From a virus, in the IMG/VR virus record IMGVR_UViG_3300008111_000019, positions 47,088-111,087 of that record: 64,000 nucleotides of DNA; one strand, written 5' to 3'. The notes under the pieces were generated by a model. It saw only the letters and a program-made list of their open reading frames with translations, was not told the DNA's origin and made no database searches. The position numbers and the translations under genes were made by a program. Shown piece after piece: positions 1-64,000 of the stretch (positions are counted from its first letter, which is position 1; every line of letters starts with the position of its first letter).

Positions 1-1
1 T

Positions 2-1228
2 GTTGTTGACTATATATTTGACGGTAACACAAATACGCTTACTATAAATGAGGATTCTCTAGAGATAGGTGATGTGGTATTGATTGTTAATGATCTTGCA
101 GTTCAGTATAGATTAGAAAATAACAATATTGTAATTGCTCCTTCAGTACCATTGACAGTTAATGATCCAATAACAATTACATGGTTTAGCGAATATCCTA
201 CACTTGATCTTATTAGCGATGAATTCAGTGGCGGAAAAGTAAATTACCAATTGCCAAGAAATCCAATCGATGTAAATTTCATATGGGTTTATAAAAATGG
301 AGAAAGATTAACCAAAGATAGAGATTATTACCTGTCATTGCCGAGGGGAGTGGTTTATCTAGTGGATCCTACAATCAGAACTGATTTAATTAAAATTATA
401 CAGTTTGGCACTAAAACTTATGAGCCACCTAGAGCATTTGAAATCTATAAAGATATGTTGAATAACAATATCTATAAGAGATATCAAAAGAAAAATTCAG
501 TTAAGTTGACTAAGGTTTTAAATTATTACGATACTACTGTAGAAGTATCAGATGCAACTCAATTATCTGAACCGATCCTAAGTAGAAATATTCCAGGTAT
601 CATTACTATTAATAACGAGCGTATTGAATACTTTGCCAAGAGCGGCAATGTACTTTCTCAATTGCGTAGGGGAAGTCTAGGCACTGCTATTAAAGAATCG
701 CATGCTATTGGAAGTTATGTAATTGATTCGGGTAGTGGAGAAACTATTTCTTATACAGATACAGAATCTACCAATGATTTCTTAAGTGACGGAACCCCCG
801 ACGATTCAACAGTGGGCGCAGCACAAACTATAGGACCGTTGGATTTCATACCTGCTAAATCTCAACGTAATTCTTGGTATAGAGATACTATCCCTCAAAC
901 TTATGGACCATGCGATACTATCGAAGTATTTGTGGGTGGAAAACGATTGAGAAAAAATCCTATAGATTTATACAATTCAGAATTGTCTGCAAGTAGTCCT
1001 GCAGGCGATGAGCATATCGAAGCAGAGTTTAGTGTAGATGGATCTACAGCATTTGTGAGATTAACCGAAACAGTGCCTGCAGGAACCAAGATAACAGTGG
1101 TTCGTAAAACAGGTAGAATTTGGTATGACAAAGGCGAAACTACTGCAAGTACAGGAATATCTCTGCTATACAATGATACTCCAATCGCAAAATTCATCGA
1201 TGCGGGTAGCACTGAATTGCCCGAATAA
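2..1228 (+). CDS. Large virion structural protein, C-terminal part (partial)
   Basis: The frame is open to the left edge, so the true start lies outside the window; the GTG at 74 is only an internal codon. About 408 residues are visible. They are rich in beta-forming, Thr/Ser/Asn/Gly residues with no enzymatic motif. Features such as 'RRGSLGTAIKESHA' and 'DSGSGETISYTD' resemble large tail or baseplate-associated proteins of marine T4-like phages. It lies 8 bases before the next structural gene, in a run of late structural genes. The exact role (fibre, baseplate or neck) cannot be told from this fragment. Confidence 0.6.
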   Translation, partial: VVDYIFDGNTNTLTINEDSLEIGDVVLIVNDLAVQYRLENNNIVIAPSVPLTVNDPITITWFSEYPTLDLISDEFSGGKVNYQLPRNPIDVNFIWVYKNGERLTKDRDYYLSLPRGVVYLVDPTIRTDLIKIIQFGTKTYEPPRAFEIYKDMLNNNIYKRYQKKNSVKLTKVLNYYDTTVEVSDATQLSEPILSRNIPGIITINNERIEYFAKSGNVLSQLRRGSLGTAIKESHAIGSYVIDSGSGETISYTDTESTNDFLSDGTPDDSTVGAAQTIGPLDFIPAKSQRNSWYRDTIPQTYGPCDTIEVFVGGKRLRKNPIDLYNSELSASSPAGDEHIEAEFSVDGSTAFVRLTETVPAGTKITVVRKTGRIWYDKGETTASTGISLLYNDTPIAKFIDAGSTELPE

Positions 1229-1236
1229 ATACTACT

Positions 1237-1905
1237 ATGAACAAATCATCAGAGCCAAATATGATAGAAAATCAGCCCGAAAATCAACAAAAATATGAAA
1301 AACCCAACGAATCTGGGGGTTTTCATTTCGAAGGACACATCAAAATATTTGATCCGGAAAACGGAGAAGTCCTAATAGATAAAAGAAATGCCATCCACTA
1401 CGAAAATATGAGTGTGGCCATGGTCAATGCTTTGAGCAATCAAGGACAGGGAACCATATATGAAATGGTTTTTGGTAATGGTGGAACCACAGTAGATCCC
1501 ACAGGGTTGATCACATATCTAACAACTAATACTGTAGGTATCAATACTAGTTTGTATAATCAAACATACAATAAAGTAGTTGATCAAAATTCTGCTAATA
1601 ACACAGATCCTGTGAGAAACAAGATGGAAATACGTCATATTAGCGGTGCTACTTACAGCGACATTATTGTAAGTTGTATCCTTGATTACTCTGAACCAGA
1701 TGGTCAGCAGGCTTTTGATAATTCTGTAGACATGAGCGGAAATTTTGTATTTGATGAATTAGGTTTGCGCAGTTATAACCCAGACGGAACAGGAAAACTT
1801 CTAACACATGTTATATTTCATCCTGTGCAAAAATCATTGAACAGACTTTTACAAATCGATTACACGATTAGAATACAGAGTCTAACCAGTTTCGTTGAGG
1901 TGTAA
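1237..1905 (+). CDS. Virion structural protein
   Basis: A 222-residue protein with a polar, Asn/Gln/Glu-rich N-terminal tail (residues 1-35), then a beta-rich body with segments such as 'HYENMSVAMVNALSNQ' and 'VFGNGGTT'. It has no signal peptide or membrane segment. It sits between a large structural protein and the tail-fibre array, with 8 and 3 base gaps, so co-transcription with late genes is expected. Similar proteins occur beside tail fibres in cyanophage-like genomes. A virion role is inferred from this context; no domain of known function is recognised. Confidence 0.55.
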   Translation: MNKSSEPNMIENQPENQQKYEKPNESGGFHFEGHIKIFDPENGEVLIDKRNAIHYENMSVAMVNALSNQGQGTIYEMVFGNGGTTVDPTGLITYLTTNTVGINTSLYNQTYNKVVDQNSANNTDPVRNKMEIRHISGATYSDIIVSCILDYSEPDGQQAFDNSVDMSGNFVFDELGLRSYNPDGTGKLLTHVIFHPVQKSLNRLLQIDYTIRIQSLTSFVEV

Positions 1906-1908
1906 TAG

Positions 1909-3981
1909 ATGCCATATATTGTAAATTTTACAGATAAAGACAATAAACTGCCAATAACAGTTTATGATAATACATCTAGCAACGATACTAGTTTAACATT
2001 TCCTGGAAGAAACGTTACAGGATACGGACAGATTATTGCTGAAAACTTTTTGGCCATACTAGAAAATTTTGCCAAAGATACTGCACCAGTAAACCCAATC
2101 GAAGGCCAATTATGGTATGACACAGGGACTGCTAGATTAAAAATATGGGATAGCACTTTATGGAAAAGTGCGTCTAGTATCCAGACTAGCAGTGTTGAAC
2201 CTCCAACTGAAGAAAGTAAAGTAGGTGAGTTGTGGGTTGATACAGTTAATCAACAGGTATATGTTTATTCTGGTACACGATGGATTTTAGTAGGTCCTAC
2301 ATTTTCTACAGGTTTACGTAGCGGTCCACTAGTTGAATCTATTATAGACTCCGACAACATCACTAGGGTTGTATTAACCTTATACATTGAAGATGTGCCA
2401 GTGGTTATTATTAGTAGAGATAAATTTACTCCTAAAATTTCTATTTCTGGTTTTACAATTATTAACTCGGGATTCAATATTACTTCAAATGATGTAAGTG
2501 AAATTGCTGCCGAAACTAAAATATGGGGTACTGCTACATCTGCAGAATCCTTAATTATCAATGATGTTGAAATTCCTGCTTCTCGATTTATGAGAACAGA
2601 TATAACAAACACTTCAGATTTTCCTATAAACATTAGAAATAACAGTGGTGTTTTGATTGGAGTCAATAGTAATTTCAGTATCAGCACTTCTGAAACCTCT
2701 GCAAAAATTTACAATAGTTCTGTAGGATCTAGTATAGATTTACAAATTAACAGAGAAGGGGCACCAACTACTGTATTAAGAGTTTTTGATAACAAGATAG
2801 GTATAAACGTTGCTGCCCCGGAAGAGTCTTTAGATGTTGACGGAAATATTAGAACTAACGGAAGTTTAATATTAACCGGTACAGCATCTAGTACTAATTT
2901 TAATAATGGTACGTTTAGAACTGCAGGCGGTGCAGCAATTTCTAAAAATCTATTAGTCGGCGAAGGTATAATAGTAAATGGCACAGCCAATTTTGAAAAC
3001 ACTCAGCCGCAGACTACAGATACCTATGACTCCGGTAGTGTTACAAAGAGATGGAAAACAGTTAGAACTAAAACACTTGTAGCAGAAAATATTGAAGGTG
3101 TTTTAGTAGGTAACATTGTAGGTAATGCAACTACAGCAACCAATTTAAAATTTCCTACTACATTTAGAATTGAAGGAGATATTACATCTCCTAACGTATC
3201 GTTTGACGGACAGGTTGGCGGTCTAACTAAAACTTTCAACACCACACTGACTGCAACATTGATTAGTAGTAAAAATGAACCAGTTCCTAATACCAGCAAG
3301 CCCGATGACTATGTTTTAGTATTCAGAGGCGGTACTGGTCTATTAAAAGAAACCAGAGATGTATTCATTGGAGATTTAGGAGTACCAGTCGGAGGTATTA
3401 TACCTTTTGCAGGCGCTTTTGCTCCGTATGGTTATTTGCTTTGTGATGGTAGCGAAGTTGAAAAAACCAAATATAGTTTATTGTTTGACGTTATAGGTAA
3501 TACCTACAACGGAGCATTACCCTTAGTGGGTGTAGGTACATATCGTTTACCTGATCTGCGAGGCAGATTCCCCCTAGGTAAAGATAATATGGATAACGGA
3601 ATAACAGTGCCAAATACCACAGGTGGATATATTGATGCAGGTGGCGGAAATATTGACAGAGTTTCTGGTACTGCGCCTGATAACCTAGGCGACGGTGGCG
3701 GTCAATCTACTAATAATTTAACAGTGTCTAATCTTCCTGATCATGAACACAACATGAAAGGTTCTACAGGCCAGCAATATTATGCTTCTAGACTTGACAC
3801 AGCCATTCCTTTAGATACAGGATCTTTTTCTGATAAAGGACCTACATCACTTGGTCAAACACAATATGTTCCTACATCGGGCGGAGTTAAGACTGCAGGA
3901 GCACTGGGACAGGCCTTTTCAGTGATGAACCCGTACTTAACATTAAACTATATTATTCGCTCGGGCCCACCGAACTTCTAA
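1909..3981 (+). CDS. Tail fibre with phage collar domain
   Basis: 690 residues, the first of four tandem fibre paralogues. Residues 1-135 form the shared N-terminal module (PGRNVTGYG, NFLAILENF, IEGQLWYD, GELWVDT). The middle is a repetitive beta-rich shaft. Residues ~491-560 carry the phage tail collar signature ('VGGIIPFAG', 'GYLLCDGS', 'YRLPDLRGRFPLG'), and the protein ends with 'MNPYLTLNYIIR', usual for collar-domain fibres. The Gly-rich stretch after the collar matches fibre tips. Likely a short-tail-fibre-like adhesin that touches the host surface. Of the four paralogues it alone has the collar ending. Confidence 0.85.
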   Translation: MPYIVNFTDKDNKLPITVYDNTSSNDTSLTFPGRNVTGYGQIIAENFLAILENFAKDTAPVNPIEGQLWYDTGTARLKIWDSTLWKSASSIQTSSVEPPTEESKVGELWVDTVNQQVYVYSGTRWILVGPTFSTGLRSGPLVESIIDSDNITRVVLTLYIEDVPVVIISRDKFTPKISISGFTIINSGFNITSNDVSEIAAETKIWGTATSAESLIINDVEIPASRFMRTDITNTSDFPINIRNNSGVLIGVNSNFSISTSETSAKIYNSSVGSSIDLQINREGAPTTVLRVFDNKIGINVAAPEESLDVDGNIRTNGSLILTGTASSTNFNNGTFRTAGGAAISKNLLVGEGIIVNGTANFENTQPQTTDTYDSGSVTKRWKTVRTKTLVAENIEGVLVGNIVGNATTATNLKFPTTFRIEGDITSPNVSFDGQVGGLTKTFNTTLTATLISSKNEPVPNTSKPDDYVLVFRGGTGLLKETRDVFIGDLGVPVGGIIPFAGAFAPYGYLLCDGSEVEKTKYSLLFDVIGNTYNGALPLVGVGTYRLPDLRGRFPLGKDNMDNGITVPNTTGGYIDAGGGNIDRVSGTAPDNLGDGGGQSTNNLTVSNLPDHEHNMKGSTGQQYYASRLDTAIPLDTGSFSDKGPTSLGQTQYVPTSGGVKTAGALGQAFSVMNPYLTLNYIIRSGPPNF

Positions 3982-3991
3982 GGTATAAGAC

Positions 3992-5830
3992 ATGGCATAT
4001 ACGATTAATAAAACAGACGGAACAATTTTAGCAACAGTGGCCGACGGACAGATAGATACTATCAGTAGTGATCTCACTTTGATAGGTAAAAACTATAGCG
4101 GTTTCGGCGAATCTATCAACGAAAATTTTATCAAATTACTGGAAAATTTTTCTAGCACAGCAGCACCAGATAATCCTATTAGAGGCCAAATTTGGTTCGA
4201 TGTTAATGAACTTAAATTAAAAGTTTATAACGGCAATGCTTTTGTTCCTGTAAGTTCTGCAACTATTTCAAACACACAACCTACAAGTTTAGGTGTTGGT
4301 GATTTATGGTTCAATGATGTTGATAAACAGTTATATTTTTATGATGGGTCTAACACTATACTTTTAGGTCCTGATTATTCTCAGAGTCAAGGCCTAAGCG
4401 GATTAAAAGTAGCCAATATTTTAGACTCGCTCAATCAAAATCGAGTTATTACTTATTTGTATAATAACGGTATTTTGTTAGGAATATTTTCCAAAGATTC
4501 TTTTACTCCTAAGTTGCCTATACAAGGATTCACAGGAGAGATTAATCCAGGATTTAATTCCGGCACATTGTCCGGAATGAAATTTTATGTTACAGCCACT
4601 AATGCTGACAGTTTAGGTAATCAACCTGCAAGTTCTTATGTAAGAAATGATACCAACAATATTATCAACGGCGGATTAATTCTTACTTCAAATTTAGGAT
4701 TGATTATCGGTGATGCAAGTCAAGGTCAATTTAACATTTCTGACGGTAATCTTACAATCGCTAATATTGCGTCTAACAAAGACATTACATTAACAGTAAG
4801 ACGAGATGTTATTGCTGAACAAGCAATTAAGATTAGATCTTTATCGAGAAAAATAAATCTTTATGAAGGTATACCTGATAGTGAAGTAGATGTTGGCGGG
4901 GATCTAATTGTACAGGGAGATCTTACAGTTAATGGTGATTTTGTAACTATCAATACCAGCACATTGACTGTTGAAGATAAAAATATAGTATTAGCCAAGC
5001 AAACCAACACTTTACCTACAGACGGAAATGCTGCTGGTGGCGGAGTGATATTACAAGGCGCCACTAGTCATGTGTTCTTATGGCACGATGTTGGTCAAGT
5101 AGCAACTTCTAACTCTTCGGAAGCGATTGCCGATGGGTATAACGATGCATGGCCTCAGTTAGCCAGCGGTGCTTGGAACAGTTCGGAACATATCAATTTA
5201 GCATCCGGCAAAGAATTTAAGATCAATGGTGTTACAGTTTTATCTAGTACATCGCTTGGTCCTGGTATTACAAGTATTCCTGGCGTAACTAGTTTCGGTG
5301 CGCAAACTCAATTTACAGTAGATGATCTGTTTATGGATAACAGTACTATTGAAGTGACTGCTCCTAATACAGATTTGACGTTAGATATTAACGGCACAGG
5401 TACCCTTAATTTAAGCAGTAAGAAAATTACCAACGTTGCTAATCCAACTTCTGCTCAAGACGCCGCCACAAAAAATTATGTAGACACTACAGTGCGAAGC
5501 AGAAGTATCGTGTTAAGTATGGATATTTCCGACGGTATATCTAACTCTGCTATCGCCGGATTAGTTGAGCAGGTAGCCCCTGCTGCTGAATATGCGAATG
5601 GAACTATTGCCCGTGTACTATGTTCTCAATTAGTAAACGGTACTACATCTTTAGACATCAATCCGTTATTGTCTACAGGTACTACTGAATTTAACACACC
5701 AACTGGTACTGCATTCGGTGTTAGCAGTATTGCTTTTGGATTAGCCACTGTAGCAGCACCGGGTATCCTTGTGTCTAGAACTGTAAAAACATTCCAGATC
5801 ATAAGCAGTGCTTGGTCGTTCGTATCATGA
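3992..5830 (+). CDS. Tail fibre paralogue 2
   Basis: 612 residues. The N-terminal ~130 residues repeat the array module (GKNYSGFGESINENF, LLENF, PIRGQIWFD, GDLWFND). The shaft contains 'VDVGGDLIVQGDLTVNGDF' and 'ITNVANPTSAQDAATKNYVD', both typical of repetitive phage fibre shafts. The C-terminus (about residues 500-612) is unlike the other three paralogues and lacks both the collar and the shared YADLAE ending. It starts 10 bases after its upstream neighbour. A host-recognition or fibre-segment role is inferred from modular similarity and position. Confidence 0.8.
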   Translation: MAYTINKTDGTILATVADGQIDTISSDLTLIGKNYSGFGESINENFIKLLENFSSTAAPDNPIRGQIWFDVNELKLKVYNGNAFVPVSSATISNTQPTSLGVGDLWFNDVDKQLYFYDGSNTILLGPDYSQSQGLSGLKVANILDSLNQNRVITYLYNNGILLGIFSKDSFTPKLPIQGFTGEINPGFNSGTLSGMKFYVTATNADSLGNQPASSYVRNDTNNIINGGLILTSNLGLIIGDASQGQFNISDGNLTIANIASNKDITLTVRRDVIAEQAIKIRSLSRKINLYEGIPDSEVDVGGDLIVQGDLTVNGDFVTINTSTLTVEDKNIVLAKQTNTLPTDGNAAGGGVILQGATSHVFLWHDVGQVATSNSSEAIADGYNDAWPQLASGAWNSSEHINLASGKEFKINGVTVLSSTSLGPGITSIPGVTSFGAQTQFTVDDLFMDNSTIEVTAPNTDLTLDINGTGTLNLSSKKITNVANPTSAQDAATKNYVDTTVRSRSIVLSMDISDGISNSAIAGLVEQVAPAAEYANGTIARVLCSQLVNGTTSLDINPLLSTGTTEFNTPTGTAFGVSSIAFGLATVAAPGILVSRTVKTFQIISSAWSFVS

Positions 5831-5849
5831 TAAAGAATTGGAGCGATAA

Positions 5850-7679
5850 ATGGCCTATGTAATTAATAAAACTAACGGATTACAGTTAATAGTCTTAGAA
5901 GACGGAACAGTAGATACGTCAACTAGTGTAGGTTTGGTAGGACGTAACTATACAGGTTACGGCGAAATCCAGAATGAAAATTTCTTAGGCCTTTTAGAAA
6001 ATTGGGCCAATGCTAATCCTCCTTCTCGTCCAATAAGTGGACAGACATGGTTTAATACTTTTAATAAAACTCTTAATGTCTATGAAGGAGACAAGTGGGT
6101 ACCTGTTGGGTCAACAGTGATTCAAAATACCAGTCCCGAAGGCATCGCTGGAACATTGTGGTTTAAAGGTTCAACAAAACAATTATTTGTCTATAATGAA
6201 AATGCATGGAATCTTGTTGGACCCGAAGGACTTGAAGGATTCGGAGAAACTAGATCTATTTCTACTTTTCTATTAGATTCAACTGGTGCTCAAAGACCAA
6301 TTATATTAAATGTTGTAGATGATAAAGTTATATCTATGACAGCCAGTTCGGCATACCTTATCAGGGCCAACGAACAAACTCATATCACTAACAAATACAA
6401 TTTAGGTTATACCGATAGCGTGTTAAGAACAGTTAGTTCTGGTGTTAACCTAAATATGTTTCCTTCTTTTGGTAATAATTTTATAGGTGCATTAGACGGA
6501 AATGCAGCATCTGCTAGTAGACTAGAAACTCCAAGATTTATCAACGGCATTGCCTTTGATGGACAGAATGATATAACAATAACTTCATCAACTACAGGTA
6601 CACTGAATAGGGGTAGTTATCTAACAGGGAATAATTTTAACGGTTTAAATACCGTGACTTGGGCTGTTGATGCTAGTTCATCTAATTTAATAGGTAAAGT
6701 TGTAGCCAGAGACAGCGCCGGCGACTTTGCTGCCGGAACAATTACAGCAAATTTAGTAGGTAATGTCACAGGTAATGTAACTGCTACAGAAGGCACAAGT
6801 TCTTTTAATGTGGTACAAGCCAACGAGTTTGTAGGAGCGCAACTATCTGGCAATGCGTTTACTGCAACTAGATTGAAAACTCCTAGAACTATAAACGGAG
6901 TAGCGTTCGATGGCAGTGCTGATATCACTGTTACTGCCGCTGCAGATACATTGACAGGTACACAGTTAGCGGCTAACATTGTTCAATTAGGTACACTGAA
7001 TCAATTGAATGTAGCGGACACTGGAATATCTATAGGTAATTCCGGTCAGTTAGATATTTTTATTGATGTGTCTATTCCTACTATTAGAGATACTTCATCA
7101 CAAGGCATTACTTTTAATATTATCGATAATACTATAGGCGATGTAGATTTCAAATTAATTAACAGTACACTGTCGCTATCTCTAGGAGGCGCTAACGCAC
7201 CTGCATTTGTGCCAGAAAATGACAATGTAACTCATTTAGGTATTGTTACTAAACGTTGGAATACTGTTCATGCTAATCTATTTCAAGGTACTGCTACTGC
7301 TGCACGTTATGCCGACCTAGCAGAAAACTATCTAGCAGATGTAGATTATGAACCAGGTACAGTTTTAGAATTTGGTGGCAGTCAAGAAGTTACTGTAGCA
7401 GAAGATGAAACTCGTAAAGTGGCAGGAGTTGTGTCTAGTAATCCAGCATATTTAATGAACAGCGAATTACAAGGCGATCATGTAGTTGCCCTAGCACTAC
7501 AGGGAAGAGTTCCTTGTAAAGTTAGAGGCAAAATCCGTAAAGGAGACATGCTAGTCAGTGGCGGAAACGGCTATGCTAGACCTACTATAGATCCTAAAAT
7601 AGGCACTATTATCGGTAAAGCACTGGAAGATTTTGAAGGTACAGACGGAATTATTGAAATTGTAGTGGGCAGAGTTTAA
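5850..7679 (+). CDS. Tail fibre paralogue 3
   Basis: 609 residues. It has the array N-terminal module (GRNYTGYGEIQNENF, PISGQTWFN, GTLWFKG), then a beta-rich shaft with repeated 'PRFINGIAFDG' / 'PRTINGVAFDG' units. From about residue 480 it carries a C-terminal domain (TATAARYADLAENY, YEPGTVLEFGG, GRVPCKVRGKIRKGD) that is closely repeated at the end of the next gene. This ending is common in marine phage fibres. Ribosome binding sequence TTGGAG precedes the ATG. Likely a distal fibre or fibre-associated protein. Confidence 0.8.
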   Translation: MAYVINKTNGLQLIVLEDGTVDTSTSVGLVGRNYTGYGEIQNENFLGLLENWANANPPSRPISGQTWFNTFNKTLNVYEGDKWVPVGSTVIQNTSPEGIAGTLWFKGSTKQLFVYNENAWNLVGPEGLEGFGETRSISTFLLDSTGAQRPIILNVVDDKVISMTASSAYLIRANEQTHITNKYNLGYTDSVLRTVSSGVNLNMFPSFGNNFIGALDGNAASASRLETPRFINGIAFDGQNDITITSSTTGTLNRGSYLTGNNFNGLNTVTWAVDASSSNLIGKVVARDSAGDFAAGTITANLVGNVTGNVTATEGTSSFNVVQANEFVGAQLSGNAFTATRLKTPRTINGVAFDGSADITVTAAADTLTGTQLAANIVQLGTLNQLNVADTGISIGNSGQLDIFIDVSIPTIRDTSSQGITFNIIDNTIGDVDFKLINSTLSLSLGGANAPAFVPENDNVTHLGIVTKRWNTVHANLFQGTATAARYADLAENYLADVDYEPGTVLEFGGSQEVTVAEDETRKVAGVVSSNPAYLMNSELQGDHVVALALQGRVPCKVRGKIRKGDMLVSGGNGYARPTIDPKIGTIIGKALEDFEGTDGIIEIVVGRV

Positions 7680-7690
7680 TAACAGGGTAC

Positions 7691-7698
7691 GATAAATA
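7691..7698 (+). promoter_or_regulatory. T4-type late promoter, GATAAATA
   Basis: The octamer GATAAATA differs from the T4 late consensus TATAAATA only at its first base. It lies in the 41-base gap between two fibre genes, 22 bases before the ATG at 7721. The ribosome binding sequence CGGAG (7710-7714) falls between the expected transcript start and the ATG. Late T4 promoters need no -35 element. It would give fibre paralogue 4 and the next gene their own late transcript. Confidence 0.6.
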
Positions 7699-7720
7699 AG
7701 TGTATATACGGAGTTAATCA

Positions 7721-9466
7721 ATGGCATATCAAGTAGACAAGTTTAATGGGACGAGATTAGTCTCTGTAGAAGACGGCACCATTGATACCACTACCGACAT
7801 ACGTTTTGTAGGTAAAAACTACGCAGGATACGGTGAAGTACAGAACGAGAATTTTTTACATCTATTAGAAAATTTCTCAAATACCAGTGCTCCTCCTAAG
7901 GTAGTAACCGGGCAGATATGGTATGATAGTGGTAATAAAAAGTTAAGATTTTATGATGGTAGTCGTTTTAGGACTGCCAGCGGTGCAGAAATAGGAACGA
8001 CAGCCCCATCCGGGCTTCAAGCAGGAGATTTTTGGTTCGATACCAGCGCAGAACAGTTGTATGCTTATAACGGTTCTACGTTTGTTTTGATAGGACCAGA
8101 AACTACCCCAGAATTAGGTGCTGCCTCATTGACAGCACAGGTAGTAAAAGATACTCTAGGTACTAATCACAGCATAGGAAAAATTATTTCCGGCGGTGAT
8201 ACCATTGCTATTGTTAGTAAAGATGCGTTTACTCTAGACAGTGGGTTGAACCCCATTACTGGATTCACCACAATAAAGAAAGGTTTGAATCTTGTTAATA
8301 CTAACGGATCTACTGGAGTTACCAGTACAGACCACTTCTATTGGGGAACAGCATCAAATGCTGCTAGATTGGGTGGCTTTTTGGCCAGCGAATATGTAAG
8401 AACTGGAGAAGTTCGATTCGATACAGAGGTGAATTATTCAGATCCTGGTTTAACCATTGGCGGTAATTATCCTTCATACAGTAAAGATCTAGTTCTTAAA
8501 ATAGAGAATGGTGATGAACCAATTATTGAATCTAGATTAGCCAGCCCACTAACTCTTCGTGTAAGAGTTTCAGCCAGCGATGTGCGTAATTTTTATATTA
8601 CTTCTACAGGCTTTTTGCCAGGAGCCAATAATTTTTACAATTTAGGTTCTTCTACAGAAAATTGGGCTAATGTTTACGCTACGACATTTACAGGAAATCT
8701 AAGTGGATCAGTAACTGGTAACACGTCTGGTACACATACAGGTCCAATGGTAGGCAATTTAACCGGTAATGTGATTGGAAATTTAAATGGCACAGTCACA
8801 GGAAACGTTATTGGATCAGTTACTGGAACGGCTAGTAATGCTTTAACCTTAAACAGTCTAAATAGTGAATTTGGTGCAGTGGCAGTATCGGTGGCTATCA
8901 GAGACGCATCTGCCAATCTTACAGCAAACAGATTTATTGGAATCGCAGATAAGTCAGATAGATTAAAAATTGATGACAGTGCTACAGATACAGATCCTAG
9001 TTATAGGTCTGCTAAAACTCTTGCTTCTGGTAATACTATTGCAGCCAGAGATAGTTTAGGTAATTTGTTTGCAGTTTTGTTTGACGGTACTGCTACAGCA
9101 GCGAAATATGCTGACCTAGCAGAGAAGTATCTTACAGATCGTGAGTATGAACCAGGTACAGTAGTGACAGTGGGCGGCGAAGCAGAAGTTAGAGCCACTG
9201 TTTTTGGAGATCGTGCTATCGGAGTAGTAAGTACAAATCCAGCATTTATGATGAACAAAGAGTTAGAAGGTGGTACATATATTGCCCTAAAAGGTCGTGT
9301 ACCGTGCAAGGTAGTAGGATCGGTACGCAAAGGCGATCGATTAGTGGCTACAGAAAATGGTTGTGCTATCGCTGCCAGTTTCCATCAACATCCAGATGTT
9401 TTTGGTATCGCTTTACAAAGTGATCAAGATGTTGGCGTCAAAACTATAGAAGTGTTAGTATTATAA
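7721..9466 (+). CDS. Tail fibre paralogue 4
   Basis: 581 residues, the last of the fibre array. The N-terminal module is present (GKNYAGYGEVQNENF, VVTGQIWYD, GDFWFDT). Residues ~325-370 form a Gly/Asn/Thr repeat (alternating GN and TG steps), as expected for a beta-helical shaft. From residue ~456 the C-terminal domain repeats that of paralogue 3 (TATAAKYADLAEKY, YEPGTVVTVGG, GRVPCKVVGSVRKGD). It is preceded by its own late-promoter-like octamer. Likely a tail fibre component; the paralogue pair may allow alternative or heteromeric fibres. Confidence 0.8.
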   Translation: MAYQVDKFNGTRLVSVEDGTIDTTTDIRFVGKNYAGYGEVQNENFLHLLENFSNTSAPPKVVTGQIWYDSGNKKLRFYDGSRFRTASGAEIGTTAPSGLQAGDFWFDTSAEQLYAYNGSTFVLIGPETTPELGAASLTAQVVKDTLGTNHSIGKIISGGDTIAIVSKDAFTLDSGLNPITGFTTIKKGLNLVNTNGSTGVTSTDHFYWGTASNAARLGGFLASEYVRTGEVRFDTEVNYSDPGLTIGGNYPSYSKDLVLKIENGDEPIIESRLASPLTLRVRVSASDVRNFYITSTGFLPGANNFYNLGSSTENWANVYATTFTGNLSGSVTGNTSGTHTGPMVGNLTGNVIGNLNGTVTGNVIGSVTGTASNALTLNSLNSEFGAVAVSVAIRDASANLTANRFIGIADKSDRLKIDDSATDTDPSYRSAKTLASGNTIAARDSLGNLFAVLFDGTATAAKYADLAEKYLTDREYEPGTVVTVGGEAEVRATVFGDRAIGVVSTNPAFMMNKELEGGTYIALKGRVPCKVVGSVRKGDRLVATENGCAIAASFHQHPDVFGIALQSDQDVGVKTIEVLVL

Positions 9467-9476
9467 GGAATAGAAA

Positions 9477-10448
9477 ATGCCAATCGGTGATTTAATTAGT
9501 GTAACAGACTATAACAATATTAGAACTAAAATTTCTGGTATCATGGGACCAGGTTCTACTAACAGTGGATATGGTCAAACTTTGAATGCTCCTACAGCAT
9601 TATCATCAGGAGCCACAGTAACTAAAGCACAATGGGACAATTTAAGATTTGATATCTATAATGCCATAGTACACCAAACCGGTTCAGCACCTAGTATTAC
9701 TACAATTAATGAAGGCGATGTTATAAGATACGGAACATCCCATCCTAATTTTCAATATAACACATTAGCAGATCAAGCCATAACAAATAAATTCAATTTA
9801 GGCACAGGGCAGTTTGTTACAGAGGCTATTGGATCACAATCAAGATTCTCTAATTGGACTTCTTTAGTTACTTCCACAGTCACAATCAATTTTGCAGACA
9901 ATAATGCCTGTAGATATTTCTTTAACAGTGGCGGTAAAATACGATTTGCCAGCACTAGATCAGGCGGGTCAGGAACTCTTCAAGATCAAAGATGGTCTAG
10001 TTTATTAAGTGGTGCAGGGCAGCCGTTCTTTGCCGGTAATTCTACTTTATATCCTGCCTCTGGCGGTAATGCCACATACAATAATATTGGTTTTTGGCAA
10101 TTGACCACATCTGATCAACAGGTTTGGTCATTCCAAGCCAGTAGTCCCTATACTGCAAACACATGGGTGTTGCAGGCTAGATTGGCAAGTGGAACTACCA
10201 GTACCGCAACATCCGTTATACTAACAGTAAGATGGCAGGATAATTATGTTGATCCTGCAACATCTCCACATACACCAACTACCGTTCTTCCTTTTGACGA
10301 AGTAACAGGAACACTATCATTAAGTGTAGATCAAGTACGGGCTAGAGGCGAGTTGGCTCCTTCATTGATTCCTAACAGTTTTGCTATTACTGGCCCGATA
10401 TTAGTCGGTGGCGGTGCATCTACAGTAGGCGCTATTTCCGGTAGTTAA
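9477..10448 (+). CDS. Virion structural protein
   Basis: 323 residues, beginning 'MPIGDLISVTDYNNIRTKI', a start seen in structural proteins near tail fibres of T4-like marine phages. The body is Ser/Thr/Gly/Asn-rich and beta-rich, with 'VTKAQWDNLRFDIYNAI' near residue 48. It lacks the N-terminal module of the fibre paralogues, so it is not a fifth copy. It starts 10 bases after fibre paralogue 4. A tail or fibre-associated virion role is inferred; no enzymatic motif is visible. Confidence 0.6.
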   Translation: MPIGDLISVTDYNNIRTKISGIMGPGSTNSGYGQTLNAPTALSSGATVTKAQWDNLRFDIYNAIVHQTGSAPSITTINEGDVIRYGTSHPNFQYNTLADQAITNKFNLGTGQFVTEAIGSQSRFSNWTSLVTSTVTINFADNNACRYFFNSGGKIRFASTRSGGSGTLQDQRWSSLLSGAGQPFFAGNSTLYPASGGNATYNNIGFWQLTTSDQQVWSFQASSPYTANTWVLQARLASGTTSTATSVILTVRWQDNYVDPATSPHTPTTVLPFDEVTGTLSLSVDQVRARGELAPSLIPNSFAITGPILVGGGASTVGAISGS

Positions 10449-10454
10449 TTTTTC

Positions 10455-10498
10455 CTCCTATAAAACCACATATAAATAATGTGCGTATTTTATAGGAG
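10455..10498 (+). promoter_or_regulatory. Late promoter inside a hairpin that sequesters the ribosome binding site
   Basis: CTCCTATAAAA (10455-10465) and TTTTATAGGAG (10488-10498) are perfect 11-base inverted repeats. An inner 5-base stem, CACAT (10467-10471) / ATGTG (10479-10483), brings the late promoter octamer TATAAATA (10471-10478) to the top. The right arm contains AGGAG (10494-10498), the ribosome binding site of the ATG at 10504. A read-through transcript would hide this site. A transcript started ~7 bases after the octamer would lack the left arm and leave the site open. The layout matches the known T4 lysozyme gene e control. Confidence 0.7.
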
Positions 10499-10503
10499 TT
10501 CAC

Positions 10504-10854
10504 ATGGACGAACGTCTGGCTAAAGCCCTAGATTTTTCAAAATTTAGGCAAACACTAACATTAGAACGTAAAAATCTCAAAGAAAAAATTGATGCTAATC
10601 TAACCTACGGTTATAATGGAGGCATCTTTAAAATTGATAGATCTTTGATAGTATTTGTTCAAATGTTAATCGACCAACAGAGAACTGAAAATGTTCCTCT
10701 CCTAGATTCAAATGACACACCTATTTTAATTTCTGATTTGAATACCTTCAAAGACGAAATATTAGATAGGTATATGACTGCGGTTTATGAATATTTTAGG
10801 CAGTACGAAAAAATAAAAAAATCTAGATCAGTAGATAAACTTATAGAACTATGA
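10504..10854 (+). CDS. Small conserved phage protein, first gene of the accessory operon
   Basis: 116 residues, mostly helical and charged, with 'MDERLAKALDFSKFRQTLTLERKNLKEKI' split by a short 'YGYNGGIFKI' turn. No catalytic motif, membrane segment or signal peptide is visible. The start is fixed by AGGAG five bases upstream, itself held in an inverted repeat. The stop overlaps the next start as ATGA (10851-10854). I recall similar proteins in cyanophages, without function. As the first gene behind the gated promoter, its translation may set expression of the genes below by coupling. Confidence 0.6.
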   Translation: MDERLAKALDFSKFRQTLTLERKNLKEKIDANLTYGYNGGIFKIDRSLIVFVQMLIDQQRTENVPLLDSNDTPILISDLNTFKDEILDRYMTAVYEYFRQYEKIKKSRSVDKLIEL

Positions 10855-11708
10855 AAAAAGGAATAGTTATTTTCGCTCATAACAGCCGAAAGGTTGATTA
10901 TAGTCTTATGTCTATAATCGCTGGCGGCCTAGCGAAAAAGCATCTTCAGATGCCAGTCTCTTTGATAACTGATCAATCTACTATGGATTGGATGAGTACT
11001 AGCAGTGCTATAAAAGATGCCGAATCTGTTTTTGATCAAATTATTATAACCGAACGTCCTTACTCAGAAAATTATAGAACATTAAGTGATGGTAATCTTA
11101 TAGACAATGTTCCTTTTATTAACAACAATAGATTTTCAGTTTGGGATTTAACTCCTTACGATAGAACATTATTAATTGACAGTGATTTTTTAATTTTTTC
11201 AGACAGATTAAAATCTCATATTGATTCTGATATTGATCTAATGATTGGAGAATCTATGATCGATCTAGGCGGAAATCGAGTAGGCACTTTAGACAAGTAT
11301 GTTTCAGACACTGGCCCTAATTTATATTGGGCAACTAATGTAGTTTTTACAAAAAATGAAAATACAAAAATATTTTTTAATTTGGTAGACTACATAAAAG
11401 AAAATTATTCTTATTATTGTGATCTTTTTAGATTTTATCCTAGACCTTATAGGAACGATATTTCATTTAGCGTTGCTAAACATATACTAGACGGATATAA
11501 CAAATCTCAAGAACAAAGTTTACCGTCAATACCCACAACTACAGATAAAGATCTATTAGTGGATATAGATGCCAACGGAAAATTAATTTTTTTAATTAAT
11601 CAAGGTAATGACGATTACGTTGCAATCTCTATCAAGAATCAAGATGTTCATGTTATGAACAAACAGAGTTTGATAAGGAACAGTGAAGTTTTGCTTAAAT
11701 TAATATGA
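10851..11708 (+). CDS. Putative GT-A glycosyltransferase
   Basis: 285 residues. The N-terminus 'GIVIFAHNS' and the central 'DRTLLIDSDFLIF' with D110-S-D112 fit a GT-A fold with a DxD metal and nucleotide-sugar site. The layout (opening strand, ~100 residues, DxD, then an acceptor-side region) resembles GT8-like enzymes. It is a distant paralogue of the next gene, which has the same plan. Both junctions are ATGA overlaps, so it is probably translationally coupled. Donor and acceptor are unknown. The link to glycan synthesis is from the fold motif and neighbours only. Confidence 0.55.
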   Translation: MKKGIVIFAHNSRKVDYSLMSIIAGGLAKKHLQMPVSLITDQSTMDWMSTSSAIKDAESVFDQIIITERPYSENYRTLSDGNLIDNVPFINNNRFSVWDLTPYDRTLLIDSDFLIFSDRLKSHIDSDIDLMIGESMIDLGGNRVGTLDKYVSDTGPNLYWATNVVFTKNENTKIFFNLVDYIKENYSYYCDLFRFYPRPYRNDISFSVAKHILDGYNKSQEQSLPSIPTTTDKDLLVDIDANGKLIFLINQGNDDYVAISIKNQDVHVMNKQSLIRNSEVLLKLI

Positions 11709-12532
11709 AATTTGGATATTTACTAATCACCTCAAAAAACGAATCTGTTAACTATAACAAACTAGCCTATGCGTTAGCGTTGAGTATAAAAAACACACAG
11801 AAAGAAGGGTATGACCAAGTCTGCTTAGTTACAGACGATTTGTTGTCAGCAAAAAATTTTACATCTTCGTGGGTGTTTGATCAAATAATAGAACATCCAG
11901 GACACACTGGGTGGTCTGGCAGAAGTTATATGGACCAATTGAGTCCTTTTGATTACACAGTCTGTTTAGATGTTGACATGTTATTTTTAAATGATTGCAG
12001 TCATTGGGCACAATACTTTATTGAAAATACAGATTTGTTTATCACAGACAGAGCGTTTACCTATAGAGGCGAGCCTGTAACTTCCGATTATTATAGAAAG
12101 ACATTTACGGCTAATAACTTGCCAAACCTATATAGTTATTATACATTCTTCAAACGAGATTCAGATCAAGTAAAAGAATTTTTTACCTTGCAAAGAGAAA
12201 TTTATAATAATCCTACAGAATTTTCTAATGTCTTTCTCAACGAATTCAAACCTAAAATAATTGGAACAGATGAAGCGTTTGCTTTGTCTGCAAAATTGTT
12301 AGAACTAGAATTTCCTAAATTAGAATTTCCTAACGTAGTACACATGAAAGGTCAAGTACAAAACTGGCCTTGGCCCGCTGACGAATGGACCAATCATGTG
12401 GGATTTTATTTTAACAAAACTGGATTAAAAATAGGAAATTTTCAACAGAAAGATCTTATACATTATGTTAATAAAGATATTATCCTGGATGAAATAATCA
12501 GTATACTTGAGGAAACAGCATGGAAGAAGTAA
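11705..12532 (+). CDS. Putative GT-A glycosyltransferase, second copy
   Basis: 275 residues beginning 'MKFGYLLITSKNESVNYNKLA', with 'DYTVCLDVDMLFL' giving D89-V-D91 as the probable DxD site. Late in the protein, 'GTDEAFALSAKLLEL' and 'VVHMKGQ' match the spacing of GT8-like enzymes, where a downstream His helps bind metal. It overlaps the upstream gene as ATGA and the downstream gene by 13 bases. It probably acts with its neighbours on the same glycan. The sugar and acceptor cannot be deduced. Confidence 0.6.
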   Translation: MKFGYLLITSKNESVNYNKLAYALALSIKNTQKEGYDQVCLVTDDLLSAKNFTSSWVFDQIIEHPGHTGWSGRSYMDQLSPFDYTVCLDVDMLFLNDCSHWAQYFIENTDLFITDRAFTYRGEPVTSDYYRKTFTANNLPNLYSYYTFFKRDSDQVKEFFTLQREIYNNPTEFSNVFLNEFKPKIIGTDEAFALSAKLLELEFPKLEFPNVVHMKGQVQNWPWPADEWTNHVGFYFNKTGLKIGNFQQKDLIHYVNKDIILDEIISILEETAWKK

Positions 12533-13107
12533 TTGACTTCGATCAATGGTATCAAACTCATAATATAGAAATTGAGTACTGGGCAGTTTATGATCCTGAA
12601 ACGGGTAAAGTAAAAGGAATATATCCTAACCAATCTGCAGATTCCTTCGAACATAAAATTAAAGTAGATCAAGAAACAGGAGAAGCCATAGGTTCTGGAA
12701 AAATATCATTGGCTAATTGTTATATTGATTTTGAATCAGATACTCTTGAAATAATAGAAATTAAATCGTTGATTAAAATTGACGATGTTCTACACAGAAT
12801 AATAGACAGTCGCTGGGCCGATTCAAAAGATCCCGACCTAACAATCAGTGTCAAAGATAATAATTTAATTTTTTCTTTGTCAGACAAAGTAAAATCAAAA
12901 AAAAGAATTCATTATAACGGTGATACTATAATGGATTTTTACATTACCGAATACAACGATCCTAATATACTTTTTGAAAAATTTTCAATACAATTAAATC
13001 AGTTAATTGACGAGGAAAAAAGTTTTCAAATTAAATTGCCTCAAAAATTTAGTGTGTATACACGTCGCATTTTTAAAAAATATATTCTTATAAATGAAAA
13101 CAATTGA
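12520..13107 (+). CDS. Orphan protein inside the glycosyltransferase/radical SAM operon
   Basis: 195 residues, acidic N-terminal region and Lys-rich C-terminus. The segment 'YWAVYDPETGKVKGIYPNQ' (residues ~20-38) looks like a small beta domain that I recall as a module in marine phage proteins of unknown role. No cysteine pattern, DxD or SAM motif is present, so it is not another enzyme of the neighbouring types. It overlaps its upstream gene by 13 bases and its downstream gene by 14. It could be a carrier, substrate or scaffold for the surrounding enzymes; this is inference. Confidence 0.5.
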   Translation: MEEVIDFDQWYQTHNIEIEYWAVYDPETGKVKGIYPNQSADSFEHKIKVDQETGEAIGSGKISLANCYIDFESDTLEIIEIKSLIKIDDVLHRIIDSRWADSKDPDLTISVKDNNLIFSLSDKVKSKKRIHYNGDTIMDFYITEYNDPNILFEKFSIQLNQLIDEEKSFQIKLPQKFSVYTRRIFKKYILINENN

Positions 13108-14011
13108 ATTTGATGTAATCTTTTTAAGTTATGACGAGCCTAATGCAGATCTGCATTATGCTGATTTATGCAGTAAGGTACCTTGGGCTAAACGTGTACA
13201 CGGTGTTAAAGGTTCCGACCATGCTCACAAAGCCGCAGCAAATTTATCAGATACTGATTGGTTTATCACTGTGGATGCTGATAATATTGTAGATCCTAAA
13301 TTTTTTAATATTGATCTAGATATGAGTGATCCTAAGATACAGGTCTATGGATGGTGCGGTCGTAATGTGATCAACGGATTGCGTTACGGAAACGGCGGAT
13401 TAAAAATTTGGAAGAAAGATTTTGTGCTTAACATGAAAACGCACGAAAACTCAGATAGTGATCGCGGACAAGTAGATTTTTGTTGGGAAGATGGATATCG
13501 TAACTTTCCTTTAAGTTTCAGCGACAGTATCATTACAGGTTCTCCATTTCAGGCTTGGAGAGCAGGATTTCGAGAAGGTGTTAAAATGACCTTACTTGAT
13601 GGTGTTAAAGTTCCTGCACAAGAAATACAACAGAGAATATGGTGGCATAATATCCATAGACTGCGCATGTGGTCTACAGTTGGTAGCCATGAAGAAAATG
13701 GAATCTATGCAGTATATGGTGCAAGATTAGGCACATGGATGGCCAACTGCACCGAATGGAATTATGTAGATGTAAGAGATTTTGAAATACTTAGAGGTAT
13801 ATGGCAGCAGTACGGAAAACCTTATGAAGAAGTTAACGAAGACGGCCTAGTTGACGAAATAAAAAATCTCGGAGAAAAAATAAAATACAATCTAGGATTA
13901 GATTGGCCTTGGCTAGATGCCCAACAGAGCAAATATACTTTGGATTTATATAATGAAACTATGAATCTAAACGATACTTATTTCCGGATGCCGGTGCCTG
14001 CAGATGTATGA
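13094..14011 (+). CDS. GT-A-like glycosyltransferase
   Basis: 305 residues. 'FDVIFLSYDEPNAD' opens a GT-A-type domain, 'AKRVHGVKGSDHAH' follows at ~32-45, and 'WFITVDADNIVDPKF' supplies D61-A-D63 as the likely DxD site. 'RNVINGLRYGNGGLKIWKK' follows at ~110-128. The same string of motifs recurs in the C-terminal third of the next gene, so the two are paralogues. I recall this type in T4-like cyanophages as glycosyltransferase-like proteins. The acceptor is unknown; position suggests it works with the radical SAM enzymes downstream. Confidence 0.6.
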   Translation: MKTIEFDVIFLSYDEPNADLHYADLCSKVPWAKRVHGVKGSDHAHKAAANLSDTDWFITVDADNIVDPKFFNIDLDMSDPKIQVYGWCGRNVINGLRYGNGGLKIWKKDFVLNMKTHENSDSDRGQVDFCWEDGYRNFPLSFSDSIITGSPFQAWRAGFREGVKMTLLDGVKVPAQEIQQRIWWHNIHRLRMWSTVGSHEENGIYAVYGARLGTWMANCTEWNYVDVRDFEILRGIWQQYGKPYEEVNEDGLVDEIKNLGEKIKYNLGLDWPWLDAQQSKYTLDLYNETMNLNDTYFRMPVPADV

Positions 14012-15992
14012 TATTTTTTACGTTTCAAAAACAAAAGGCAATGATGATGACTGGGCAACATTTAAGTCAGAATATCCTATTGCACAACGTTTAACAAATG
14101 TAACATCCTACGAACAAATTAAGTCAAAAGCATTTACAAAAATGTTTTGGGTAGTTTGGGATGATCTTAATTTACTAAAAACATTTAATTTAAATAATTA
14201 TAGAGCAACAAAATGGGACGATATGTATGTTCACGTTTTTAAAAACGGAGAACATCATGACGGAGTTTGTTTATTTCCTAAATCATTAAATGTTTCTCAA
14301 AAAGAATTTCATCATAGATTTTTTACAGCAAAAAAAGAAATAGAGATTAACGCTAGTACTCCAAAGAAATATAATATCTATACTCCGCAATCATATGATG
14401 AGTATAAGTCTATAGAAGATGAAATGTTCTGGTGTATATGGCCAGAGGTTGAAGTTACAGACGAATCTATTTTTGATTTATATTTCAGCCATCATAACAC
14501 ATATGATCGCAGAGAAAATCATATTTTTAAAAACACATGTAACGAAGTTGATTCGTATATGAGTGGCATCGTGCTTTGTAGCAGGTATAAGCGAATTTCA
14601 TCTCGAGAGTTTGAAAAACAATATCTTGTTGATAAAAAAGAATACGATGTAACTGCCAGCAAATTTAGATACCCTAGGCATGTTATACATAGTTATGAAC
14701 AATACTTAGAAATTTTAAACAACGAAAGCCAAAGTATGTTTTGGGGTATATGGCCAGAGATTGAAATAATTGACACAACAATACTTGATTTTTACTTTGA
14801 TCCTAACAATAAAGAATATGATGCTGACAGACATCAAAATCATATGTTTAAAAATTTATGTAATAATGAAGAGTCTTATCTTAACGGACTTGTTTTATTT
14901 TCTAAAGAGAAAACTATATCGAAAAAAGAATTTTCTCGCAGATATCTAATCGAGAAAAAAGAACATAACAAGGTTGTTAGTCGTTATAGATATCCTAGAT
15001 ATGTTATGCATAGTTATGAGCAGTACTTAGAAATTTTAAACAATGAAAGTCAAAAAATGTTCTGGGGTATATGGCCAGAAGTTGAAATTATAGATCAATC
15101 TATTTTTGGTTTATATTTTGATCCCAGAGACTGGAAAGAACAATACGACACCAGCGAAAATAACACATTTAAACATAGTTTCAATGATAAGATAATATCA
15201 ATGAATAGTCCAGTATTATTTTCTAAACAGAGTCCTATAGGAAAACGAGAATTTTCTCATAGATTCTTAACCAATAAAAAAGAAAATGATAAAGTTATCT
15301 CCAAGCATAAATTATATGATGTAGTTTTTATAAGTTATAATGAACCGAATGCAGATGAAAACTATCAAAAATTACTAGATAAATGTCCCAGGGCTAAGAG
15401 AGTACATGGTGTAAAAGGAATACATCGGGCTCATATTAAGGCAGCGGAATTGTCAGAAACAGACATGTTATGGATAGTGGATGGTGATGCTATCATATCC
15501 AATGATTTCAATTTTGATCTAGTATATTTTAGTTACAGTTATGATGTAGATTGCGTTCACGTATGGAGTAGTCGGAACCCTATTAACGGTTTAGAATACG
15601 GATATGGCGGAGTAAAATTGCTTCCAAGATTATTAACATTGAATATGGACTTAAATACTGCCGACATGACTACATCTATATCTAAAAAATTCAAATCGAT
15701 GAATGTTGTATCTAATATCACTGTCTTTAATACTGATCCTTTTAACACATGGAAATCGGCATTTAGAGAATGCGCTAAGTTAGCCAGTAAGGTAATAGAA
15801 AGACAAGACAATGACGAAACAATTAAACGATTAGATACATGGTGTGAAGTTGCCGATGGGGATTACGGATATTATGCCATTGCAGGAGCATTAGCAGGTC
15901 GTGCATACGGAGAGCAGAATAAAGGTAACTTCGAAACACTTAAGAAGATAAACGATTTTGACTGGTTAAGAGAAAAATTTAATGCAGGATAA
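14004..15992 (+). CDS. Four-repeat protein fused to a GT-A-like glycosyltransferase domain
   Basis: 662 residues. Four tandem repeats of ~95-107 residues occupy positions 1-435, each with a 'MFWxxW' core at residues 47, 141, 245 and 352, then 'HxFKN' or a variant, an 'LFSK'-like strand, and a 'KEFxxR' to 'KKE' helix end. Residues ~437-662 are a glycosyltransferase-like domain paralogous to the previous gene (YDVVFISYNEPNAD, AKRVHGVKG, D493-G-D495). The repeats may bind glycan or protein and position the catalytic part. This fused layout is unusual. It overlaps both neighbours (8 and 11 bases). Confidence 0.6.
   Translation: MYDIFYVSKTKGNDDDWATFKSEYPIAQRLTNVTSYEQIKSKAFTKMFWVVWDDLNLLKTFNLNNYRATKWDDMYVHVFKNGEHHDGVCLFPKSLNVSQKEFHHRFFTAKKEIEINASTPKKYNIYTPQSYDEYKSIEDEMFWCIWPEVEVTDESIFDLYFSHHNTYDRRENHIFKNTCNEVDSYMSGIVLCSRYKRISSREFEKQYLVDKKEYDVTASKFRYPRHVIHSYEQYLEILNNESQSMFWGIWPEIEIIDTTILDFYFDPNNKEYDADRHQNHMFKNLCNNEESYLNGLVLFSKEKTISKKEFSRRYLIEKKEHNKVVSRYRYPRYVMHSYEQYLEILNNESQKMFWGIWPEVEIIDQSIFGLYFDPRDWKEQYDTSENNTFKHSFNDKIISMNSPVLFSKQSPIGKREFSHRFLTNKKENDKVISKHKLYDVVFISYNEPNADENYQKLLDKCPRAKRVHGVKGIHRAHIKAAELSETDMLWIVDGDAIISNDFNFDLVYFSYSYDVDCVHVWSSRNPINGLEYGYGGVKLLPRLLTLNMDLNTADMTTSISKKFKSMNVVSNITVFNTDPFNTWKSAFRECAKLASKVIERQDNDETIKRLDTWCEVADGDYGYYAIAGALAGRAYGEQNKGNFETLKKINDFDWLREKFNAG
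14688..15096 (+). repeat. Tandem intragenic duplication, period 321 bases
   Basis: The segments starting at 14688 and 15009 are nearly identical for about 88 bases, for example sharing 'cttagaaattttaaacaa', and encode the start of protein repeats 3 and 4 (HSYEQYLEILNNESQ in both). Differences are largely at third codon positions. Repeats 1 and 2 are recognisable only at the protein level, so the 3/4 duplication looks the most recent. Confidence 0.75.
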
Positions 15993-17352
15993 AGCTAGAA
16001 TACAAAAATTTATTCCTATTATGAATGAAGTTTCGCCGACTTTTTGTTTAGCGAAATGGCATCATACTACGATTTATTTACAGACAGGTGAAACTCATAG
16101 TTGTTATCACCCTCCACCACACCCAATTCCTCTTGAAGAGTTAATAATGAATCCCGGTGCATTACATAATACTACTCAAAAGAAAATGGAAAGGCTGGAA
16201 ATGCTCAACGGAGAAAAACCCAGCGGTTGTAACTATTGTTGGAATATAGAAGCACTAGGCGAAGATTATATCAGCGATCGAAAAGAAAGAAATGCCAGCA
16301 TTTACAATCTCGAAAGATTTGATCAGATTAAAAACGGCGATTGGGATCAAAATATTAATCCTCAATATATAGAAATAAGTTTTGGTAACGAATGTAATTT
16401 CAAGTGCGGGTATTGTCACCCTAAACATTCAAGCAGTTATTACAAAGAAATAAAAGATCACGGTCCTTATACTATGGTTAAAAATCATAGGAACGACATT
16501 GATTGGTTTAAAATTTATGAAGAAGAAAATAATCCGTATGTAGATGCCTGGTGGCGTTGGTGGCCTGAAGTACGTAATACTCTGACAATTCTAAGAATAA
16601 CAGGAGGCGAACCGTTACTGCAACAAAGTACTTGGCGCCTGTTAGAAGATCTGGAAAACAACCCGTCGCCTGATCTTGAACTTAATATTAACAGCAATTT
16701 TGGTGTAAAGCCTATACTTTTAGATAGACTTACTGAAAAGGTCAATAATTTAATAGAAAATAAAAAAATTAAAGATTTTAAAATTTTCACTAGTATGGAT
16801 ACTTGGGGTCCCCAAGCAGAGTATATTCGAACAGGATTAGACATTGAACTATGGGAAAGAAATCTCAATACCTACCTAACTAAAACCAATTTGCCCATAA
16901 CATTCATGATTACCTTTAATATATTAACGGTTCCAAATTTTTCAACTTTATTAACTAAAATTTTAGAGTGGAGACAGAAATATAATCATGATAATCAAAA
17001 CAAATGGCAACGTGTGAGATTCGATACTCCGTTTTTAAAAGAACCGTTGCAGTATGATATGAATATATTGCCTAAAGAAGAATTCATGCCCTATATGTAC
17101 GATCATTTAAATTTTATCAAAGATAATTTAGATGATAAAAATAGGTTTAAATTTAGTGAATTAGAATATGAAAAATTTTTAAGGGTAGTGAAGTACATGG
17201 AAACTACCAACTATAGCAATGATAAATTAACTGAAGGAAGAAAAGATTTTTATAATTGGTTCAACGAGTACGATCGAAGACGAGGAACTAATTTTGAAGA
17301 AACCTTCCCTCAACTAAGAAATTTTTTAGAGATGTGTAAAAATTATGGATAA
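15982..17352 (+). CDS. Radical SAM enzyme with extra N-terminal cysteine motif
   Basis: 456 residues. The radical SAM [4Fe-4S] site is C138-x3-C142-x2-C145 ('CNFKCGYC'), with the SAM-binding 'TGGEPLL' at ~206-212. Upstream, C22, C41 and C83-x2-C86 form a pattern like a half SPASM (twitch) auxiliary cluster placed before the core. Such enzymes modify peptides or small metabolites by radical chemistry. The end 'RRGTNFEETFPQL' recurs in the next gene. It overlaps the glycosyltransferase gene by 11 bases and the next radical SAM gene by 8. The substrate is unknown. Confidence 0.8.
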   Translation: MQDKARIQKFIPIMNEVSPTFCLAKWHHTTIYLQTGETHSCYHPPPHPIPLEELIMNPGALHNTTQKKMERLEMLNGEKPSGCNYCWNIEALGEDYISDRKERNASIYNLERFDQIKNGDWDQNINPQYIEISFGNECNFKCGYCHPKHSSSYYKEIKDHGPYTMVKNHRNDIDWFKIYEEENNPYVDAWWRWWPEVRNTLTILRITGGEPLLQQSTWRLLEDLENNPSPDLELNINSNFGVKPILLDRLTEKVNNLIENKKIKDFKIFTSMDTWGPQAEYIRTGLDIELWERNLNTYLTKTNLPITFMITFNILTVPNFSTLLTKILEWRQKYNHDNQNKWQRVRFDTPFLKEPLQYDMNILPKEEFMPYMYDHLNFIKDNLDDKNRFKFSELEYEKFLRVVKYMETTNYSNDKLTEGRKDFYNWFNEYDRRRGTNFEETFPQLRNFLEMCKNYG

Positions 17353-19798
17353 AGACAATTTTTGTTTACAGCCTTGGGTAGGAATTCATGCATGGCCAGA
17401 CGGGTCAGTTTTCCCCTGCTGTATGTACGATTCAAGTAAACCCCTTGGAAACATTAATCAAGAACATATTGAAGATTTAGTTAATAACGATTCTTACAAG
17501 CAATTAAGACACCAGTTACTAAACAACGAACGTCCCGAGGGATGTAAGCGTTGTTATCAGTTAGAAGAATCGGGCATTCAAACACTAAGACAATCAACCA
17601 GTGCTACGTTCAAGAAACATCTAATTCCTATTGTTGAATCAAAAAAAGATACAATGAGTGAAGTTAGGTATCTTGATATTAGATTTAGTAATATCTGCAA
17701 TTTCAAATGCAGAACATGTGGCCCCGAATTAAGCAGTAAGTGGGGACCCGAGATTCCTCTTTTAAAAAATCAACCAGATCCTGGAATTATTCAAATACCA
17801 AGAGAAAAGTTTTGGAATTATTACGAACAGGCTTTAGAAACTGCTGAAGAAATAGTTTTTGCTGGGGGTGAGGCATTGATGCAAGAAGAGCATTATGCTG
17901 CCTTAACAAAATTGATCGAGATGAAACGCTTCGATGTCAAGTTAATGTATACTACGAATCTTAGCACTTTGAAATACAAACAGATAGATCTTTTTGAATT
18001 ATGGAGTAAGTTTTATAGAGTTGAAGTGTATGCTAGTTTAGATGCATCGTGGGAGCGAGGAGAATACTTACGAAAAGGCACTGTATGGAAAAATATAGTT
18101 GAAAACAGGAAAAAATTAAAATTATTGCCCGGCGTAAAATTCCATATCACGCCTACTATAAGTCTTTATAATGTATGGCATTTTCCAGATTTCTATAAAG
18201 AGTGGGTGCTAGAAGAATTACTAGAACCTAAGAATATTAGATTGAATATACTAACACAGCCCCCTCGTCAACAGGCCAATGTGCTAGAAAATAAACATGT
18301 CATTATCGATAAATGGAACGAACTAATTACATGGACCAAGGCTGTAATGAAAAATACAGAAGCCAGTTCAGCAGTAGTAAGTCAGTTTGAAAGTGTGATA
18401 AATTTTTTAATGACTGAACCAGAAAATAAATTTAAATTAACAGAAAAATTTGGATACGTTAATCAATCAGTTGACAGCATTCGAAATGAAGATCTTTTTG
18501 AAACTTTCCCAGAACTTAGAGATCATTTAAAAATTCCATCGATGAGATCTAAAACGTTTTGTGTATTTCCTTTCTTTAATTTAAACAGCAATACAGATGG
18601 TAGTGTAAAACTTTGTTGTACTGTGCGAGATAATTCACACCTTAAAAAATCTGACGGTACTGAATTTAATTTAGGTCAGGATTCTATAGAAGAAATTTGG
18701 AATAACGAACATATGCAGAATGCTCGCTGGAAAATGCTAGTGGGTGAAGAAGTTTCTGACTGCCAAGTTTGTTATAGACACGAAAAATTATCCGGTAGTA
18801 GCAGTAGAACTGAATCTAATAAAAAATATCAATCTGATATTAATGTTATAAAGTCAGTGAATGAATTTTTACACAATTCAAAAGTATCTCTAGACAAATT
18901 AACTAGTTTAGAATTAAGATTGGGCAATACTTGTAATTTGGCCTGTAATTCATGTTGGGGCGGCAGTAGTAGTAAAGTCAATGAAGAACGGCAACGTATT
19001 TTAGATAAAGAGACGGAAAATAAAAAATATCAGGTAATGTGGGCCAGTGAACGAAATATTCCTGCTGATATTAATAAATGGTTTAAAAATGAAACATACA
19101 AAGATACTATGGAGAAAGTATCGGGTAATCTTAAAAGAATATACCTTACAGGCGGCGAACCGACTTTGATCAAAGAAAATAGAACATTACTAAAAAATCT
19201 TATAGAATCTAACAATACAGATTGTTTTGTAAGTTTTACTACTAATGGTACAACAGCAGAAGGCGAACTGTTAGATTTAATGTCTCATTTCCCTAATAAT
19301 GAGATACAGATCAGTATAGATGGTGTTGGGTATGAAGGAAATTATATTAGACATCCTTTAAATTGGCAAGAATTTGATAATAACTTTACTGCTATTGCAG
19401 CCCTGCCAAATATCAAGATTGTTGTTTATTCTGTGATCAGTGCTTACAATTTATTTTCTTTACCAGACATATGGCGTTATCTCGATAACAAAGCAGAATA
19501 TCGCCCTGTAGGTTGGTATCCTATTTTCTTAGATAATCCAAACTTTATGCGCACTACGATATGGAGTAGTGAAATGAGATCAGATGCTGTGATTAAAATG
19601 CAAGAAGCAGAGGGACAACTAAAACATCTAAATAGATATGTAGGTCAAGAAGTGTTCCAAAAAATTTACGAATACTATTACAGTGAAGAATACCAAAAAG
19701 ATAAGATCAGTGAGTTTTTAGAATTTAATAGACTGCTGGACAAACATAGAGGCACGAATTTCGAGTCTACATTTTTTGAGATATCATGCCGAATCTAA
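17345..19798 (+). CDS. Double radical SAM enzyme: two complete twitch/SAM modules in one chain
   Basis: 817 residues made of two similar halves. Half 1: auxiliary cysteines C7, C25-C26 and C67-x2-C70, core C118-x3-C122-x2-C125, GGEA at 174-177. Half 2: C406, C424-C425 and C473-x2-C476, core C530-x3-C534-x2-C537, GGEP at 603-606. Each half ends with a 'FETFPEL' or 'FESTFFEI' type segment. Length is about twice a single enzyme, so it arose by duplication and fusion. The Ala in GGEA of half 1 may weaken SAM binding. It overlaps the next gene by 13 bases. Confidence 0.85.
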   Translation: MDKDNFCLQPWVGIHAWPDGSVFPCCMYDSSKPLGNINQEHIEDLVNNDSYKQLRHQLLNNERPEGCKRCYQLEESGIQTLRQSTSATFKKHLIPIVESKKDTMSEVRYLDIRFSNICNFKCRTCGPELSSKWGPEIPLLKNQPDPGIIQIPREKFWNYYEQALETAEEIVFAGGEALMQEEHYAALTKLIEMKRFDVKLMYTTNLSTLKYKQIDLFELWSKFYRVEVYASLDASWERGEYLRKGTVWKNIVENRKKLKLLPGVKFHITPTISLYNVWHFPDFYKEWVLEELLEPKNIRLNILTQPPRQQANVLENKHVIIDKWNELITWTKAVMKNTEASSAVVSQFESVINFLMTEPENKFKLTEKFGYVNQSVDSIRNEDLFETFPELRDHLKIPSMRSKTFCVFPFFNLNSNTDGSVKLCCTVRDNSHLKKSDGTEFNLGQDSIEEIWNNEHMQNARWKMLVGEEVSDCQVCYRHEKLSGSSSRTESNKKYQSDINVIKSVNEFLHNSKVSLDKLTSLELRLGNTCNLACNSCWGGSSSKVNEERQRILDKETENKKYQVMWASERNIPADINKWFKNETYKDTMEKVSGNLKRIYLTGGEPTLIKENRTLLKNLIESNNTDCFVSFTTNGTTAEGELLDLMSHFPNNEIQISIDGVGYEGNYIRHPLNWQEFDNNFTAIAALPNIKIVVYSVISAYNLFSLPDIWRYLDNKAEYRPVGWYPIFLDNPNFMRTTIWSSEMRSDAVIKMQEAEGQLKHLNRYVGQEVFQKIYEYYYSEEYQKDKISEFLEFNRLLDKHRGTNFESTFFEISCRI

Positions 19799-20745
19799 TA
19801 GCCATTTCTCCCAAAGACAATCCGTACCTTGCTATAACATGGCAGGTTAATAATTTTTGCAATTATAGGTGTAGTTATTGTAACGAAGGAAACTGGAGTG
19901 GGTCTTACACTAATGAAGATAAAATTGATGTTTTATTAGAAAATTTAGAAAAAATAATAAAATATTATCAAGATAACGGTTATGTATATTTCAAGTTTTA
20001 TTACAGTGGCGGTGAACCTACCCTCTGGAAAGGTTTAATACCAGTATCTAATTTTCTCAAAGAGAGATTGGGTCATAATGTAACTTTAGGAATTAATACA
20101 AACCTAAGTAGAAAAATTTCTTGGTGGGAAAAACATTATCAATTGTTTGATGATGTAGTTGCTAGTTATCATCCTGAGTTTGCAAATAAATCAAATTACT
20201 TAGAAATTGCAGAATTTTTACAAAATAAAGTAAATTATCTTTGTTTAAGAATGATGCTGTTAGAAGAAAAGTTCGATGACATGTTAACAGTAGGAGCAGA
20301 AATTAAAAGTAAATTAAAGAATTACAATCTTGAATGGGTTCCGCTATTAGATGAAATGAGTGTTGTAACGGGCCCGTGGAAATACAAAGATTCTAGAATA
20401 TCGGATTTTATATCAAAAAATAATTTTGAATCTAAGGTAACTATATATAAACCCGAACCAAAAACAGTAATTGCTTCAGTAGAAAAATACGATGATGGCA
20501 CTGTAAAGACTTTGAATAGTAATAGAATCGTAGCAGAAAACAGAAATTTTTTCCAAGGATGGAAATGTAAAGTTCAGGAATCTATTTTTATTTCACCTAG
20601 CGGAACAATGAGAGCCGCAAGTTGCGGCCAAGGACCGATGTTAGGAAACATATTCGATGTTTTTAAATTAACGTCAAATGACGTTATCTGTCAAAAGGAC
20701 TATTGTCATTGCGGAACTGATATATTAATTACTAAAGAAAAATGA
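19786..20745 (+). CDS. Radical SAM enzyme lacking the N-terminal auxiliary motif
   Basis: 319 residues. The core C25-x3-C29-x2-C32 ('CNYRCSYC') lies close to the N-terminus, with 'YSGGEPTL' at ~73-80. Unlike the other operon members it has no preceding CC/CxxC set. Instead a C-terminal Cys group follows 'GWKCKVQES' and ends 'CQKDYCHCG', as in a SPASM-type domain after the core. It therefore belongs to a different subfamily. ATGA links it to the next gene. The reaction is unknown. Confidence 0.8.
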   Translation: MPNLIAISPKDNPYLAITWQVNNFCNYRCSYCNEGNWSGSYTNEDKIDVLLENLEKIIKYYQDNGYVYFKFYYSGGEPTLWKGLIPVSNFLKERLGHNVTLGINTNLSRKISWWEKHYQLFDDVVASYHPEFANKSNYLEIAEFLQNKVNYLCLRMMLLEEKFDDMLTVGAEIKSKLKNYNLEWVPLLDEMSVVTGPWKYKDSRISDFISKNNFESKVTIYKPEPKTVIASVEKYDDGTVKTLNSNRIVAENRNFFQGWKCKVQESIFISPSGTMRAASCGQGPMLGNIFDVFKLTSNDVICQKDYCHCGTDILITKEK

Positions 20746-21977
20746 CCAGAAAAAATTTTTGCCTATATCCTTTTGCTGCGTTTAGTCTTGATAATGCAGG
20801 CAGACAACGTATATGTTGTAATAATCAAGGATATGATAGATTAGAAAAAAATAAAGAATTTAACGATCCCACGTTTGAAGTCTTAGAATCTTTTAATAAT
20901 GATTTTCATAAAGAAATAAGAAAATATTTCATAGAAGATAAAAAACATCCTACTTGTAAAAAATGTTGGGAGATTGAAAGTAACGGAAAAATAAGTTGGA
21001 GACAATGGTTCAACGAAAGTTTCGGAGTTTCAATGGATGAAGAATATTGGATTTCGAAATGTGACGCAGACGGTACTATCAAAGAAGCAGAATTTTATTA
21101 TCTAGATATCACGTTCGGTAACAGATGTAATCTTAAATGCGTAATGTGTAACGGATTTAACAGTACTTTATTTCTAAAAGAACAATTAGATACCAAACAA
21201 ATACCTATAGAACATTATGATAGAATGATGAAGTTAGATTGGTATCATGACGGAAGTTGCCTTGAAAAACTGTATCCTTTTGTCAGCAAGGTTGAAAGAA
21301 TACATATTGTTGGCGGCGAACCTTTAATAATTGATCATCAAGCATTTTTACAAAAATTTATTGATCTCGGAATATCTAAGAACATAGTATTAAGTTATAA
21401 TTCTAATCTTACTAAAACACCAAGAGAAATATTAGACTGTTGGAAAGAATTCAAACGTGTTTATTTGTGTGTAAGTGTTGATGCTTACGGTAAATTAAAT
21501 GAATTTATTAGATATCCAATGAAATGGAATAAGTTAATAGATAATTTAGAAACTATTGATGCTGTGGCTAAAGAACAAGAAAATATTAGCATACAGATAC
21601 ATGCAACATTTAGTTCATTAAACTGTGATAGGATTATAGAGTTTTTAGATTGGCACAAGGAAATATCTACACAATTAACATCGATTGAACCTCATCCCAT
21701 GTTCAATTATGTTTATAACCCTAAATATTTTGATCCAACACATCTTCCTCAAGAAACTAAAAATAAAATATACGAAGATTATATCAAATGGGAATCAAAT
21801 AATCTCGAATACTTAGAAAGAAACGGAACCAGAGAAAGAATTGATATGTTGAAAAGTTATATCGAAAAAATGATAAAGTCTGGAAGAAACGAAAAACTAT
21901 ATCGAGACGGCATAGATAAAATTGCTTTCTTTGAAAAAGTAAGAGATATTACTTTTCCTACTAAAACAGAGTCTTAG
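20742..21977 (+). CDS. Radical SAM enzyme with N-terminal twitch-like cysteines
   Basis: 411 residues. The auxiliary pattern C7, C25-C26, C72-x2-C75 and the core C129-x3-C133-x2-C136 ('CNLKCVMC') match the halves of the double enzyme upstream; GGEP is at 191-194. The C-terminal region is helical and charged. It is the last gene of the operon. Its stop codon lies inside the tail of the converging minus-strand gene (17-base overlap), leaving no room for a separate terminator. It probably acts in the same pathway as its paralogues. Confidence 0.8.
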   Translation: MTRKNFCLYPFAAFSLDNAGRQRICCNNQGYDRLEKNKEFNDPTFEVLESFNNDFHKEIRKYFIEDKKHPTCKKCWEIESNGKISWRQWFNESFGVSMDEEYWISKCDADGTIKEAEFYYLDITFGNRCNLKCVMCNGFNSTLFLKEQLDTKQIPIEHYDRMMKLDWYHDGSCLEKLYPFVSKVERIHIVGGEPLIIDHQAFLQKFIDLGISKNIVLSYNSNLTKTPREILDCWKEFKRVYLCVSVDAYGKLNEFIRYPMKWNKLIDNLETIDAVAKEQENISIQIHATFSSLNCDRIIEFLDWHKEISTQLTSIEPHPMFNYVYNPKYFDPTHLPQETKNKIYEDYIKWESNNLEYLERNGTRERIDMLKSYIEKMIKSGRNEKLYRDGIDKIAFFEKVRDITFPTKTES

Positions 21978-22266
21978 TTGAATCGGTAATATCTCTTTTC
22001 AATCTTTCTATATCTATTTTAAAATCTATCTTTTTTATTTCGTCTTTGTACTCTTGAAGAGTCTCTAATAGTTTTTCTGCGATAGATTCTGGAGCAGACC
22101 CTTGGAGTTGAGCACGTACATCAATCTGCCATATCCTGCCATCTTCAAACGTTAAATGTACCATTTCAAGATATGCAACAGGCATGGTATTCATGTACAT
22201 ATCTTCAAATACCTCCGGCCACTCTTTTACAAGATGCATTGGCGGTCTAAACAACGGCTTAGGCAT
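21961..22266 (-). CDS. Conserved phage protein of unknown function
   Basis: 101 residues. Starts 'MPKPLFRPPMHLVKEWPEVFEDMYM', then a strand-rich middle ('YLEMVHLTFEDGRIWQIDV') and a charged C-terminal helix. No catalytic motif. It overlaps the upstream minus-strand gene by 8 bases and converges on the radical SAM operon. I recognise the type from T4-like marine phages but not a function. Confidence 0.55.
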   Translation of the reverse strand: MPKPLFRPPMHLVKEWPEVFEDMYMNTMPVAYLEMVHLTFEDGRIWQIDVRAQLQGSAPESIAEKLLETLQEYKDEIKKIDFKIDIERLKRDITDSTKTLF

Positions 22267-22909
22267 CTGCTGTTTCTTTAGTCTTTGAAGATTTTTTTAC
22301 AGTCGGATCTAGATCTTCTGCTTCTTTACGTAGACGTGCTGCTTCTTTGTATAGTGCATCTGCTTGACTGCGTAATCCTTTAGCAATATCTTTGTCAGAT
22401 AATATTTCATTCTGCTGTGCTTGAATTTTTGCAGGCTTGCTAGGTTCTCCTAGATCTTTTCCCAGGTCGTTAACTGCGGCAACATTTTCTACAGTAGCAT
22501 CTGACTGTTTTGGAGCACCGGATACAAATGTACATAGATCGTCAACAGCACAGTTTTTTTGCTCTGCTATCAACGAATTTAATTGATGCAACGGAATGTT
22601 ATCATTGGGTGTAGGAGTCATTAGAACAGAATCAGTAGTTACTCTTTCCAATAATCCGTCTGCTCTTAGTGCCTGTAGCATTGGACGACCATCTGGAAAA
22701 CTTCTAATAAAAAGAATTTCACCAAACTCAAAAACTTCTTGAGCCTGATCACTTTCTACTACTTTCATAATAGAGTCGTGATATGTATCAGATAACTGAG
22801 CCACAGGAATAACTAGAGAATAGTTAGATTCTCCGGGGAGCGTCCTGAATACCACCAAAACTTTCGCTCCCGATTTGATCATTCTACCAGTGTGTTTTAG
22901 TGCTCTCAT
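22259..22909 (-). CDS. Conserved phage protein, low-complexity C-terminus
   Basis: 216 residues. The N-terminal ~120 residues form a compact domain (VLVVFRTLPGESNYSLV, ARADGLLERV); the rest is helical, Ala/Lys/Glu-rich and probably extended. I recall 'MRALKHTGRMIKSGAKVLVVF' openings in T4-like cyanophages, where the function is also unknown. A DNA- or structure-binding role is possible but unsupported. It begins one base after the stop of the next gene upstream, in a block of small genes transcribed together. Confidence 0.6.
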   Translation of the reverse strand: MRALKHTGRMIKSGAKVLVVFRTLPGESNYSLVIPVAQLSDTYHDSIMKVVESDQAQEVFEFGEILFIRSFPDGRPMLQALRADGLLERVTTDSVLMTPTPNDNIPLHQLNSLIAEQKNCAVDDLCTFVSGAPKQSDATVENVAAVNDLGKDLGEPSKPAKIQAQQNEILSDKDIAKGLRSQADALYKEAARLRKEAEDLDPTVKKSSKTKETADA

Positions 22910-22910
22910 A

Positions 22911-23141
22911 TTATTGTTCCTTTTTGTTTACTGAATCTAAAAATGCAGTTAATTTGTTGTAAGTCTTACCAACAACTTCTAGTTCGTTGGCCTTAAATGC
23001 ACCGCGCTGAGATGCGATATCGATGATATTTCTCACAGCAGCAAGATCAGTAATATTTAGATCAGGTGCAGAAGGTTGTGGCGCAGCAGCAGCATCGACA
23101 GGCGCTGTAGCGGCTTCTTGATTTTTTACTTCTTCAGTCAT
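22911..23141 (-). CDS. Small conserved phage protein
   Basis: 76 residues. An Ala/Pro-rich disordered N-terminus (residues 1-25) precedes a helical domain, 'ITDLAAVRNIIDIASQRGAFKANELE' in part, reaching the C-terminus. This plan recurs in cyanophage genomes beside the previous gene type. It overlaps the start region of the upstream gene by one base (23141). No function can be assigned. Confidence 0.55.
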   Translation of the reverse strand: MTEEVKNQEAATAPVDAAAAPQPSAPDLNITDLAAVRNIIDIASQRGAFKANELEVVGKTYNKLTAFLDSVNKKEQ

Positions 23142-23416
23142 TAATTTCTCCTTAAATGAGGACAGGCTAGTATAAAATAAGTTATCTCTTTTTGATCTTC
23201 AAACCCTGCAAATCTGGCTGTTTTTAATTTTCCATCTTCGGTTACATAAGGCTGAGGAATGATATAATATCTGCCTTTTAAATTAGCAGTAATCCAATTT
23301 TCTATAGTTTGGTCATTGTCCCATTCTACGGAATGGATCATCACTTTTGAAAAATGCGGAACAGCAGTATTCATTTTTCTGCTGTCTAAGATATCAAGAG
23401 CATTAAGATCTAACAT
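23141..23416 (-). CDS. Small unknown protein
   Basis: 91 residues, mixed alpha/beta, with 'HSVEWDNDQTIENWITANLKGRYYI' and a C-terminal 'YFILACPHLRRN'. No known motif. A well-spaced AGGAGA lies just before the start of its downstream neighbour, inside this gene's end. Coding is supported by tight packing and good codon use; function unknown. Confidence 0.5.
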   Translation of the reverse strand: MLDLNALDILDSRKMNTAVPHFSKVMIHSVEWDNDQTIENWITANLKGRYYIIPQPYVTEDGKLKTARFAGFEDQKEITYFILACPHLRRN

Positions 23417-23440
23417 AACGAATTTATTTACGTAATAAGT

Positions 23441-23845
23441 TTATTGAGGTTGGGATTCTTGGCTTAATCTTTTGGCCATGGCTTTGGCTGATCCTAATTT
23501 TCTAACATCTCCAGAAAACAGGTATAACTCAAATGCAGATTTTTCAGATAAAACTTTGATATATCTTTTTTCTAAATGCCAGGGAGTTTCTAAGAATTGG
23601 TCTAACCAAATTAGTACTTGAGGACCTATGGTAAGATCTTTTGGTAAATCTATTTTATAAATTTTAATGTCTGCAACAGTTTCTAAAAATTCTAGACATT
23701 GATCAGTGATACGGAGACCACCGTTGGATTTTTCTCTTGTGCTGAACCACCATCGTGATCGGCAGTCTTTGACATTTTTCTCATCAATGGGTAAGCCGGC
23801 CGCCTTTAAAAAAACTTCAGTGTATCGGTCTTTATTGTCCATCAC
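23441..23845 (-). CDS. Unknown protein of the small-gene block
   Basis: 134 residues. Aromatic, partly basic sequence: 'CRSRWWFSTREKSNGGLRI' near residue 28 and 'KYIKVLSEKSAFELYLFSGD' style strands later. Similar proteins occur in marine phages as hypothetical proteins. The stop is followed by a 24-base gap to the next gene; the start is 1 base from the upstream gene's stop. Confidence 0.5.
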   Translation of the reverse strand: MMDNKDRYTEVFLKAAGLPIDEKNVKDCRSRWWFSTREKSNGGLRITDQCLEFLETVADIKIYKIDLPKDLTIGPQVLIWLDQFLETPWHLEKRYIKVLSEKSAFELYLFSGDVRKLGSAKAMAKRLSQESQPQ

Positions 23846-24130
23846 TCATTTCAATTCTTCGCCGGTAGTTAATTTATAAACTGAAAAGTCTTTGGTTTTA
23901 AATAATTTATTTAATTTCTTGGCGAGATTGTGAGCGTGTCCTGGATTGCTAAAACTTACCTTCTTATATTTAGGTCCGGGATAATTGGCCAGCAGACTAC
24001 CACTTTTTAAATTAAAAGGTTTGCTCTGGTAAAACACAGCCCAGATAGCCTCGCTTTCTAAAATTTGTTCCACTTTATAATTCTCTTTGTTTGCATGTTC
24101 AAGAATTACTTTAGGTTTTGGTCTGCTCAT
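23846..24130 (-). CDS. Small basic unknown protein behind a late-promoter-like octamer
   Basis: 94 residues, Lys-rich, with 'EAIWAVFYQSKPFNLKSG' and 'GHAHNLAKKLNKLFKTKDFSVYKL'. The latter resembles a helix packed on a short sheet, as in small nucleic-acid-binding folds, but no family is recognised. A GATAAATA octamer lies 31 bases upstream of the ATG, so late expression is possible. Confidence 0.5.
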   Translation of the reverse strand: MSRPKPKVILEHANKENYKVEQILESEAIWAVFYQSKPFNLKSGSLLANYPGPKYKKVSFSNPGHAHNLAKKLNKLFKTKDFSVYKLTTGEELK

Positions 24131-24160
24131 CTATATACGTATCCTAATAAACCACGTATA

Positions 24161-24168
24161 TATTTATC
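24161..24168 (-). promoter_or_regulatory. T4-type late promoter, GATAAATA
   Basis: Read on the minus strand the octamer is GATAAATA, in the 42-base gap before the gene starting at 24130. The distance to the ATG (about 30 bases) leaves room for a transcript start and the weak site TAGGAT. It would drive the small genes down to 21961 late in infection. Confidence 0.5.
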
Positions 24169-24172
24169 AACT

Positions 24173-24421
24173 TTAGAACGTTCCCCCGTCGAACTTAACA
24201 TCAATCTTAGTAGTTGATTCTCGTATTTCCGACAGCATTTGATGTATTTCTTGAACAGTTAAACCTAATTTAGATGTTAGAATAGCCAATTCGGCAGTTA
24301 AATCACGTGCTTCTTGTATAGTGATTCTAATTTCTTTCTGTTGACTCTTTTCAGCAACAACAGTTCTAGAAATTATTTTTTCTATAGTAGGTAATGTAGT
24401 AGGTAATTTATTTTGAGACAC
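24173..24421 (-). CDS. Small helical protein of unknown function
   Basis: 82 residues. The middle ('EIRITIQEARDLTAELAILTSKLGLTVQEIHQML' as two stretches) is predicted as two amphipathic helices, possibly a coiled-coil hairpin; the end 'VKFDGGTF' is short and polar. It overlaps the upstream gene by 14 bases. No family recognised. Confidence 0.5.
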   Translation of the reverse strand: MSQNKLPTTLPTIEKIISRTVVAEKSQQKEIRITIQEARDLTAELAILTSKLGLTVQEIHQMLSEIRESTTKIDVKFDGGTF

Positions 24422-24884
24422 TTGATAGTACCTGTTTCATTTCAATTTCAGTTTTAAACGGGCCTTGATATGGATATCTTTGTAGTGTGATTAATTTAGG
24501 GCAAAAACTTTTAACCCACCCTTTATCAAACTTGATGATATAATAACCGGCACAGTACAGGCTTTTTGAATCTTCGCTCTTAGTAAATAGAGGTAATTTC
24601 TTTTTAATGTCATAAAGAGGATTATGAGGTTCGGCACTGGTACTGAATCCGTGAACCTCGTTGGGTAATGCAGTATCACTTTCTTTTACAATCTTAACAA
24701 CAAAAAAGTCTTTACCGAATTGGTCAGTTAAACTTTTTTTGTTTTCGTAGATCTTTATTCCTAACTCATTGCTCATTACAAAACGATTGTCTTCGTTTTT
24801 TCTTAGAGTAGCAATTTTTTCTCCGTCTTGTTCAACGATCCAAAATTTATTATCGATGATTGGTTTAGCATGTATCTCTGTCAT
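24408..24884 (-). CDS. Conserved marine-phage protein, unknown function
   Basis: 158 residues. Begins 'MTEIHAKPIIDNKFWIVEQDG' and contains 'KSLYCAGYYIIKFDKGWVK', a string I recall in T4-like marine phages next to the RNase H gene. Its beta-rich character suggests a small globular domain. ATGA overlap with RNase H (24881-24884) indicates translational coupling, hinting at a role linked to replication, but this is only context. Confidence 0.6.
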   Translation of the reverse strand: MTEIHAKPIIDNKFWIVEQDGEKIATLRKNEDNRFVMSNELGIKIYENKKSLTDQFGKDFFVVKIVKESDTALPNEVHGFSTSAEPHNPLYDIKKKLPLFTKSEDSKSLYCAGYYIIKFDKGWVKSFCPKLITLQRYPYQGPFKTEIEMKQVLSSVSK

Positions 24885-25867
24885 AGTGTGTACCTCGCAT
24901 TTAGTGGTTCAGCATAACTTTGCGCCTGTTCGGCAATTTTTTTCAAATCATATAGATTACAAAATTTAATCAGTCTAATACCTACTTGACTGATATTTTT
25001 ATTTGCATCAATAGCCTGTGAGATAGTTGTGGCAATGATTTCTTTAATGTCGTCTGGTTGATGACCCAAATCAATCAGTCGACGATTGCGTTCATAATCT
25101 TCTAGTACACGATGTTCTTTGCCTTCGTGGTCAGTCCATCTCTGAAGCATGAGATTGTTCCACGCAAATCCTTTGGTTTTACGATCTTCGAACGCTTCAG
25201 TAAGACCCACTTTTTTGCTTGTGCCTTTAGTACGCACACCTGGATACGCCGAGAAGACATTATCACTGGTATCACCACGCATACATTTTTCAAACAAGAG
25301 CCATTCTGGATTTGGAGCGGCTTTTGCTTCTTTTGTTTTCTTATCAATGACTGGTTTACCTTTGTCATCAAAGATTCCTTCGTGTGTGATTACATGTTCC
25401 ATAACACCATTGTATTGTTTTACATTAGGTGCAATAAGTTGTACAAAATCTGTATCAGTTGAAATAATCACATGATTATCATCTGGATGACTTTGAATCC
25501 AACCTGCAATAAGATCGTCTGCTTCTAGTTGTGGATTTTGTAGTACTGTGCAGTTAGTTTTATCTGTAATAAAATCTTTGAATGTATCAAACGCTTCCCA
25601 AAATACTTTTTCTTCTTCTGCTTCTTTTTCTGTGTGTGCGGCACGAGCATCTGATCGATTTCGTTTATAAGGAGCATAATAGTCTTTGCGCCATGATCTA
25701 CCTTCTAAGCAGAAAATAACGTGAGTACCATTAAACTGCTGCCACGCTTTACGAATAGAATTTAGAGTTATGTGAAATGCCATGCCAAGTTTAATATCGG
25801 CATCGCCGTTAATAACATGTCTAGCACGAAAAAATGTGTTAGCAGTATCAACTAAAATATATGTCAT
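24881..25867 (-). CDS. rnh: RNase H / 5'-3' exonuclease (FEN family)
   Basis: 328 residues, a little longer than T4 RNase H (305). Removes RNA primers and flaps during lagging-strand synthesis. Metal-site residues are visible in order: D7 ('VDTANTFFRAR'), E115/D117/D118 ('LEADDLIAGW'), D138 and D140 ('ISTDTDFVQL'), and D199/D202 ('MRGDTSDN'). The basic helical arch region 'WRKDYYAPYKRNR' (59-71) is also present. It overlaps both neighbours by 4 bases. Identity is well supported. Confidence 0.9.
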   Translation of the reverse strand: MTYILVDTANTFFRARHVINGDADIKLGMAFHITLNSIRKAWQQFNGTHVIFCLEGRSWRKDYYAPYKRNRSDARAAHTEKEAEEEKVFWEAFDTFKDFITDKTNCTVLQNPQLEADDLIAGWIQSHPDDNHVIISTDTDFVQLIAPNVKQYNGVMEHVITHEGIFDDKGKPVIDKKTKEAKAAPNPEWLLFEKCMRGDTSDNVFSAYPGVRTKGTSKKVGLTEAFEDRKTKGFAWNNLMLQRWTDHEGKEHRVLEDYERNRRLIDLGHQPDDIKEIIATTISQAIDANKNISQVGIRLIKFCNLYDLKKIAEQAQSYAEPLNARYTL

Positions 25868-26301
25868 TGATTATTCTTTTTCACAGTCTGTATATCTAAA
25901 GTACCTGTATCAACAGGACCACCAAAATCACCATCTACTACAACATTTGCACAAAGTTCACGGAACCATCGATCTACGATTTCTTCGTCTTTATCACCAT
26001 CTACACCGTAACCTTCTTGCTTTAATTGTAACACAAATTGGTCATTCCAGTCAAGTTCAAAAAATCCATTTCGTACATTATCTGAATTGACATGAGTATT
26101 CAAAACTCCTACCCAGGGTTCTTTTTTACGAGTAGCACGATCTTTTGGACTAAGTTTAGCCAATTCTTGTTCTTGAGCAATTTCTTTTAAACTGTTTTCG
26201 GCTTCTTCTTTTAATTTGGTAGCCTGCTCTAGTGCCTGTCTTGCTTCTTCTATATTGGCTTCGATTTTATCTAACCCAAATAATTTTTTAACGAATTTCA
26301 T
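25864..26301 (-). CDS. Conserved phage protein with N-terminal coiled coil
   Basis: 145 residues from the ATG at 26301, chosen because GGGGA lies 8 bases upstream and the stop of queE overlaps it as TAATG; a GTG four codons earlier is less likely. Residues ~10-45 are a charged coiled coil. The C-terminal half carries 'WVGVLNTHVNSDNVRNGFFELDW' in part, a block I recall in cyanophage proteins of unknown role. It overlaps RNase H by 4 bases. Confidence 0.6.
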   Translation of the reverse strand: MKFVKKLFGLDKIEANIEEARQALEQATKLKEEAENSLKEIAQEQELAKLSPKDRATRKKEPWVGVLNTHVNSDNVRNGFFELDWNDQFVLQLKQEGYGVDGDKDEEIVDRWFRELCANVVVDGDFGGPVDTGTLDIQTVKKNNQ

Positions 26302-27158
26302 TAAGTTCCCCACTCATTTTTAAACAATGGTACTTGTAGTCTGTCACTGTACCGTAATCCATTCTTCATAGCCAGTTCCGCAACACGGCGATTATTTAAA
26401 GTATAAACACTTTCAACTCCGCCTACAGGCATTAGATAGATTGGACCAGTAAACCCGTGTGCTCGATAGATATCGGCAGTCTCTATGGCTTCTTCGGCAT
26501 CTTCTTCTGTAGCAATTACAAATTTTAGATATGTGTATCCATATTCTTCGTATTCACAAACAACTTCAGGCTGTATAGCAACATGCCTCTCTTCTCCGGA
26601 ACAACTCAATTTTGCACTTACACTGAAAGTGATTTCTCTCCAAAAGTCGTGTGCATGATGACTTTTCCAGGTGTGTAAGTATAATTTAAAATCATCTGTT
26701 AATGCTTGAGTGCCATTAGTCTCAAATGTAATTTCTTTTAGATTTTGCATCTTAGGATGATCTAGCAGGTCTGGATATGCACGTTGCCAACCTAGTAAAG
26801 GTTCACCACCTGTGATAACAAGATGTTCATCTCGCCATTCGTTGAAAGGCAGAATCTCACAGATACGTTCTGCAATACCATCGCTAGTAAGCATAGGACT
26901 GAGATCTTTAAAACGAGGATCCCAACTTGCATAACTGTCACAGCCTGTGCTAACTAATGGCAATTCTTCATATTTTGTAAATTCATGCACTCTAGAAGCA
27001 ATGGCTTCAACTTCTTGGCTAGCCTCACCTCTAGGCATACCAAATCCCGCACACTTAAAGTTACAACCAAATGTACGTAAGAAAACAGAAGGCACGCCCA
27101 TGAAACGTCCTTCACCTTGAATACTATAAAATAGTTCAGCGATTTTAATTTTGCTCAT
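26301..27158 (-). CDS. queE: 7-carboxy-7-deazaguanine synthase (QueE type) with displaced third cysteine
   Basis: 285 residues. QueE is a radical SAM enzyme converting carboxytetrahydropterin to 7-carboxy-7-deazaguanine. Visible: 'ELFYSIQGEG' near the N-terminus, 'LRTFGCNFKC' with C32-x3-C36, and 'ITGGEPLLGW' at ~115-124. The third cluster cysteine of the normal Cx3Cx2C is absent (AGF follows C36); C73 in 'TGCDSYASWD' is the likely replacement. With folE, a QueD-like gene and dpdA on the same strand it probably supplies modified bases for phage DNA. It overlaps both neighbours. Confidence 0.85.
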   Translation of the reverse strand: MSKIKIAELFYSIQGEGRFMGVPSVFLRTFGCNFKCAGFGMPRGEASQEVEAIASRVHEFTKYEELPLVSTGCDSYASWDPRFKDLSPMLTSDGIAERICEILPFNEWRDEHLVITGGEPLLGWQRAYPDLLDHPKMQNLKEITFETNGTQALTDDFKLYLHTWKSHHAHDFWREITFSVSAKLSCSGEERHVAIQPEVVCEYEEYGYTYLKFVIATEEDAEEAIETADIYRAHGFTGPIYLMPVGGVESVYTLNNRRVAELAMKNGLRYSDRLQVPLFKNEWGT

Positions 27159-27351
27159 TCTTTATTATACCACTTTTTACGAAAGTTGTCAAATCTTCTT
27201 TGACCAATTGATAACTACCATCACCTAGATCTATCCAATGGATATGATCTCCCTCTTTCCAATTTGTTTCTTTTAAAAGATCTTCTGGAAATTTAAGAAA
27301 AAAATCACTAGTTTCGAGATCTTCTTCAACTTCTAAAATCCATCTTTTCAT
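27145..27351 (-). CDS. AbrB/MazE-like small protein
   Basis: 68 residues. 'FPEDLLKETNWKEGDHIHWIDLGDGSY' (split across residues ~21-48) matches the swapped-hairpin AbrB/MazE-like pattern: a 'P..LL...W..GD.I.W...G.G...L' spacing. Such folds bind DNA or act as antitoxins. No toxin partner is adjacent, so a DNA-binding role is only possible. It overlaps queE by 14 bases and the next gene upstream by 4. Confidence 0.6.
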   Translation of the reverse strand: MKRWILEVEEDLETSDFFLKFPEDLLKETNWKEGDHIHWIDLGDGSYQLVKEDLTTFVKSGIIKNEQN

Positions 27352-27542
27352 GTTCTATATTTTTCATTGTTGTACTGCATTTTAAGTTTTCGACATTCTT
27401 CTTTAACTTCTTTAGGAATATCAGGATGCCATTCAGCCATACTACAATCGTAGACTTTACCTGTTGACTCTCCAAAGTTTGTCAAACACAAAATTAATGC
27501 TGCCGCAATGACCGCTAACAAGAATACATAACTATTTTTCAT
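27348..27542 (-). CDS. Small membrane-anchored protein
   Basis: 64 residues. One hydrophobic segment at ~4-24 ('YVFLLAVIAAALILCLTNF') is followed by a polar tail with two cysteines and 'VYDCSMAEWHPDIPKEVKEECRKL' in part, a string I recall from marine phages. The cysteines could pair in the periplasm if the tail is exported. It overlaps each neighbour by 4 bases. Role unknown. Confidence 0.55.
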   Translation of the reverse strand: MKNSYVFLLAVIAAALILCLTNFGESTGKVYDCSMAEWHPDIPKEVKEECRKLKMQYNNEKYRT

Positions 27543-27739
27543 ATTTGATCACTTATCAATAATTTGCACATCAACGCATCTTGCTCAGTGTTGAAATGAA
27601 ACTTCATACAATCTGTACTAACTTCTGTTCTATATCGTGTTCCTGGTAAACCAAAATGATACATAACGTTGGCGCATGTTTCATTCCACCAAACTTCTTT
27701 TTGATTTTGCCAAGGAATAGTAATTGTGTTATTTTTCAT
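27539..27739 (-). CDS. Small unknown protein
   Basis: 66 residues, Trp-rich near the start ('IPWQNQKEVWWNETCANVM') then 'FHFNTEQDALMCKLLISDQ'. Soluble in appearance, no motif. It overlaps the upstream SGNH-like gene by 11 bases and the next gene by 4. Coding is supported by this packing only. Confidence 0.5.
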   Translation of the reverse strand: MKNNTITIPWQNQKEVWWNETCANVMYHFGLPGTRYRTEVSTDCMKFHFNTEQDALMCKLLISDQI

Positions 27740-28313
27740 TTATGTGTTTAGCAATAGTTTCATAAATGACTCTGTTGCCGTTAATAGTATAATGATTGAT
27801 AGAACCTCTTTCTTTTTTCCACAGATCACTAAAGTCGAGACAATTTGTTTCAATGGTTAATTCTCTGCTAATATCTGTATGTGTAAGACTAAGATAAGGC
27901 TGTTTTTCTACAGTGTCGAGAATTTTTTGCCTAATCAAATTATAAATGTCTATTTGATATTCGTCGTCATAATGATATTTGAAATATCCTTGAGCAACCC
28001 TTAAACTAGGATTGAACCAATTGTTTCTGTCAATGATATCATTGGCTAAAAGATCGCAGTTTTTATGAAAGCCTTCAATGTGAATAGGATGTTTTGGAGT
28101 GTGGATTCTGCTTGGACTAGTATGACTAACGATTGTTAGATCAAACTTTGTAATATCCACTGACTGTAACTGCTTTAATATTTTATACTCGCCACAACCG
28201 GCCATAGCAAGATTAGTAACATTGTGTCTGTGAGATAAAATATCTACCCAGCCTAGTTTTGCAAACGGCCATTTGGCTGCAAAACTGTCGCCTACCACAA
28301 GAATATTGATCAT
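27729..28313 (-). CDS. SGNH/GDSL-like hydrolase
   Basis: 194 residues. 'ILVVGDSFAAKW' (G8-D9-S10) is the block I nucleophile site; 'MAGCGEYK' at ~38 fits the block II Gly; 'NHYTINGNRVIYETIAKHI' near the end fits the block V His region. SGNH enzymes remove acyl groups from lipids or glycans. It may edit a surface polysaccharide or be a degenerate relative. A second, larger SGNH-like gene lies just upstream, with a 24-base gap. Confidence 0.65.
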   Translation of the reverse strand: MINILVVGDSFAAKWPFAKLGWVDILSHRHNVTNLAMAGCGEYKILKQLQSVDITKFDLTIVSHTSPSRIHTPKHPIHIEGFHKNCDLLANDIIDRNNWFNPSLRVAQGYFKYHYDDEYQIDIYNLIRQKILDTVEKQPYLSLTHTDISRELTIETNCLDFSDLWKKERGSINHYTINGNRVIYETIAKHINEK

Positions 28314-28337
28314 AATGTTTTTAACCAGGGTAGATAT

Positions 28338-29129
28338 TTAGTGGCTATCAAAAGTATGATATTCTCTGTTATAGTGTTCTTGATCTTCCAAAAAGTATTT
28401 AGAATGATCAATGTGTCGTTCTTTCATAAAACTTTCAACTGCTTTCCGAGTCAGTGCAGTTGATTTTAATTTTCCGTAATATTCAAATGTTTGGGGATAT
28501 CGTAATCTATCAGTGACATTGAAAAGATATAATTTTGCACCATTTTCTTGACAGAGCCTATCCCAAACAAATACATTCAATAGGAAATCTCTTTTTTCAA
28601 TAAAACTATTCATTTCGAAGAATAATTTTATCTGCATAAAAGTGTGTTCTCTAATGTTTGGTGTTTTAAGACCGTTATCTGGATCTAAATCTAATCCTGG
28701 AAAAGTATTGTAATCGTCACTGAGTGCTTTATTAAACAGTTGTAAGTTTTCTTCATTGATAGTTAAATCACAGTACCTATCTATAAAGCCATTCGATGAA
28801 GGCATCTTAGTAGTAAAATGATTCACAGCAATTACATTATCACTTAGTTTTCCATCAAATCCTATAGTAAATCTATTGAACGGAGCCATGCAAAGAAAAA
28901 CTTCATCGATATCATTGTAAGTGTCAAACATAGATTTCATCCAGTCTGTATAAACACGATTATTGACACCTGCCATAGCATAAATGGCTACTGGCTTGTT
29001 ATTTTCTTCTGCATAAATTTCTGCATAGTTGTTATCATTCCAATAGGTATATGATCCAGGACCTTGATTGGTCGGATGGCTCCAATATCCACAAGTATGA
29101 CTATCACCTATAAACAATGCTCTTGACAT
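28338..29129 (-). CDS. SGNH-like protein, second copy
   Basis: 263 residues from the ATG at 29129, chosen because AGGAAG lies 6 bases upstream and the HIT gene's stop overlaps as TAATG; a GTG two codons earlier is rejected. 'ALFIGDSHTCGYW' gives the nucleophile block, 'YAMAGVNNR' the Gly/Asn block, and the last residues 'YHTFDSH' hold a D-x-H pair. The order fits SGNH hydrolases, but sequence is divergent. The substrate is unknown; pairing with the previous gene suggests a shared target. Confidence 0.6.
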   Translation of the reverse strand: MSRALFIGDSHTCGYWSHPTNQGPGSYTYWNDNNYAEIYAEENNKPVAIYAMAGVNNRVYTDWMKSMFDTYNDIDEVFLCMAPFNRFTIGFDGKLSDNVIAVNHFTTKMPSSNGFIDRYCDLTINEENLQLFNKALSDDYNTFPGLDLDPDNGLKTPNIREHTFMQIKLFFEMNSFIEKRDFLLNVFVWDRLCQENGAKLYLFNVTDRLRYPQTFEYYGKLKSTALTRKAVESFMKERHIDHSKYFLEDQEHYNREYHTFDSH

Positions 29130-29527
29130 TACCACTTCCTATAATTGCCCTTTTCGGGAATAACATGACGCACTCCGCCTGTTGGATCTTCCATATCTCC
29201 TTTGCGTCGAGGAATTAAATGAATATGCGGCCATTCTACAGTTTGACCTGCTGCCTGTCCGTAATTAAATCCAACATTAAAACCGTCCCATTCGCCTGCC
29301 TGCACTCTTCTGATACCGTCTTGTACTGCTTGCTCAACACAGTCCATCAGCACATGAACTGTATTGTATTTAGGTACAAACAAAAGGTGTCCTTCTGTAA
29401 CTGGGTATTTGTCTAAAAATACTTTAACATGATAATCTTCTTCCACCAGTTCAGTCCAAGGTGCCTTACTGTCTTCTATAAAAGAAGATTGTCCTAACAT
29501 TACTTTATTAGTATCGTTTTGTTTCAT
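29129..29527 (-). CDS. HIT-family nucleotide hydrolase/transferase
   Basis: 132 residues. 'YPVTEGHLLFVPK' and 'FNYGQAAGQTVEWPHIHLIPRRKGD' (residues ~83-107, in part) are HIT hallmarks; the usual HxHxH is W-P-H-I-H here, so the first His is replaced by Trp while the central catalytic His remains. HIT enzymes cleave nucleotide phosphoramidates or dinucleotide polyphosphates. I recall HIT proteins in cyanophages. It overlaps the genes on both sides. Confidence 0.8.
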   Translation of the reverse strand: MKQNDTNKVMLGQSSFIEDSKAPWTELVEEDYHVKVFLDKYPVTEGHLLFVPKYNTVHVLMDCVEQAVQDGIRRVQAGEWDGFNVGFNYGQAAGQTVEWPHIHLIPRRKGDMEDPTGGVRHVIPEKGNYRKW

Positions 29528-29751
29528 CTTTGATATTCCTTTCGTTCTCCTGGCAATGAATCTTCTTTGATAACAAATTCTCTACCCATAAGACTACCAA
29601 AGAACACTTTTGTATTTTCTTTATAAACCATTCTCAGTTTTACTGTTTGAAATGCAACTTCTAAAAATGCTCGAGGTTTGTAATTGAGAATATGTGCCTC
29701 AACATCTTTGCCATTATCTGTGCAACGAATTTTTACTTTAGCATCTATCAT
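29524..29751 (-). CDS. Small conserved phage protein
   Basis: 75 residues, beta-rich, beginning 'MIDAKVKIRCTDNGKDVEAHI' and with 'PRAFLEVAFQTVKLRMVY'. No motif of known function. It shares ATGA with both the HIT gene and the 39-residue gene upstream. Confidence 0.55.
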   Translation of the reverse strand: MIDAKVKIRCTDNGKDVEAHILNYKPRAFLEVAFQTVKLRMVYKENTKVFFGSLMGREFVIKEDSLPGERKEYQR

Positions 29752-29867
29752 TTCTTTTTACCTATACCATGATTAGTAAAGTCGCATAATTTGTGGTATC
29801 CCATATTATAACAGGCACAATGTTTTCCTAATATCCAACGGGCTAATACTATTCTAAGTTTAGTCAT
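29748..29867 (-). CDS. Tiny Cys/His-rich protein (39 residues)
   Basis: Begins 'MTKLRIVLARWILGKHCACY', followed by 'NMGYHKLCDFTNHGIG'. The C-A-C, H and later C/H spacing could bind one metal ion. The gene is supported by fit: it ends as ATGA with the next start (29748-29751), overlaps the upstream stop by 8 bases, and has CGGAGA about 11 bases before its ATG. It is too short for routine calling. Function unknown; expression is not shown. Confidence 0.55.
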   Translation of the reverse strand: MTKLRIVLARWILGKHCACYNMGYHKLCDFTNHGIGKKK

Positions 29868-30057
29868 TTATGAGGTCTCCGGTTATCGCATTAATTTTCA
29901 TTCCGGATTCGTTGACAAAGTAAGGTTGGCACATTTTTTCACCGTCCCATTTTTGTCCGCACCAACATTGACCTTCTGAATTAATGACACAAGAATCAGT
30001 ACCGCAACAACGATTATCCATGTATTCGCCTGCAGTAGTAAATTTTAGGTCATTCAT
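29860..30057 (-). CDS. Small cysteine-rich protein
   Basis: 65 residues with six cysteines in 'NRCCGTDSCVINSEGQCWCG' and 'DGEKMC'. The pattern suggests a small metal-binding or disulfide-linked knot; without a signal peptide metal binding is likelier. I recall this pattern from T4-like cyanophages, function unknown. It overlaps the phosphoribosyltransferase by 4 bases. Confidence 0.6.
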   Translation of the reverse strand: MNDLKFTTAGEYMDNRCCGTDSCVINSEGQCWCGQKWDGEKMCQPYFVNESGMKINAITGDLIND

Positions 30058-30638
30058 TTAGTCCACCAATCTTCCCAAGGGAAATCAACCCAAACATCAT
30101 TTTCTGCTTTATTGATTTCTATTCCTACATAATCCATTTTTACATTACATTTGCTTGATAGATTATCTACCAACACAGCAAATTTTACATTATTGTTCCA
30201 AACTTCTTCCCAGGCCGGGTCTTCTGGGAAACAACCACTAGGCCAGTCTTTCATAATCCAATTAAATGTTGCTCCGGTGTCGTTGATATCGTCAACTAAC
30301 AGAATTTCTTTATAAGTTCCATTTTCTAACAAATCACCTGCGGCTTCTAATATACCCGCAACATCTACGGGATTTTCTACAAATCTTTCTCTAGAATTAG
30401 GACCAAGGGCATCTTCGGCCATCCATAAATTTGATTCTCCGCTGTTGCCGTCTCGCAAACTGACGTTTAATGTGTGCATAGGCACATTTAAATATTGACT
30501 AATCATCACAGCGGGAACAAGGCCCCCTCTAGTGATGCCTACTATATAATCGGGCCGCCATCCACTGATTATAATATCTCTACATAATTTAGAAACTAAT
30601 CCGTTCAGTTCAGACTGTTTGATTACGTGCTTGTTCAT
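30054..30638 (-). CDS. Phosphoribosyltransferase
   Basis: 194 residues. The PRPP-binding loop 'ILLVDDINDTGATF' (~112-125) is typical of type I phosphoribosyltransferases such as xanthine/hypoxanthine-guanine enzymes; 'DYIVGITRGGLVPAVMIS' earlier is the matching strand-loop. It could salvage purine bases or act on another base, possibly 7-deazaguanine related given nearby que genes; that is inference. AGGAGA precedes the ATG. It overlaps the cupin gene by 29 bases. Confidence 0.8.
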   Translation of the reverse strand: MNKHVIKQSELNGLVSKLCRDIIISGWRPDYIVGITRGGLVPAVMISQYLNVPMHTLNVSLRDGNSGESNLWMAEDALGPNSRERFVENPVDVAGILEAAGDLLENGTYKEILLVDDINDTGATFNWIMKDWPSGCFPEDPAWEEVWNNNVKFAVLVDNLSSKCNVKMDYVGIEINKAENDVWVDFPWEDWWTK

Positions 30639-31080
30639 ATCTCTCCTTTAGATATTGTTCGTGTTGAACCCATTTATTATTAACTAAAAATCCCCATTCA
30701 CGTTTGTGGGGTCCGGGCATAAACAGTGTCCAAGCGGTCACGCCAGGCTTAAGCTCAATACGATGATAAGAGTTAGGACTACATATACGAAAATGGCCGG
30801 GTCCTCTCCATTTACGTATCTCACAAGATTTATTGCCTTGTTCGTCAAACTGCGGAATCCATTCATAGTATCCACCTTTCAAAATTAATGTAGCATAGGG
30901 CCATGGATGATCGTGAACATCGTCTGGATCACCTTTTAGGAACTTGTGTAAAAATACGTTGAAGGGAAAACGTTTACGATCTTTTAAAAAGAGATAATAC
31001 CGTTCGAGATACGGTTCGTTATGCACACGATCAAAAATGATACGTTTGCGATCTAGTTTTTCAAGTAGTTTCAACAACAT
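30610..31080 (-). CDS. Cupin-like protein
   Basis: 156 residues. 'DDVHDHPWPYATLILKGGYYEW' (~51-72, in part) has the H-x-H metal pair and the strand pattern of cupin motif 1; 'YHRIELKPG' near 105 supplies the second-motif His. Cupins include metal-dependent oxygenases, isomerases and binding proteins. 'WTLFMPGPHKREWGF' follows. It overlaps the DNA glycosylase by 20 bases. The reaction is unknown. Confidence 0.65.
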   Translation of the reverse strand: MLLKLLEKLDRKRIIFDRVHNEPYLERYYLFLKDRKRFPFNVFLHKFLKGDPDDVHDHPWPYATLILKGGYYEWIPQFDEQGNKSCEIRKWRGPGHFRICSPNSYHRIELKPGVTAWTLFMPGPHKREWGFLVNNKWVQHEQYLKERYEQARNQTV

Positions 31081-31483
31081 TAAAAATCTCCTCGTCTAGA
31101 TATCGTCTCAGTTCTTTATCTGTAGGCTGTACAGTGTAGTTTTGTTTAAAAAAGATTTCATAACTATCTGAGCCATATTTGCCAATGCCATATAACATTG
31201 TAGCATCATTTCCGTCCCAAGTCAAATAGTCTTGACTCATTTTAATCAAACGAGTATATCGGACATTAACCATTCCTAAAGGTTGGATTATACTTTTGAC
31301 AAACTGTTCATTAGCGGCTAACAAAGCCTGTGGATTAGGAAACCAATATAAAAACTCTGGCAATGTTGTTTTTACAGATTTTCTACCAGTTTGGTTAAGC
31401 ATGATTACTCCTACCATGTGTTCCCATGCATTGGAAATCTGTTGTTGCACCATTAGATTATCGTGTAAGGGTGTAAACCACAT
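31061..31483 (-). CDS. MBD4-like helix-hairpin-helix DNA glycosylase
   Basis: 140 residues, close to the size of the MBD4 catalytic domain. 'VIMLNQTGRKSV' (26-37) matches the MBD4 'FLNKTSGK' region; 'LYGIGKYGSDSYEIF' (97-111) is the hairpin, nearly the MBD4 string; D122 in 'QPTDKELRRYL' fits the catalytic Asp. MBD4 removes T or U opposite G. No Fe-S cysteines follow, unlike EndoIII/MutY. In a phage with 7-deazaguanine genes it may repair or police bases. It lies 2 bases after the tiny membrane gene. Confidence 0.75.
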   Translation of the reverse strand: MWFTPLHDNLMVQQQISNAWEHMVGVIMLNQTGRKSVKTTLPEFLYWFPNPQALLAANEQFVKSIIQPLGMVNVRYTRLIKMSQDYLTWDGNDATMLYGIGKYGSDSYEIFFKQNYTVQPTDKELRRYLDEEIFNVVETT

Positions 31484-31485
31484 CG

Positions 31486-31557
31486 TTATCTCCTAATGAT
31501 GATCCAGGCAATAATTCCAATAACAATACCTACGATCATTCCTAGAGCAAATAACAT
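31486..31557 (-). CDS. Tiny single-span membrane peptide (23 residues)
   Basis: Sequence 'MLFALGMIVGIVIGIIAW' plus 'IIIRR' is one hydrophobic helix with two C-terminal arginines, as in N-out or C-in mini-membrane proteins. Fit supports it: its ATG shares one base with the upstream stop (TAATG at 31555-31559), and its TAA ends two bases before the next ATG, with TAGGAG-like GGAGAT bridging them. Function unknown; a small regulator of a membrane complex is possible. Confidence 0.5.
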   Translation of the reverse strand: MLFALGMIVGIVIGIIAWIIIRR

Positions 31558-31775
31558 TATTCTACACCTTCCCCAAACCAATCGTCAACTTGACGCTCTG
31601 CTTCTTCTTGTGTCATAGCATGAACAAAGATTCTAGCAGGCTCGCCTACAGTGTGTTGTATGTCATATTTTACAACTCCTGCTGGAATAAGAGACCAATC
31701 TCTTTCTACAACAAATTCTTGCAGATTTTTTGCACGATTGATTAAATTATCTGCTATTTCTTTTGCTGTGTTCAT
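31557..31775 (-). CDS. Small conserved phage protein
   Basis: 72 residues. A helical start ('KEIADNLINRAKNLQEF') is followed by 'RDWSLIPAGVVKYDIQHTVGEPARIFVHAMTQEEAERQVDDWFG' in two blocks, a pattern I recall from cyanophages. No function known. ATGA overlap with the upstream CxC protein. Confidence 0.55.
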   Translation of the reverse strand: MNTAKEIADNLINRAKNLQEFVVERDWSLIPAGVVKYDIQHTVGEPARIFVHAMTQEEAERQVDDWFGEGVE

Positions 31776-31972
31776 GACGACCTCTGACTAGTACAAGAGT
31801 CATTCCACAGTTCTTGTGCTCGGCGTTTATAATCTTCTAATTCCCACTCTGCTAATCTTTCACGATATTCGCCTTCTTCTAGACCGTGCCAACCAATACA
31901 CTTGCCTGTAGGACTACGACCACAACCACATGGTGAGCCGCCTTCAGTAATTTGATCTGCTCTTATCTGCAT
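31772..31972 (-). CDS. Small protein with CDGSH-like C-x-C-x7-C-x3-H motif
   Basis: 66 residues. 'SPCGCGRSPTGKCIGWHG' holds C15-x-C17-x7-C25-x3-H29, one residue shorter than the CDGSH iron-sulfur motif (C-x-C-x2-S-x3-P-x-C-D-G-x-H) and lacking its Asp. A zinc site is an alternative. The rest is an acidic/basic helix. It overlaps the next gene by 4 bases. The resemblance is a motif match only. Confidence 0.5.
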   Translation of the reverse strand: MQIRADQITEGGSPCGCGRSPTGKCIGWHGLEEGEYRERLAEWELEDYKRRAQELWNDSCTSQRSS

Positions 31973-32012
31973 GAATTTTCTCCAAAGTAACTATTCATAA
32001 TTTCTTGTTTTG

Positions 32013-32519
32013 TTATTCTTCCTCGGGTTTAGGATTATCCACACTCCATGGCCACGATGTTCTAGGATCTGGACGAGGTTTAAGTTTAACATTTTCTTCA
32101 ATGACTGTGCCATCATCTTCGCACAGATCAATTTGATATGGAGCAATGATGTGAACAGCAGTATCTTCTTCCTGCCAATCGTGTTCACCATCAAACAACC
32201 AACCTGCGCCACCTTCGTAGTATGCTTCGCGAATGGCTTCTTGTTCATCTTCGCTGATATCATCACTGAACTCAATCTCAATGTTGATACTATCGTCGAA
32301 TTCACATCCCCACCCTGCATCTGCTCGAGCATAGGCAACATCGTCTCCTTCCCATGGAAGATTGCAGTCTAAGTCGCCTTCGACAAAACCTTGTCCCCAA
32401 CGATATGTTTCGTCTAGGGTAAAAGAACTGATACTGCCGTCTGAATTTTCTCTAAACATCTCTACATGATAGATGATGCTTTTCTTTTCAAGAGGTTTAA
32501 TTACATATACTTGGCTCAT
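32013..32519 (-). CDS. Conserved acidic phage protein
   Basis: 168 residues, strongly acidic. 'YYEGGAGWLFDGEHDWQEED' and 'IIAPYQIDLCEDDG' are the most distinctive stretches, and I recall them as a conserved family of unknown function in T4-like marine phages. The end 'PRPDPRTSWPWS' is Pro/Trp-rich. It lies 8 bases downstream of folE's stop on the same strand. No function is assigned. Confidence 0.6.
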   Translation of the reverse strand: MSQVYVIKPLEKKSIIYHVEMFRENSDGSISSFTLDETYRWGQGFVEGDLDCNLPWEGDDVAYARADAGWGCEFDDSINIEIEFSDDISEDEQEAIREAYYEGGAGWLFDGEHDWQEEDTAVHIIAPYQIDLCEDDGTVIEENVKLKPRPDPRTSWPWSVDNPKPEEE

Positions 32520-32527
32520 AGTGTTCC

Positions 32528-33367
32528 TTATCTCGGTGCAAAATCTTGTTGTAGTTTAATGTTGTCAAAGAATTCTTTCTTTGTACTCTGATCGTCTTTG
32601 AAAGCACCTTTAAGAACTGTGGTCTGTGTAAGACTAGAATGTGCCATAATACCACGATTCTCACAGCAACCGTGAACTGCTTGAATATAAATTCCTACAT
32701 CTTTGGCATCTGTGGCTCTCATGATTTCCCGAGCAATGTCATTAGCAAGTTCCTCCTGGAGAGTACCTCGTCTCGCACACCACTGAGCGATGCGTGTGTA
32801 CTTTGAGAGCCCGATGAGTTTCTCAGCAGCAATAAGACCAATATAAGCAACGCCACTAACGGGTTGATGATGATGGCTACACATAGAGCGCAACTCACTA
32901 CGAACAACCAGCATACCTTCATACCGATCCTCCGTATCATTTGGAAATGCTGTTGCGTCTGGTGCTGGTTCATATCTTCCTGCCATTATTTCATTAAAGT
33001 ACATTTTAGCCAAGCGTCTCGCTGTACCCTGCGAGTTAGGATCGTTTTCACGATCAATCAGCAAGCGATCAAGCACTAGTTCAAATGCTTCTGTTGCTTC
33101 ATCAATTAATTTCTCTATATCACCTTCGTGCAAGTAGTCACTGATGTTGTCACCTGCCCAGAAACGTTTCTGGTCACGTTTCATTTTAAAGCGAAGATGA
33201 TCGCCTAGATATGCTTCTTGATAGCCACCGTCACCTGCCATAGCGTCTAGTGCTGTTTCCTTTTTAACATATACTTCTTTGTTTAACGGAGTATATTCAT
33301 CTGATTTAAACGGTGCTCTAAGATCACCGTTAATTGTTGGATCTAGTTTAAATTCTGTTTTGCTCAA
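32528..33367 (-). CDS. folE: GTP cyclohydrolase I
   Basis: 279 residues from a TTG start at 33367 (GGAG about 10 bases upstream). FolE turns GTP into dihydroneopterin triphosphate, the first step to folate and to 7-deazaguanine. 'MCSHHHQPVSGVAYIG' (162-177) gives the zinc ligands C163 and H166 and the catalytic His; 'AVHGCCENRG' (230-239) gives the third Cys; 'GLSKYTRIAQW' (187-197) is also typical. The N-terminal ~90 residues are a phage-type extension. Functionally linked to queE, the QueD-like gene and dpdA. Confidence 0.92.
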   Translation of the reverse strand: MSKTEFKLDPTINGDLRAPFKSDEYTPLNKEVYVKKETALDAMAGDGGYQEAYLGDHLRFKMKRDQKRFWAGDNISDYLHEGDIEKLIDEATEAFELVLDRLLIDRENDPNSQGTARRLAKMYFNEIMAGRYEPAPDATAFPNDTEDRYEGMLVVRSELRSMCSHHHQPVSGVAYIGLIAAEKLIGLSKYTRIAQWCARRGTLQEELANDIAREIMRATDAKDVGIYIQAVHGCCENRGIMAHSSLTQTTVLKGAFKDDQSTKKEFFDNIKLQQDFAPR

Positions 33368-33402
33368 TTATAATTCTCCGAGTTATTGTCGTGGATGACA
33401 TA

Positions 33403-34494
33403 TTATTTTAACATCTCTAGTAAATTATCGCAACTAAAGAAATCTAATTTTAAAATATCTACCTGTTTATTTAGGTTTATGAAATGTCTTTCGTAGTTTT
33501 CCATGTAATTGACAATTTGGTCAATAATCAATGGTCTATGTGCTTTGTATGCATCGAATGATTCTGTCCATACTGACGGATACTTAAAACAATCTAAAGC
33601 CATTTCTCTGTAACTGAGTCGGTCAGGTACCATAGGAATAGCATCTACTAATGCACCTTCGTACCAACTGATGCCTAGTGTTTCTTGTAGATTGGCACTG
33701 AATACCAATTTTGCTTCACCTAACAAGTTATGATACTCATTCTTTGATAATTGCTGATCCTGGCACACAACAAACTCGTACTGTGGCAATTGTTCTTTTA
33801 GATCTCTAAAAATTTCAACTTGTTTCTCAGGAGCAATACGATGCGGAAAAAGAATTAAATCTCTCTTAGGCATATTTTTATACATCAGCAGAGTATCTGC
33901 CATATACTCCATTGGCCAACCTGTCCGAACAATTTTTTTAGAATCTAACAAATGTTTTTTGTCTTCATTATAATAGCCAAGCCCATCATTTAATTCTAAT
34001 AGATTGTTTAAGAACATTTCAATATGAAAGTCTGTGGCAAAATAGTTGTAGTTGATAGCATGAAAGAAAGACTTTTCAGCGTGTCTAACCCAGGGAGCAT
34101 CTCCAATAAGCCTTCCTAAAAAGTCTTGCGGATCATAACTGCCAGCATGCCATAAAGCGTGTATCTTGACAGGTATGCCAAGAAGTTCACTCATGTACTT
34201 TAAGTTTATGATACCGGGATGCCAAGCATCAGTAAAGATGAACTGATCATTAGGCTTAACTGATCCGGAGCAAAATAACCTACTAATCTGTTCAACTTGA
34301 CTAGACTTATAGATATTAGTGCCGCCGAAATTAAGAAAGGCGCCAGGAGTAGTGGCACGAGGAATATCCTCAGGGCCACTGATAACTTGAACATCATGTC
34401 CGTGTCTCCGCAAAAGATCGGGTAGGTGGGTTTTCCACTGACCCGTGTATCTTGTTTCTACTGATTCGAGATCAACGAGAAAAACGTTGCTCAT
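33403..34494 (-). CDS. GT4-like (GT-B fold) glycosyltransferase
   Basis: 363 residues. 'LILFPHRIAPEKQVEIFRDL' starts the C-terminal nucleotide-sugar domain, 'FVVCQDQQLS' its second strand, and 'ETLGISWYEGALVDAIPMVP' carries the E-x7-E motif of GT4 enzymes. The N-terminal domain has 'LLRRHGHDVQVISG'. T4-like phages use GT-B enzymes to glucosylate DNA bases; lying between folE and the QueD-like gene, it could act on modified DNA. Surface-glycan transfer is an alternative. Overlaps its upstream neighbour by 23 bases. Confidence 0.7.
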   Translation of the reverse strand: MSNVFLVDLESVETRYTGQWKTHLPDLLRRHGHDVQVISGPEDIPRATTPGAFLNFGGTNIYKSSQVEQISRLFCSGSVKPNDQFIFTDAWHPGIINLKYMSELLGIPVKIHALWHAGSYDPQDFLGRLIGDAPWVRHAEKSFFHAINYNYFATDFHIEMFLNNLLELNDGLGYYNEDKKHLLDSKKIVRTGWPMEYMADTLLMYKNMPKRDLILFPHRIAPEKQVEIFRDLKEQLPQYEFVVCQDQQLSKNEYHNLLGEAKLVFSANLQETLGISWYEGALVDAIPMVPDRLSYREMALDCFKYPSVWTESFDAYKAHRPLIIDQIVNYMENYERHFINLNKQVDILKLDFFSCDNLLEMLK

Positions 34495-34723
34495 TGCGTC
34501 TTCCGTTATTGTCCCAACGTGGGTTCTTACCTTGGTAAGGTCTACGTGGACGCTTACTTGCTAGATAAGCAGAGTAATTTGCAGAATCTTTGCGGTAAAG
34601 ATCAGCAGGGTTAAAATCGCAGAGTTCAAATCTGCACCAATCGTGGTAGGCCTCAAGGTCATCCCACACTCTTACAACATCAGGACGATTTTCAAAGTAC
34701 CTGTAGTCCTTGTAGTTTTTCAT
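34472..34723 (-). CDS. Small conserved phage protein
   Basis: 83 residues. 'NYKDYRYFENRPDVVRVWDD' and 'DWCRFELCDFNPADLY' form the ordered part, which I recall in cyanophages; the last ~30 residues are Arg/Asn-rich and probably disordered, able to bind nucleic acid. The function is unknown. It lies 11 bases after the QueD-like gene's stop. Confidence 0.6.
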   Translation of the reverse strand: MKNYKDYRYFENRPDVVRVWDDLEAYHDWCRFELCDFNPADLYRKDSANYSAYLASKRPRRPYQGKNPRWDNNGRRNEQRFSR

Positions 34724-34734
34724 CTGTATTCCTT

Positions 34735-35124
34735 TTAGTATTTGATGAATGAACCATTTTCTCCGTCTTCGGAGACCTCAATCCAAACCTCTCGGCCTGG
34801 ATACTTTTGTGAAATCATGTCATATAAATCATCTGACATCATTTCGCAACTCTTAAAGTCTAAACTGATTGTAGCATCTTTATAAAGATTTAGCAACCAT
34901 CGTTTGAACTGAATAAACTCAATATCGCGATCGTTATGCGTTACGCCAATCCAAACTTTAAAATGGAATATATGGCGATGCGGATAACCTAGAAAACTTA
35001 CATCGTATTCGTCACCTGTGGCAAGTGCTGGATCTGTAAGTGCGGCTGGATATTTGTGCATACCTTCTTTCTGAAAGGTAACCCAAATCATTTTGTTAGG
35101 TCGTTGGTCTTGTCTAATAATCAT
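34735..35124 (-). CDS. QueD-like 6-carboxytetrahydropterin synthase (T-fold) candidate
   Basis: 129 residues. 'YPHRHIFHFKVWIGVTHNDRD' (~47-67, in part) resembles the H-x-H zinc strand of QueD/PTPS enzymes; 'CEMMSDDLYDMI' and 'VSEDGENGSF' fit the later helix and C-terminal strand-turn, where QueD has its Glu. QueD makes carboxytetrahydropterin from the FolE product, feeding QueE. Placement between folE and dpdA agrees. The assignment is by motif spacing and is not certain. Confidence 0.65.
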   Translation of the reverse strand: MIIRQDQRPNKMIWVTFQKEGMHKYPAALTDPALATGDEYDVSFLGYPHRHIFHFKVWIGVTHNDRDIEFIQFKRWLLNLYKDATISLDFKSCEMMSDDLYDMISQKYPGREVWIEVSEDGENGSFIKY

Positions 35125-35462
35125 CGCTTCAATGCCTCTATCATAACAATTTTACCTAGTGCATCACCGAGATCTTGATCTTCAGTGATAACGTGCATAC
35201 TATTAAGATTACGATCTTTGTGACTATCGTAACTACGAGTTTCTACAACATAGCCACCACTGGCTCTGTAGATCTGCAGACGCAACCCCTCACTAGAAAG
35301 TCTGTCTGATTCTATGATCTGGGGAATATCTTCTCCATATTCATCATTCATTAGCCAATTCTTGATACGTTGTCTTAGTGTTAGTTTCACTTTTTTTGCT
35401 TTCCTGATTTTACGAGACGATTGACTGGCTGTAACAGCCTGTCCATAACCTATTCTACTCAT
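35121..35462 (-). CDS. Conserved basic phage protein
   Basis: 113 residues. The N-terminal ~35 residues are very Lys/Arg-rich (KIRKAKKVKLTLRQRIKNW), suitable for nucleic-acid contact. The C-terminal half is a beta-rich domain ('LQIYRASGGYVVETRSYD'). It shares ATGA junctions with the QueD-like gene and the next gene upstream, inside the deazaguanine block. I recall it from cyanophages but not its function. Confidence 0.55.
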   Translation of the reverse strand: MSRIGYGQAVTASQSSRKIRKAKKVKLTLRQRIKNWLMNDEYGEDIPQIIESDRLSSEGLRLQIYRASGGYVVETRSYDSHKDRNLNSMHVITEDQDLGDALGKIVMIEALKR

Positions 35463-36016
35463 TGTAATATTTCATCCTTGCCATATTGATCCCAATCGGT
35501 AAACTTATCTCTTCCCAGAAGGTCCTGTAGGTTATGGCACCATACCCCAGGATTGGTTGCACTAAAATCTTTATCGTCTATCTTCAGCGTAGCATTATAG
35601 CCTAGTTGATTAATATAAGGTAATTTTACACTAATTTGCGGAATAAATCTACGCTTTTCGGTAAGACCACTCTCTAGCAATCCTTCCGTTTCTTTAACAT
35701 CAAAGTCCAGCGTACACCAAAGATTATATTCACTGTCAAGGCAGACATAGATCATGTTTTCCCAAGGACGCCATGTTTCACTATCGTTAACACCGTTGGT
35801 CTTAAAACTTTGATTAGCACCAAAGTAGATATGTGTGATATGTTTAGATTGATCGGTGTATGATCTAGATTCTTTTACAATATCTAAAATTGTGTAAGGA
35901 TCATGCACTCCTACTACAAACAGAGTTTTCATTCCGTATGCAGGAGTTTTTTCAATCTCTACGCCTGTGAAGAATGTAATATCTGAGGCAATACCGTCTT
36001 TGTAATCTCTTTTCAT
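35459..36016 (-). CDS. Conserved protein of the deazaguanine block
   Basis: 185 residues. 'SDITFFTGVEIEKTPAYGMKTLFVVG' (in two parts), 'HIYFGANQSF' and 'KLPYINQLGYNATLKIDDKDF' are strongly patterned, with acidic residues that could bind metal. I recall it near que genes in marine phages. It overlaps the neighbouring gene by 4 bases. A step of base synthesis or insertion is possible, but no catalytic family is recognised. Confidence 0.55.
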   Translation of the reverse strand: MKRDYKDGIASDITFFTGVEIEKTPAYGMKTLFVVGVHDPYTILDIVKESRSYTDQSKHITHIYFGANQSFKTNGVNDSETWRPWENMIYVCLDSEYNLWCTLDFDVKETEGLLESGLTEKRRFIPQISVKLPYINQLGYNATLKIDDKDFSATNPGVWCHNLQDLLGRDKFTDWDQYGKDEILQ

Positions 36017-36034
36017 ACTGCTTTCTTTTTAAAG

Positions 36035-36244
36035 TTATCTGTCATCGTCAAAATCTATAGTTTCGTTATCATGTTCCCATTGCTTACGTTTAAGTTTAGC
36101 AATTTCGTCTCGAAGATGCAACCTTTGTTTCTTCAAATCGTGCATACTGGTATCTTCGTATTTGCCATCACGTATTAAAAGATCAATTTGTTTGTCCAAA
36201 ACACGGTGCGCTTCTTCTAAATGTGCTATACGATTTTCGTACAT
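36035..36244 (-). CDS. YdcH/DUF465-like small coiled-coil protein
   Basis: 69 residues. 'NRIAHLEEAHRVLDKQIDLL' then 'DLKKQRLHLRDEIAKLKR' matches the DUF465 (YdcH) pattern: a short helical hairpin with 'LKKxRLxLRDEI'. The function of that family is unknown. AAGGAG lies 7 bases before the ATG. It stands between dpdA and the previous gene with short gaps. Confidence 0.75.
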   Translation of the reverse strand: MYENRIAHLEEAHRVLDKQIDLLIRDGKYEDTSMHDLKKQRLHLRDEIAKLKRKQWEHDNETIDFDDDR

Positions 36245-36253
36245 AGTAACTCC

Positions 36254-37771
36254 TTAATCAACTTTTAGATTATCTAATGCCTCATCCTCTCTATCATCTT
36301 CCCAAGAAGTTTCGTCTTCTGACTCTTCATAAAAAAGTGTATGAGCAATATTTGTAACACCGCCACGTAATCTAGCACCTTCTAAATTCTGCAAGAATCC
36401 TAAACGTTCTGCTTCTGCTATCATTTCAAAACATTCTTCTTTAGATTTAAGATTGAATAACTCTTCAACGAATCGGTTGAAGTACAATACATTTCTTGGA
36501 ACCCACTCTGACATCTCATCTGATTTGTCAGCATCCTTGACTTTCCTCCAACGTCTCCAGTCTGGTTTGTGTTTAGTAAGTTCGATGTCCATTAGATTAT
36601 TAGCACGTTGAACAGCACGGATGTGACATTCTACGTTATGACCCATCATTAGGGCATAAGCAAAACTATCCCACGAAGTTTTACCTTCCTTGCCAATTTT
36701 GTTTAGCATTCCTGGTGCATAGTGGCATATATCTGCGATCGTAAGTCTTCGACCAAAATTGCTTTCGAAAGGAAAAGGTATATCGTGCCGTCCGGCAAGA
36801 CTCTTATCATCCGGGGCTTTATCCATGATAACACTGAATCGTTTAGAGGTATGCTGGGCGTTAGTATATACCAATCCGTGTGCTGTTGCAATGAATGGCG
36901 ATGCGCAATCGAAAGAGATAGTGAATTCTTCATTTACGTGTTTCCTAATTTGACGCTGAATAGCGGTTAAGTAACATGCCCAATCTAATTGAGCGGTACC
37001 CAAGAAGTGCATCCAATTTTTACCTTCTAGCATACCATCAAAGCGCATAGTAATAAGACGTTTGAGTGTAATAGGCATCTTGCACATATTAGCACCACCC
37101 ATAGCCCAACCCTCAGCAGCCCTGTCTCCATATTTGCTAGTATCGGAATATTCTTTAACACCTTGATACCATGCTTCTGCGTTCTCCCAATTAGAGCCTT
37201 GAAGAACATTTAACAGTTTAGTTCCGCCTTCTTTAGAACCTATAAACTTTGTCTTGTCTAAACAATCATCAAATGTTTTTAATCCAGTCTTTGGACTATG
37301 AATGTGATCGCAGGCCCAGGTAGGAACGTCTAACATCATTGACCAGTCAGCAGTAACGTCTAGCCAAGTTAAGATCTTTTTTCTAACTTTATTGGCTTCC
37401 TCACCTTCAAAATTCTGCCAATCGAATTTGATAACACCTTTACCAATCTGATATCCGCCTGAGTCACCTAAGATCATTGTCTTTGAACGATCGCGATCTT
37501 GAATCATTAATTCTTGTTTAAGACTTTTTTCAATATCCAACTGTGCATGACCTGCTGAATACAACGCATTTTTGTAATAAAAATATCCTTGTTCTGGATT
37601 TAAGAAGTTCATTCCTTCGATACCGCGATCAAATCCTGATGGAATACGATTCTTAGGAATAAATTCTTCTTTACGTTGTTTATCTACATATGTACTGTAA
37701 AAAGAACTGATAGCGGGTAGATATACTGCATAGTCTTTTTGTAATGGTGTTAGGTCAATTGGTTGTTTCAT
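36254..37771 (-). CDS. dpdA: DpdA-like 7-deazaguanine DNA transglycosylase
   Basis: 505 residues, a member of the tRNA-guanine transglycosylase superfamily in its DNA-acting phage form. Visible: 'LGDSGGYQIG' (101-110, D103 like the base-binding Asp of TGT), 'MLDVPTWA' (146-153), 'NVLQGS' (188-193), 'GWAMGG' (221-226), and 'SFDCASPF' (286-293), with D288 where TGT has its nucleophile ('FDC.xPT'). It exchanges guanine in DNA for a 7-deazaguanine made by QueE and partners. It overlaps the next gene upstream by 17 bases. Confidence 0.8.
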   Translation of the reverse strand: MKQPIDLTPLQKDYAVYLPAISSFYSTYVDKQRKEEFIPKNRIPSGFDRGIEGMNFLNPEQGYFYYKNALYSAGHAQLDIEKSLKQELMIQDRDRSKTMILGDSGGYQIGKGVIKFDWQNFEGEEANKVRKKILTWLDVTADWSMMLDVPTWACDHIHSPKTGLKTFDDCLDKTKFIGSKEGGTKLLNVLQGSNWENAEAWYQGVKEYSDTSKYGDRAAEGWAMGGANMCKMPITLKRLITMRFDGMLEGKNWMHFLGTAQLDWACYLTAIQRQIRKHVNEEFTISFDCASPFIATAHGLVYTNAQHTSKRFSVIMDKAPDDKSLAGRHDIPFPFESNFGRRLTIADICHYAPGMLNKIGKEGKTSWDSFAYALMMGHNVECHIRAVQRANNLMDIELTKHKPDWRRWRKVKDADKSDEMSEWVPRNVLYFNRFVEELFNLKSKEECFEMIAEAERLGFLQNLEGARLRGGVTNIAHTLFYEESEDETSWEDDREDEALDNLKVD

Positions 37772-38126
37772 ATTCTCTCGATAAAATTGCTGTAAGTTCT
37801 AATCTTGTTTTTGCCTGTTCTAACTGTTCTAATGCTATACGAACCGCTTCATTGGATGATGCAAGAGCATACCATTTTGATTCTTCATCACGCTTTTTAC
37901 GTGCCCAGTCAAGCAATGATTCTGCTTCACTGTTTAGGCCTACACTGGCGTAGTCCATATTAAGCATTATCCACGAATTGCCATCAAACACTTCCATGTT
38001 TTGAGTGGAAGTGTTAAATCGCATATTTCCAACACCTTGTGCCCCGGAATAACCGTTGACATAGGTGCTAGAATTACCGCCTGAAACCGTAATGTATCGT
38101 CCGATTGGCGTGATGTTCTTAATCAT
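37755..38126 (-). CDS. Conserved phage protein, possibly structural
   Basis: 123 residues. The N-terminal half is Gly/Ser/Asn-rich and beta-like ('YVNGYSGAQGVGNMRFN', 'MEVFDGNSWIMLN'), in the style of fibre or tip proteins. From ~65 it is helical ('ESLLDWARKKRDEESKWYALA', split). I recall this mixed type in cyanophages. It lies 2 bases after the clamp gene's stop. The role is uncertain. Confidence 0.55.
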   Translation of the reverse strand: MIKNITPIGRYITVSGGNSSTYVNGYSGAQGVGNMRFNTSTQNMEVFDGNSWIMLNMDYASVGLNSEAESLLDWARKKRDEESKWYALASSNEAVRIALEQLEQAKTRLELTAILSREYETTN

Positions 38127-38128
38127 AT

Positions 38129-38866
38129 TTAGGCTGCTTGTGCAGGAATAATATATTTGTAAGTTGCTAATCCGCTATCTAGAGTGATTTGAATAGCACC
38201 TTCATTCGACAGCGACATCTTCGTGTTGTTGACATCGGCAATCTTAAGAATGCTCAAGATTGGAAGCACTGGCCAAGTCCAACCGCGATCCAGTTTACCT
38301 GCAACGTTCTGTGCAAAAATAAACTCACCGCCGTGTGTCGAAGCGTCGCCAAAGATAAATTTCAAGTTGCTACTGTCTGTCTTTGCTAGGAACGTTGGGT
38401 GTTCATTGTTGGCACCTGCTTGAAAGTTGAAACGTTGAACAGCGGCTACGCTAGGTTCTACTTCTACGTCCCACTTAACACCGCGGAACTTAACTGTTTT
38501 CATCTTTTCGTTAATGATTTCTTGATTCATAAAACGATAATCATTCTTGAAGTCTCCGTCTTTGTTTTCAAAGTGGATACCGACAGGAATAGTTTCTCCG
38601 TTACGTTCGGCTGTAGTAATACTAATCTTAGCATCTTCTTTGTATTCAGCACCGTCTAACAAATACTTGAGTTTTTGTAGTTGCGGCATACCAAATACAC
38701 CAATCATATCTGGATATGGATTGTGCGTAGTGGCTTCCATAATAACTGATCGGTCATCAGCCATTGAAAAAATATTTGTGCCATCTCCGGCTCCTGTAAC
38801 TTTAACAGTTGTTAGGAAGCCTAGATTTTGTGTATGAGACACGATGTCTTGTAAAATGTCCTTCAT
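38129..38866 (-). CDS. 45: DNA polymerase sliding clamp (gp45)
   Basis: 245 residues (T4 gp45 is 228). It encircles DNA and tethers the polymerase; in T4 it also activates late transcription. Evidence: 'LKYLLDGAEYKEDAKISI' in part, 'NDYRFMNQEIINEKMKTVKF', and the C-terminal 'DVNNTKMSLSNEGAIQITLD' match T4-like clamps. A sigma70-type promoter (38890-38918) and AGGAG precede the ATG. It lies directly downstream of the polymerase gene on the same strand. Confidence 0.88.
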   Translation of the reverse strand: MKDILQDIVSHTQNLGFLTTVKVTGAGDGTNIFSMADDRSVIMEATTHNPYPDMIGVFGMPQLQKLKYLLDGAEYKEDAKISITTAERNGETIPVGIHFENKDGDFKNDYRFMNQEIINEKMKTVKFRGVKWDVEVEPSVAAVQRFNFQAGANNEHPTFLAKTDSSNLKFIFGDASTHGGEFIFAQNVAGKLDRGWTWPVLPILSILKIADVNNTKMSLSNEGAIQITLDSGLATYKYIIPAQAA

Positions 38867-38889
38867 TGAGAATTCTCCTTAATAATAAG

Positions 38890-38918
38890 ATTATATTTAG
38901 ATCGTAAGTAAAAAGCAA
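38890..38918 (-). promoter_or_regulatory. Sigma70-type (early/host) promoter before the clamp gene
   Basis: On the minus strand, TTGCTT (38918-38913), a 17-base spacer, and a perfect TATAAT (38895-38890) lie before the gp45 ATG at 38866. The expected start is near 38883, leaving a ~17-base leader with AAGGAG. Six bases of -10 and the ideal spacer make chance less likely. It would let the host RNA polymerase make gp45 early, apart from gp43. Confidence 0.7.
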
Positions 38919-38926
38919 CCGCTAAA

Positions 38927-41596
38927 TCACTCAAAATCGAATAGTTTACTGAATGTGTTATCTGACCTTGTGCTACTGATGTCCCATTCCAAAACACCAA
39001 TAAGGTTTTCAAGTTTTTCATCGATGACTGTAGTTTCCATTTCACCGTCATCAAATGGAAGATCTTTGAACCATTGAGGAAGTCTAAGTTCGTCAACAGG
39101 ATACGCTACGGATGTATATGCCATAGGGTTGTCTTTGAGTTTACAGACAATAACTTTGGCCCCGTCAACAATACTCATTGAGTATTTGTCATCCATCATA
39201 CGCTTCAAAGTGTTCCAGTTTAAACTAGCACGAACGTGTCCGGGCATGTTAGTCTTACCTGCTTTCTTTTCTTTGTCGCGATACTCTGAAATCTTGTTAG
39301 CACGTTTAGGGCTACCTTTCTCCCAACCGGGTCTAGTTTTAAACTCAGTACGGAACCCAGTGATATACTCTAGTACATCTTCTTTTTGCGAACCTTTCAA
39401 CACCATTTCAAGAACTTCACTTAAAAAGTCTTGAATGGCTACCGGAGTATCAGATCTCTTGAGATCCAATCCCATGGCTTTTATCTTTCCCGCTTTACCA
39501 TCAATATCGGTACGTTTTCCTTCTTTGTCGTAATAGAGGACTGCATATCGCTTTTTGGTGATGAATAGTCCTTTGCTTGCAACAATCTCGCGACCTGCCT
39601 TGATGACCTCTCCTCGAGTTTTGGGTGTATGGAAGGCGTCCTGCATGAACTTAACAAACGTGCCATTTACTTCTTCTCCTATAGTATCATAAAGTTCGAT
39701 TACTGATTCTTTAGTCCAAGGTAAAGAACCTTTTTCAATTTCTTTCTTTAGAGTAGTGTATGCTGAAAAATAGCAAGAATCTGTATCACCATATATAATG
39801 GATTTACCTATATGATCGTATTCCCCAGTAACAATCTCATTCACTTTACTTGCCATGTGACGAGCAATGGCTCTACCAGTAAGAGTTGTGGATTGACCAA
39901 TTCTGTTATCAAAGAATCTACAGCCTGGATTAAGAATAGCGCCATACAAACTGTTAAGGTTAATCTTCTTGACCAACTGACGCTTGTCCCAGTATTCTTC
40001 TTCAATCTTATTTCCAGCAGTAATACATTCTTTAAGTTTGGCCTGCATCTCTTTACGTTCTTTATACCAACGTGCTAAGAGTCCAGGAATGATACCTTCT
40101 TTGTCATAGGTAAAGATAGTGCCGTTGGCCGATAGCATCCACGGCTGGTTAGAATCAAAGATTAGATCATATATCTGTGCGGCACTGAGTGTATCACTGC
40201 CACCATCTTCCCAGTCTATGGTAATTTCTCTACCCACTTCTTTATTCATCACAGCAGTATATTCTAATGAACCAAATACACCTTCCCATGCGCTGGCAAA
40301 AGATTTGCCTTTGGCCATTTCTGCTGCGATATAATCTTTCGTTCCATCTTGGCGTAACTGCCCAACGATAGTTTCTGGACCCATGTTTAACGCACGAATC
40401 GCAGAAGGATACAGTGAGTTAATATCTAGTGAACCGATCCACTCATGAATACCTTTCTTAGGATAGGCAACATAAGCACCAGCAGCCTGTGTATCGCCAT
40501 GCTCTTCCATCTTTTTACGATTAGGAACGATCATTCCTCTTCGATGTGCTTCATTGATAATGGCCTGCTCTGTAACTGCCACAGCACCCATGGTAGTCTG
40601 TAACAATACAGTACAGTCGTGTGCTAGTTTATTAGCAAGGTCTAGAAATTTTAATTTTTGATCTAACTTGTTTAATAGCGCACAATCTTGTCTATTATAT
40701 TCGATGAATTTACGGAAGTCATTGTTGTACAACTGATCTAATGTACCTTCATAGACTGTTTTGTTCTCACCTATCTCCATTTCTCCGATAGCATCTAGTC
40801 GATATGTATGTCGTTCTTCATAGGTATACTTTCTATACATTTCGAGACTATCTAAGTGAACTCTGCCGACAAGATCGTAAGTAACGGCAGTCTTTCCAAA
40901 CTTTTCATATTCTCTTTTCTTAGGATAGCAGTTCCACAAACAGAAACGTCTTGTATCTTCTTTGCCTAATACTTTGATTACACGATTAACAGTGTAAGGA
41001 ATATCAAAGCCTTCCGAGTTCCAACCACTTAATACGTCTGCATCTTCGATGAGATCTAAGAAGTTATCTAACATATCTGCTTCATTATCGAATAACATAG
41101 TATTAGGAAATTCTTCTACAGCCTTTTTAGCCTCTTCCATGCTCATAGTTTTTGGCGGAATAGCAAGACAGACTAGAGTGTCCATCCACTGCAAATGAAC
41201 AGCAATAGCAGTGATAGGCATAAATGCATCGTCGGGAGAGGCGTAACCTCTTTCTGGATCAAAGTCTACTTCAATATCGAAAAATGCTACATTTAGTTTT
41301 GGAGCATCAACATTTAGATAATGATCTTCTAAACACCGATAGATAGGATTGATATCAGATTCGTAAAGTTTTTTGTTGGAATGGATTGCTAATTCTTTAC
41401 GGAGTTCTTTGATATTTTTACATAGAACTCGACTTAGAGGTTCGCCTTTGATAGACTGATACTTTCCTCTAGGGTCGTAATAGTAGAATAAGTGTTTGGC
41501 AGGATAGTCTTTAAAATTCCTATTGCCTTTGTCATCACGCTCAACGACACGAATCATGTCATCGTCGCGATCATAGAATGCGTCAACGTAACTCAA
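38927..41596 (-). CDS. 43: Family B DNA polymerase (gp43)
   Basis: 889 residues; the replicative polymerase with proofreading. Exonuclease motifs: 'FFDIEVDFD' (105-113), 'GWNSEGFDIPY' (190-200), 'YNRQDC' (299-304). Polymerase motifs: A 'DINSLYPS' (390-397), B 'KKINLNSLYGA' (~542-552), C 'YGDTDS' (601-606). The C-terminal 'FSKLFDFE' resembles the clamp-binding tail of RB69 gp43. The start is TTG at 41596, chosen because AGGAG sits 7 bases upstream and no ATG fits. A hairpin precedes the site. Confidence 0.95.
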   Translation of the reverse strand: MSYVDAFYDRDDDMIRVVERDDKGNRNFKDYPAKHLFYYYDPRGKYQSIKGEPLSRVLCKNIKELRKELAIHSNKKLYESDINPIYRCLEDHYLNVDAPKLNVAFFDIEVDFDPERGYASPDDAFMPITAIAVHLQWMDTLVCLAIPPKTMSMEEAKKAVEEFPNTMLFDNEADMLDNFLDLIEDADVLSGWNSEGFDIPYTVNRVIKVLGKEDTRRFCLWNCYPKKREYEKFGKTAVTYDLVGRVHLDSLEMYRKYTYEERHTYRLDAIGEMEIGENKTVYEGTLDQLYNNDFRKFIEYNRQDCALLNKLDQKLKFLDLANKLAHDCTVLLQTTMGAVAVTEQAIINEAHRRGMIVPNRKKMEEHGDTQAAGAYVAYPKKGIHEWIGSLDINSLYPSAIRALNMGPETIVGQLRQDGTKDYIAAEMAKGKSFASAWEGVFGSLEYTAVMNKEVGREITIDWEDGGSDTLSAAQIYDLIFDSNQPWMLSANGTIFTYDKEGIIPGLLARWYKERKEMQAKLKECITAGNKIEEEYWDKRQLVKKINLNSLYGAILNPGCRFFDNRIGQSTTLTGRAIARHMASKVNEIVTGEYDHIGKSIIYGDTDSCYFSAYTTLKKEIEKGSLPWTKESVIELYDTIGEEVNGTFVKFMQDAFHTPKTRGEVIKAGREIVASKGLFITKKRYAVLYYDKEGKRTDIDGKAGKIKAMGLDLKRSDTPVAIQDFLSEVLEMVLKGSQKEDVLEYITGFRTEFKTRPGWEKGSPKRANKISEYRDKEKKAGKTNMPGHVRASLNWNTLKRMMDDKYSMSIVDGAKVIVCKLKDNPMAYTSVAYPVDELRLPQWFKDLPFDDGEMETTVIDEKLENLIGVLEWDISSTRSDNTFSKLFDFE

Positions 41597-41602
41597 ATTT
41601 TT

Positions 41603-41626
41603 CTCCTATGCAATTTTTGGCTTGCA
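41603..41626 (-). promoter_or_regulatory. Candidate autogenous translational operator of gp43
   Basis: In the mRNA, a 5-base stem UGCAA/UUGCA (41626-41622 and 41613-41609) encloses an 8-base loop, and the ribosome binding site AGGAG (41607-41603) follows after one base. T4 gp43 represses its own translation through a 5-base stem with an 8-base loop just before its ribosome binding site. Stem and loop lengths and the position agree; the loop sequence differs. An 18-codon open frame (41606-41662) ends on the same site. Confidence 0.4.
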
Positions 41627-41670
41627 AATACCTACTGTGCGGTTTATGGCCCGGCCTACCATCTTCTTTC

Positions 41671-41678
41671 TATTTATA
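41671..41678 (-). promoter_or_regulatory. Late promoter, perfect TATAAATA, before gp43
   Basis: A perfect T4 late octamer on the minus strand, overlapping the last codons of the membrane-protein gene and about 75 bases before the gp43 start. A start near 41665 would give a leader holding the hairpin at 41609-41626. A late promoter before a replication gene is uncommon, so it is a candidate only. Confidence 0.5.
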
Positions 41679-41958
41679 GCATTCTAATAAGACCAATGGT
41701 ATCTATGGTTGTAAGAAGTATATAATTAGCCAACATACCAAAGGAACCACGACTATAAGAGCACCAAGCATATATAGCACAACCAATAATCCAAATTGGG
41801 TAAAGAACAAGGAGAGGTGGATTTGGAACGGTGAGTGCCATAACGACAGAACAGCCAATAGAAATAGCCCAAGCAACGACCTCAAGACAAAAACGTACTC
41901 TACCGCTTTTCCAATCTTCTTTGATCCAATCAGTGATTCCATATAATATGTTTATCAT
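41674..41958 (-). CDS. Small integral membrane protein
   Basis: 94 residues with three or four hydrophobic segments: 'FCLEVVAWAISIGCSVVMAL' (~23-42), 'LLVLYPIWIIGCAIYAW' (~49-65), and a C-terminal 'MLANYILLTTIDTIGLI' (~74-90). Begins 'MINILYGITDWIKEDWKSG'. I recall it as widespread in T4-like marine phages near gp43, with no known function. ATGA overlap with dsbA. Confidence 0.7.
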   Translation of the reverse strand: MINILYGITDWIKEDWKSGRVRFCLEVVAWAISIGCSVVMALTVPNPPLLVLYPIWIIGCAIYAWCSYSRGSFGMLANYILLTTIDTIGLIRML

Positions 41959-42215
41959 TCTGGCAATCGCTTAGTTACACCTAGGATCATTTCAATCTCA
42001 TCCCACTCTTGTTCGTGCTCTTTCCAGTTATCTTTATGTGCAATCTTAATTGCCTTATTGATCCAACTAGGCTTGATTTGAAGTTCTTCTGCTACTGCTT
42101 TAACAGTTTCTTTAAGACCTTCTTGCAGATCTTCCACTTCACGCAGTACATTGGAGCCTTCGTTGATTAGTCTTTCTAATTTTGCTTTTTCTTCAGGGCC
42201 GTAAATTTTTGACAT
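41955..42215 (-). CDS. dsbA: DsbA-like double-stranded DNA binding protein
   Basis: 86 residues from the ATG at 42215, chosen because AGGAGA lies 8 bases upstream; the longer frame to 42263 would start inside a terminator. T4 DsbA (89 residues) binds DNA at late promoters and helps late transcription. This protein has the same size and helical plan ('YGPEEKAKLERLINEGSN', 'VKAVAEELQIKPSWINKAIKIA'), including a helix-turn-helix-like end, and I recall cyanophage DsbA homologues like it. Confidence 0.6.
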   Translation of the reverse strand: MSKIYGPEEKAKLERLINEGSNVLREVEDLQEGLKETVKAVAEELQIKPSWINKAIKIAHKDNWKEHEQEWDEIEMILGVTKRLPE

Positions 42216-42251
42216 GTGTAATCTCCTAATCTGTATTATATAGCCGTAAAA

Positions 42252-42278
42252 AAAGCCGGTCAACCAAGAACCGGCTTT
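42252..42278 (-). terminator. Rho-independent terminator
   Basis: AAAGCCGGT and ACCGGCTTT (9 bases each) form a stem with a 9-base loop, followed on the minus strand by a run of Ts. It lies 19 bases after the stop of the 42297-43295 gene and 37 bases before the DsbA-like start, so it separates late genes from the replication genes downstream. Confidence 0.85.
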
Positions 42279-42296
42279 ATTTTTACCAAAACTAAA

Positions 42297-43295
42297 TTAT
42301 TTTTGATCTTCGCTTAACACATCATACATTTCAAAACGTCCACCGTTTCTTTCATAGATCATAGCAGCAAAAATTTCTGCCTTTTGGCTTTCTTGAACTT
42401 TAGTAACAGAAACTCGATTGGCCCATGTCCATAGTGCTTTGTCTAATGGATCAATTGCTTGTTGTCCGCCACTTTCGTTGACTAGTTTTAACATTTCTTT
42501 TAGACTAAGTTTTGTCTCAACGCTTTCTGCTACAACTGCTTTATCTTTTTTAACAGATTCGTTCTTCTTACCAAAGAATTTTTCTTGCTTGGCCGACATA
42601 CCTTTCTTGCCATCTTTCTTAGCACCGCCTTTATCAGCAACTGCTTTTTTCATTGGCTCTTTCTTGTCGCCGTCTTTGTCCATATCTAAGAAATCTGGCT
42701 TTGCTGCTTCGTCCATCTTCTTGTCTTTCTTAGACATTTTATCTTTCTTGGCTTCTACCATCTTGGTAAACTTTTCTTTGAATGCAGTTTTGTCAATGCT
42801 TTCGTCTTTCTTTTTCTCTTTGTCAGACTCTTTATCTGCTTTCTGGCTTTGCCAACCTTGTACTTTAGTAGCCTTTACTTTTGCGCCACTTGGAAGTTCT
42901 ACTTCTCTTTCTGATTTCTTTGCAGAAGCACGATCGTTTGCTTCGGCAACTTCTAACGATTCATCTTTCTTTTTCTTCTCTGGAAGACCTTTGTGCTTTG
43001 TAGATGCAAAATCTTTAGCATCCTTCTTGCCCATGTCCTTAGCGACTTTAGCAACATCTTTACTTGCCGGCTTTTCGCCTTTTTGTGTAGCGTGAACCAT
43101 GCCCATGAATTTTTGTTGTGCCTTGCTCACTGCTTTTTCAGCAATAATGCTTTCAGTTAGCGCAGTAACTCCTGCTAACACACGTAATTCTGTATCTTCG
43201 TCTAAACGAATTGGAGCAGCCTTTTCGGGTGCTTTTGGAGTATCGATAGGTCCGTCGATACTTTCAATTTTGCTGATCAGTGATTTAAAATCCAT
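42297..43295 (-). CDS. Lys/Ala-rich late protein with DUF3008-like segment
   Basis: 332 residues, highly charged and probably largely disordered. 'SKAQQKFMGMVHATQKG' (~59-75) through 'DFASTKHKGLPEKK' matches DUF3008 repeats; 'MSAKQEKFFG' later is a similar unit. 'KKKDES' appears twice. The C-terminal 'LDKALWTWANRVSV' is ordered. The start 'MDFKSLISKIE' is of the head-targeting kind seen in neighbours. GATAAATA lies 26 bases upstream, with AAGGA before the ATG. Likely an internal head or scaffold-type protein. Confidence 0.55.
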   Translation of the reverse strand: MDFKSLISKIESIDGPIDTPKAPEKAAPIRLDEDTELRVLAGVTALTESIIAEKAVSKAQQKFMGMVHATQKGEKPASKDVAKVAKDMGKKDAKDFASTKHKGLPEKKKKDESLEVAEANDRASAKKSEREVELPSGAKVKATKVQGWQSQKADKESDKEKKKDESIDKTAFKEKFTKMVEAKKDKMSKKDKKMDEAAKPDFLDMDKDGDKKEPMKKAVADKGGAKKDGKKGMSAKQEKFFGKKNESVKKDKAVVAESVETKLSLKEMLKLVNESGGQQAIDPLDKALWTWANRVSVTKVQESQKAEIFAAMIYERNGGRFEMYDVLSEDQK

Positions 43296-43320
43296 TTTAA
43301 GGTTTCCTTGAATCGTATTG

Positions 43321-43328
43321 TATTTATC
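43321..43328 (-). promoter_or_regulatory. T4-type late promoter, GATAAATA
   Basis: On the minus strand GATAAATA lies 26 bases before the ATG at 43295, with AAGGAA between. It overlaps the stop codon of the upstream small gene. The spacing is right for a T4 late promoter and fits late expression of the Lys-rich protein. Confidence 0.65.
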
Positions 43329-43569
43329 TTTTTATTGTAGGGCCACCAAAAAGGCTAGTACCCTTCATATCTAATGCATTATCTGTAGGTTTTTGTTTTT
43401 TAGGCTTAGGTTGCGGGGGTGCTTTAGTACCGCTTTTTCCTGGGCTACCTATATATGACTTTTTACCTCTAGCAGCCCCTGGGCTGATATGAGGAGCATC
43501 TACAGTAGAGATATCACCTGCTGAAGTAGAGCCTGCTGTAGCGGTTTCTAATAATTCTTTGATTTTCAT
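43324..43569 (-). CDS. Small late protein with possible head-targeting start
   Basis: 81 residues, mostly polar: Gly/Ser/Pro/Lys-rich and likely unfolded, ending 'SLFGGPTIKR'. The start 'MKIKELLETATAG' has L-L-E at the point where T4 prohead protease gp21 would cut. I recall near-identical small proteins in cyanophages and Pelagibacter phages. It lies 5 bases after the upstream gene's stop. A packaged internal protein is the best guess. Confidence 0.55.
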   Translation of the reverse strand: MKIKELLETATAGSTSAGDISTVDAPHISPGAARGKKSYIGSPGKSGTKAPPQPKPKKQKPTDNALDMKGTSLFGGPTIKR

Positions 43570-43574
43570 ATATG

Positions 43575-44105
43575 TTATTTATTTCGTCCGCTTTTCATAT
43601 TAGCACACCAGTGATACATTTTAGCCTTTTCACCTGATGCATTTTTAGCCTTGCTACGAAGATCTGCAACAGATCCAGAACAACTAGCACCTGCATTTTT
43701 TACTCGACCCGGACGGCTTTTACCTTTAACTTTACCGTCAGCAAAGTTTTCCCCTACATTATAAGTCTTATCTGTTTTTTGTCCTTTTTTCTTTTCATGA
43801 GATTTAGGATCTATATCAGTAGTATCTAGTCCGGTTTTCTTTAAGTTTTTAATATATTCGTGTTCCTCATCTTCGCTGCCAAAAGATAAAATGGCGCTAG
43901 GTGGTCCCTTGCCGAAATCGTGTTTTCCAAGACCCTTTAAGTCGCTAATGTGCTGTCCTAGTTTATACCAATCGTAGACATCACTAACATCAACTTTTAC
44001 AGTGCCTTTTGGCATAGTAGGTTTGGTTTCGGGACCCCGAGGTTTTTCGTTTGGATGTTGATCCTCTGATTGTTTTCTTTCTACAATAAATTCACGTGCT
44101 CTCAT
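43575..44105 (-). CDS. Cys-containing basic protein with possible head-targeting start
   Basis: 176 residues. The start 'MRAREFIVERK' has an I-V-E cut-like site. A compact middle ('VYDWYKLGQHISDLKGLG', 'ILSFGSEDEEHEYIKNL') is followed by a basic C-terminus with 'GASCSGSVADLRSKAKNASG' and 'KMYHWCANMKSGR'. The latter block recurs in proteins of marine T4-like phages. It shares ATGA with the GH19 gene upstream. Likely a late, DNA-associated or head-internal protein. Confidence 0.55.
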   Translation of the reverse strand: MRAREFIVERKQSEDQHPNEKPRGPETKPTMPKGTVKVDVSDVYDWYKLGQHISDLKGLGKHDFGKGPPSAILSFGSEDEEHEYIKNLKKTGLDTTDIDPKSHEKKKGQKTDKTYNVGENFADGKVKGKSRPGRVKNAGASCSGSVADLRSKAKNASGEKAKMYHWCANMKSGRNK

Positions 44106-44896
44106 TTCATTGCCACCTGGAATGCTTGATGTTTTTCTTTACGTTGATCTAGATGTTTAAGTCCCGGATTGATGGGTTTAGTTACATCCTTAACATCTTT
44201 GAAATCCGAAACTTTAGGCTGCACACGATTCTGCCAATACCACACTGCAACTTTAGCGGCCACGTCTGGACGTTCAACTAATTCTGGTTTATTGACCAAA
44301 TCTAATCCTAATGCTTGTCCTGCACGTTTATAATTGTATTTGCCTGTGAGTTGTATATATCCACGACCCTTAAATTTTGCTCCATCGCCGGGTTTGGTAT
44401 TTCCTAATATCTTTGCTTTACGTGGTGCAAATTTAATATCGTATTTTTTAAAATCTAATGAACCACCAATTTCTTTCATATGCTTAAAGTCCAAAGTCTC
44501 GTGTGCGGCCTGTGCTAAAAATGCAGCCAGTTCTTGTCCTTTGATACCTGCTTTCTCTGCTTCTTTTTTTAGAATAACTTCATGTGGATTGCCTGTTACT
44601 GTTTTTGATAAATCTTTTTTACTTACTTGTTTTACAATATCAGGCTTGTTTGACTTTGATGCTTCGGCATCGCCTGGGGCACCAAATGCTAACGCTGTGC
44701 CTAATGCACCAGCAGCAGCCCAGTCTTTCCATCCTTCCTGTTCAACACTTTCACCACCACCTCCGCCGTCGCCCCCACCGTCGCCACTATAGCCTACAGC
44801 ATAACCGTATCCACCGTACGGTCCAGGACCATAGGCAGCCCAACGTGGTTTCTTACGTTTACGTTTTTTTTCAGTGACGAACTCGTGTGCTCTCAT
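44102..44896 (-). CDS. GH19 chitinase/lysozyme-type hydrolase with possible head-targeting start
   Basis: 264 residues. '[11 protein letters not shown]' (V-T-E) is like a head-targeting tag; a Gly-rich stretch with GDGGGDGGGGG follows (~38-50), then a linker. From ~115, 'LAAFLAQAAHETLDF' (catalytic Glu region), 'KFKGRGYIQLTGKYNY' and 'AAKVAVWYWQNRV' are the GH19 signature. GH19 lysins cut peptidoglycan. A separate GH19 endolysin lies in the lysis cassette, so this one may be virion-packed. It overlaps both neighbours by 4 bases. Confidence 0.75.
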   Translation of the reverse strand: MRAHEFVTEKKRKRKKPRWAAYGPGPYGGYGYAVGYSGDGGGDGGGGGESVEQEGWKDWAAAGALGTALAFGAPGDAEASKSNKPDIVKQVSKKDLSKTVTGNPHEVILKKEAEKAGIKGQELAAFLAQAAHETLDFKHMKEIGGSLDFKKYDIKFAPRKAKILGNTKPGDGAKFKGRGYIQLTGKYNYKRAGQALGLDLVNKPELVERPDVAAKVAVWYWQNRVQPKVSDFKDVKDVTKPINPGLKHLDQRKEKHQAFQVAMK

Positions 44897-44973
44897 ACAG
44901 GGCTATATGGATTACAAGGACGATCCCATTCGCCTTCTTGTTCTGGGTACACAGGATAATCGTTCGGGTTCAT
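44893..44973 (-). CDS. Tiny acidic Pro-rich protein (26 residues)
   Basis: '[20 protein letters not shown]' plus 'NPYSPV'. It begins and ends with ATGA overlaps (44970-44973 with the Fe-S carrier stop and 44893-44896 with the GH19 start), the same junction as its neighbours use, so it is a real coupled gene or a very good coincidence. GTTCGGG-like weak ribosome sequence. Function unknown. Confidence 0.5.
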
Positions 44974-45296
44974 ACTGAAAAACTGCTGCCGCAGCCGCAT
45001 GTAGTTTGTGCATTGGGATTTTTGATGCTAAAGTTAGATCCATGTAGATCTTCTTGATAGTCAATTACGGCACCATCCATGTACTGCATACTCATCGAAT
45101 CTATTACCACGGTCCATTTATCGTCTAGTGGAATTTCCCAATCATCCTCGTTTCTCTCTTCGTCAAAAGTAAAACCGTACTGGAAACCAGAACATCCGCC
45201 ACCTTGTACAAATGTTCTTAGTTTTAAATTAGGATTATTTTCCTCTAGCAAAAGATCAATGACTTTAGATCTAGCGGAGTCTGTTATCTCAACCAT
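44970..45296 (-). CDS. A-type iron-sulfur carrier (HesB/IscA/ErpA family)
   Basis: 108 residues. The three Fe-S cysteines are C35 ('[11 protein letters not shown]'), C100 and C102 ('[11 protein letters not shown]'), with the usual spacing. '[15 protein letters not shown]' style strand and '[12 protein letters not shown]' fit the family. Such carriers hand clusters to apo-enzymes; hesB-like genes occur in cyanophages. The window encodes at least five radical SAM enzymes needing clusters, so it may serve them. Overlaps the next gene by 13 bases. Confidence 0.85.
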
Positions 45297-45520
45297 TTTT
45301 CATCCCCTACAGGTCGTTCGCCTGTCATATAAGGTAAACTAAACCATAACTGAAACCATTCAGGTGTACCTGGTTTAATTTTATGCTTTTTTTCTAACTG
45401 TTGTTTTTCGTTGCCGGTAATACTAACATTACTGCCGTCAAGTGAATTAACAAGGTCGTATTTCACGTACCCCTTGAATTCGTTTATACCAGCAAGACGT
45501 TTTAATTCTGATAGTTCCAT
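45284..45520 (-). CDS. Small late protein, unknown
   Basis: 78 residues. The start '[15 protein letters not shown]' (I-N-E) is tag-like; the rest has '[23 protein letters not shown]' and '[16 protein letters not shown]', a tight pattern that I recall from marine phages. No known function. It shares one base with the nucleotidyltransferase gene upstream. Confidence 0.5.
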
Positions 45521-47046
45521 TATTCTGTAGGAGACTCACCGGTAATAGATACAGTCCACTTCTTACCAGTAGCCTGAGATTTTGCCTGAGCCCAATTTTG
45601 CAGTTGACGATAATGTTGTATTTCTTTATAGTCATCCGCAAACTGTCCGCGACCCTTAAACACTTTCCACTTCTTACCGTTGATATAAATGGCAAAGTTA
45701 TTTGGTGGTTCTGTATTACCTTCGTCCCAATCTTCCGGATCTCTTACTCTTTCAGACATACGTTGTCCTAACACTTGTCGAACCAATAATTCAGGAGCAA
45801 AGTCCATGTCGCCTGCTAGTTCTCTTGCCGCTGATAATATTGCTTGTTTAGTTGGCGCCAATCTTTTTTCTTCTACATCACGACGCAGTTTCATTATGAG
45901 AGATTGAGCATCATACCCTAAGTCTCTTACACCCTCGGGCATACTTTTGTTCTGTTTTTGTAAATCAGCATAGGCACTTACAAAGTCGCTTGGAAAATCT
46001 TCATCGTAGTTAAGTTTGCCATAAGCAGCCTTTTTACCTAAGTCTCTAACCATCAACGGGTAGGCAGCGTCTAACACTTCTTCTGCTCGACCACTGGCAT
46101 CAAGGTTGGGATTCATGTCAAACACTTCTTGGGCCAACTGTTCATAATAATAACCGCCCGAACCTTCCATAGGTACAAGATCTTTTTTGTGTTTAACATC
46201 GCCTTGCTTTTCGGCACGTTTCATATCTTTGTGTGCGCCAGCACCTGCGGTTTTTTGATTTTTCGCTACAAAGTTTCTGGGTTTGCTTGCTGGTATAAAT
46301 TCTTTTGCTTTCATATCGGTGCTCTCTGTTTTGTGCATTAATCTGTAGGTTTTGATAAATTCTTGTTCTCTTTTAGTTAGTACTCTTCCTAATTTTAATT
46401 TACCTACGATAAATTTGTAATATGCTTCCTCATCAGCCAGTTCGTTAATTTCTAAACTTTCGGAAATGCCCATGCCTTTACGAACAGCATCAAACATTGG
46501 TTGAGCCATTTCTCCAGCACCAGTAGCCTTTTTAAATGATTCAAGATCATTGTTTGCTGCTGCGAGTCTAGCACCAGAAGCACTTACACCTGCAACACCT
46601 TCCGCACCATCTTCGCGTTCGCCACTGCTTACAAAATCTAAAATATCAAATTTATAAAATCCGTGTGCTTTGCCTTCTACTCCGTTATACTGAGTTAGTA
46701 ATTTTTTAAATTGCTCTAATCTATCACTGCCTGCAACAAAAGTAGCATCTCTATATCCTTGGTCATAAAGATAACTGGCTGCCTTGACTACTGTGTTAAT
46801 ACTGCTGTCTTCTATAACATGACTAGCATATTCTTTATGTATGGATTTTATAAATTTAATTTTTGTTCCATAGTCTAAGGGATTTTCTTTTTTATCCTGA
46901 CTTTGACTTACAAAAATAAAATAATCTCCACCTTGCCCGGCCATAGTTTCAAAAACTTTGGCATGACCTATCGTAGGAGGATTCATTCTGCCGAAGCAGA
47001 ATGTTGCATGTTTACCTTCGGCTTCGAATAACTCTCTTAACAACAT
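45520..47046 (-). CDS. Nucleotidyltransferase (NMN-adenylyltransferase-like) with structural-type extension
   Basis: 508 residues. Residues ~11-165 are a cytidylyltransferase-like domain with 'FGRMNPPTIGH' (18-28) and 'SASGAR' (155-160), the counterpart of the ISSTxxR motif. This fits NMN or related nucleotide adenylation. The start 'MLLRELFEAE' has an L-F-E cut-like site. After a Lys-rich linker (~243-300), helical segments and a C-terminal basic domain ('FAIYINGKKWKVFKG') follow, as in structural proteins. It shares TAATG with the next gene upstream. The substrate is not proven. Confidence 0.65.
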   Translation of the reverse strand: MLLRELFEAEGKHATFCFGRMNPPTIGHAKVFETMAGQGGDYFIFVSQSQDKKENPLDYGTKIKFIKSIHKEYASHVIEDSSINTVVKAASYLYDQGYRDATFVAGSDRLEQFKKLLTQYNGVEGKAHGFYKFDILDFVSSGEREDGAEGVAGVSASGARLAAANNDLESFKKATGAGEMAQPMFDAVRKGMGISESLEINELADEEAYYKFIVGKLKLGRVLTKREQEFIKTYRLMHKTESTDMKAKEFIPASKPRNFVAKNQKTAGAGAHKDMKRAEKQGDVKHKKDLVPMEGSGGYYYEQLAQEVFDMNPNLDASGRAEEVLDAAYPLMVRDLGKKAAYGKLNYDEDFPSDFVSAYADLQKQNKSMPEGVRDLGYDAQSLIMKLRRDVEEKRLAPTKQAILSAARELAGDMDFAPELLVRQVLGQRMSERVRDPEDWDEGNTEPPNNFAIYINGKKWKVFKGRGQFADDYKEIQHYRQLQNWAQAKSQATGKKWTVSITGESPTE

Positions 47047-47381
47047 TAATTGTAATCGCCTTTTTCTAAAAATTTTTCTTGTTCGTTAGCGATATATCTA
47101 GCCAATTCTATGATTTTTTCTTTAGGAAATTTCAATTCAGGTTTTTCAATTTCAAACTTTTCACAATAGGCCTCTTTACATCTCATTAAAGGATGCACAT
47201 ATAATTTATATGCGTTAGGATTACCTTTGTGATCTTTGTGTTTTTTCACTGCCGGAAAGAAAAACTGATTCAGCATTTGATCATCGTTGTCCATGAAGAA
47301 TTTAAGATCCTCAAGCCAATTAACATCTTGCTCTTCGTCTTTAGGTGCCCCTATAGGGCTAAACATTTCTAATAATTTCAT
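47046..47381 (-). CDS. Conserved late protein
   Basis: 111 codons from the ATG at 47381, which follows the upstream stop at once (TAATATG). A frame open further upstream to 47510 would overlap 128 bases of that gene and is rejected. 'MKLLEMFSPIGAPKDEEQDVN' starts the protein; the rest is helical ('WLEDLKFFMDNDDQMLNQFF', 'MRCKEAYCEKFEI'). Related proteins are found near the nucleotidyltransferase in marine phages, as I recall. A virion role is possible. Confidence 0.5.
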   Translation of the reverse strand: MKLLEMFSPIGAPKDEEQDVNWLEDLKFFMDNDDQMLNQFFFPAVKKHKDHKGNPNAYKLYVHPLMRCKEAYCEKFEIEKPELKFPKEKIIELARYIANEQEKFLEKGDYN

Positions 47382-47382
47382 A

Positions 47383-48132
47383 TTACCAAGACCTACATGA
47401 CCAATAACGTGCTTTCCAGCGTGGACCTGGATTTTTGCAGTTGTGACGTGCTCTGAATGATTTACGTCTCTTTGGATTAGATTTCTTAATACGCATTTTC
47501 TTATCGCCAAAGTTTACTTTGACAATGTTACCGTTAGGCTTGCGTACATATACTTTTGATTTTTTTACATCACCGGCCATCTTTTTACCTAATGGTACTT
47601 CACGGCCTTGATATTTGGCTTCGTCGGTTTGGTCTTCTTCCAAATCTTCGCCCATCTTAACACAGTTGTCTACGGTCTTGCCGCCTTTCTGTTTGGTGCC
47701 CATACGCTTGTAGCCTTTCCAACAGGCTTTGCCATCGACACCTTTTTGTTTTTCTTCATCTAATTGTGCATCTTCAAATGATAAACCTTCGTTGGTAATG
47801 TAATTTAAAGAATAGTCATCTAGTTCTACTACAATACCGTCTTCTACGATATCAACAATCTCGGTTTCAATTTCAAAATCTTCAGAAAAACTGATACCAA
47901 AGTCGTCTCCAATCTGGTAGACATCTTCGTTTTCTGTGAATCCCTTAGATTCGGCTTCTTTTTCTAGATCTGCTCTACGCTGATCGATGGCTGCTGAAAT
48001 TTCAGGATCCTTTGAAGCCACGGGATCTGATTCTAAATCATCTAGTGCTTTGCGCTTGGCTGCTAGATCTGAAGGATCTTTAAGTGCTGTTTCGCTGACT
48101 AGTGCGTCTAATTTAGATAATAGGTCTCTCAT
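47383..48132 (-). CDS. Late structural protein with Cys/Arg-rich C-terminal motif
   Basis: 249 residues. An acidic helical N-terminal half is followed by 'GKACWKGYKRMGTKQKGGKTVDNC' in part (~133-157) and a basic C-terminus, 'KSNPKRRKSFRARHNCKN' then 'WKARYWSCRSW'. I recall the latter motif in several marine T4-like phage proteins. Basic Cys/Trp content suggests a nucleic-acid contact or a zinc site. GATAAATA lies 25 bases before its ATG. Likely a head or prohead-associated protein. Confidence 0.6.
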   Translation of the reverse strand: MRDLLSKLDALVSETALKDPSDLAAKRKALDDLESDPVASKDPEISAAIDQRRADLEKEAESKGFTENEDVYQIGDDFGISFSEDFEIETEIVDIVEDGIVVELDDYSLNYITNEGLSFEDAQLDEEKQKGVDGKACWKGYKRMGTKQKGGKTVDNCVKMGEDLEEDQTDEAKYQGREVPLGKKMAGDVKKSKVYVRKPNGNIVKVNFGDKKMRIKKSNPKRRKSFRARHNCKNPGPRWKARYWSCRSW

Positions 48133-48156
48133 AGTATTCCTCGTGGGGCAATACTG

Positions 48157-48164
48157 TATTTATC
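48157..48164 (-). promoter_or_regulatory. T4-type late promoter, GATAAATA
   Basis: On the minus strand GATAAATA lies 25 bases before the ATG at 48132, in a 44-base gap. The interval contains GAGGAAT, a usable ribosome binding site. It would start the late transcript of the block down to 42297. Confidence 0.65.
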
Positions 48165-48176
48165 GTGACTACTATC

Positions 48177-48545
48177 TTAGTAATTAAAGCGAAGGTCTAC
48201 TATAGTACCGTTCTGTAGATTGTATGCAGCACGAATCCATACGAAATTGCCTACAAAATTTCGTGAAATTGAATAATTTTGACCATCTATTCCGCCAACA
48301 CCGGAACTATCGTCACCTATCTCTGTATTAGCAATATCAACCCAGTCGTTATCTCCAGGATAGAGATTAAGGGTTCCTTGCAATTTAACAGTACCTGAAA
48401 AACTGTTAACAGTGTAGATAGTAGTATGGACAGCATCGCCGCTTTGATGATATCCTGAGGCTTTTTTCTTAGATCCGTAGGAAAGATTAGCGTTGCCTGC
48501 TTCAGCAGTTACATTTGACAATAAAATTGTGTTTTCAGTGGGCAT
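48177..48545 (-). CDS. Small virion structural protein
   Basis: 122 residues, beta-rich and Gly/Asn/Ser-rich, with 'YTVNSFSGTVKLQGTLNLYPGD' in part and the ending 'NFVWIRAAYNLQNGTIVDLRF'. I recall this ending in structural proteins of marine phages. No signal or membrane segment. It lies 3 bases after the upstream gene's stop. A capsid or tail surface protein is likely. Confidence 0.6.
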   Translation of the reverse strand: MPTENTILLSNVTAEAGNANLSYGSKKKASGYHQSGDAVHTTIYTVNSFSGTVKLQGTLNLYPGDNDWVDIANTEIGDDSSGVGGIDGQNYSISRNFVGNFVWIRAAYNLQNGTIVDLRFNY

Positions 48546-48548
48546 CTC

Positions 48549-49220
48549 TTATTTATCGGATAATACGTATTCGTAAACCTTGCCCAGGACTTCAGGACTG
48601 CGCATATGTAAAAACAACAAAGTTCGTTGGTCTTCAACAAGTATATATCTTCGATCCCAGTTCCAATCAGTGCGCACAAACCAATCTTTGACTGCCTCAC
48701 TGATTAAAACATTTTTTTGTGTTTCTAACCAGTCTATGTAATGCTGTTTCCCTAATCTATCATTTTTCATCTTATGTGGTTTTAGATAGATTTTATATCT
48801 ATAGAGATCATGAGGAAGTTTTTTACAAACTATATAATTTTGATTTTCATAATCCGCTGATCTAGACGGGTCAGGCTCGCTGCACAACAAAAGTATGTGT
48901 TTAAATTTTTCACATAGCGTATTATATATAGATTGCTCGTTGGTATATAGATCTAGATTGTTTACTTCTATTCTTTTTGACCAGTCAGCAGTATCTAGTG
49001 TAGAAAGGTATGAGCATAAATCTGTGATGTCATCTCGATTAGCATAGGCTTTTCGATAATAGTGTAATTTTAGATTTTCTTCAGAGTGAGTTTTATTTAA
49101 AAAATCAACAACGTCTTGTAAAGAATGATTCCGTAGAACGGCTATACCAGGCAATCTTAGACTAGCCTTGTATAACCATTTACCGTAGAATTTTTTTCTA
49201 GTTACATTACTCTTGAACAT
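48549..49220 (-). CDS. Unknown protein next to clpA
   Basis: 223 residues, mixed and rich in aromatic residues ('KFYGKWLYKASLRLPGIAVL', 'YKIYLKPHKMKND', 'DWNWDRRYILVEDQRTLLFL'). No family recognised. It overlaps clpA by 14 bases, so it is probably co-translated with it; an adaptor or substrate-related role is speculative. Confidence 0.5.
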   Translation of the reverse strand: MFKSNVTRKKFYGKWLYKASLRLPGIAVLRNHSLQDVVDFLNKTHSEENLKLHYYRKAYANRDDITDLCSYLSTLDTADWSKRIEVNNLDLYTNEQSIYNTLCEKFKHILLLCSEPDPSRSADYENQNYIVCKKLPHDLYRYKIYLKPHKMKNDRLGKQHYIDWLETQKNVLISEAVKDWFVRTDWNWDRRYILVEDQRTLLFLHMRSPEVLGKVYEYVLSDK

Positions 49221-51537
49221 CAGTGACTGGTTCCGTTAGAGGCAAAGGAATACCTCTTTTTAATGCTTTTCTTTCTTGCTTAGTTAATGGTCTTGCTCTT
49301 TCAGTAATATCAAACTGGAGATCGTTATCTGCCAATACTACATGAACATTACCACCGTTCACAAGATCACCAAACAGCACTCTACGACTCAATGGAGACT
49401 TAACTTTATTATCAATTAGACGAGATAGCGGTCTAGCACCCATCTTTTTGTCGTAACCATTTTCTACAAGCCATTTAACAGATTCCTCACTAGGAATAAT
49501 TTCAATGTTTTTATCCTTGAGTTGAACATTTAGTTCGTTAATAAACTTGTAAACGATTTTTTCTACAGTTTCAAAACTTAGTTTGTTAAACTTAACTACA
49601 GCATCTAAGCGATTGCGGAATTCGGGCGGGAAGAATTTCTTGATGGCTTTATCATCTTCTCCTTCACGTTCTAGTTCACCAAATCCTATAGTATTATTTT
49701 CATTGTCTCTAGCACCTAAATTAGATGTCATAATTAAGATACAATTACGACCGTCTGCTTGTTTGCCGTTCGACCCTGTGACAAAGCCGTTATCCATGAA
49801 CTGTAACAAGATGTTTGATACATCCGGATGGCTCTTTTCAATCTCATCTAACAACAAAACACAGTTAGGATGTTCTTGCAGTTTAGTAATTAGTTGTCCA
49901 GCGTTATCTTCGTAGCCAACGTAGCCAGGAGGAGCACCGATCAATCTTGCCACACTATGTTTTTCTTGATACTCGCTCATATCAAATCTAACTAATTGCA
50001 TACCCATCTTTTCAGATAGTTGTTTAGCAGTTTCAGTCTTACCGCAACCAGTAGGGCCTAAGAATAAAAATGCTCCAATCGGTTTGTTAGGAGATTTCAT
50101 ACCTGCCTGACTTACAAATATTTTGTCTAACAGAGTATCCACAGCCTTGTCTTGACCTAACACTGCTGTTTTCATATTGCCTTCCAAGTCAGAAAGATTT
50201 TTGCTTTCTTTTTGTGCTACAATTTCTAAAGGCATGTTGATCATTTTACTGAGTTCGTATGATACTTGCTCAATGTCAACGATCTGTTCAACACCTTCCA
50301 TGTTTTCTTCGTCTCTGAGTTTATATCGAGCCGCGGCACAATCTAATATATCAATAGCCTTGTCCGGTAACTTTTTATCACTCATGTACTTTACTGATAA
50401 TTTTACTGCATGATCAATGGCAGCATCAGTGATTTTAACTTCGTGATGTTTTTCGTAATATTTCTTTAGACCTTTGAGAATTTTAACTGACAATTCTTCG
50501 CTAGGCTCGTCAACAGTGACACGTTGGAATCTGCGCATTAAAGCACGATCCTTTTCAAAGTGCTTGCGATATTCTTCCCACGTAGTTGAAGCAATCAATT
50601 TCATAGACTTTTTAGTAAGAATAGGTTTCAACATGTTGCTCATGTCGTTGCTGCTTTGGTTGGCAGCACCTGCTCCTTGCATCATATGTGCTTCGTCGAT
50701 AAAGACAATAACTTTACCTTTTTTCTCTAAAGCCGCAAACACTGCTTTGATACGTTCTTCAAAGTCTCCACGATATTTGCTTCCAGCCAATAGTGCAGAA
50801 ATATCTAAAGTATACACAGTGTGGTCCTGAATAAACTTAGGAACTTTCTTTTCAAAGATTTTTCTAGCCAAGCCCTCAGCAATAGCAGTTTTTCCTACTC
50901 CTGGCTCGCCTACTAATAATGCATTACATTTATTACGTCTTGCCAAGATTAGTTGTATCTTTTCTAGTTCTTCGTCTCTGCCGATTACAGGATCTATTTT
51001 TCTTTGTTTAGCCTGTAAACTTAAATTTGTACAAAATTGATTTAAAATTCTTTCTATCTGATTGTTTGTAGCCACAGGTATGCTTTCTTGTTCTTCTTCT
51101 ATAACAATGTTTTCCTGGAAATATTTTACAAATTTTTCTTTGGTTAACCCGCCTTTGTTTAAAAAGTAATAACCAAAGGAGTTCTTTTCAGCCAATACAC
51201 TGATGATCACGTCAGCAACTTCCATACGCTGACGCCCGCTAAACAGCACTTGTGTAAAGCAACGATTTAATACTCTTTCTACACTGGTAGTTTTTTTTGG
51301 TTTTTCAACTTGTGTAGCAGAAGAGATCTCTTTGAGATTGTTTTTTAAATAGTGATCTATATTGGTTTTAATAAAATTAGCATTGGCTCCAAAATTGGAA
51401 ACCATATCAAACGATTCTTGATCACACATAATACTGTAGACTAGATGTTCTACAGTGATATATTCGTGATTAAGTTCTTTGGCTACTTCAACTGCATGAT
51501 TAAAAATATTCTGCAGGTGCTGACTAGGTTCTATCAT
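49207..51537 (-). CDS. clpA: ClpA-like AAA+ unfoldase with IGF loop
   Basis: 776 residues, the usual ClpA size. Repeat N-domain ~1-145; D1 Walker A 'GEPGVGKT' (210-217), Walker B ~277-283; D2 Walker A 'GPTGCGKT' (494-501), Walker B 'LLLDEIE' (~561-567). In D2, I617-G618-F619 ('NTIGFG') is at the position of the loop that docks ClpP. No clpP is seen here, so it probably uses the host protease. Its start shares a base with the deformylase stop. It would remodel or degrade host proteins. Confidence 0.9.
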   Translation of the reverse strand: MIEPSQHLQNIFNHAVEVAKELNHEYITVEHLVYSIMCDQESFDMVSNFGANANFIKTNIDHYLKNNLKEISSATQVEKPKKTTSVERVLNRCFTQVLFSGRQRMEVADVIISVLAEKNSFGYYFLNKGGLTKEKFVKYFQENIVIEEEQESIPVATNNQIERILNQFCTNLSLQAKQRKIDPVIGRDEELEKIQLILARRNKCNALLVGEPGVGKTAIAEGLARKIFEKKVPKFIQDHTVYTLDISALLAGSKYRGDFEERIKAVFAALEKKGKVIVFIDEAHMMQGAGAANQSSNDMSNMLKPILTKKSMKLIASTTWEEYRKHFEKDRALMRRFQRVTVDEPSEELSVKILKGLKKYYEKHHEVKITDAAIDHAVKLSVKYMSDKKLPDKAIDILDCAAARYKLRDEENMEGVEQIVDIEQVSYELSKMINMPLEIVAQKESKNLSDLEGNMKTAVLGQDKAVDTLLDKIFVSQAGMKSPNKPIGAFLFLGPTGCGKTETAKQLSEKMGMQLVRFDMSEYQEKHSVARLIGAPPGYVGYEDNAGQLITKLQEHPNCVLLLDEIEKSHPDVSNILLQFMDNGFVTGSNGKQADGRNCILIMTSNLGARDNENNTIGFGELEREGEDDKAIKKFFPPEFRNRLDAVVKFNKLSFETVEKIVYKFINELNVQLKDKNIEIIPSEESVKWLVENGYDKKMGARPLSRLIDNKVKSPLSRRVLFGDLVNGGNVHVVLADNDLQFDITERARPLTKQERKALKRGIPLPLTEPVTDVQE

Positions 51538-52031
51538 TATTTTTGTTTCCTTAATTTCTGCATTGCTAATTGTAACTTCATAGGACTTACTATGTCAACA
51601 AAACATGTGCCAATGAGATGATCAAATTCATGTTGGAAACATCTGGCCACTAGACCGTCCATTTCTGCTTCTATGATATCCCCTCGACTGTTTTGATATT
51701 CAACTAAAATCTTTTTAGGTCTTTTAATATTCAACCATAGTCCTGGAAAACTTAAACAGCCTTCTTTGAATAATTCTGTATCGCTGCTCGAAGATATTAT
51801 TTTAGGATTAAAAACAGCAAATGGCTTTGGAAAACCTGGAATATTCTCGCTGCCCATAACAAACACTTGCTTGGTTAAACCAATTTGATTAGCCGCTAGG
51901 CCTATGCCCATGTGCTTCATCATAAAGTAACACATGTCGTGTTCTAATTTTTCTGCATCGCCGTCTGATAAAAAATCCCAAGTATCGCTGATTTGCTGTA
52001 AACTTGAATGTAGTCCTAGATTATAATCCAT
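51537..52031 (-). CDS. def: Peptide deformylase
   Basis: 164 residues. All three metal-site motifs are present: 'GIGLAANQ' (42-49), 'EGCLSFPG' (90-97, metal ligand C92) and 'QHEFDHL' (133-139, ligands H134 and H138, catalytic E135). It removes formyl groups from new proteins. Phage deformylases are known in marine phages. It is flanked by dnaJ and clpA, overlapping dnaJ by 11 bases. Confidence 0.92.
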
Positions 52032-52866
52032 TGTCTTTTAACTGTTGTATGATATCTAAATGATTTTTATTTGTAATTTTTGGTATTTTTATTTTAATTT
52101 TTACCAATAAGTTACCGCGAAGTTTGCTACGCATGTTAGGCAATCCTTCATTGCGACAACTTAAAACAGTTTCCGGTTGGCTGCCGGGAGGAACTGTTAT
52201 TTCTAATGATTTGTTATCTAATGTGTTGATATCTATTTTTGTTCCTAGTAAGGCATCCCAAACTGAAATATATTTTTCTACTACGAGATTATCCCCTTCT
52301 CGTCTGTAAGTACGATGTGGAATAACTCTAACATTTACTATTAGATCTCCGGCTGGTATGTTAGGTACGCTGTTGTCCCCCATACCCTGATATCTAATCT
52401 GTTGTCCTTCTTCTATACCTGCAGGGATAGCAATATTGATAATTTTCTTTCGACCGCCTGGTATAGAAACTTCAGCGTCAAGATTTTTACCGTTAAGAAC
52501 ATCTTCTAGAGTTAGATCAACAACTAAACTTATTGTTTTATTGCGATGTGCGTGCCTTTGTTGAAAACCGCCAAATCCAAAATTGCCAAACATATCTTCA
52601 AAATTGTGTGTGCCAAAATGGAATTCAAAAGGTCCGCTTTGTCCAAAGCCGCCGTGATGCTGTTGACCCTTAGGATCAACGCCCATATCAATCATTTGTT
52701 TTTTCTGAGGATCGCTAAGGATCTCGTAAGCCTCAGAGATTTGCTTGAATTTCTTTTCATCGCCACCTCGGTCTGGGTGATGTTGCATAGCCATCTTACG
52801 GTAGGCTTTCTTTATCTCCTCTTGAGATGCGTTTCGATTTAAACCTAAAGTAGAATAATAGTCCAT
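52021..52866 (-). CDS. dnaJ: DnaJ/CbpA-type co-chaperone
   Basis: 281 residues. The J domain (1-~65) has '[20 protein letters not shown]' and HPD at 30-32. A Gly/Phe-rich region follows (~70-105). The C-terminal substrate domain starts '[12 protein letters not shown]'. There is no zinc-finger repeat, so it is of the CbpA/type II kind. It would stimulate host DnaK. A hairpin terminator abuts its start and no clear ribosome binding site is seen ('TTTTTTTAATATG'), so translation may be weak or coupled in another way. Confidence 0.92.
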
Positions 52867-52873
52867 ATTAAAA

Positions 52874-52905
52874 AAATAAAAAGGCCTTAAGTGGCCTTTT
52901 TATTT
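52874..52905 (-). terminator. Terminator-like palindrome abutting the dnaJ start
   Basis: AAATAAAAAGGCC and its reverse complement GGCCTTTTTATTT form a perfect 13-base stem with a 6-base loop, T-rich on both sides, so it can work in both directions. Outer arms CATATTA and TAATATG extend pairing to the dnaJ ATG (52864-52866). It ends the message of the 52926-53150 gene. Read-through would place dnaJ's start inside the hairpin. Confidence 0.8.
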
Positions 52906-52925
52906 AATATGAAAGCAGTGAAGGA

Positions 52926-53150
52926 TTATTTTTTCTTCTCAGGTACTGCTGTGCCTTCATGCTTTTTATGAACTTTTACGTCTTTACAATCTTGTTTTGG
53001 TTTTTTGGTTTTTGGATCAATAACTGGCTTGCCGTCTTTGCCTTGTACATCTACACAAACCTTTTTAGTTTCTGGTTTCTTGTCGTCGGCCGCGTATGAA
53101 GGATATGCTACCGCTAATGCTAGACCTGCTGCGAAAATAATATGTTTCAT
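52926..53150 (-). CDS. Small exported protein
   Basis: 74 residues. A signal peptide is clear: 'MKHIIFAAGLALAVAYPSYA' with a likely cut after AYA. The mature part is Lys/Asp-rich with two cysteines and 'GKDGKPVIDPKTKKPKQDC', suited to a periplasmic or virion-surface location. I recall it in marine phages. AAGGAG precedes the ATG. It lies 10 bases from the upstream gene and ends at a terminator. Confidence 0.7.
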   Translation of the reverse strand: MKHIIFAAGLALAVAYPSYAADDKKPETKKVCVDVQGKDGKPVIDPKTKKPKQDCKDVKVHKKHEGTAVPEKKK

Positions 53151-53160
53151 TTATTTCTCC

Positions 53161-53751
53161 TTATAGTTCGGGTTGAGGTGGTTGAAATGGCATTGGTTTT
53201 CCAGTACTGCTCATCATAGGAGCAGCAGGAACGCCACCAAATGGACTAGAATCTGCTGGTGCTCCAAAACCGCCTGTGCTCATAGTATTTCCTCCTAGAG
53301 GAGCACCGCCAAATGCTGATGTTGGCGATTTGAATGAAGCATTGAATCCGCCTAGACTAGCCGATGCACTAAATCCTCCTGTTGGACTGCTAGGTGCAGT
53401 TGGACTTGGACTAACGCTAGGTGGTTTATTAGCAGCATCTAACGCTTTGGATTTTAGATCCTTATCGTTGCCTGCTAACATAATACCGCTTAGTGTTCCT
53501 GTAAGGAATGTGGCGATAGGAATGATCAATTCAAAAAACTTTTGATCAATTGGTGAAATAGCATTGAGAGGCTGTGTAACAAATATGATAGAATATAAAA
53601 CAACAAATACAATTCCAGTTAATGTCAATGCTAAACAAATACCAATAAAGAATCTCAACCTAGCCATTAACTGGTCTTCGGTATAGATAAAGAATTCTCC
53701 AGTATCTGTATTATTCTTTTTAAATTTCGATAGTAACTCCATTACTTGCAT
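53161..53751 (-). CDS. Two-span membrane protein with low-complexity tail
   Basis: 196 residues. Hydrophobic segments at ~33-58 ('FFIGICLALTLTGIVFVVLY') and ~74-94 ('LIIPIATFLTGTLSGIML') are followed by a Ser/Pro/Gly/Ala-rich tail from ~110. The two spans and closeness to the lysis genes make it a holin candidate, although the long tail is unusual for one. It overlaps the next gene upstream by 10 bases. Confidence 0.55.
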   Translation of the reverse strand: MQVMELLSKFKKNNTDTGEFFIYTEDQLMARLRFFIGICLALTLTGIVFVVLYSIIFVTQPLNAISPIDQKFFELIIPIATFLTGTLSGIMLAGNDKDLKSKALDAANKPPSVSPSPTAPSSPTGGFSASASLGGFNASFKSPTSAFGGAPLGGNTMSTGGFGAPADSSPFGGVPAAPMMSSTGKPMPFQPPQPEL

Positions 53752-54020
53752 CCTCCGCTCGTTGGCTGTGTTGGGGTCATAGTTGGTGTTGGTGCTGGAC
53801 TATCCTTAGCAGGACCAAGTCTAGGATCTCTTTGACCTTTGAAAATATGTTCTGGACAAGTCCTTGTTACATCACAAGTAGGTAACTTGCAGATATCCTT
53901 GTCCCAGTTTTTAGGATCTTGGCAAGGATAGCGGAAACTATCACCGCCGAACACGGCTAGACCCAGGGGTAGTGCTAGTAAAATTACCACCCATTTAAAT
54001 AGTTTTAAATCACTATTCAT
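53742..54020 (-). CDS. Membrane-anchored or exported Cys-rich protein
   Basis: 92 residues. One N-terminal hydrophobic segment ('WVVILLALPLGLAVFGG', ~10-26) is followed by 'RYPCQDPKNWDKDICKLPTC', 'TCPEHIF' and a Pro/Thr tail with a final Cys. I recall 'GDSFRYPCQDPxNW' as a conserved cyanophage pattern. The cysteines suggest disulfides outside the cytoplasm. Function unknown. Confidence 0.6.
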   Translation of the reverse strand: MNSDLKLFKWVVILLALPLGLAVFGGDSFRYPCQDPKNWDKDICKLPTCDVTRTCPEHIFKGQRDPRLGPAKDSPAPTPTMTPTQPTSGGCK

Positions 54021-54062
54021 ATCGCTCCTCGCTCTAATAAACTATACTGTTATTTAACAAAA

Positions 54063-54082
54063 AAGCCCAGAAAACTGGGCTT
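54063..54082 (-). terminator. Rho-independent terminator
   Basis: AAGCCCAG and CTGGGCTT form an 8-base stem with an AAAA (TTTT in RNA sense) loop, followed on the minus strand by TTTTTT. It lies 27 bases after the stop of the 54109 gene and closes the lysis operon. Confidence 0.85.
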
Positions 54083-54108
54083 GGGTATTGAAGTATAAAG
54101 TGCTGTTA

Positions 54109-54336
54109 TTATTCTGTAGGTTTTTGTTTAGAAAATTTTTCAGATGCTGTAAACCCTAGTCCTGCTATGGCAATGTACATCATCGCTTCATAGACATTAG
54201 GATCTACAGTTTTATCCCAGACTAAGTCTCCAATAAATCCAGCAGCACACAACAAAAATGCTGCCACAGTTATTGCTCGCTTACTGCTTATACCTTCGTC
54301 GGTTCCGTCGGTGAGCATACTATGAAACCAGTTCAT
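54109..54336 (-). CDS. Small two-span membrane protein, candidate holin
   Basis: 75 residues. A charged N-terminus with 'ISSKRAITVAAFLLCAAGFI' (~16-35) opens a first span; 'YEAMMYIAIAGLGFTA' (~49-64) forms a second; the tail is polar. Size, two spans and place beside spanin-like and endolysin genes fit a class II holin, but other small phage membrane proteins look alike. It overlaps the coiled-coil gene by 4 bases and ends at a terminator. Confidence 0.55.
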   Translation of the reverse strand: MNWFHSMLTDGTDEGISSKRAITVAAFLLCAAGFIGDLVWDKTVDPNVYEAMMYIAIAGLGFTASEKFSKQKPTE

Positions 54337-54623
54337 TGTTTGTCTCCGTTGTTTACTAGTTCTTCTTGCAGTTTAAGTCTTTCTTCGCAGGCTCGAACTT
54401 CTAACATCATCTCTGCTGCTACCTTTTGTGCCTTCTCTGCTGCTCTGATTGCTGCTTCGTGGGCATGTTTTGCTTCTTGGTATGCTTTGGTTTTGGCCGC
54501 TGATAGTTCTTTTTCTAATCTATCAACATCGTTGGCAGCATATTCTGCACGTTTATTAGAATCTAAAAATATACGTCTTAGTTTTTTAGCCGCTGTTTCT
54601 TCTAACTTTCTTATGAAATTCAT
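54333..54623 (-). CDS. Coiled-coil protein of the lysis cassette
   Basis: 96 residues from the ATG at 54623, one base after the upstream stop (GGAAAATGAAATG), preferred to a start at 54677 inside the lipoprotein gene. Nearly all of it is Ala/Glu/Lys-rich heptads ('ANDVDRLEKELSAAKTKAYQ' and on). It could pair with the spanin-like proteins or be a scaffold. No membrane segment. Function unknown. Confidence 0.55.
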   Translation of the reverse strand: MNFIRKLEETAAKKLRRIFLDSNKRAEYAANDVDRLEKELSAAKTKAYQEAKHAHEAAIRAAEKAQKVAAEMMLEVRACEERLKLQEELVNNGDKQ

Positions 54624-54624
54624 T

Positions 54625-54894
54625 TCATTTTCCTTCGTAGATCTTCTTTTGACCGTTGTACCATACGATCCAGTCATCTACTTTGGCCTTGCATTCATAA
54701 TATGTACCATAGTTATCGGATACTACACCTATGATATCACTTAATTTGTCTGTTTTAGGATCCACTAGTTTTAAATCAGGACAGGCATCTAACAATTCTT
54801 TAGGTACATCTGGCCATACCTGTTTGATAGGCACAGGTTGTTTAAAAAGACAGCCAGTTAGCAAGAAAGGAGTTAGTAAGAGCCATAATTTCAT
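54625..54894 (-). CDS. Lipoprotein, candidate outer-membrane spanin
   Basis: 89 residues. 'LWLLLTPFLLTGC' is a signal with a lipobox ending at C15, so the mature protein would be lipid-anchored. The rest ('VWPDVPKELLDACPDLKLVD', 'YGTYYECKAKVDDWIVWYN') resembles o-spanin-like lipoproteins of marine phages. It lies beside the i-spanin-like gene (ATGA overlap), a pairing that spanins always show. Lipid anchoring is predicted, not proven. Confidence 0.65.
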   Translation of the reverse strand: MKLWLLLTPFLLTGCLFKQPVPIKQVWPDVPKELLDACPDLKLVDPKTDKLSDIIGVVSDNYGTYYECKAKVDDWIVWYNGQKKIYEGK

Positions 54895-55346
54895 TTGGCC
54901 TTCTCCGGATTAGCAGCAGATTTGTTTAGTAATTCTGGAACTTTAGGATCTATCTTACAATCTTTATCTATGAATTCTTTCTGTACCTGTATCTCAGTGC
55001 GTACACGATCTCTGTATTCAACCCTAACTTCTGATTTCTTTTTACGTTCGTCGGATAATTTTTTGTTTAGATCGGCCGCTTCTACTGCCTTTTTATCTGC
55101 AGCCTCTTGTGCCACACGTACTTTTTCTTCCCACATTGCTTGCACACCACTTCCGCCGTACATGAATACGCAAACTAATGCTGCAATACCCCCTAAGGGT
55201 TTTACAAACATCATGTAGGGTTTTAGAGGAGGGAAATGACTGAATATGCTGGCAAAAAAGAATGCTACTAGACCAGCCCCAGCCCCAGCCAACCACATCC
55301 AGGCAGGAATAGTACTAAGGACTGCGTCTATTAACCAAGTAAACAT
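54891..55346 (-). CDS. Candidate inner-membrane spanin
   Basis: 151 residues. Two hydrophobic segments (~11-32 and ~47-65) are followed by a long charged coiled coil ('EVRVEYRDRVRTEIQVQKEF') and a C-terminal tail with 'CKIDPKVPELLNKSAA'. The plan and the tail fit i-spanins, which link to the outer-membrane lipoprotein to fuse membranes in the last lysis step. It lies directly between the lipoprotein and endolysin genes. Confidence 0.65.
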   Translation of the reverse strand: MFTWLIDAVLSTIPAWMWLAGAGAGLVAFFFASIFSHFPPLKPYMMFVKPLGGIAALVCVFMYGGSGVQAMWEEKVRVAQEAADKKAVEAADLNKKLSDERKKKSEVRVEYRDRVRTEIQVQKEFIDKDCKIDPKVPELLNKSAANPEKAK

Positions 55347-55973
55347 TTACACTCCGAAAATATGCAGAGCGTGATTGTAGTGTTTGATTCTATCTTCGAG
55401 GCCGATAGTGCCGCCATTGATACGTTTAGTTAATGTAAGAATATCGCCAGCATCTGCCCACTGGTTAAGTTTGTTCTGTTCCCAGAAAAAACATCCTGAC
55501 TGAACAGCACCTTCGAAGGTTTCTAAATATTCGCTGGCTTCTTCTACAGGAATATCTAGTGAACCTGCAAAGAATGTATAGTTGTTTTTACCAGTTAATT
55601 GAATAAGCCCACGGCCGCAATATCTCCAACCATCACCGCTGGCTTCATCACCGTTGCCCATGCGATTAGCATAGACTCTGTTGGCAATCATTTCGGGTTT
55701 GTTAGCATATGCGGCAGCAGTAGCATCGTCTGGGAAATACTTAGGAAATACTTTGCGCAGACTTGCTGCCTTGTAGTTTAAGTTTTCTTTTAAGAAAATA
55801 AATCCACCACTTTCGTGAGCGCATTGTGCTAAGAACGCTGCTACCCGTTGTGGAGTATTGATTTCGTATTCCGGAAGAATTTCTGATATTGCTTTATACC
55901 ATTGATCCACGTATGGATTTTTTGGAATCATTTCTTTTAATTGATCTTTGGTAAAATTAAATGTGAAACTCAT
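55347..55973 (-). CDS. GH19-type endolysin
   Basis: 208 residues. 'RVAAFLAQCAHESGGF' carries the first catalytic Glu region, 'YCGRGLIQLTGKNNY' is the GH19 substrate-cleft loop, and 'SGCFFWEQNKLNQWAD' follows. No signal peptide, so it needs a holin to reach the peptidoglycan. Its close link to spanin-like genes marks it as the lysis enzyme, unlike the second GH19 gene at 44102-44896. It shares one base with the next gene upstream. Confidence 0.88.
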   Translation of the reverse strand: MSFTFNFTKDQLKEMIPKNPYVDQWYKAISEILPEYEINTPQRVAAFLAQCAHESGGFIFLKENLNYKAASLRKVFPKYFPDDATAAAYANKPEMIANRVYANRMGNGDEASGDGWRYCGRGLIQLTGKNNYTFFAGSLDIPVEEASEYLETFEGAVQSGCFFWEQNKLNQWADAGDILTLTKRINGGTIGLEDRIKHYNHALHIFGV

Positions 55974-56710
55974 TATTCTGTCCTTTGCAATAAAATAGTT
56001 TTGTCACCGTTAGTGAACAGGAAGTTTTCTCCGATTTTGTTTATGCTATAATCGCCTAATACTTTAGTAAGCCAGAAAACTTCACTGGTTGATTCTTCGT
56101 CAACTGTTATAGTACCTTCGTTCATAGACATAGATTCTTGATCTTCTATGATCTTAAATGTAAATTTTTTGTCAAAAGGTTTATGGAAAGTTATTAGATC
56201 GCCTTGTAGAGAAAGATCGTCCATTAATGTTTTATTGAAAAAATGTTTGTAACCTTCCACTTTAAATCCAGTCATAGTCTGCTCATATGCTACTGGAGTG
56301 GAAGGCACTACTGATTTTACTGCTTCTTCAGTGAGATCGTTTTCTTTACCACTTTTATAGTATTTAAATTTAAATGATTCTATATTGGTTAATTTTTTAA
56401 TTCCGTAAATTAATTCTTGTATTTGTTCTGCTAACTTTTCTGTTCTATTTAATTCTACAAAAACAAAGTATTCACCGTCTTTGTTTTCACCAGAACTAAC
56501 GTCAGCATCTAATACAAAGTTATATCCTTTCTCAATAAACTCCATAAGATCTTTAGCAGGAGATCGGTCTTTGGCTTTGAAACTGACCACACATACGTCA
56601 CGGTCCTCACCCATTTTAGATTTGTAAGTATCTATTTCTAGGGTAGAAAGTATCATCTCACTGAGATCTTCCGACCTCAGCCCTTCATTAAGTTGCTGGT
56701 TGTTCTGCAT
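55973..56710 (-). CDS. Virion structural protein
   Basis: 245 residues from the ATG at 56710, chosen because AGGAA lies 8 bases upstream; an earlier start at 56746 overlaps the upstream gene more. 'LEIDTYKSKMGEDRDVCVVSF' in part and 'DLMEFIEKGYNFVLDADVS' are a pattern I recall from cyanophage structural proteins. The C-terminal half is beta-rich. It overlaps its upstream neighbour by 23 bases. The virion location is inferred. Confidence 0.6.
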   Translation of the reverse strand: MQNNQQLNEGLRSEDLSEMILSTLEIDTYKSKMGEDRDVCVVSFKAKDRSPAKDLMEFIEKGYNFVLDADVSSGENKDGEYFVFVELNRTEKLAEQIQELIYGIKKLTNIESFKFKYYKSGKENDLTEEAVKSVVPSTPVAYEQTMTGFKVEGYKHFFNKTLMDDLSLQGDLITFHKPFDKKFTFKIIEDQESMSMNEGTITVDEESTSEVFWLTKVLGDYSINKIGENFLFTNGDKTILLQRTE

Positions 56711-57209
56711 TCGCTGGTTCCTGTGTTGGTTCGGGCTGTGTGCCAACTACATTATTTTGATTGAGGATATCTTCTACTTTGTTTTTATCTAGAGTTTTGT
56801 AACCTCTGTTGATATCACTCATTAATTTTTTAGGCATTAAAATTTTGACCATCCATATATCTTCTTGATCAATTTTGCCTTTTCTTGTTCCTGGACGAAT
56901 ATCGTCAGGAGTTTTAATTTTTCTTACTTTGGCAATTTGGCTTTCGGCATACTGTACTTTACAGCCATAATCTAAAAGGCGTTGACCACCTCTAGGTTCA
57001 GGCATTTTGTCTTTAGGCCACATAAAAGTACACTCTACAAAGTAGCGTGATTCTTTAGGACCAGCCATAAGTTCGCCGTCGATCCAGTTGTCAAAAACAT
57101 AGACATCTAGTTCGTCTATAACACGCTCAAAATCCTTGAGTATGTTTAGGCTGTTGTTGGAGCCATATATTTGCTCTATATTTTGTATAACGTCTTTGAT
57201 ATCGGCCAT
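56688..57209 (-). CDS. Virion structural protein
   Basis: 173 residues. 'SRYFVECTFMWPKDKMPEPRGG' in part, 'LLDYGCKVQY' and 'DIWMVKILMPKKLMSDI' form a block that I recall as a conserved structural protein of T4-like cyanophages. The last ~25 residues are Gln/Pro/Glu/Ala-rich. GATAAATA lies 15 bases upstream of the ATG with GGGAG between. First gene of the operon that leads into the lysis cassette. Confidence 0.65.
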   Translation of the reverse strand: MADIKDVIQNIEQIYGSNNSLNILKDFERVIDELDVYVFDNWIDGELMAGPKESRYFVECTFMWPKDKMPEPRGGQRLLDYGCKVQYAESQIAKVRKIKTPDDIRPGTRKGKIDQEDIWMVKILMPKKLMSDINRGYKTLDKNKVEDILNQNNVVGTQPEPTQEPANAEQPAT

Positions 57210-57223
57210 GATTTCTCCCTAAG

Positions 57224-57231
57224 TATTTATC
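57224..57231 (-). promoter_or_regulatory. T4-type late promoter, GATAAATA
   Basis: On the minus strand GATAAATA lies 15 bases before the ATG at 57209, and GGGAG is 5 bases before the ATG. The leader would be very short (~8 bases), which is tight but possible. It would drive the structural and lysis genes down to the terminator at 54063. Confidence 0.55.
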
Positions 57232-57284
57232 GTCAAAAGTTTATCATAACACATAACTTTTAGTGCTGTTTGTTAAATACTTTT

Positions 57285-57328
57285 GTGTTCGGCTACGGAC
57301 ACTACGGTTTGAGGTCCGTGCCTAACAC
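57285..57328 (+). promoter_or_regulatory. Structured leader hairpin before phoH
   Basis: GTGTT-C-GGC-T-ACGGAC (57285-57300) pairs with GTCCGT-GCC-T-AACAC (57314-57328) to give a 14-pair stem with a 13-base loop, one mismatch and one bulge. It lies just before AGGAGG (57334-57339) and the phoH ATG. No T-run follows, so it is not a classic terminator. It may be a regulatory leader or an mRNA stabiliser. The rest of 57232-57350 shows no clear promoter. Confidence 0.55.
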
Positions 57329-57350
57329 TTAAAAGGAGGGCTAACCTTAT

Positions 57351-58088
57351 ATGAAGAGAAAAAGAGCAGTAGCACAAAAGTCACACTCTTATCAAGAACA
57401 GCAGTCAAATGTTATTAAGTTAGTAGATAATCAACATCAAAAGCGCCATCGCGTACAGATATATCCCAAGAACCTCAATCAAGAATCTTACCTGTTAAAA
57501 CTTAACGATCAGCAAAAAATGATAATTTTTGCTATCGGTCCAGCCGGTACAGGTAAAACCATGTTGGCAGTTCAATGGGCTATAGATCAGTTAAAGTATG
57601 GTGATGCTGATAAGATCATTATAACTAGACCGGCTGTGTCAGTAGATGAAGAGCATGGATTTTTGCCGGGAGATCTACAGCAAAAAATGGAACCTTGGAC
57701 CAAGCCTATAATGGACGTTTTCGCAGAAAACTATTATGCTAAAGAAATTACTAACATGATAACAGAGGGGGTGATTGAAACTAGCCCTTTAGCATATATG
57801 CGAGGAAGAACATTTAAGAACGCTGTGATCATCGCAGATGAAATGCAAAATGCTACGCCCAGTCAGATGAAAATGTTACTGACAAGATTAGGACAAGGCA
57901 GCAAAATGGTAGTAACCGGAGACCTACAACAGGCCGATCGTCCTTCAAACAACGGATTACTAGAATTCTTGCAGTTATATAATAACTTTGAAAATCACAG
58001 ATATGTGGATATATGCCATTTCACAGTAGGTGATATCGAACGCCATGAGGCGGTAAAGGAGATACTAGCGATATACGGTGATTCTTAA
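57351..58088 (+). CDS. phoH: PhoH-like P-loop ATPase
   Basis: 245 residues. Walker A 'GPAGTGKT' (63-70), 'RPAVSVDEEHGFLPGD' (93-108), and Walker B-like 'VIIADEMQN' (159-167) are standard PhoH features. PhoH is very common in marine phages; its role, perhaps in RNA metabolism or phosphate stress, is unsettled. It is the only plus-strand gene from 21978 to the right edge, with strong AGGAGG and its own structured leader. Its stop overlaps the convergent gene by 4 bases. Confidence 0.92.
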   Translation: MKRKRAVAQKSHSYQEQQSNVIKLVDNQHQKRHRVQIYPKNLNQESYLLKLNDQQKMIIFAIGPAGTGKTMLAVQWAIDQLKYGDADKIIITRPAVSVDEEHGFLPGDLQQKMEPWTKPIMDVFAENYYAKEITNMITEGVIETSPLAYMRGRTFKNAVIIADEMQNATPSQMKMLLTRLGQGSKMVVTGDLQQADRPSNNGLLEFLQLYNNFENHRYVDICHFTVGDIERHEAVKEILAIYGDS

Positions 58089-58327
58089 TCTTTAGGAAGA
58101 TAGGGGGTCAACCGATCCCCTAGCATTCTTTTGTAAAACTCGATCATGTCATCATAGCCAGCATCGGGGTTAAGTCCGTTTTTGATCACTTTCTTTTCTT
58201 TAAGGTCTAAGATGACCTTAGAACTTTGTATGTGACTCGTTCTGTAATGTCTTTTAAATTCAGTTAGTTCATCATATTTGCCATTAGGCTTTTGAACGTA
58301 ACTAACAATCATATATCTTTCATTCAT
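58085..58327 (-). CDS. Small unknown protein
   Basis: 80 residues. 'MNERYMIVSYVQKPNGKYDE' starts a beta-strand pattern, then 'SSKVILDLKEKKVIKNGLNP' and 'FYKRMLGDRLTPYL'. I recall it near dCMP deaminase in marine phages. It converges on phoH (4-base overlap) and overlaps the deaminase by 8 bases. Function unknown. Confidence 0.55.
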   Translation of the reverse strand: MNERYMIVSYVQKPNGKYDELTEFKRHYRTSHIQSSKVILDLKEKKVIKNGLNPDAGYDDMIEFYKRMLGDRLTPYLPKD

Positions 58328-58832
58328 CTAACTTCTCCACTGTTACTCCTGCTTTTTTGAGGAATAGTATTCCAGAATCATCCCTATAAGAATTCCGATA
58401 GAAAACAGAATTAAGTCCAGACTGGTAGACCAGTTTGGCACAATCCAAGCAAGGAGCATGAGTAACAAAGAGTACAGCCCCATCGCCACTCTCGTTGGAT
58501 TTAGCCAGTTTGGCGATTGCGTTTGTTTCAGCATGTAATACCTCTGGTTTAGTTTTTAATCCGTATCTATATTCTTCTTCTGCTTCTTCGTTGTATTCTG
58601 TGTAAGGATACATCGTATCAAATTCTTCCGGGCTTAGCCAACCGCCTGCACCTGGATCCCAAACCTTATCCTCGCAGTTGTTGTCCCATCCTGCTGGCAT
58701 ACCATTGTAGCCAATAGAAATAATTCTATCATCCTTGACTACAATAGCGCCAACATGCAGTCTACGTGCATGACTAAGTTCTGCAAATATTTCTGCAGTT
58801 TTCATGTACGCTTGTTTAAATTTTTGTTTCAT
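58320..58832 (-). CDS. cd: dCMP deaminase
   Basis: 170 residues. 'LHAETNAIAKLA' (99-110: zinc ligand H100, catalytic E102) and 'APCLDCAKL' (126-134: zinc ligands C128, C131) are the deaminase site. It also has 'SHARRLHVGAIVVKDDRII' and a ~40-residue insert before the site, as in T4-like dCMP deaminases. It makes dUMP for thymidylate synthesis. It overlaps its neighbours by 8 and 17 bases. Confidence 0.9.
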   Translation of the reverse strand: MKQKFKQAYMKTAEIFAELSHARRLHVGAIVVKDDRIISIGYNGMPAGWDNNCEDKVWDPGAGGWLSPEEFDTMYPYTEYNEEAEEEYRYGLKTKPEVLHAETNAIAKLAKSNESGDGAVLFVTHAPCLDCAKLVYQSGLNSVFYRNSYRDDSGILFLKKAGVTVEKLDE

Positions 58833-59316
58833 CTAAGGGGTTACCTTCTGCATCTACTTCTATCCATGTATAATCGCCTAACCATTTTACACGGCAGATA
58901 TAATCATACCAATCAGGAGCACTGCTGCTCCAGTCGTCGGGACCATGCATAGTTAATATAGTGCCGCCTTTCCATGTATCGTAGGCTAACCAATAAATTT
59001 GACCGTGATATGTTTGGAATTGATATTTGGCAGCATGTACAAGATCAGTTACTTCTAGTCTTCGTTTTATACTAGCAGCCTGTTTTTGTAATACTGCTAC
59101 TAGTTCCATGATACGATTATATTCCTGTTGTCCGTGCATGCGAGCCACATTGACCATAATGTCTTTTTGTTTTTCAACAGGAATAAGATCAAATGCAGGG
59201 CCTCCTACTTCAGTAGGATAGGGAGTCACATTCTTATTAAAAAATGCAACAATATTATCGCCTACTTTCGAGTCGTAACTATTTTGACCCTTGGCAACAT
59301 TAGATTTTTTAGCCAT
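58816..59316 (-). CDS. DUF2452-like conserved protein
   Basis: 166 residues. 'FFNKNVTPYPTEVGGPAFDL' and 'QQEYNRIMELVAVLQKQAAS' then 'VTDLVHAAKYQF' are the DUF2452 pattern, known in phages and bacteria without an assigned role. The C-terminal part is aromatic ('IYWLAYDTWKGG'). It overlaps gp44 by 8 bases and the deaminase by 17, in the replication block. Confidence 0.7.
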   Translation of the reverse strand: MAKKSNVAKGQNSYDSKVGDNIVAFFNKNVTPYPTEVGGPAFDLIPVEKQKDIMVNVARMHGQQEYNRIMELVAVLQKQAASIKRRLEVTDLVHAAKYQFQTYHGQIYWLAYDTWKGGTILTMHGPDDWSSSAPDWYDYICRVKWLGDYTWIEVDAEGNPLDETKI

Positions 59317-60229
59317 TCAGTTTAGCCAATCTAATCAGCGTGGCACTTAGGTTAATTTCTGGATCAGCACAGATTGGATGATCTACCAATCCCTGTTTGA
59401 TGATCAATATGGCTTTGTCTTGATTATCATCACTGCCAAAGATATCAAGGTTGTTATAAAGCCAACGATAGATTTCGATGATTTCATCCGCTTGCACTTT
59501 ACCACAGAGCATTTTACGTGCTTCTTGTATCTTACCTGCCTTGAATAATTTAACCATATCAAATTTCCACTCCAACGTGCCAGTGTCACTTTGATTAGGA
59601 GTAAACAATTTGCCTTCTCTAGTATTTTGTTGTAATAGATTTATACATTTTCTTAGATCCGGATATGTTGCTTTGACATAGGTATCTAACACTTCAAGAT
59701 CAAACTCTATACATTCTTCTACTAAAATAGTTGCGGCCCTAGCAGTAAATTCTACAGGATCTAATCTAGTAAAGTGAAACTGCTGGCATCGACTATGGAT
59801 CGCAGGAACAATCATGCTAGGTGTATTGCAGGTTAAGATAAATCTACTGAAGTTGCTGTATTCTTCCATAACACCTTTTAGAGCATCTTGTGCAAAAGGA
59901 GTAAGTCGATCTGCCTCGTCTAGTAGTACCACTTTAAATGGACCAAATGGAATCATGCTTACAAAGTTAGTGATTCTTTCTTTCATTAGATCTAGACCAC
60001 GTTCTCTAGATGCATTAATTTCTAACACGTCATATTCTTCAATGCCAATTTCGTTAATCAGCATTTTGGCCATAGTGGTTTTACCTATGCCCGGAGTACC
60101 ACTTAACAAAAGATGAGGAATACTTTTTTCTTTGATCCATGTCTGTACTTGTTTTTTCTGTTCTTCATCTCGCCAAACATACTCATCTAGTTTTTTAGGT
60201 CTATACTTTTCTACCCATAGTTCTTTCAT
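59309..60229 (-). CDS. 44: Clamp-loader large subunit (gp44), AAA+ ATPase
   Basis: 306 residues. 'WVEKYRPKKLDEYVW' (5-19), Walker A 'GTPGIGKTT' (44-52), Walker B 'VVLLDEADRLT' (100-110) and sensor 'LTCNTPS' with 'SRCQQFHF' show a T4 gp44/RFC-type loader. It opens the gp45 clamp onto primed DNA. Overlaps of 8 and 4 bases link it to neighbours. gp62 is not seen in this window. Confidence 0.93.
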   Translation of the reverse strand: MKELWVEKYRPKKLDEYVWRDEEQKKQVQTWIKEKSIPHLLLSGTPGIGKTTMAKMLINEIGIEEYDVLEINASRERGLDLMKERITNFVSMIPFGPFKVVLLDEADRLTPFAQDALKGVMEEYSNFSRFILTCNTPSMIVPAIHSRCQQFHFTRLDPVEFTARAATILVEECIEFDLEVLDTYVKATYPDLRKCINLLQQNTREGKLFTPNQSDTGTLEWKFDMVKLFKAGKIQEARKMLCGKVQADEIIEIYRWLYNNLDIFGSDDNQDKAILIIKQGLVDHPICADPEINLSATLIRLAKLNG

Positions 60230-60435
60230 AATTTTCCTTCTTTTGTAGTTTCTTTTTCAATGTAAACTTCAGGCGGATTAAACGCCTTCCAACTATCAGG
60301 TGTAAAGATTTTAACAGGTTTCCAGTATTTGTGTAGTATGTTGTTGACAACAATCGCTGCAATTACTACAACGATAAACCCTAACGTTGTCAAAACGGTA
60401 CCGGCTAAAAATACAGCCGCTTGATCCATATTCAT
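60226..60435 (-). CDS. Small single-span membrane protein
   Basis: 69 residues. 'VFLAGTVLTTLGFIVVVIAA' (~8-27) plus 'IVVNNIL' is a long hydrophobic helix, followed by a polar tail ('YWKPVKIFTPDSWKAFNPP'). Located between gp44 and the cytidylyltransferase with 4-base overlaps. Function unknown. Confidence 0.6.
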   Translation of the reverse strand: MNMDQAAVFLAGTVLTTLGFIVVVIAAIVVNNILHKYWKPVKIFTPDSWKAFNPPEVYIEKETTKEGKL

Positions 60436-60866
60436 AATCTTAATCCTTTTTCAACTTCAGCAGCCACTACTCGTCCTCGAAGTTCGGTTGTGGAGAAAGA
60501 GTGTTCTCGACGATTAAAGTAAAATTCAATACCTTTATTGATACACTCGTATTTTCCTGTAAATTCTTTTTCTGCATATTCATCTCCTAGTATTCTAACA
60601 TTAATAGGATAAGAAAGCAAGATGTCTACTAATTCTTTTTCAGTAGAATACGGAATTACTTTATCCACATATTTGCAGGCTTCTAGTTGCACGAACCGTT
60701 CAAACACCGATTGAATCGGTTTATTTTTTTCGATCGGGCGATCTATTGTAGGATCAGTTTGTAATCCTACAATAAGATAGTCGCATCGTTTTTTGGCTTC
60801 TTCTAACATTAGAAGATGTCCAGCGTGAAAGAGGTCAAAGGTTGAGCAGGTAAATCCAATTTTCAT
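60432..60866 (-). CDS. Cytidylyltransferase-like nucleotidyltransferase (TagD-like)
   Basis: 144 residues. 'GFTCSTFDLFHAGHLLML' (4-21) with H14 and H17 and 'FSTTELRGRVV' (the ISTTxxR-like motif) are those of glycerol-3-phosphate and related cytidylyltransferases. It activates an alcohol phosphate with CTP. It may support the glycan made by the phage's glycosyltransferases, or an envelope lipid. It overlaps its neighbours by 4 bases each. Confidence 0.8.
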   Translation of the reverse strand: MKIGFTCSTFDLFHAGHLLMLEEAKKRCDYLIVGLQTDPTIDRPIEKNKPIQSVFERFVQLEACKYVDKVIPYSTEKELVDILLSYPINVRILGDEYAEKEFTGKYECINKGIEFYFNRREHSFSTTELRGRVVAAEVEKGLRL

Positions 60867-61612
60867 ACAATATTATTTTTAATTAATTTTAAAATGCGTT
60901 GACGCATTTTATATTGTTTAAAATATTCGTAGCACTTTTCTAAAGAAATCGAAGCCATTGATTGTTTTTTAAGATTGCTACATACCCATTCCGGGCTACG
61001 TTCTTGCAACTGTTTAAATTCTACATCATCAAACTCAATTAATTTAACTTTTTCTGTGGTATTAAATTTGATATAGATCAGCGGATCGCCTTCTTTAATA
61101 TCAAGTTCAGCAATTCCAGGTTTAAAAATAAATGCAGGTTTAGCAGAAGGTCGAAACCATTGGCCGATATCAAAACTAGCAGATATAGAAAATGTATTAT
61201 CGACAAAACTGTTTGATTCGTAGTAAGCAGGTAGTTGGGTAGCGATTAAACTTTTTTCACTAAAGAAAAGGTAGCCCATCCCCAGTTGGTGAATCCCAAA
61301 CTTTCCTTGCGACTCGCCTACGAATGCTTTGGTAAAATTCATTTCTTGATTTTCTACTTTAATAGAATTTCTTCCAATATGAAGTTTTAAATTTACAGGA
61401 CTTTTAATAACATAGATATTTTTCAAATCATCTACAATAGCAGGACACTTAGATACTACAGGGCCGAAAAATTCTTGATAATTCATGTGTTTTAATAACG
61501 GCACAGGTTCTAACAGCCTCATAGCAGACATCATAGCATCAGGGCCAAATCCAATCATTGCTAGATCTTGAAACCCCGGGTTGGATCTAGTCCAGTAAAC
61601 ATTTACAGTCAT
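60863..61612 (-). CDS. Unknown conserved protein
   Basis: 249 residues. 'VYWTRSNPGFQDLAMIGFGP' (~5-24), 'NYQEFFGPVVSKCPAIVDDL' and 'YESNSFVDNTFSISASFDIG' are beta-rich blocks; the C-terminus is basic and helical ('YFKQYKMRQRILKLI'). I recall similar proteins in marine phages beside nucleotidyltransferases, with no function. ATGA overlaps at both ends support co-translation. Confidence 0.5.
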   Translation of the reverse strand: MTVNVYWTRSNPGFQDLAMIGFGPDAMMSAMRLLEPVPLLKHMNYQEFFGPVVSKCPAIVDDLKNIYVIKSPVNLKLHIGRNSIKVENQEMNFTKAFVGESQGKFGIHQLGMGYLFFSEKSLIATQLPAYYESNSFVDNTFSISASFDIGQWFRPSAKPAFIFKPGIAELDIKEGDPLIYIKFNTTEKVKLIEFDDVEFKQLQERSPEWVCSNLKKQSMASISLEKCYEYFKQYKMRQRILKLIKNNIV

Positions 61613-62019
61613 TGCTCGTAACCTTGATTAAGTAAATTTTTTTCTCTTTCTTGATAGAGATATGGTTTTAAATCTGGTGGAGTCCAGCCTAGAGGTTTAA
61701 GAACTTTGCCATCTTCACGCTTACGTACCTTACCTGTGTCTTTATCGATCTTGGCAAAGTTAGTACGCATGACTTCTTTCCATGCTCCCTCTGCATCTGC
61801 ACCCATTGAATGTATAGTGCCGATAGTAACAACTAGAATATCAATGAGAGCATCTAGTGTTTCAAGTTGATCATTGTTTTCAACCGCAACTTGTAATTCT
61901 TTAAATTCTTCTTGAATCAGACCTAAGTACATTCTAAATTGTGCTTGATCAAACTCTCCACCCGCAGATTGATCGCAGGCAGACATAAATTTCGCTTGGT
62001 CGCGAAAGGGATTAGTCAT
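61609..62019 (-). CDS. MazG-like nucleotide pyrophosphohydrolase
   Basis: 136 residues. 'LIQEEFKELQVAVENND' followed by 'ETLDALIDILVVTIGTIHS' has the E-E-x2-E then E-x3-D-x2-D arrangement of all-alpha NTP pyrophosphatases, including MazG-like enzymes. These hydrolyse NTPs or dNTPs; phage MazG may alter nucleotide or alarmone pools. The C-terminal 'GWTPPDLKPYL' is a common phage-type ending. It starts 9 bases after the upstream stop. Confidence 0.75.
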   Translation of the reverse strand: MTNPFRDQAKFMSACDQSAGGEFDQAQFRMYLGLIQEEFKELQVAVENNDQLETLDALIDILVVTIGTIHSMGADAEGAWKEVMRTNFAKIDKDTGKVRKREDGKVLKPLGWTPPDLKPYLYQEREKNLLNQGYEQ

Positions 62020-62028
62020 TGTATCTCC

Positions 62029-62268
62029 TTAAGACTTTAGAATCTTAATGATACGCTTTTGTTCTTGTTCTGTCAACCACTGTTGCTCCAAATCGCCAAA
62101 GTTTGGAGCCTTGTTGAGTGCGTGGTCTATTATGGATTTGATCTGATAAAGATCTTTTTTAAATTCGAAGGCAGTAAAGCCATCATTGTAAGGACTGGAA
62201 CACTCACGACCTAGTGCGCTAATTTGATTAGCGATATCTGCAGCATCCCAGTTCTTCTTAAGACCCAT
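62029..62268 (-). CDS. Small unknown helical protein
   Basis: 79 residues, mostly helical: 'DAADIANQISALGRECSSPY', 'FKKDLYQIKSIIDHAL', 'WLTEQEQKRIIKILKS'. No family recognised. It shares a base with the GroES-like gene's stop (62268). Expressed with neighbours by position. Confidence 0.5.
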   Translation of the reverse strand: MGLKKNWDAADIANQISALGRECSSPYNDGFTAFEFKKDLYQIKSIIDHALNKAPNFGDLEQQWLTEQEQKRIIKILKS

Positions 62269-62624
62269 TATACACTATCTACAATAACATCGTCCTCGGC
62301 AGTGGGAGCCGTTTCTGATATTGCAAGAATGCTGTTAGCATCTACTCGCCAAATGTCTTTTTCACCTTCTCCGTCATTGATTCTAATTTTTCTAGTCCAA
62401 CGACCGTGTTCAACTAGGATCCATTGACCTATTTCAACATCTTTCTGTTCAGGTCCAATTTTATAAACCTGTCCCCACCTGGGTCTGATTCCGTGACTCT
62501 TACCATTGTCACTGCGTAAGATAATACCGCTGGCTGTTTTTCTTTCCGAAAAATTCATTCCAGTTACGATCACGTGATCATGTATAGCACGTATTTTGAT
62601 ATTTTGAGTATCGTAAAATGCCAT
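62268..62624 (-). CDS. GroES-like co-chaperonin
   Basis: 118 residues. 'IRAIHDHVIVTGMNF' (~11-25), the mobile-loop-like 'SERKTASGIIL', and 'WGQVYKIGPEQKDVEIGQWI' (then 'LVEHGRWTRKI') fit a small GroES fold. T4 gp31 is the classic phage co-chaperonin that lets host GroEL fold the capsid protein; this is the likely role. It shares single bases with both neighbours. Confidence 0.75.
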   Translation of the reverse strand: MAFYDTQNIKIRAIHDHVIVTGMNFSERKTASGIILRSDNGKSHGIRPRWGQVYKIGPEQKDVEIGQWILVEHGRWTRKIRINDGEGEKDIWRVDANSILAISETAPTAEDDVIVDSV

Positions 62625-62854
62625 TATTTCTTGTTTCCTCTTGTAGCGATTTCTTCTCTAACTGCTCTGGGATTATTTTTGTAATAATCTTGCATGATCT
62701 GTTCTTTAGTTCTGACGATCTGACCGCCAGGCCCTAGTTCATCTCCCCGTGCATTAACTTTCATGTTTCCTACAGCAGGTGTAAGTTCATTTCTCAATGA
62801 CAGTTTATCCATGTCAATTGTTTTTCCCTGCATACTGGTATATGTTCTACCCAT
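62624..62854 (-). CDS. Small conserved phage protein
   Basis: 76 residues. 'MGRTYTSMQGKTIDMDKL' and 'RNELTPAVGNMKVNARGDELG' form a pattern that I recall as common to T4-like marine phages, polar and probably extended, and likely virion-related. It ends as a shared base with the GroES-like gene start. Function unknown. Confidence 0.6.
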   Translation of the reverse strand: MGRTYTSMQGKTIDMDKLSLRNELTPAVGNMKVNARGDELGPGGQIVRTKEQIMQDYYKNNPRAVREEIATRGNKK

Positions 62855-62855
62855 T

Positions 62856-63320
62856 TTATTTCTCCTTGAAGAACTCTTCTATTGGTATATTGTATTTAAT
62901 CGGGTCGATCTTATGGACCCCTATGATATGAAGCACATAACTGGCCACACTAGAACCTCTGCCTACTCCCCAAACTACGTTATTGGCTCTAAGAGTATCC
63001 ACGATATATTTCATAGTTTTTAGCATGAGAATCATATCATGTTTAGCGAACAGTCTTAGTTCTTCAACTACTCTTGCTCGTATTTCCGGAGTTGGACAAC
63101 GTTGATACAACCAATCTAATATATCCATAGTTCGATATTCTTCTGGAATAAACCAATGGTCTGTATCTATATTCTGCATAGGAATTGGATAATCTAATCT
63201 TTCATCGTCTATGCGTTGCATATACTGTTTGAATTCATTAGAAATTACACAGTCGGACAATATGTCCGGACCGTGTATCATTACTGCTTCTGTTAAATCT
63301 TTTAAGTTATTTGTTAACAT
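62856..63320 (-). CDS. DnaE (DNA polymerase III alpha)-like fragment
   Basis: 154 residues. 'NNVVWGVGRGSSVASYVLHI' then 'IGVHKIDPIKYNIPIEEFF' matches the 'GRGSAAGSxVAYxLxIxxxDPIxYxLxFERF' catalytic-core segment of bacterial DNA polymerase III alpha. The rest of DnaE (over 1000 residues) is missing, so it cannot be a polymerase alone. A binding or decoy role is possible. I recall such short proteins in marine T4-like phages. It starts near the upstream gene's stop (14-base overlap). Confidence 0.7.
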   Translation of the reverse strand: MLTNNLKDLTEAVMIHGPDILSDCVISNEFKQYMQRIDDERLDYPIPMQNIDTDHWFIPEEYRTMDILDWLYQRCPTPEIRARVVEELRLFAKHDMILMLKTMKYIVDTLRANNVVWGVGRGSSVASYVLHIIGVHKIDPIKYNIPIEEFFKEK

Positions 63321-63543
63321 TAATCAGTTGATCCAAATCGCCGTCAAGTTCTGCTTGTGTACGTTCACGATATCTTTTAGATAATTCGTCTTTGTATATT
63401 GTAACAAAAGTTGCGATCTGTGTCAACAGTTCTGGCTTGCCCAGACGTGATGCTTGGTAATATTTTCTAGTCAATTCTTGGACTTTTTCTTCCAATTCGT
63501 TTTCTTTCAATGCTGAAAGATCTTCAGTAAAAGGGTGAAGCAT
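63307..63543 (-). CDS. Small helical conserved protein
   Basis: 78 residues from the ATG at 63543, one base after the upstream stop (TAAAATG); a TTG at 63564 inside the upstream gene is an alternative start. 'LKENELEEKVQELTRKYYQA' and 'LLTQIATFVTIYKDELSKRY' are helices of a coiled-coil type. No ribosome binding site is clear for either start. I recall it in T4-like marine phages; function unknown. Confidence 0.55.
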   Translation of the reverse strand: MLHPFTEDLSALKENELEEKVQELTRKYYQASRLGKPELLTQIATFVTIYKDELSKRYRERTQAELDGDLDQLINVNK

Positions 63544-63544
63544 T

Positions 63545-64000
63545 TTATGACGAGAATTGTCCAATATAATTTAGAAAAATCCTATCGGATTTATGACGCC
63601 AAACTTCTACGATAATAGGATTGCCGCCGCCTGCTGCTAATTCTTGACTAGTGATAGTAAATGGTGCAGGGAATGTTGCATTCTTTTTCAATACAGTTCC
63701 GCCACTGGTACTGAAAGTTAATGTTCTAGTTGTGCCGTCGCCATACAATTCCAAAGTAACTTTACCTACACTTGGAGGTAATGTATTGCTGTCTGGAAAA
63801 TTTTGGAATTCAATTACTGTGTCTGCGCCAAAGCGGAAAATTTGATATGTACCGTTTTCAAAATCGATGATTAGCGGAGTTGTAATAGTACCGCCATCGA
63901 AACGCTTTTCGTAATTGTCTTGCATAACTGCACGGCTGATAATAGTTCTATTGAAGTCATTATCAATATCCAATCTAGCCGCATTGGCTTCTAGATCAGT
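63545..64000 (-). CDS. Virion structural protein (partial, runs off the right edge)
   Basis: The frame is open to the right edge (in-frame residues continue past the TTG at 63973, so that is not the start). About 150 residues are visible, beta-rich with 'VTLELYGDGTTRTLTFSTSG' and the ending 'DRIFLNYIGQFSS'. The style is of tail-fibre or fibre-tip proteins of marine phages. It is transcribed on the minus strand, opposite to the fibre array at the left edge. Confidence 0.6.
   Translation of the reverse strand, partial: TDLEANAARLDIDNDFNRTIISRAVMQDNYEKRFDGGTITTPLIIDFENGTYQIFRFGADTVIEFQNFPDSNTLPPSVGKVTLELYGDGTTRTLTFSTSGGTVLKKNATFPAPFTITSQELAAGGGNPIIVEVWRHKSDRIFLNYIGQFSS

What the first reader, a model, noticed from the sequence alone, without database searches (positions are those of the whole stretch)
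10504..21977. Ten-gene glycosyltransferase and radical SAM operon beside the tail fibres
Ten genes run in one direction with overlaps at every junction (4 to 14 bases), which is strong for co-expression. They encode one small protein, four GT-A-like glycosyltransferases, an orphan protein and four radical SAM genes with five radical SAM cores. Glycosyltransferases alone are common in phages; this ratio of radical SAM cores in one phage operon is unusual. Substrate is unknown. Best reading: radical modification of a glycan or glycoprotein, perhaps fibre-borne.
Basis: partly seen in the sequence, partly recalled or inferred. Interest (0 to 1): 0.9.

Follow-up and report, generated by a model that had tools for sequence, protein, structure and literature searches.

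The report
Phage glycan operon with radical enzymes
A large aquatic virus of bacteria carries, next to its tail-fibre genes, a ten-gene operon that most likely builds a sugar chain and then chemically tailors it with radical enzymes; one sugar-transferase gene in it is repeatedly swapped between otherwise near-identical viruses, as genes that set surface identity often are.

Summary
Ten overlapping genes (10504-21977) encode g1, GT-A-type transferases g2, g3, g5 and g6, orphan g4, and four radical SAM (rSAM) genes with five CX3CX2C cores. Four cores (g7, both halves of g8, g10) belong to NCBIfam NF033640, "N-twitch" rSAM.

Comparison with about 100 viral loci changes the picture. The unit is a core g1-g2-g3-g4-g5(-g6), always in this order, directly behind a fibre-like gene in 42 of 46 informative loci. 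The rSAM genes are a variable tail (0 to about 6). g6 is a GT preceded by 0 to many degenerate copies of its own GT core, and is allele-swapped: it is 62% identical to a relative whose neighbouring genes are 92-100% identical. A hairpin hiding the g1 ribosome site, with a T4-type late element in its loop, predicts late-only expression in this clade.

The rare bacterial N-twitch rSAMs lie in O-antigen export loci in two of three genomes, once fused to the exporter ATPase Wzt. A glycan is therefore the best substrate (about 0.8). Virion versus host envelope is unresolved; I favour the virion. rSAM genes and GTs in such phage islands were noted before; the core, swapped gene, late switch and Wzt fusion appear undescribed.

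The parts
10455..10498 (+). Leader hairpin whose 3' arm contains the Shine-Dalgarno AGGAG (10494-10498) of g1
   Evidence: RNA fold -19.2 kcal/mol, z -2.4, z -4.6 in a tighter window; 12 of 13 leaders of this clade fold with z <= -2.6, 10 of those with at least 3 of 5 SD bases paired
10471..10478 (+). T4-late-type element TATAAATA in the loop of the hairpin
   Evidence: TAAATA at -30 to -34 of the g1 ATG in 13/13 leaders of this clade; the same motif upstream of the genes at 1237 and 7721. The bare motif is not enriched in the window (2 vs 8.7 expected)
10504..10854 (+). g1, 116 aa, first gene of the conserved core, no known family, no Cys
10851..11708 (+). g2, 285 aa, GT-A-type (GT8/glycogenin-like) glycosyltransferase, invariant D110xD112
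   Evidence: homologous to g3 (24%, 3e-6)
11705..12532 (+). g3, 275 aa, GT-A-type (GT8/glycogenin-like) glycosyltransferase, invariant D89xD91
12520..13107 (+). g4, 195 aa, mostly beta orphan protein
   Evidence: AlphaFold2 pLDDT 82, no PDB match E<=0.001; weak DUF5620 below cut-off
13094..14011 (+). g5, 305 aa, GT-A glycosyltransferase of a nearly phage-restricted family, invariant D61xD63
14004..15311 (+). g6 N-terminal part: four degenerate GT-core units (residues 1-121, 122-222, 223-329, 330-436), DGDA replaced by WDDL / WPEV / WPEI
   Evidence: hhalign unit 1 vs own GT core prob 99.4, E 1.8e-21; AF2 model; unit number varies between loci
15312..15992 (+). g6 C-terminal GT-A domain, invariant D493xD495
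15982..17352 (+). g7, 456 aa, N-twitch radical SAM protein, C138xxxC142xxC145
   Evidence: NF033640 314 bits
17345..19798 (+). g8, 817 aa, two N-twitch radical SAM units in tandem (C118/C122/C125 and C530/C534/C537)
   Evidence: NF033640 656 bits, two stretches; SPASM and Radical_SAM twice each
19786..20745 (+). g9, 319 aa, radical SAM protein without N-terminal twitch, C-terminal Cys cluster
   Evidence: PF04055 33.7 bits
20742..21977 (+). g10, 411 aa, N-twitch radical SAM protein, C129/C133/C136
   Evidence: NF033640 288 bits
9477..10448 (+). F4-family fibre-like protein that directly precedes g1 in 42/46 informative loci
   Evidence: no PHROG hit of its own, but it lies in the fibre block
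1909..9466 (+). Tail-fibre / virion structural genes upstream
   Evidence: PHROGs tail fiber and virion structural hits

Best explanation
The operon encodes a cytoplasmic pathway that assembles and tailors a glycan late in infection. The GT8/glycogenin-like g2 and g3 and the GT2-like g5 and g6 build the chain (g6 fold and DxD motifs shown; reactions inferred). g6, with its swapped alleles and variable number of pseudo-GT units, sets which sugar or acceptor is used (variation shown; role inferred). The N-twitch rSAM enzymes g7, g8 and g10, plus g9, then alter sugar C-H positions in the chain or its precursors, for example by epimerisation, oxidation or deoxygenation (family and association shown; chemistry inferred). 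g1 and g4 are accessory or scaffold proteins (guess). The late element inside an SD-hiding hairpin restricts translation of g1, and by coupling of the operon, to late transcripts, as in T4 soc, e and I-TevI (inferred from sequence). The acceptor is most likely a virion protein, a tail fibre first of all (inferred, weakest step).
For: GT-A fold and invariant DxD. rSAM family membership and intact CX3CX2C motifs. Purifying selection. Core order g1-g5 constant, F4 fibre-like gene directly upstream in 42/46 informative loci. Larger arrays of the same kind contain UDP-glucose/GDP-mannose dehydrogenase and a DegT-type sugar aminotransferase. Bacterial N-twitch rSAMs occur in O-antigen ABC-exporter loci with RmlC/RmlD, WbsX and GTs, one as a single ORF ABC_tran-Wzt_C-SPASM-Radical_SAM. 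A distant g6-type GT lies in a KSB1-bacterium export locus. Late-type leader in 13/13 of this clade, stable hairpin in 12/13, with T4 precedent (PMC2988022). g6 allele exchange in several near-isogenic pairs, with a sharp 5' boundary at the g6 start codon. No convincing transmembrane segment in the ten proteins. The cultured Vibrio phage K566 has N-twitch rSAMs interleaved with GT8 genes.
Against: No substrate, product or enzymatic activity is known for any member. A sister clade drives g1 from sigma70-type promoters, which does not need late timing. The F4 gene is 95% identical where g6 is 63% identical, so g6 does not track that fibre-like protein. The bacterial relatives act in envelope polysaccharide loci, which equally suits a host-surface target. 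Core loci without rSAM genes exist, so radical tailoring is not essential to the core. Two of the five bacterial N-twitch loci read have no sugar context.
Confidence: 0.45

Rival explanations
1. The same glycan chemistry acts on the host envelope: the operon alters LPS/O-antigen of the infected cell, blocking superinfection or keeping progeny from sticking to debris; g6 swaps change serotype.
For: Bacterial N-twitch rSAMs lie in O-antigen export loci, one fused to Wzt with its Wzt_C domain. g6 allele swapping resembles serotype-gene exchange. Sigma70-type promoters in the sister clade. Pelagimyophage GTs in the host-recognition island were read this way (PMC7029224).
Against: No membrane GT, flippase, exporter or lipid-carrier enzyme in the operon. 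Constant linkage to a fibre-like gene. The late-only leader fits superinfection exclusion poorly, though not debris avoidance.
Confidence: 0.33
2. The rSAM enzymes modify a protein or peptide (fibre protein or g1) by epimerisation or cross-linking, independently of the GTs.
For: Many SPASM/twitch rSAMs are peptide maturases and give weak cross-hits here. Fibre proteins sit next door.
Against: Only NF033640 matches above its cut-off; all peptide-maturase models are far below theirs. No precursor-like small ORF: a single 30-aa candidate in the whole operon, and g1 has no Cys. Bacterial relatives sit in polysaccharide loci.
Confidence: 0.12
3. The operon hypermodifies phage DNA (glycosylated or radical-modified bases).
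For: Phage GTs can act on modified bases (general knowledge). The window also has a QueE-like rSAM and GTP cyclohydrolase I.
Against: Late-type leader and tail-fibre linkage. No thymidylate-synthase/dCMP-hydroxymethylase homologue in the 111-kb record, which is incomplete. The QueE/FolE-like genes lie on the other strand, outside the operon.
Confidence: 0.04

Closest known systems
Host-recognition cluster of pelagimyophages (PMC7029224) and T4-like environmental genome TARA_ERS488813_N000010 with 12 radical SAM genes (PMC5332604)
   Same: T4-like aquatic myoviruses; GTs and radical SAM cassettes, in the first case in a hypervariable island beside tail fibres
   Different: Those papers report presence only; no conserved core, allele swap, leader switch, pseudo-GT repeats or rSAM family was found there by term search. 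Identity of those genes with this family was not tested
NCBIfam NF033640 N_Twi_rSAM
   Same: g7, g8 (x2) and g10 are members above the curated cut-off
   Different: The family carries no assigned reaction in its name; here four units stand in one phage operon with GTs
Wzm/Wzt O-antigen ABC-exporter loci (general knowledge)
   Same: Bacterial relatives of the rSAMs sit in such loci, one fused to Wzt
   Different: The phage operon has no exporter or lipid-carrier enzyme
Mycobacteriophage virion glycosylation (Freeman 2023, as cited in PMC12619734)
   Same: Phage-encoded GTs glycosylate virion proteins
   Different: No radical SAM tailoring reported there to my knowledge; only a fold-level GT hit to Che8
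T4 late-only hairpin leaders (soc, e, I-TevI, segB; PMC2988022)
   Same: Late element and SD-sequestering hairpin in the same arrangement
   Different: Here it precedes a biosynthetic operon; shown by sequence only
Vibrio phages K566/K567 (OZ196521, OZ196593)
   Same: Cultured phages with N-twitch rSAM genes interleaved with GT8 genes
   Different: No g1-g6 core detected in the K566 region; about 23% identity of the rSAMs

Membership tests
NF033640 N-twitch radical SAM | Score above curated cut-off (170 bits) over the full model | tested here: met
   g7 314, g8 656 (two stretches), g10 288 bits; g9 34 bits: not a member
NF033640 N-twitch radical SAM | CX3CX2C core plus N-terminal auxiliary-cluster cysteines | tested here: met
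   Cys at 22/41/83/86 and 138/142/145 in g7; equivalents in both halves of g8 and in g10
Radical SAM superfamily (g9) | CX3CX2C and PF04055 above its gathering score | tested here: met
   CNYRCSYC at 25-32, 33.7 bits vs 29.5
GT-A glycosyltransferase (g6, g5) | GT-A fold | tested here: met
   g6 AF2 pLDDT 89; Foldseek hits are GT-A enzymes: K4 chondroitin polymerase 1e-6, RmlT, SunS, PBCV-1 capsid GT; g5 by homology to the g6 GT domain
GT-A glycosyltransferase | DxD metal/nucleotide-sugar motif | tested here: met
   Invariant in all four families
GT8 / glycogenin-like (g2, g3) | Significant profile match | tested here: inconclusive
   Profile vs PDB glycogenin E 0.17 (g2) and 0.008 (g3), no GT hit in Pfam
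GT-A glycosyltransferase | Sugar transfer activity | not testable with these tools
   needs an assay
Gtr-type seroconversion cassette | Membrane flippase GtrA and bactoprenol GT GtrB with membrane segments | tested here: not met
   No convincing transmembrane segment in any of the ten proteins (highest Kyte-Doolittle 19-mer 1.58)
RiPP biosynthetic operon | Precursor peptide ORF beside the maturase | tested here: not met
   One 30-aa candidate only; g1 conserved along its length, no Cys
T4-type late-gated leader | Late promoter positioned so that late mRNA lacks the 5' arm of an SD-hiding hairpin | tested here: inconclusive
   Sequence and fold fit, 13/13 with TAAATA and 12/13 with z<=-2.6; transcript start not mapped; RNAalifold on the MAFFT alignment gave only 8 pairs, 2 covarying

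The most novel reading that the evidence does not exclude
Aquatic T4-like phages carry their own late-gated pathway that coats the virion with a glycan whose sugars are remodelled by radical SAM enzymes, with g6 as an exchangeable, repeat-expanding specificity gene. N-twitch rSAMs would then be a carbohydrate-tailoring radical family shared with bacterial O-antigen export.
Probability: 0.35. Interest if true: 0.85.

Novelty: new variant of a known kind. Interest (0 to 1): 0.62.

Why it matters
NF033640 is named for its domains, not a reaction. Its place in polysaccharide loci, including a Wzt fusion, makes a carbohydrate substrate a direct and testable proposal. If true, viruses would carry radical chemistry for surface glycans, and g6 would be a new type of swapped specificity gene. 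The cultured Vibrio phages K566/K567 offer a tractable system for the rSAM/GT part.

Tried and rejected
No match of g1, g5, g6 or the F4 gene in 50,697 cultured-phage records. g4 fold search gave nothing. RNAalifold on the MAFFT leader alignment was poor because the stems did not align, so single-sequence z-scores were used. A bacterial origin of the GT core was considered: g5 profile hits in 1/398 Pseudomonadota genomes (a phage-like contig) and 2/82 in the KSB1 phylum, so a recent bacterial source is unlikely in the groups sampled. NF033640 in bacteria is rare: 3/398, 2/199 and 0/82 genomes over the threshold used, two of the five being phage-like contigs. DNA modification and RiPP readings were considered and ranked low. 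TATAAATA as a motif alone is not enriched in the window, so its conserved position is the argument. A Burkholderia 'radical SAM' in an O-antigen paper was hopanoid HpnH, unrelated. The mycobacteriophage glycosylation paper itself is not in the library.

Full report
Observation. The ten ORFs are as described and overlap by 4-14 nt. The window lies in a 111-kb IMG/VR virus record with T4-like head and baseplate genes; its DNA polymerase is closest to Sinorhizobium phage Phosso and Agrobacterium phage Atu_ph07, 51% and 48%. rSAM identity is strong: g7, g8 twice and g10 in NF033640; g9 in Pfam Radical_SAM; CX3CX2C in all five cores. GT identity rests on invariant DxD motifs, weak glycogenin matches for g2/g3 and a confident g6 model that matches GT-A enzymes. 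All ten genes are under purifying selection.

Comparative anatomy. Scans of IMG/VR found 13 loci with g8 relatives and 215 stretches with g6 relatives, of which 80 were kept. Gene maps show g1-g2-g3-g4-g5 always in this order where g1 is present. g6 follows g5 directly in most loci and is separated from it by rSAM genes in others. The upstream neighbour of g1 is the F4 fibre-like gene in 42 of 46 loci where it can be seen (loci are not all independent; many are near-identical). rSAM genes vary from none (for example L037, L041, L060) through one (L095) and several (L023) to the window's five cores and more. So the core is the stable unit and the rSAM tail is modular.

g6. The N-terminal unit is homologous to the protein's own GT core (hhalign probability 99.4, E 1.8e-21), but DGDA is replaced by WDDL, and by WPEV/WPEI in later units. 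The window has four such units. L017 has none (229 aa, intact GT) and L077 encodes 1250 aa. Between the window and L007 the genes from 7721 to 26313 are about 92-100% identical, except g6 at 62-63%. Nucleotide identity falls from 97% to 68% at the g6 start codon and recovers gradually inside g7. The same pattern recurs for L015/L016 (98 vs 79), L047/L068 (98 vs 72) and L012/L014 (93 vs 61). This is repeated allele replacement of one gene, typical of surface-specificity genes (inference).

Leader. In 13 of 13 leaders of the window's clade TAAATA stands 30-34 nt before the g1 ATG. In 12 of the 13 the leader folds with z between -2.6 and -8.5, and in 10 of those at least 3 of 5 SD bases are paired. 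In the window the element is in the loop, so a transcript started from it would lack the 5' arm. T4 uses this arrangement for late-only translation (PMC2988022). In the sister clade, eight of nine leaders have TTGACA-17-TATACT-like promoters instead. Both are sequence inferences.

Substrate. N-twitch rSAMs are rare in bacteria. Five loci from three genomes were read. L123 is an O-antigen export locus with RmlC, RmlD, Wzm, a TylF-type methyltransferase and WbsX, and four N-twitch rSAMs, one in a single 854-aa ORF with ABC_tran, Wzt_C, SPASM and Radical_SAM. L134 has two relatives (151 and 138 bits, just below the 170 cut-off) beside an ABC exporter and GTs. L124 has one beside an NAD-epimerase and GT2. 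L133 and L135 show no sugar context. Larger phage arrays contain UDP-glucose/GDP-mannose dehydrogenase and a DegT-type aminotransferase. Together this supports carbohydrate as the rSAM substrate class at about 0.8; it is association, not assay.

Target. For the virion: fibre linkage, late leader, no membrane proteins. For the host envelope: O-antigen context of relatives, serotype-like swapping, sigma70-type promoters in one clade, and the published reading for pelagimyophages (PMC7029224). I favour the virion by a small margin.

Novelty. rSAM cassettes and GTs in such islands were reported before (PMC7029224; PMC5332604). I found no description of the conserved core, the swapped pseudo-GT gene, the late-gated leader or the Wzt-rSAM fusion; the literature search was limited to an open-access library.

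Noticed in passing
L123:8582-11143 (-): Single ORF fusing Wzt (ABC_tran + Wzt_C) to an N-twitch radical SAM enzyme in a bacterial O-antigen export locus.
   Followed up: partly
L099 (Vibrio phage K566, 161548-170335): Four N-twitch-type rSAM genes interleaved with two GT8 genes and a GT4-like gene in a cultured phage.
   Followed up: partly
L037, L039, L042, L043, L053, L054, L077, L079, L088 upstream of g1: Sister clade replaces the late element with sigma70-type promoters before the same gene.
   Followed up: no
window 26301-27158 (-) and 32528-33367 (-): QueE-like radical SAM (by motif) and GTP cyclohydrolase I, hinting at a separate 7-deazaguanine pathway.
   Followed up: no
L105 (KSB1 bacterium contig): Truncated distant g6-type GT in a bacterial polysaccharide ABC-export locus with a DegT aminotransferase and an rSAM.
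   Followed up: partly
L100, L101, L102, L103, L104: Contigs binned into bacterial MAGs (Neomarinimicrobiota, Rickettsiales, Neisseriaceae) look like phage contigs carrying the same core or arrays.
   Followed up: partly
L054:1-267: Fragment resembling a 2-oxoglutarate hydroxylase close upstream of g1, by eye only.
   Followed up: no
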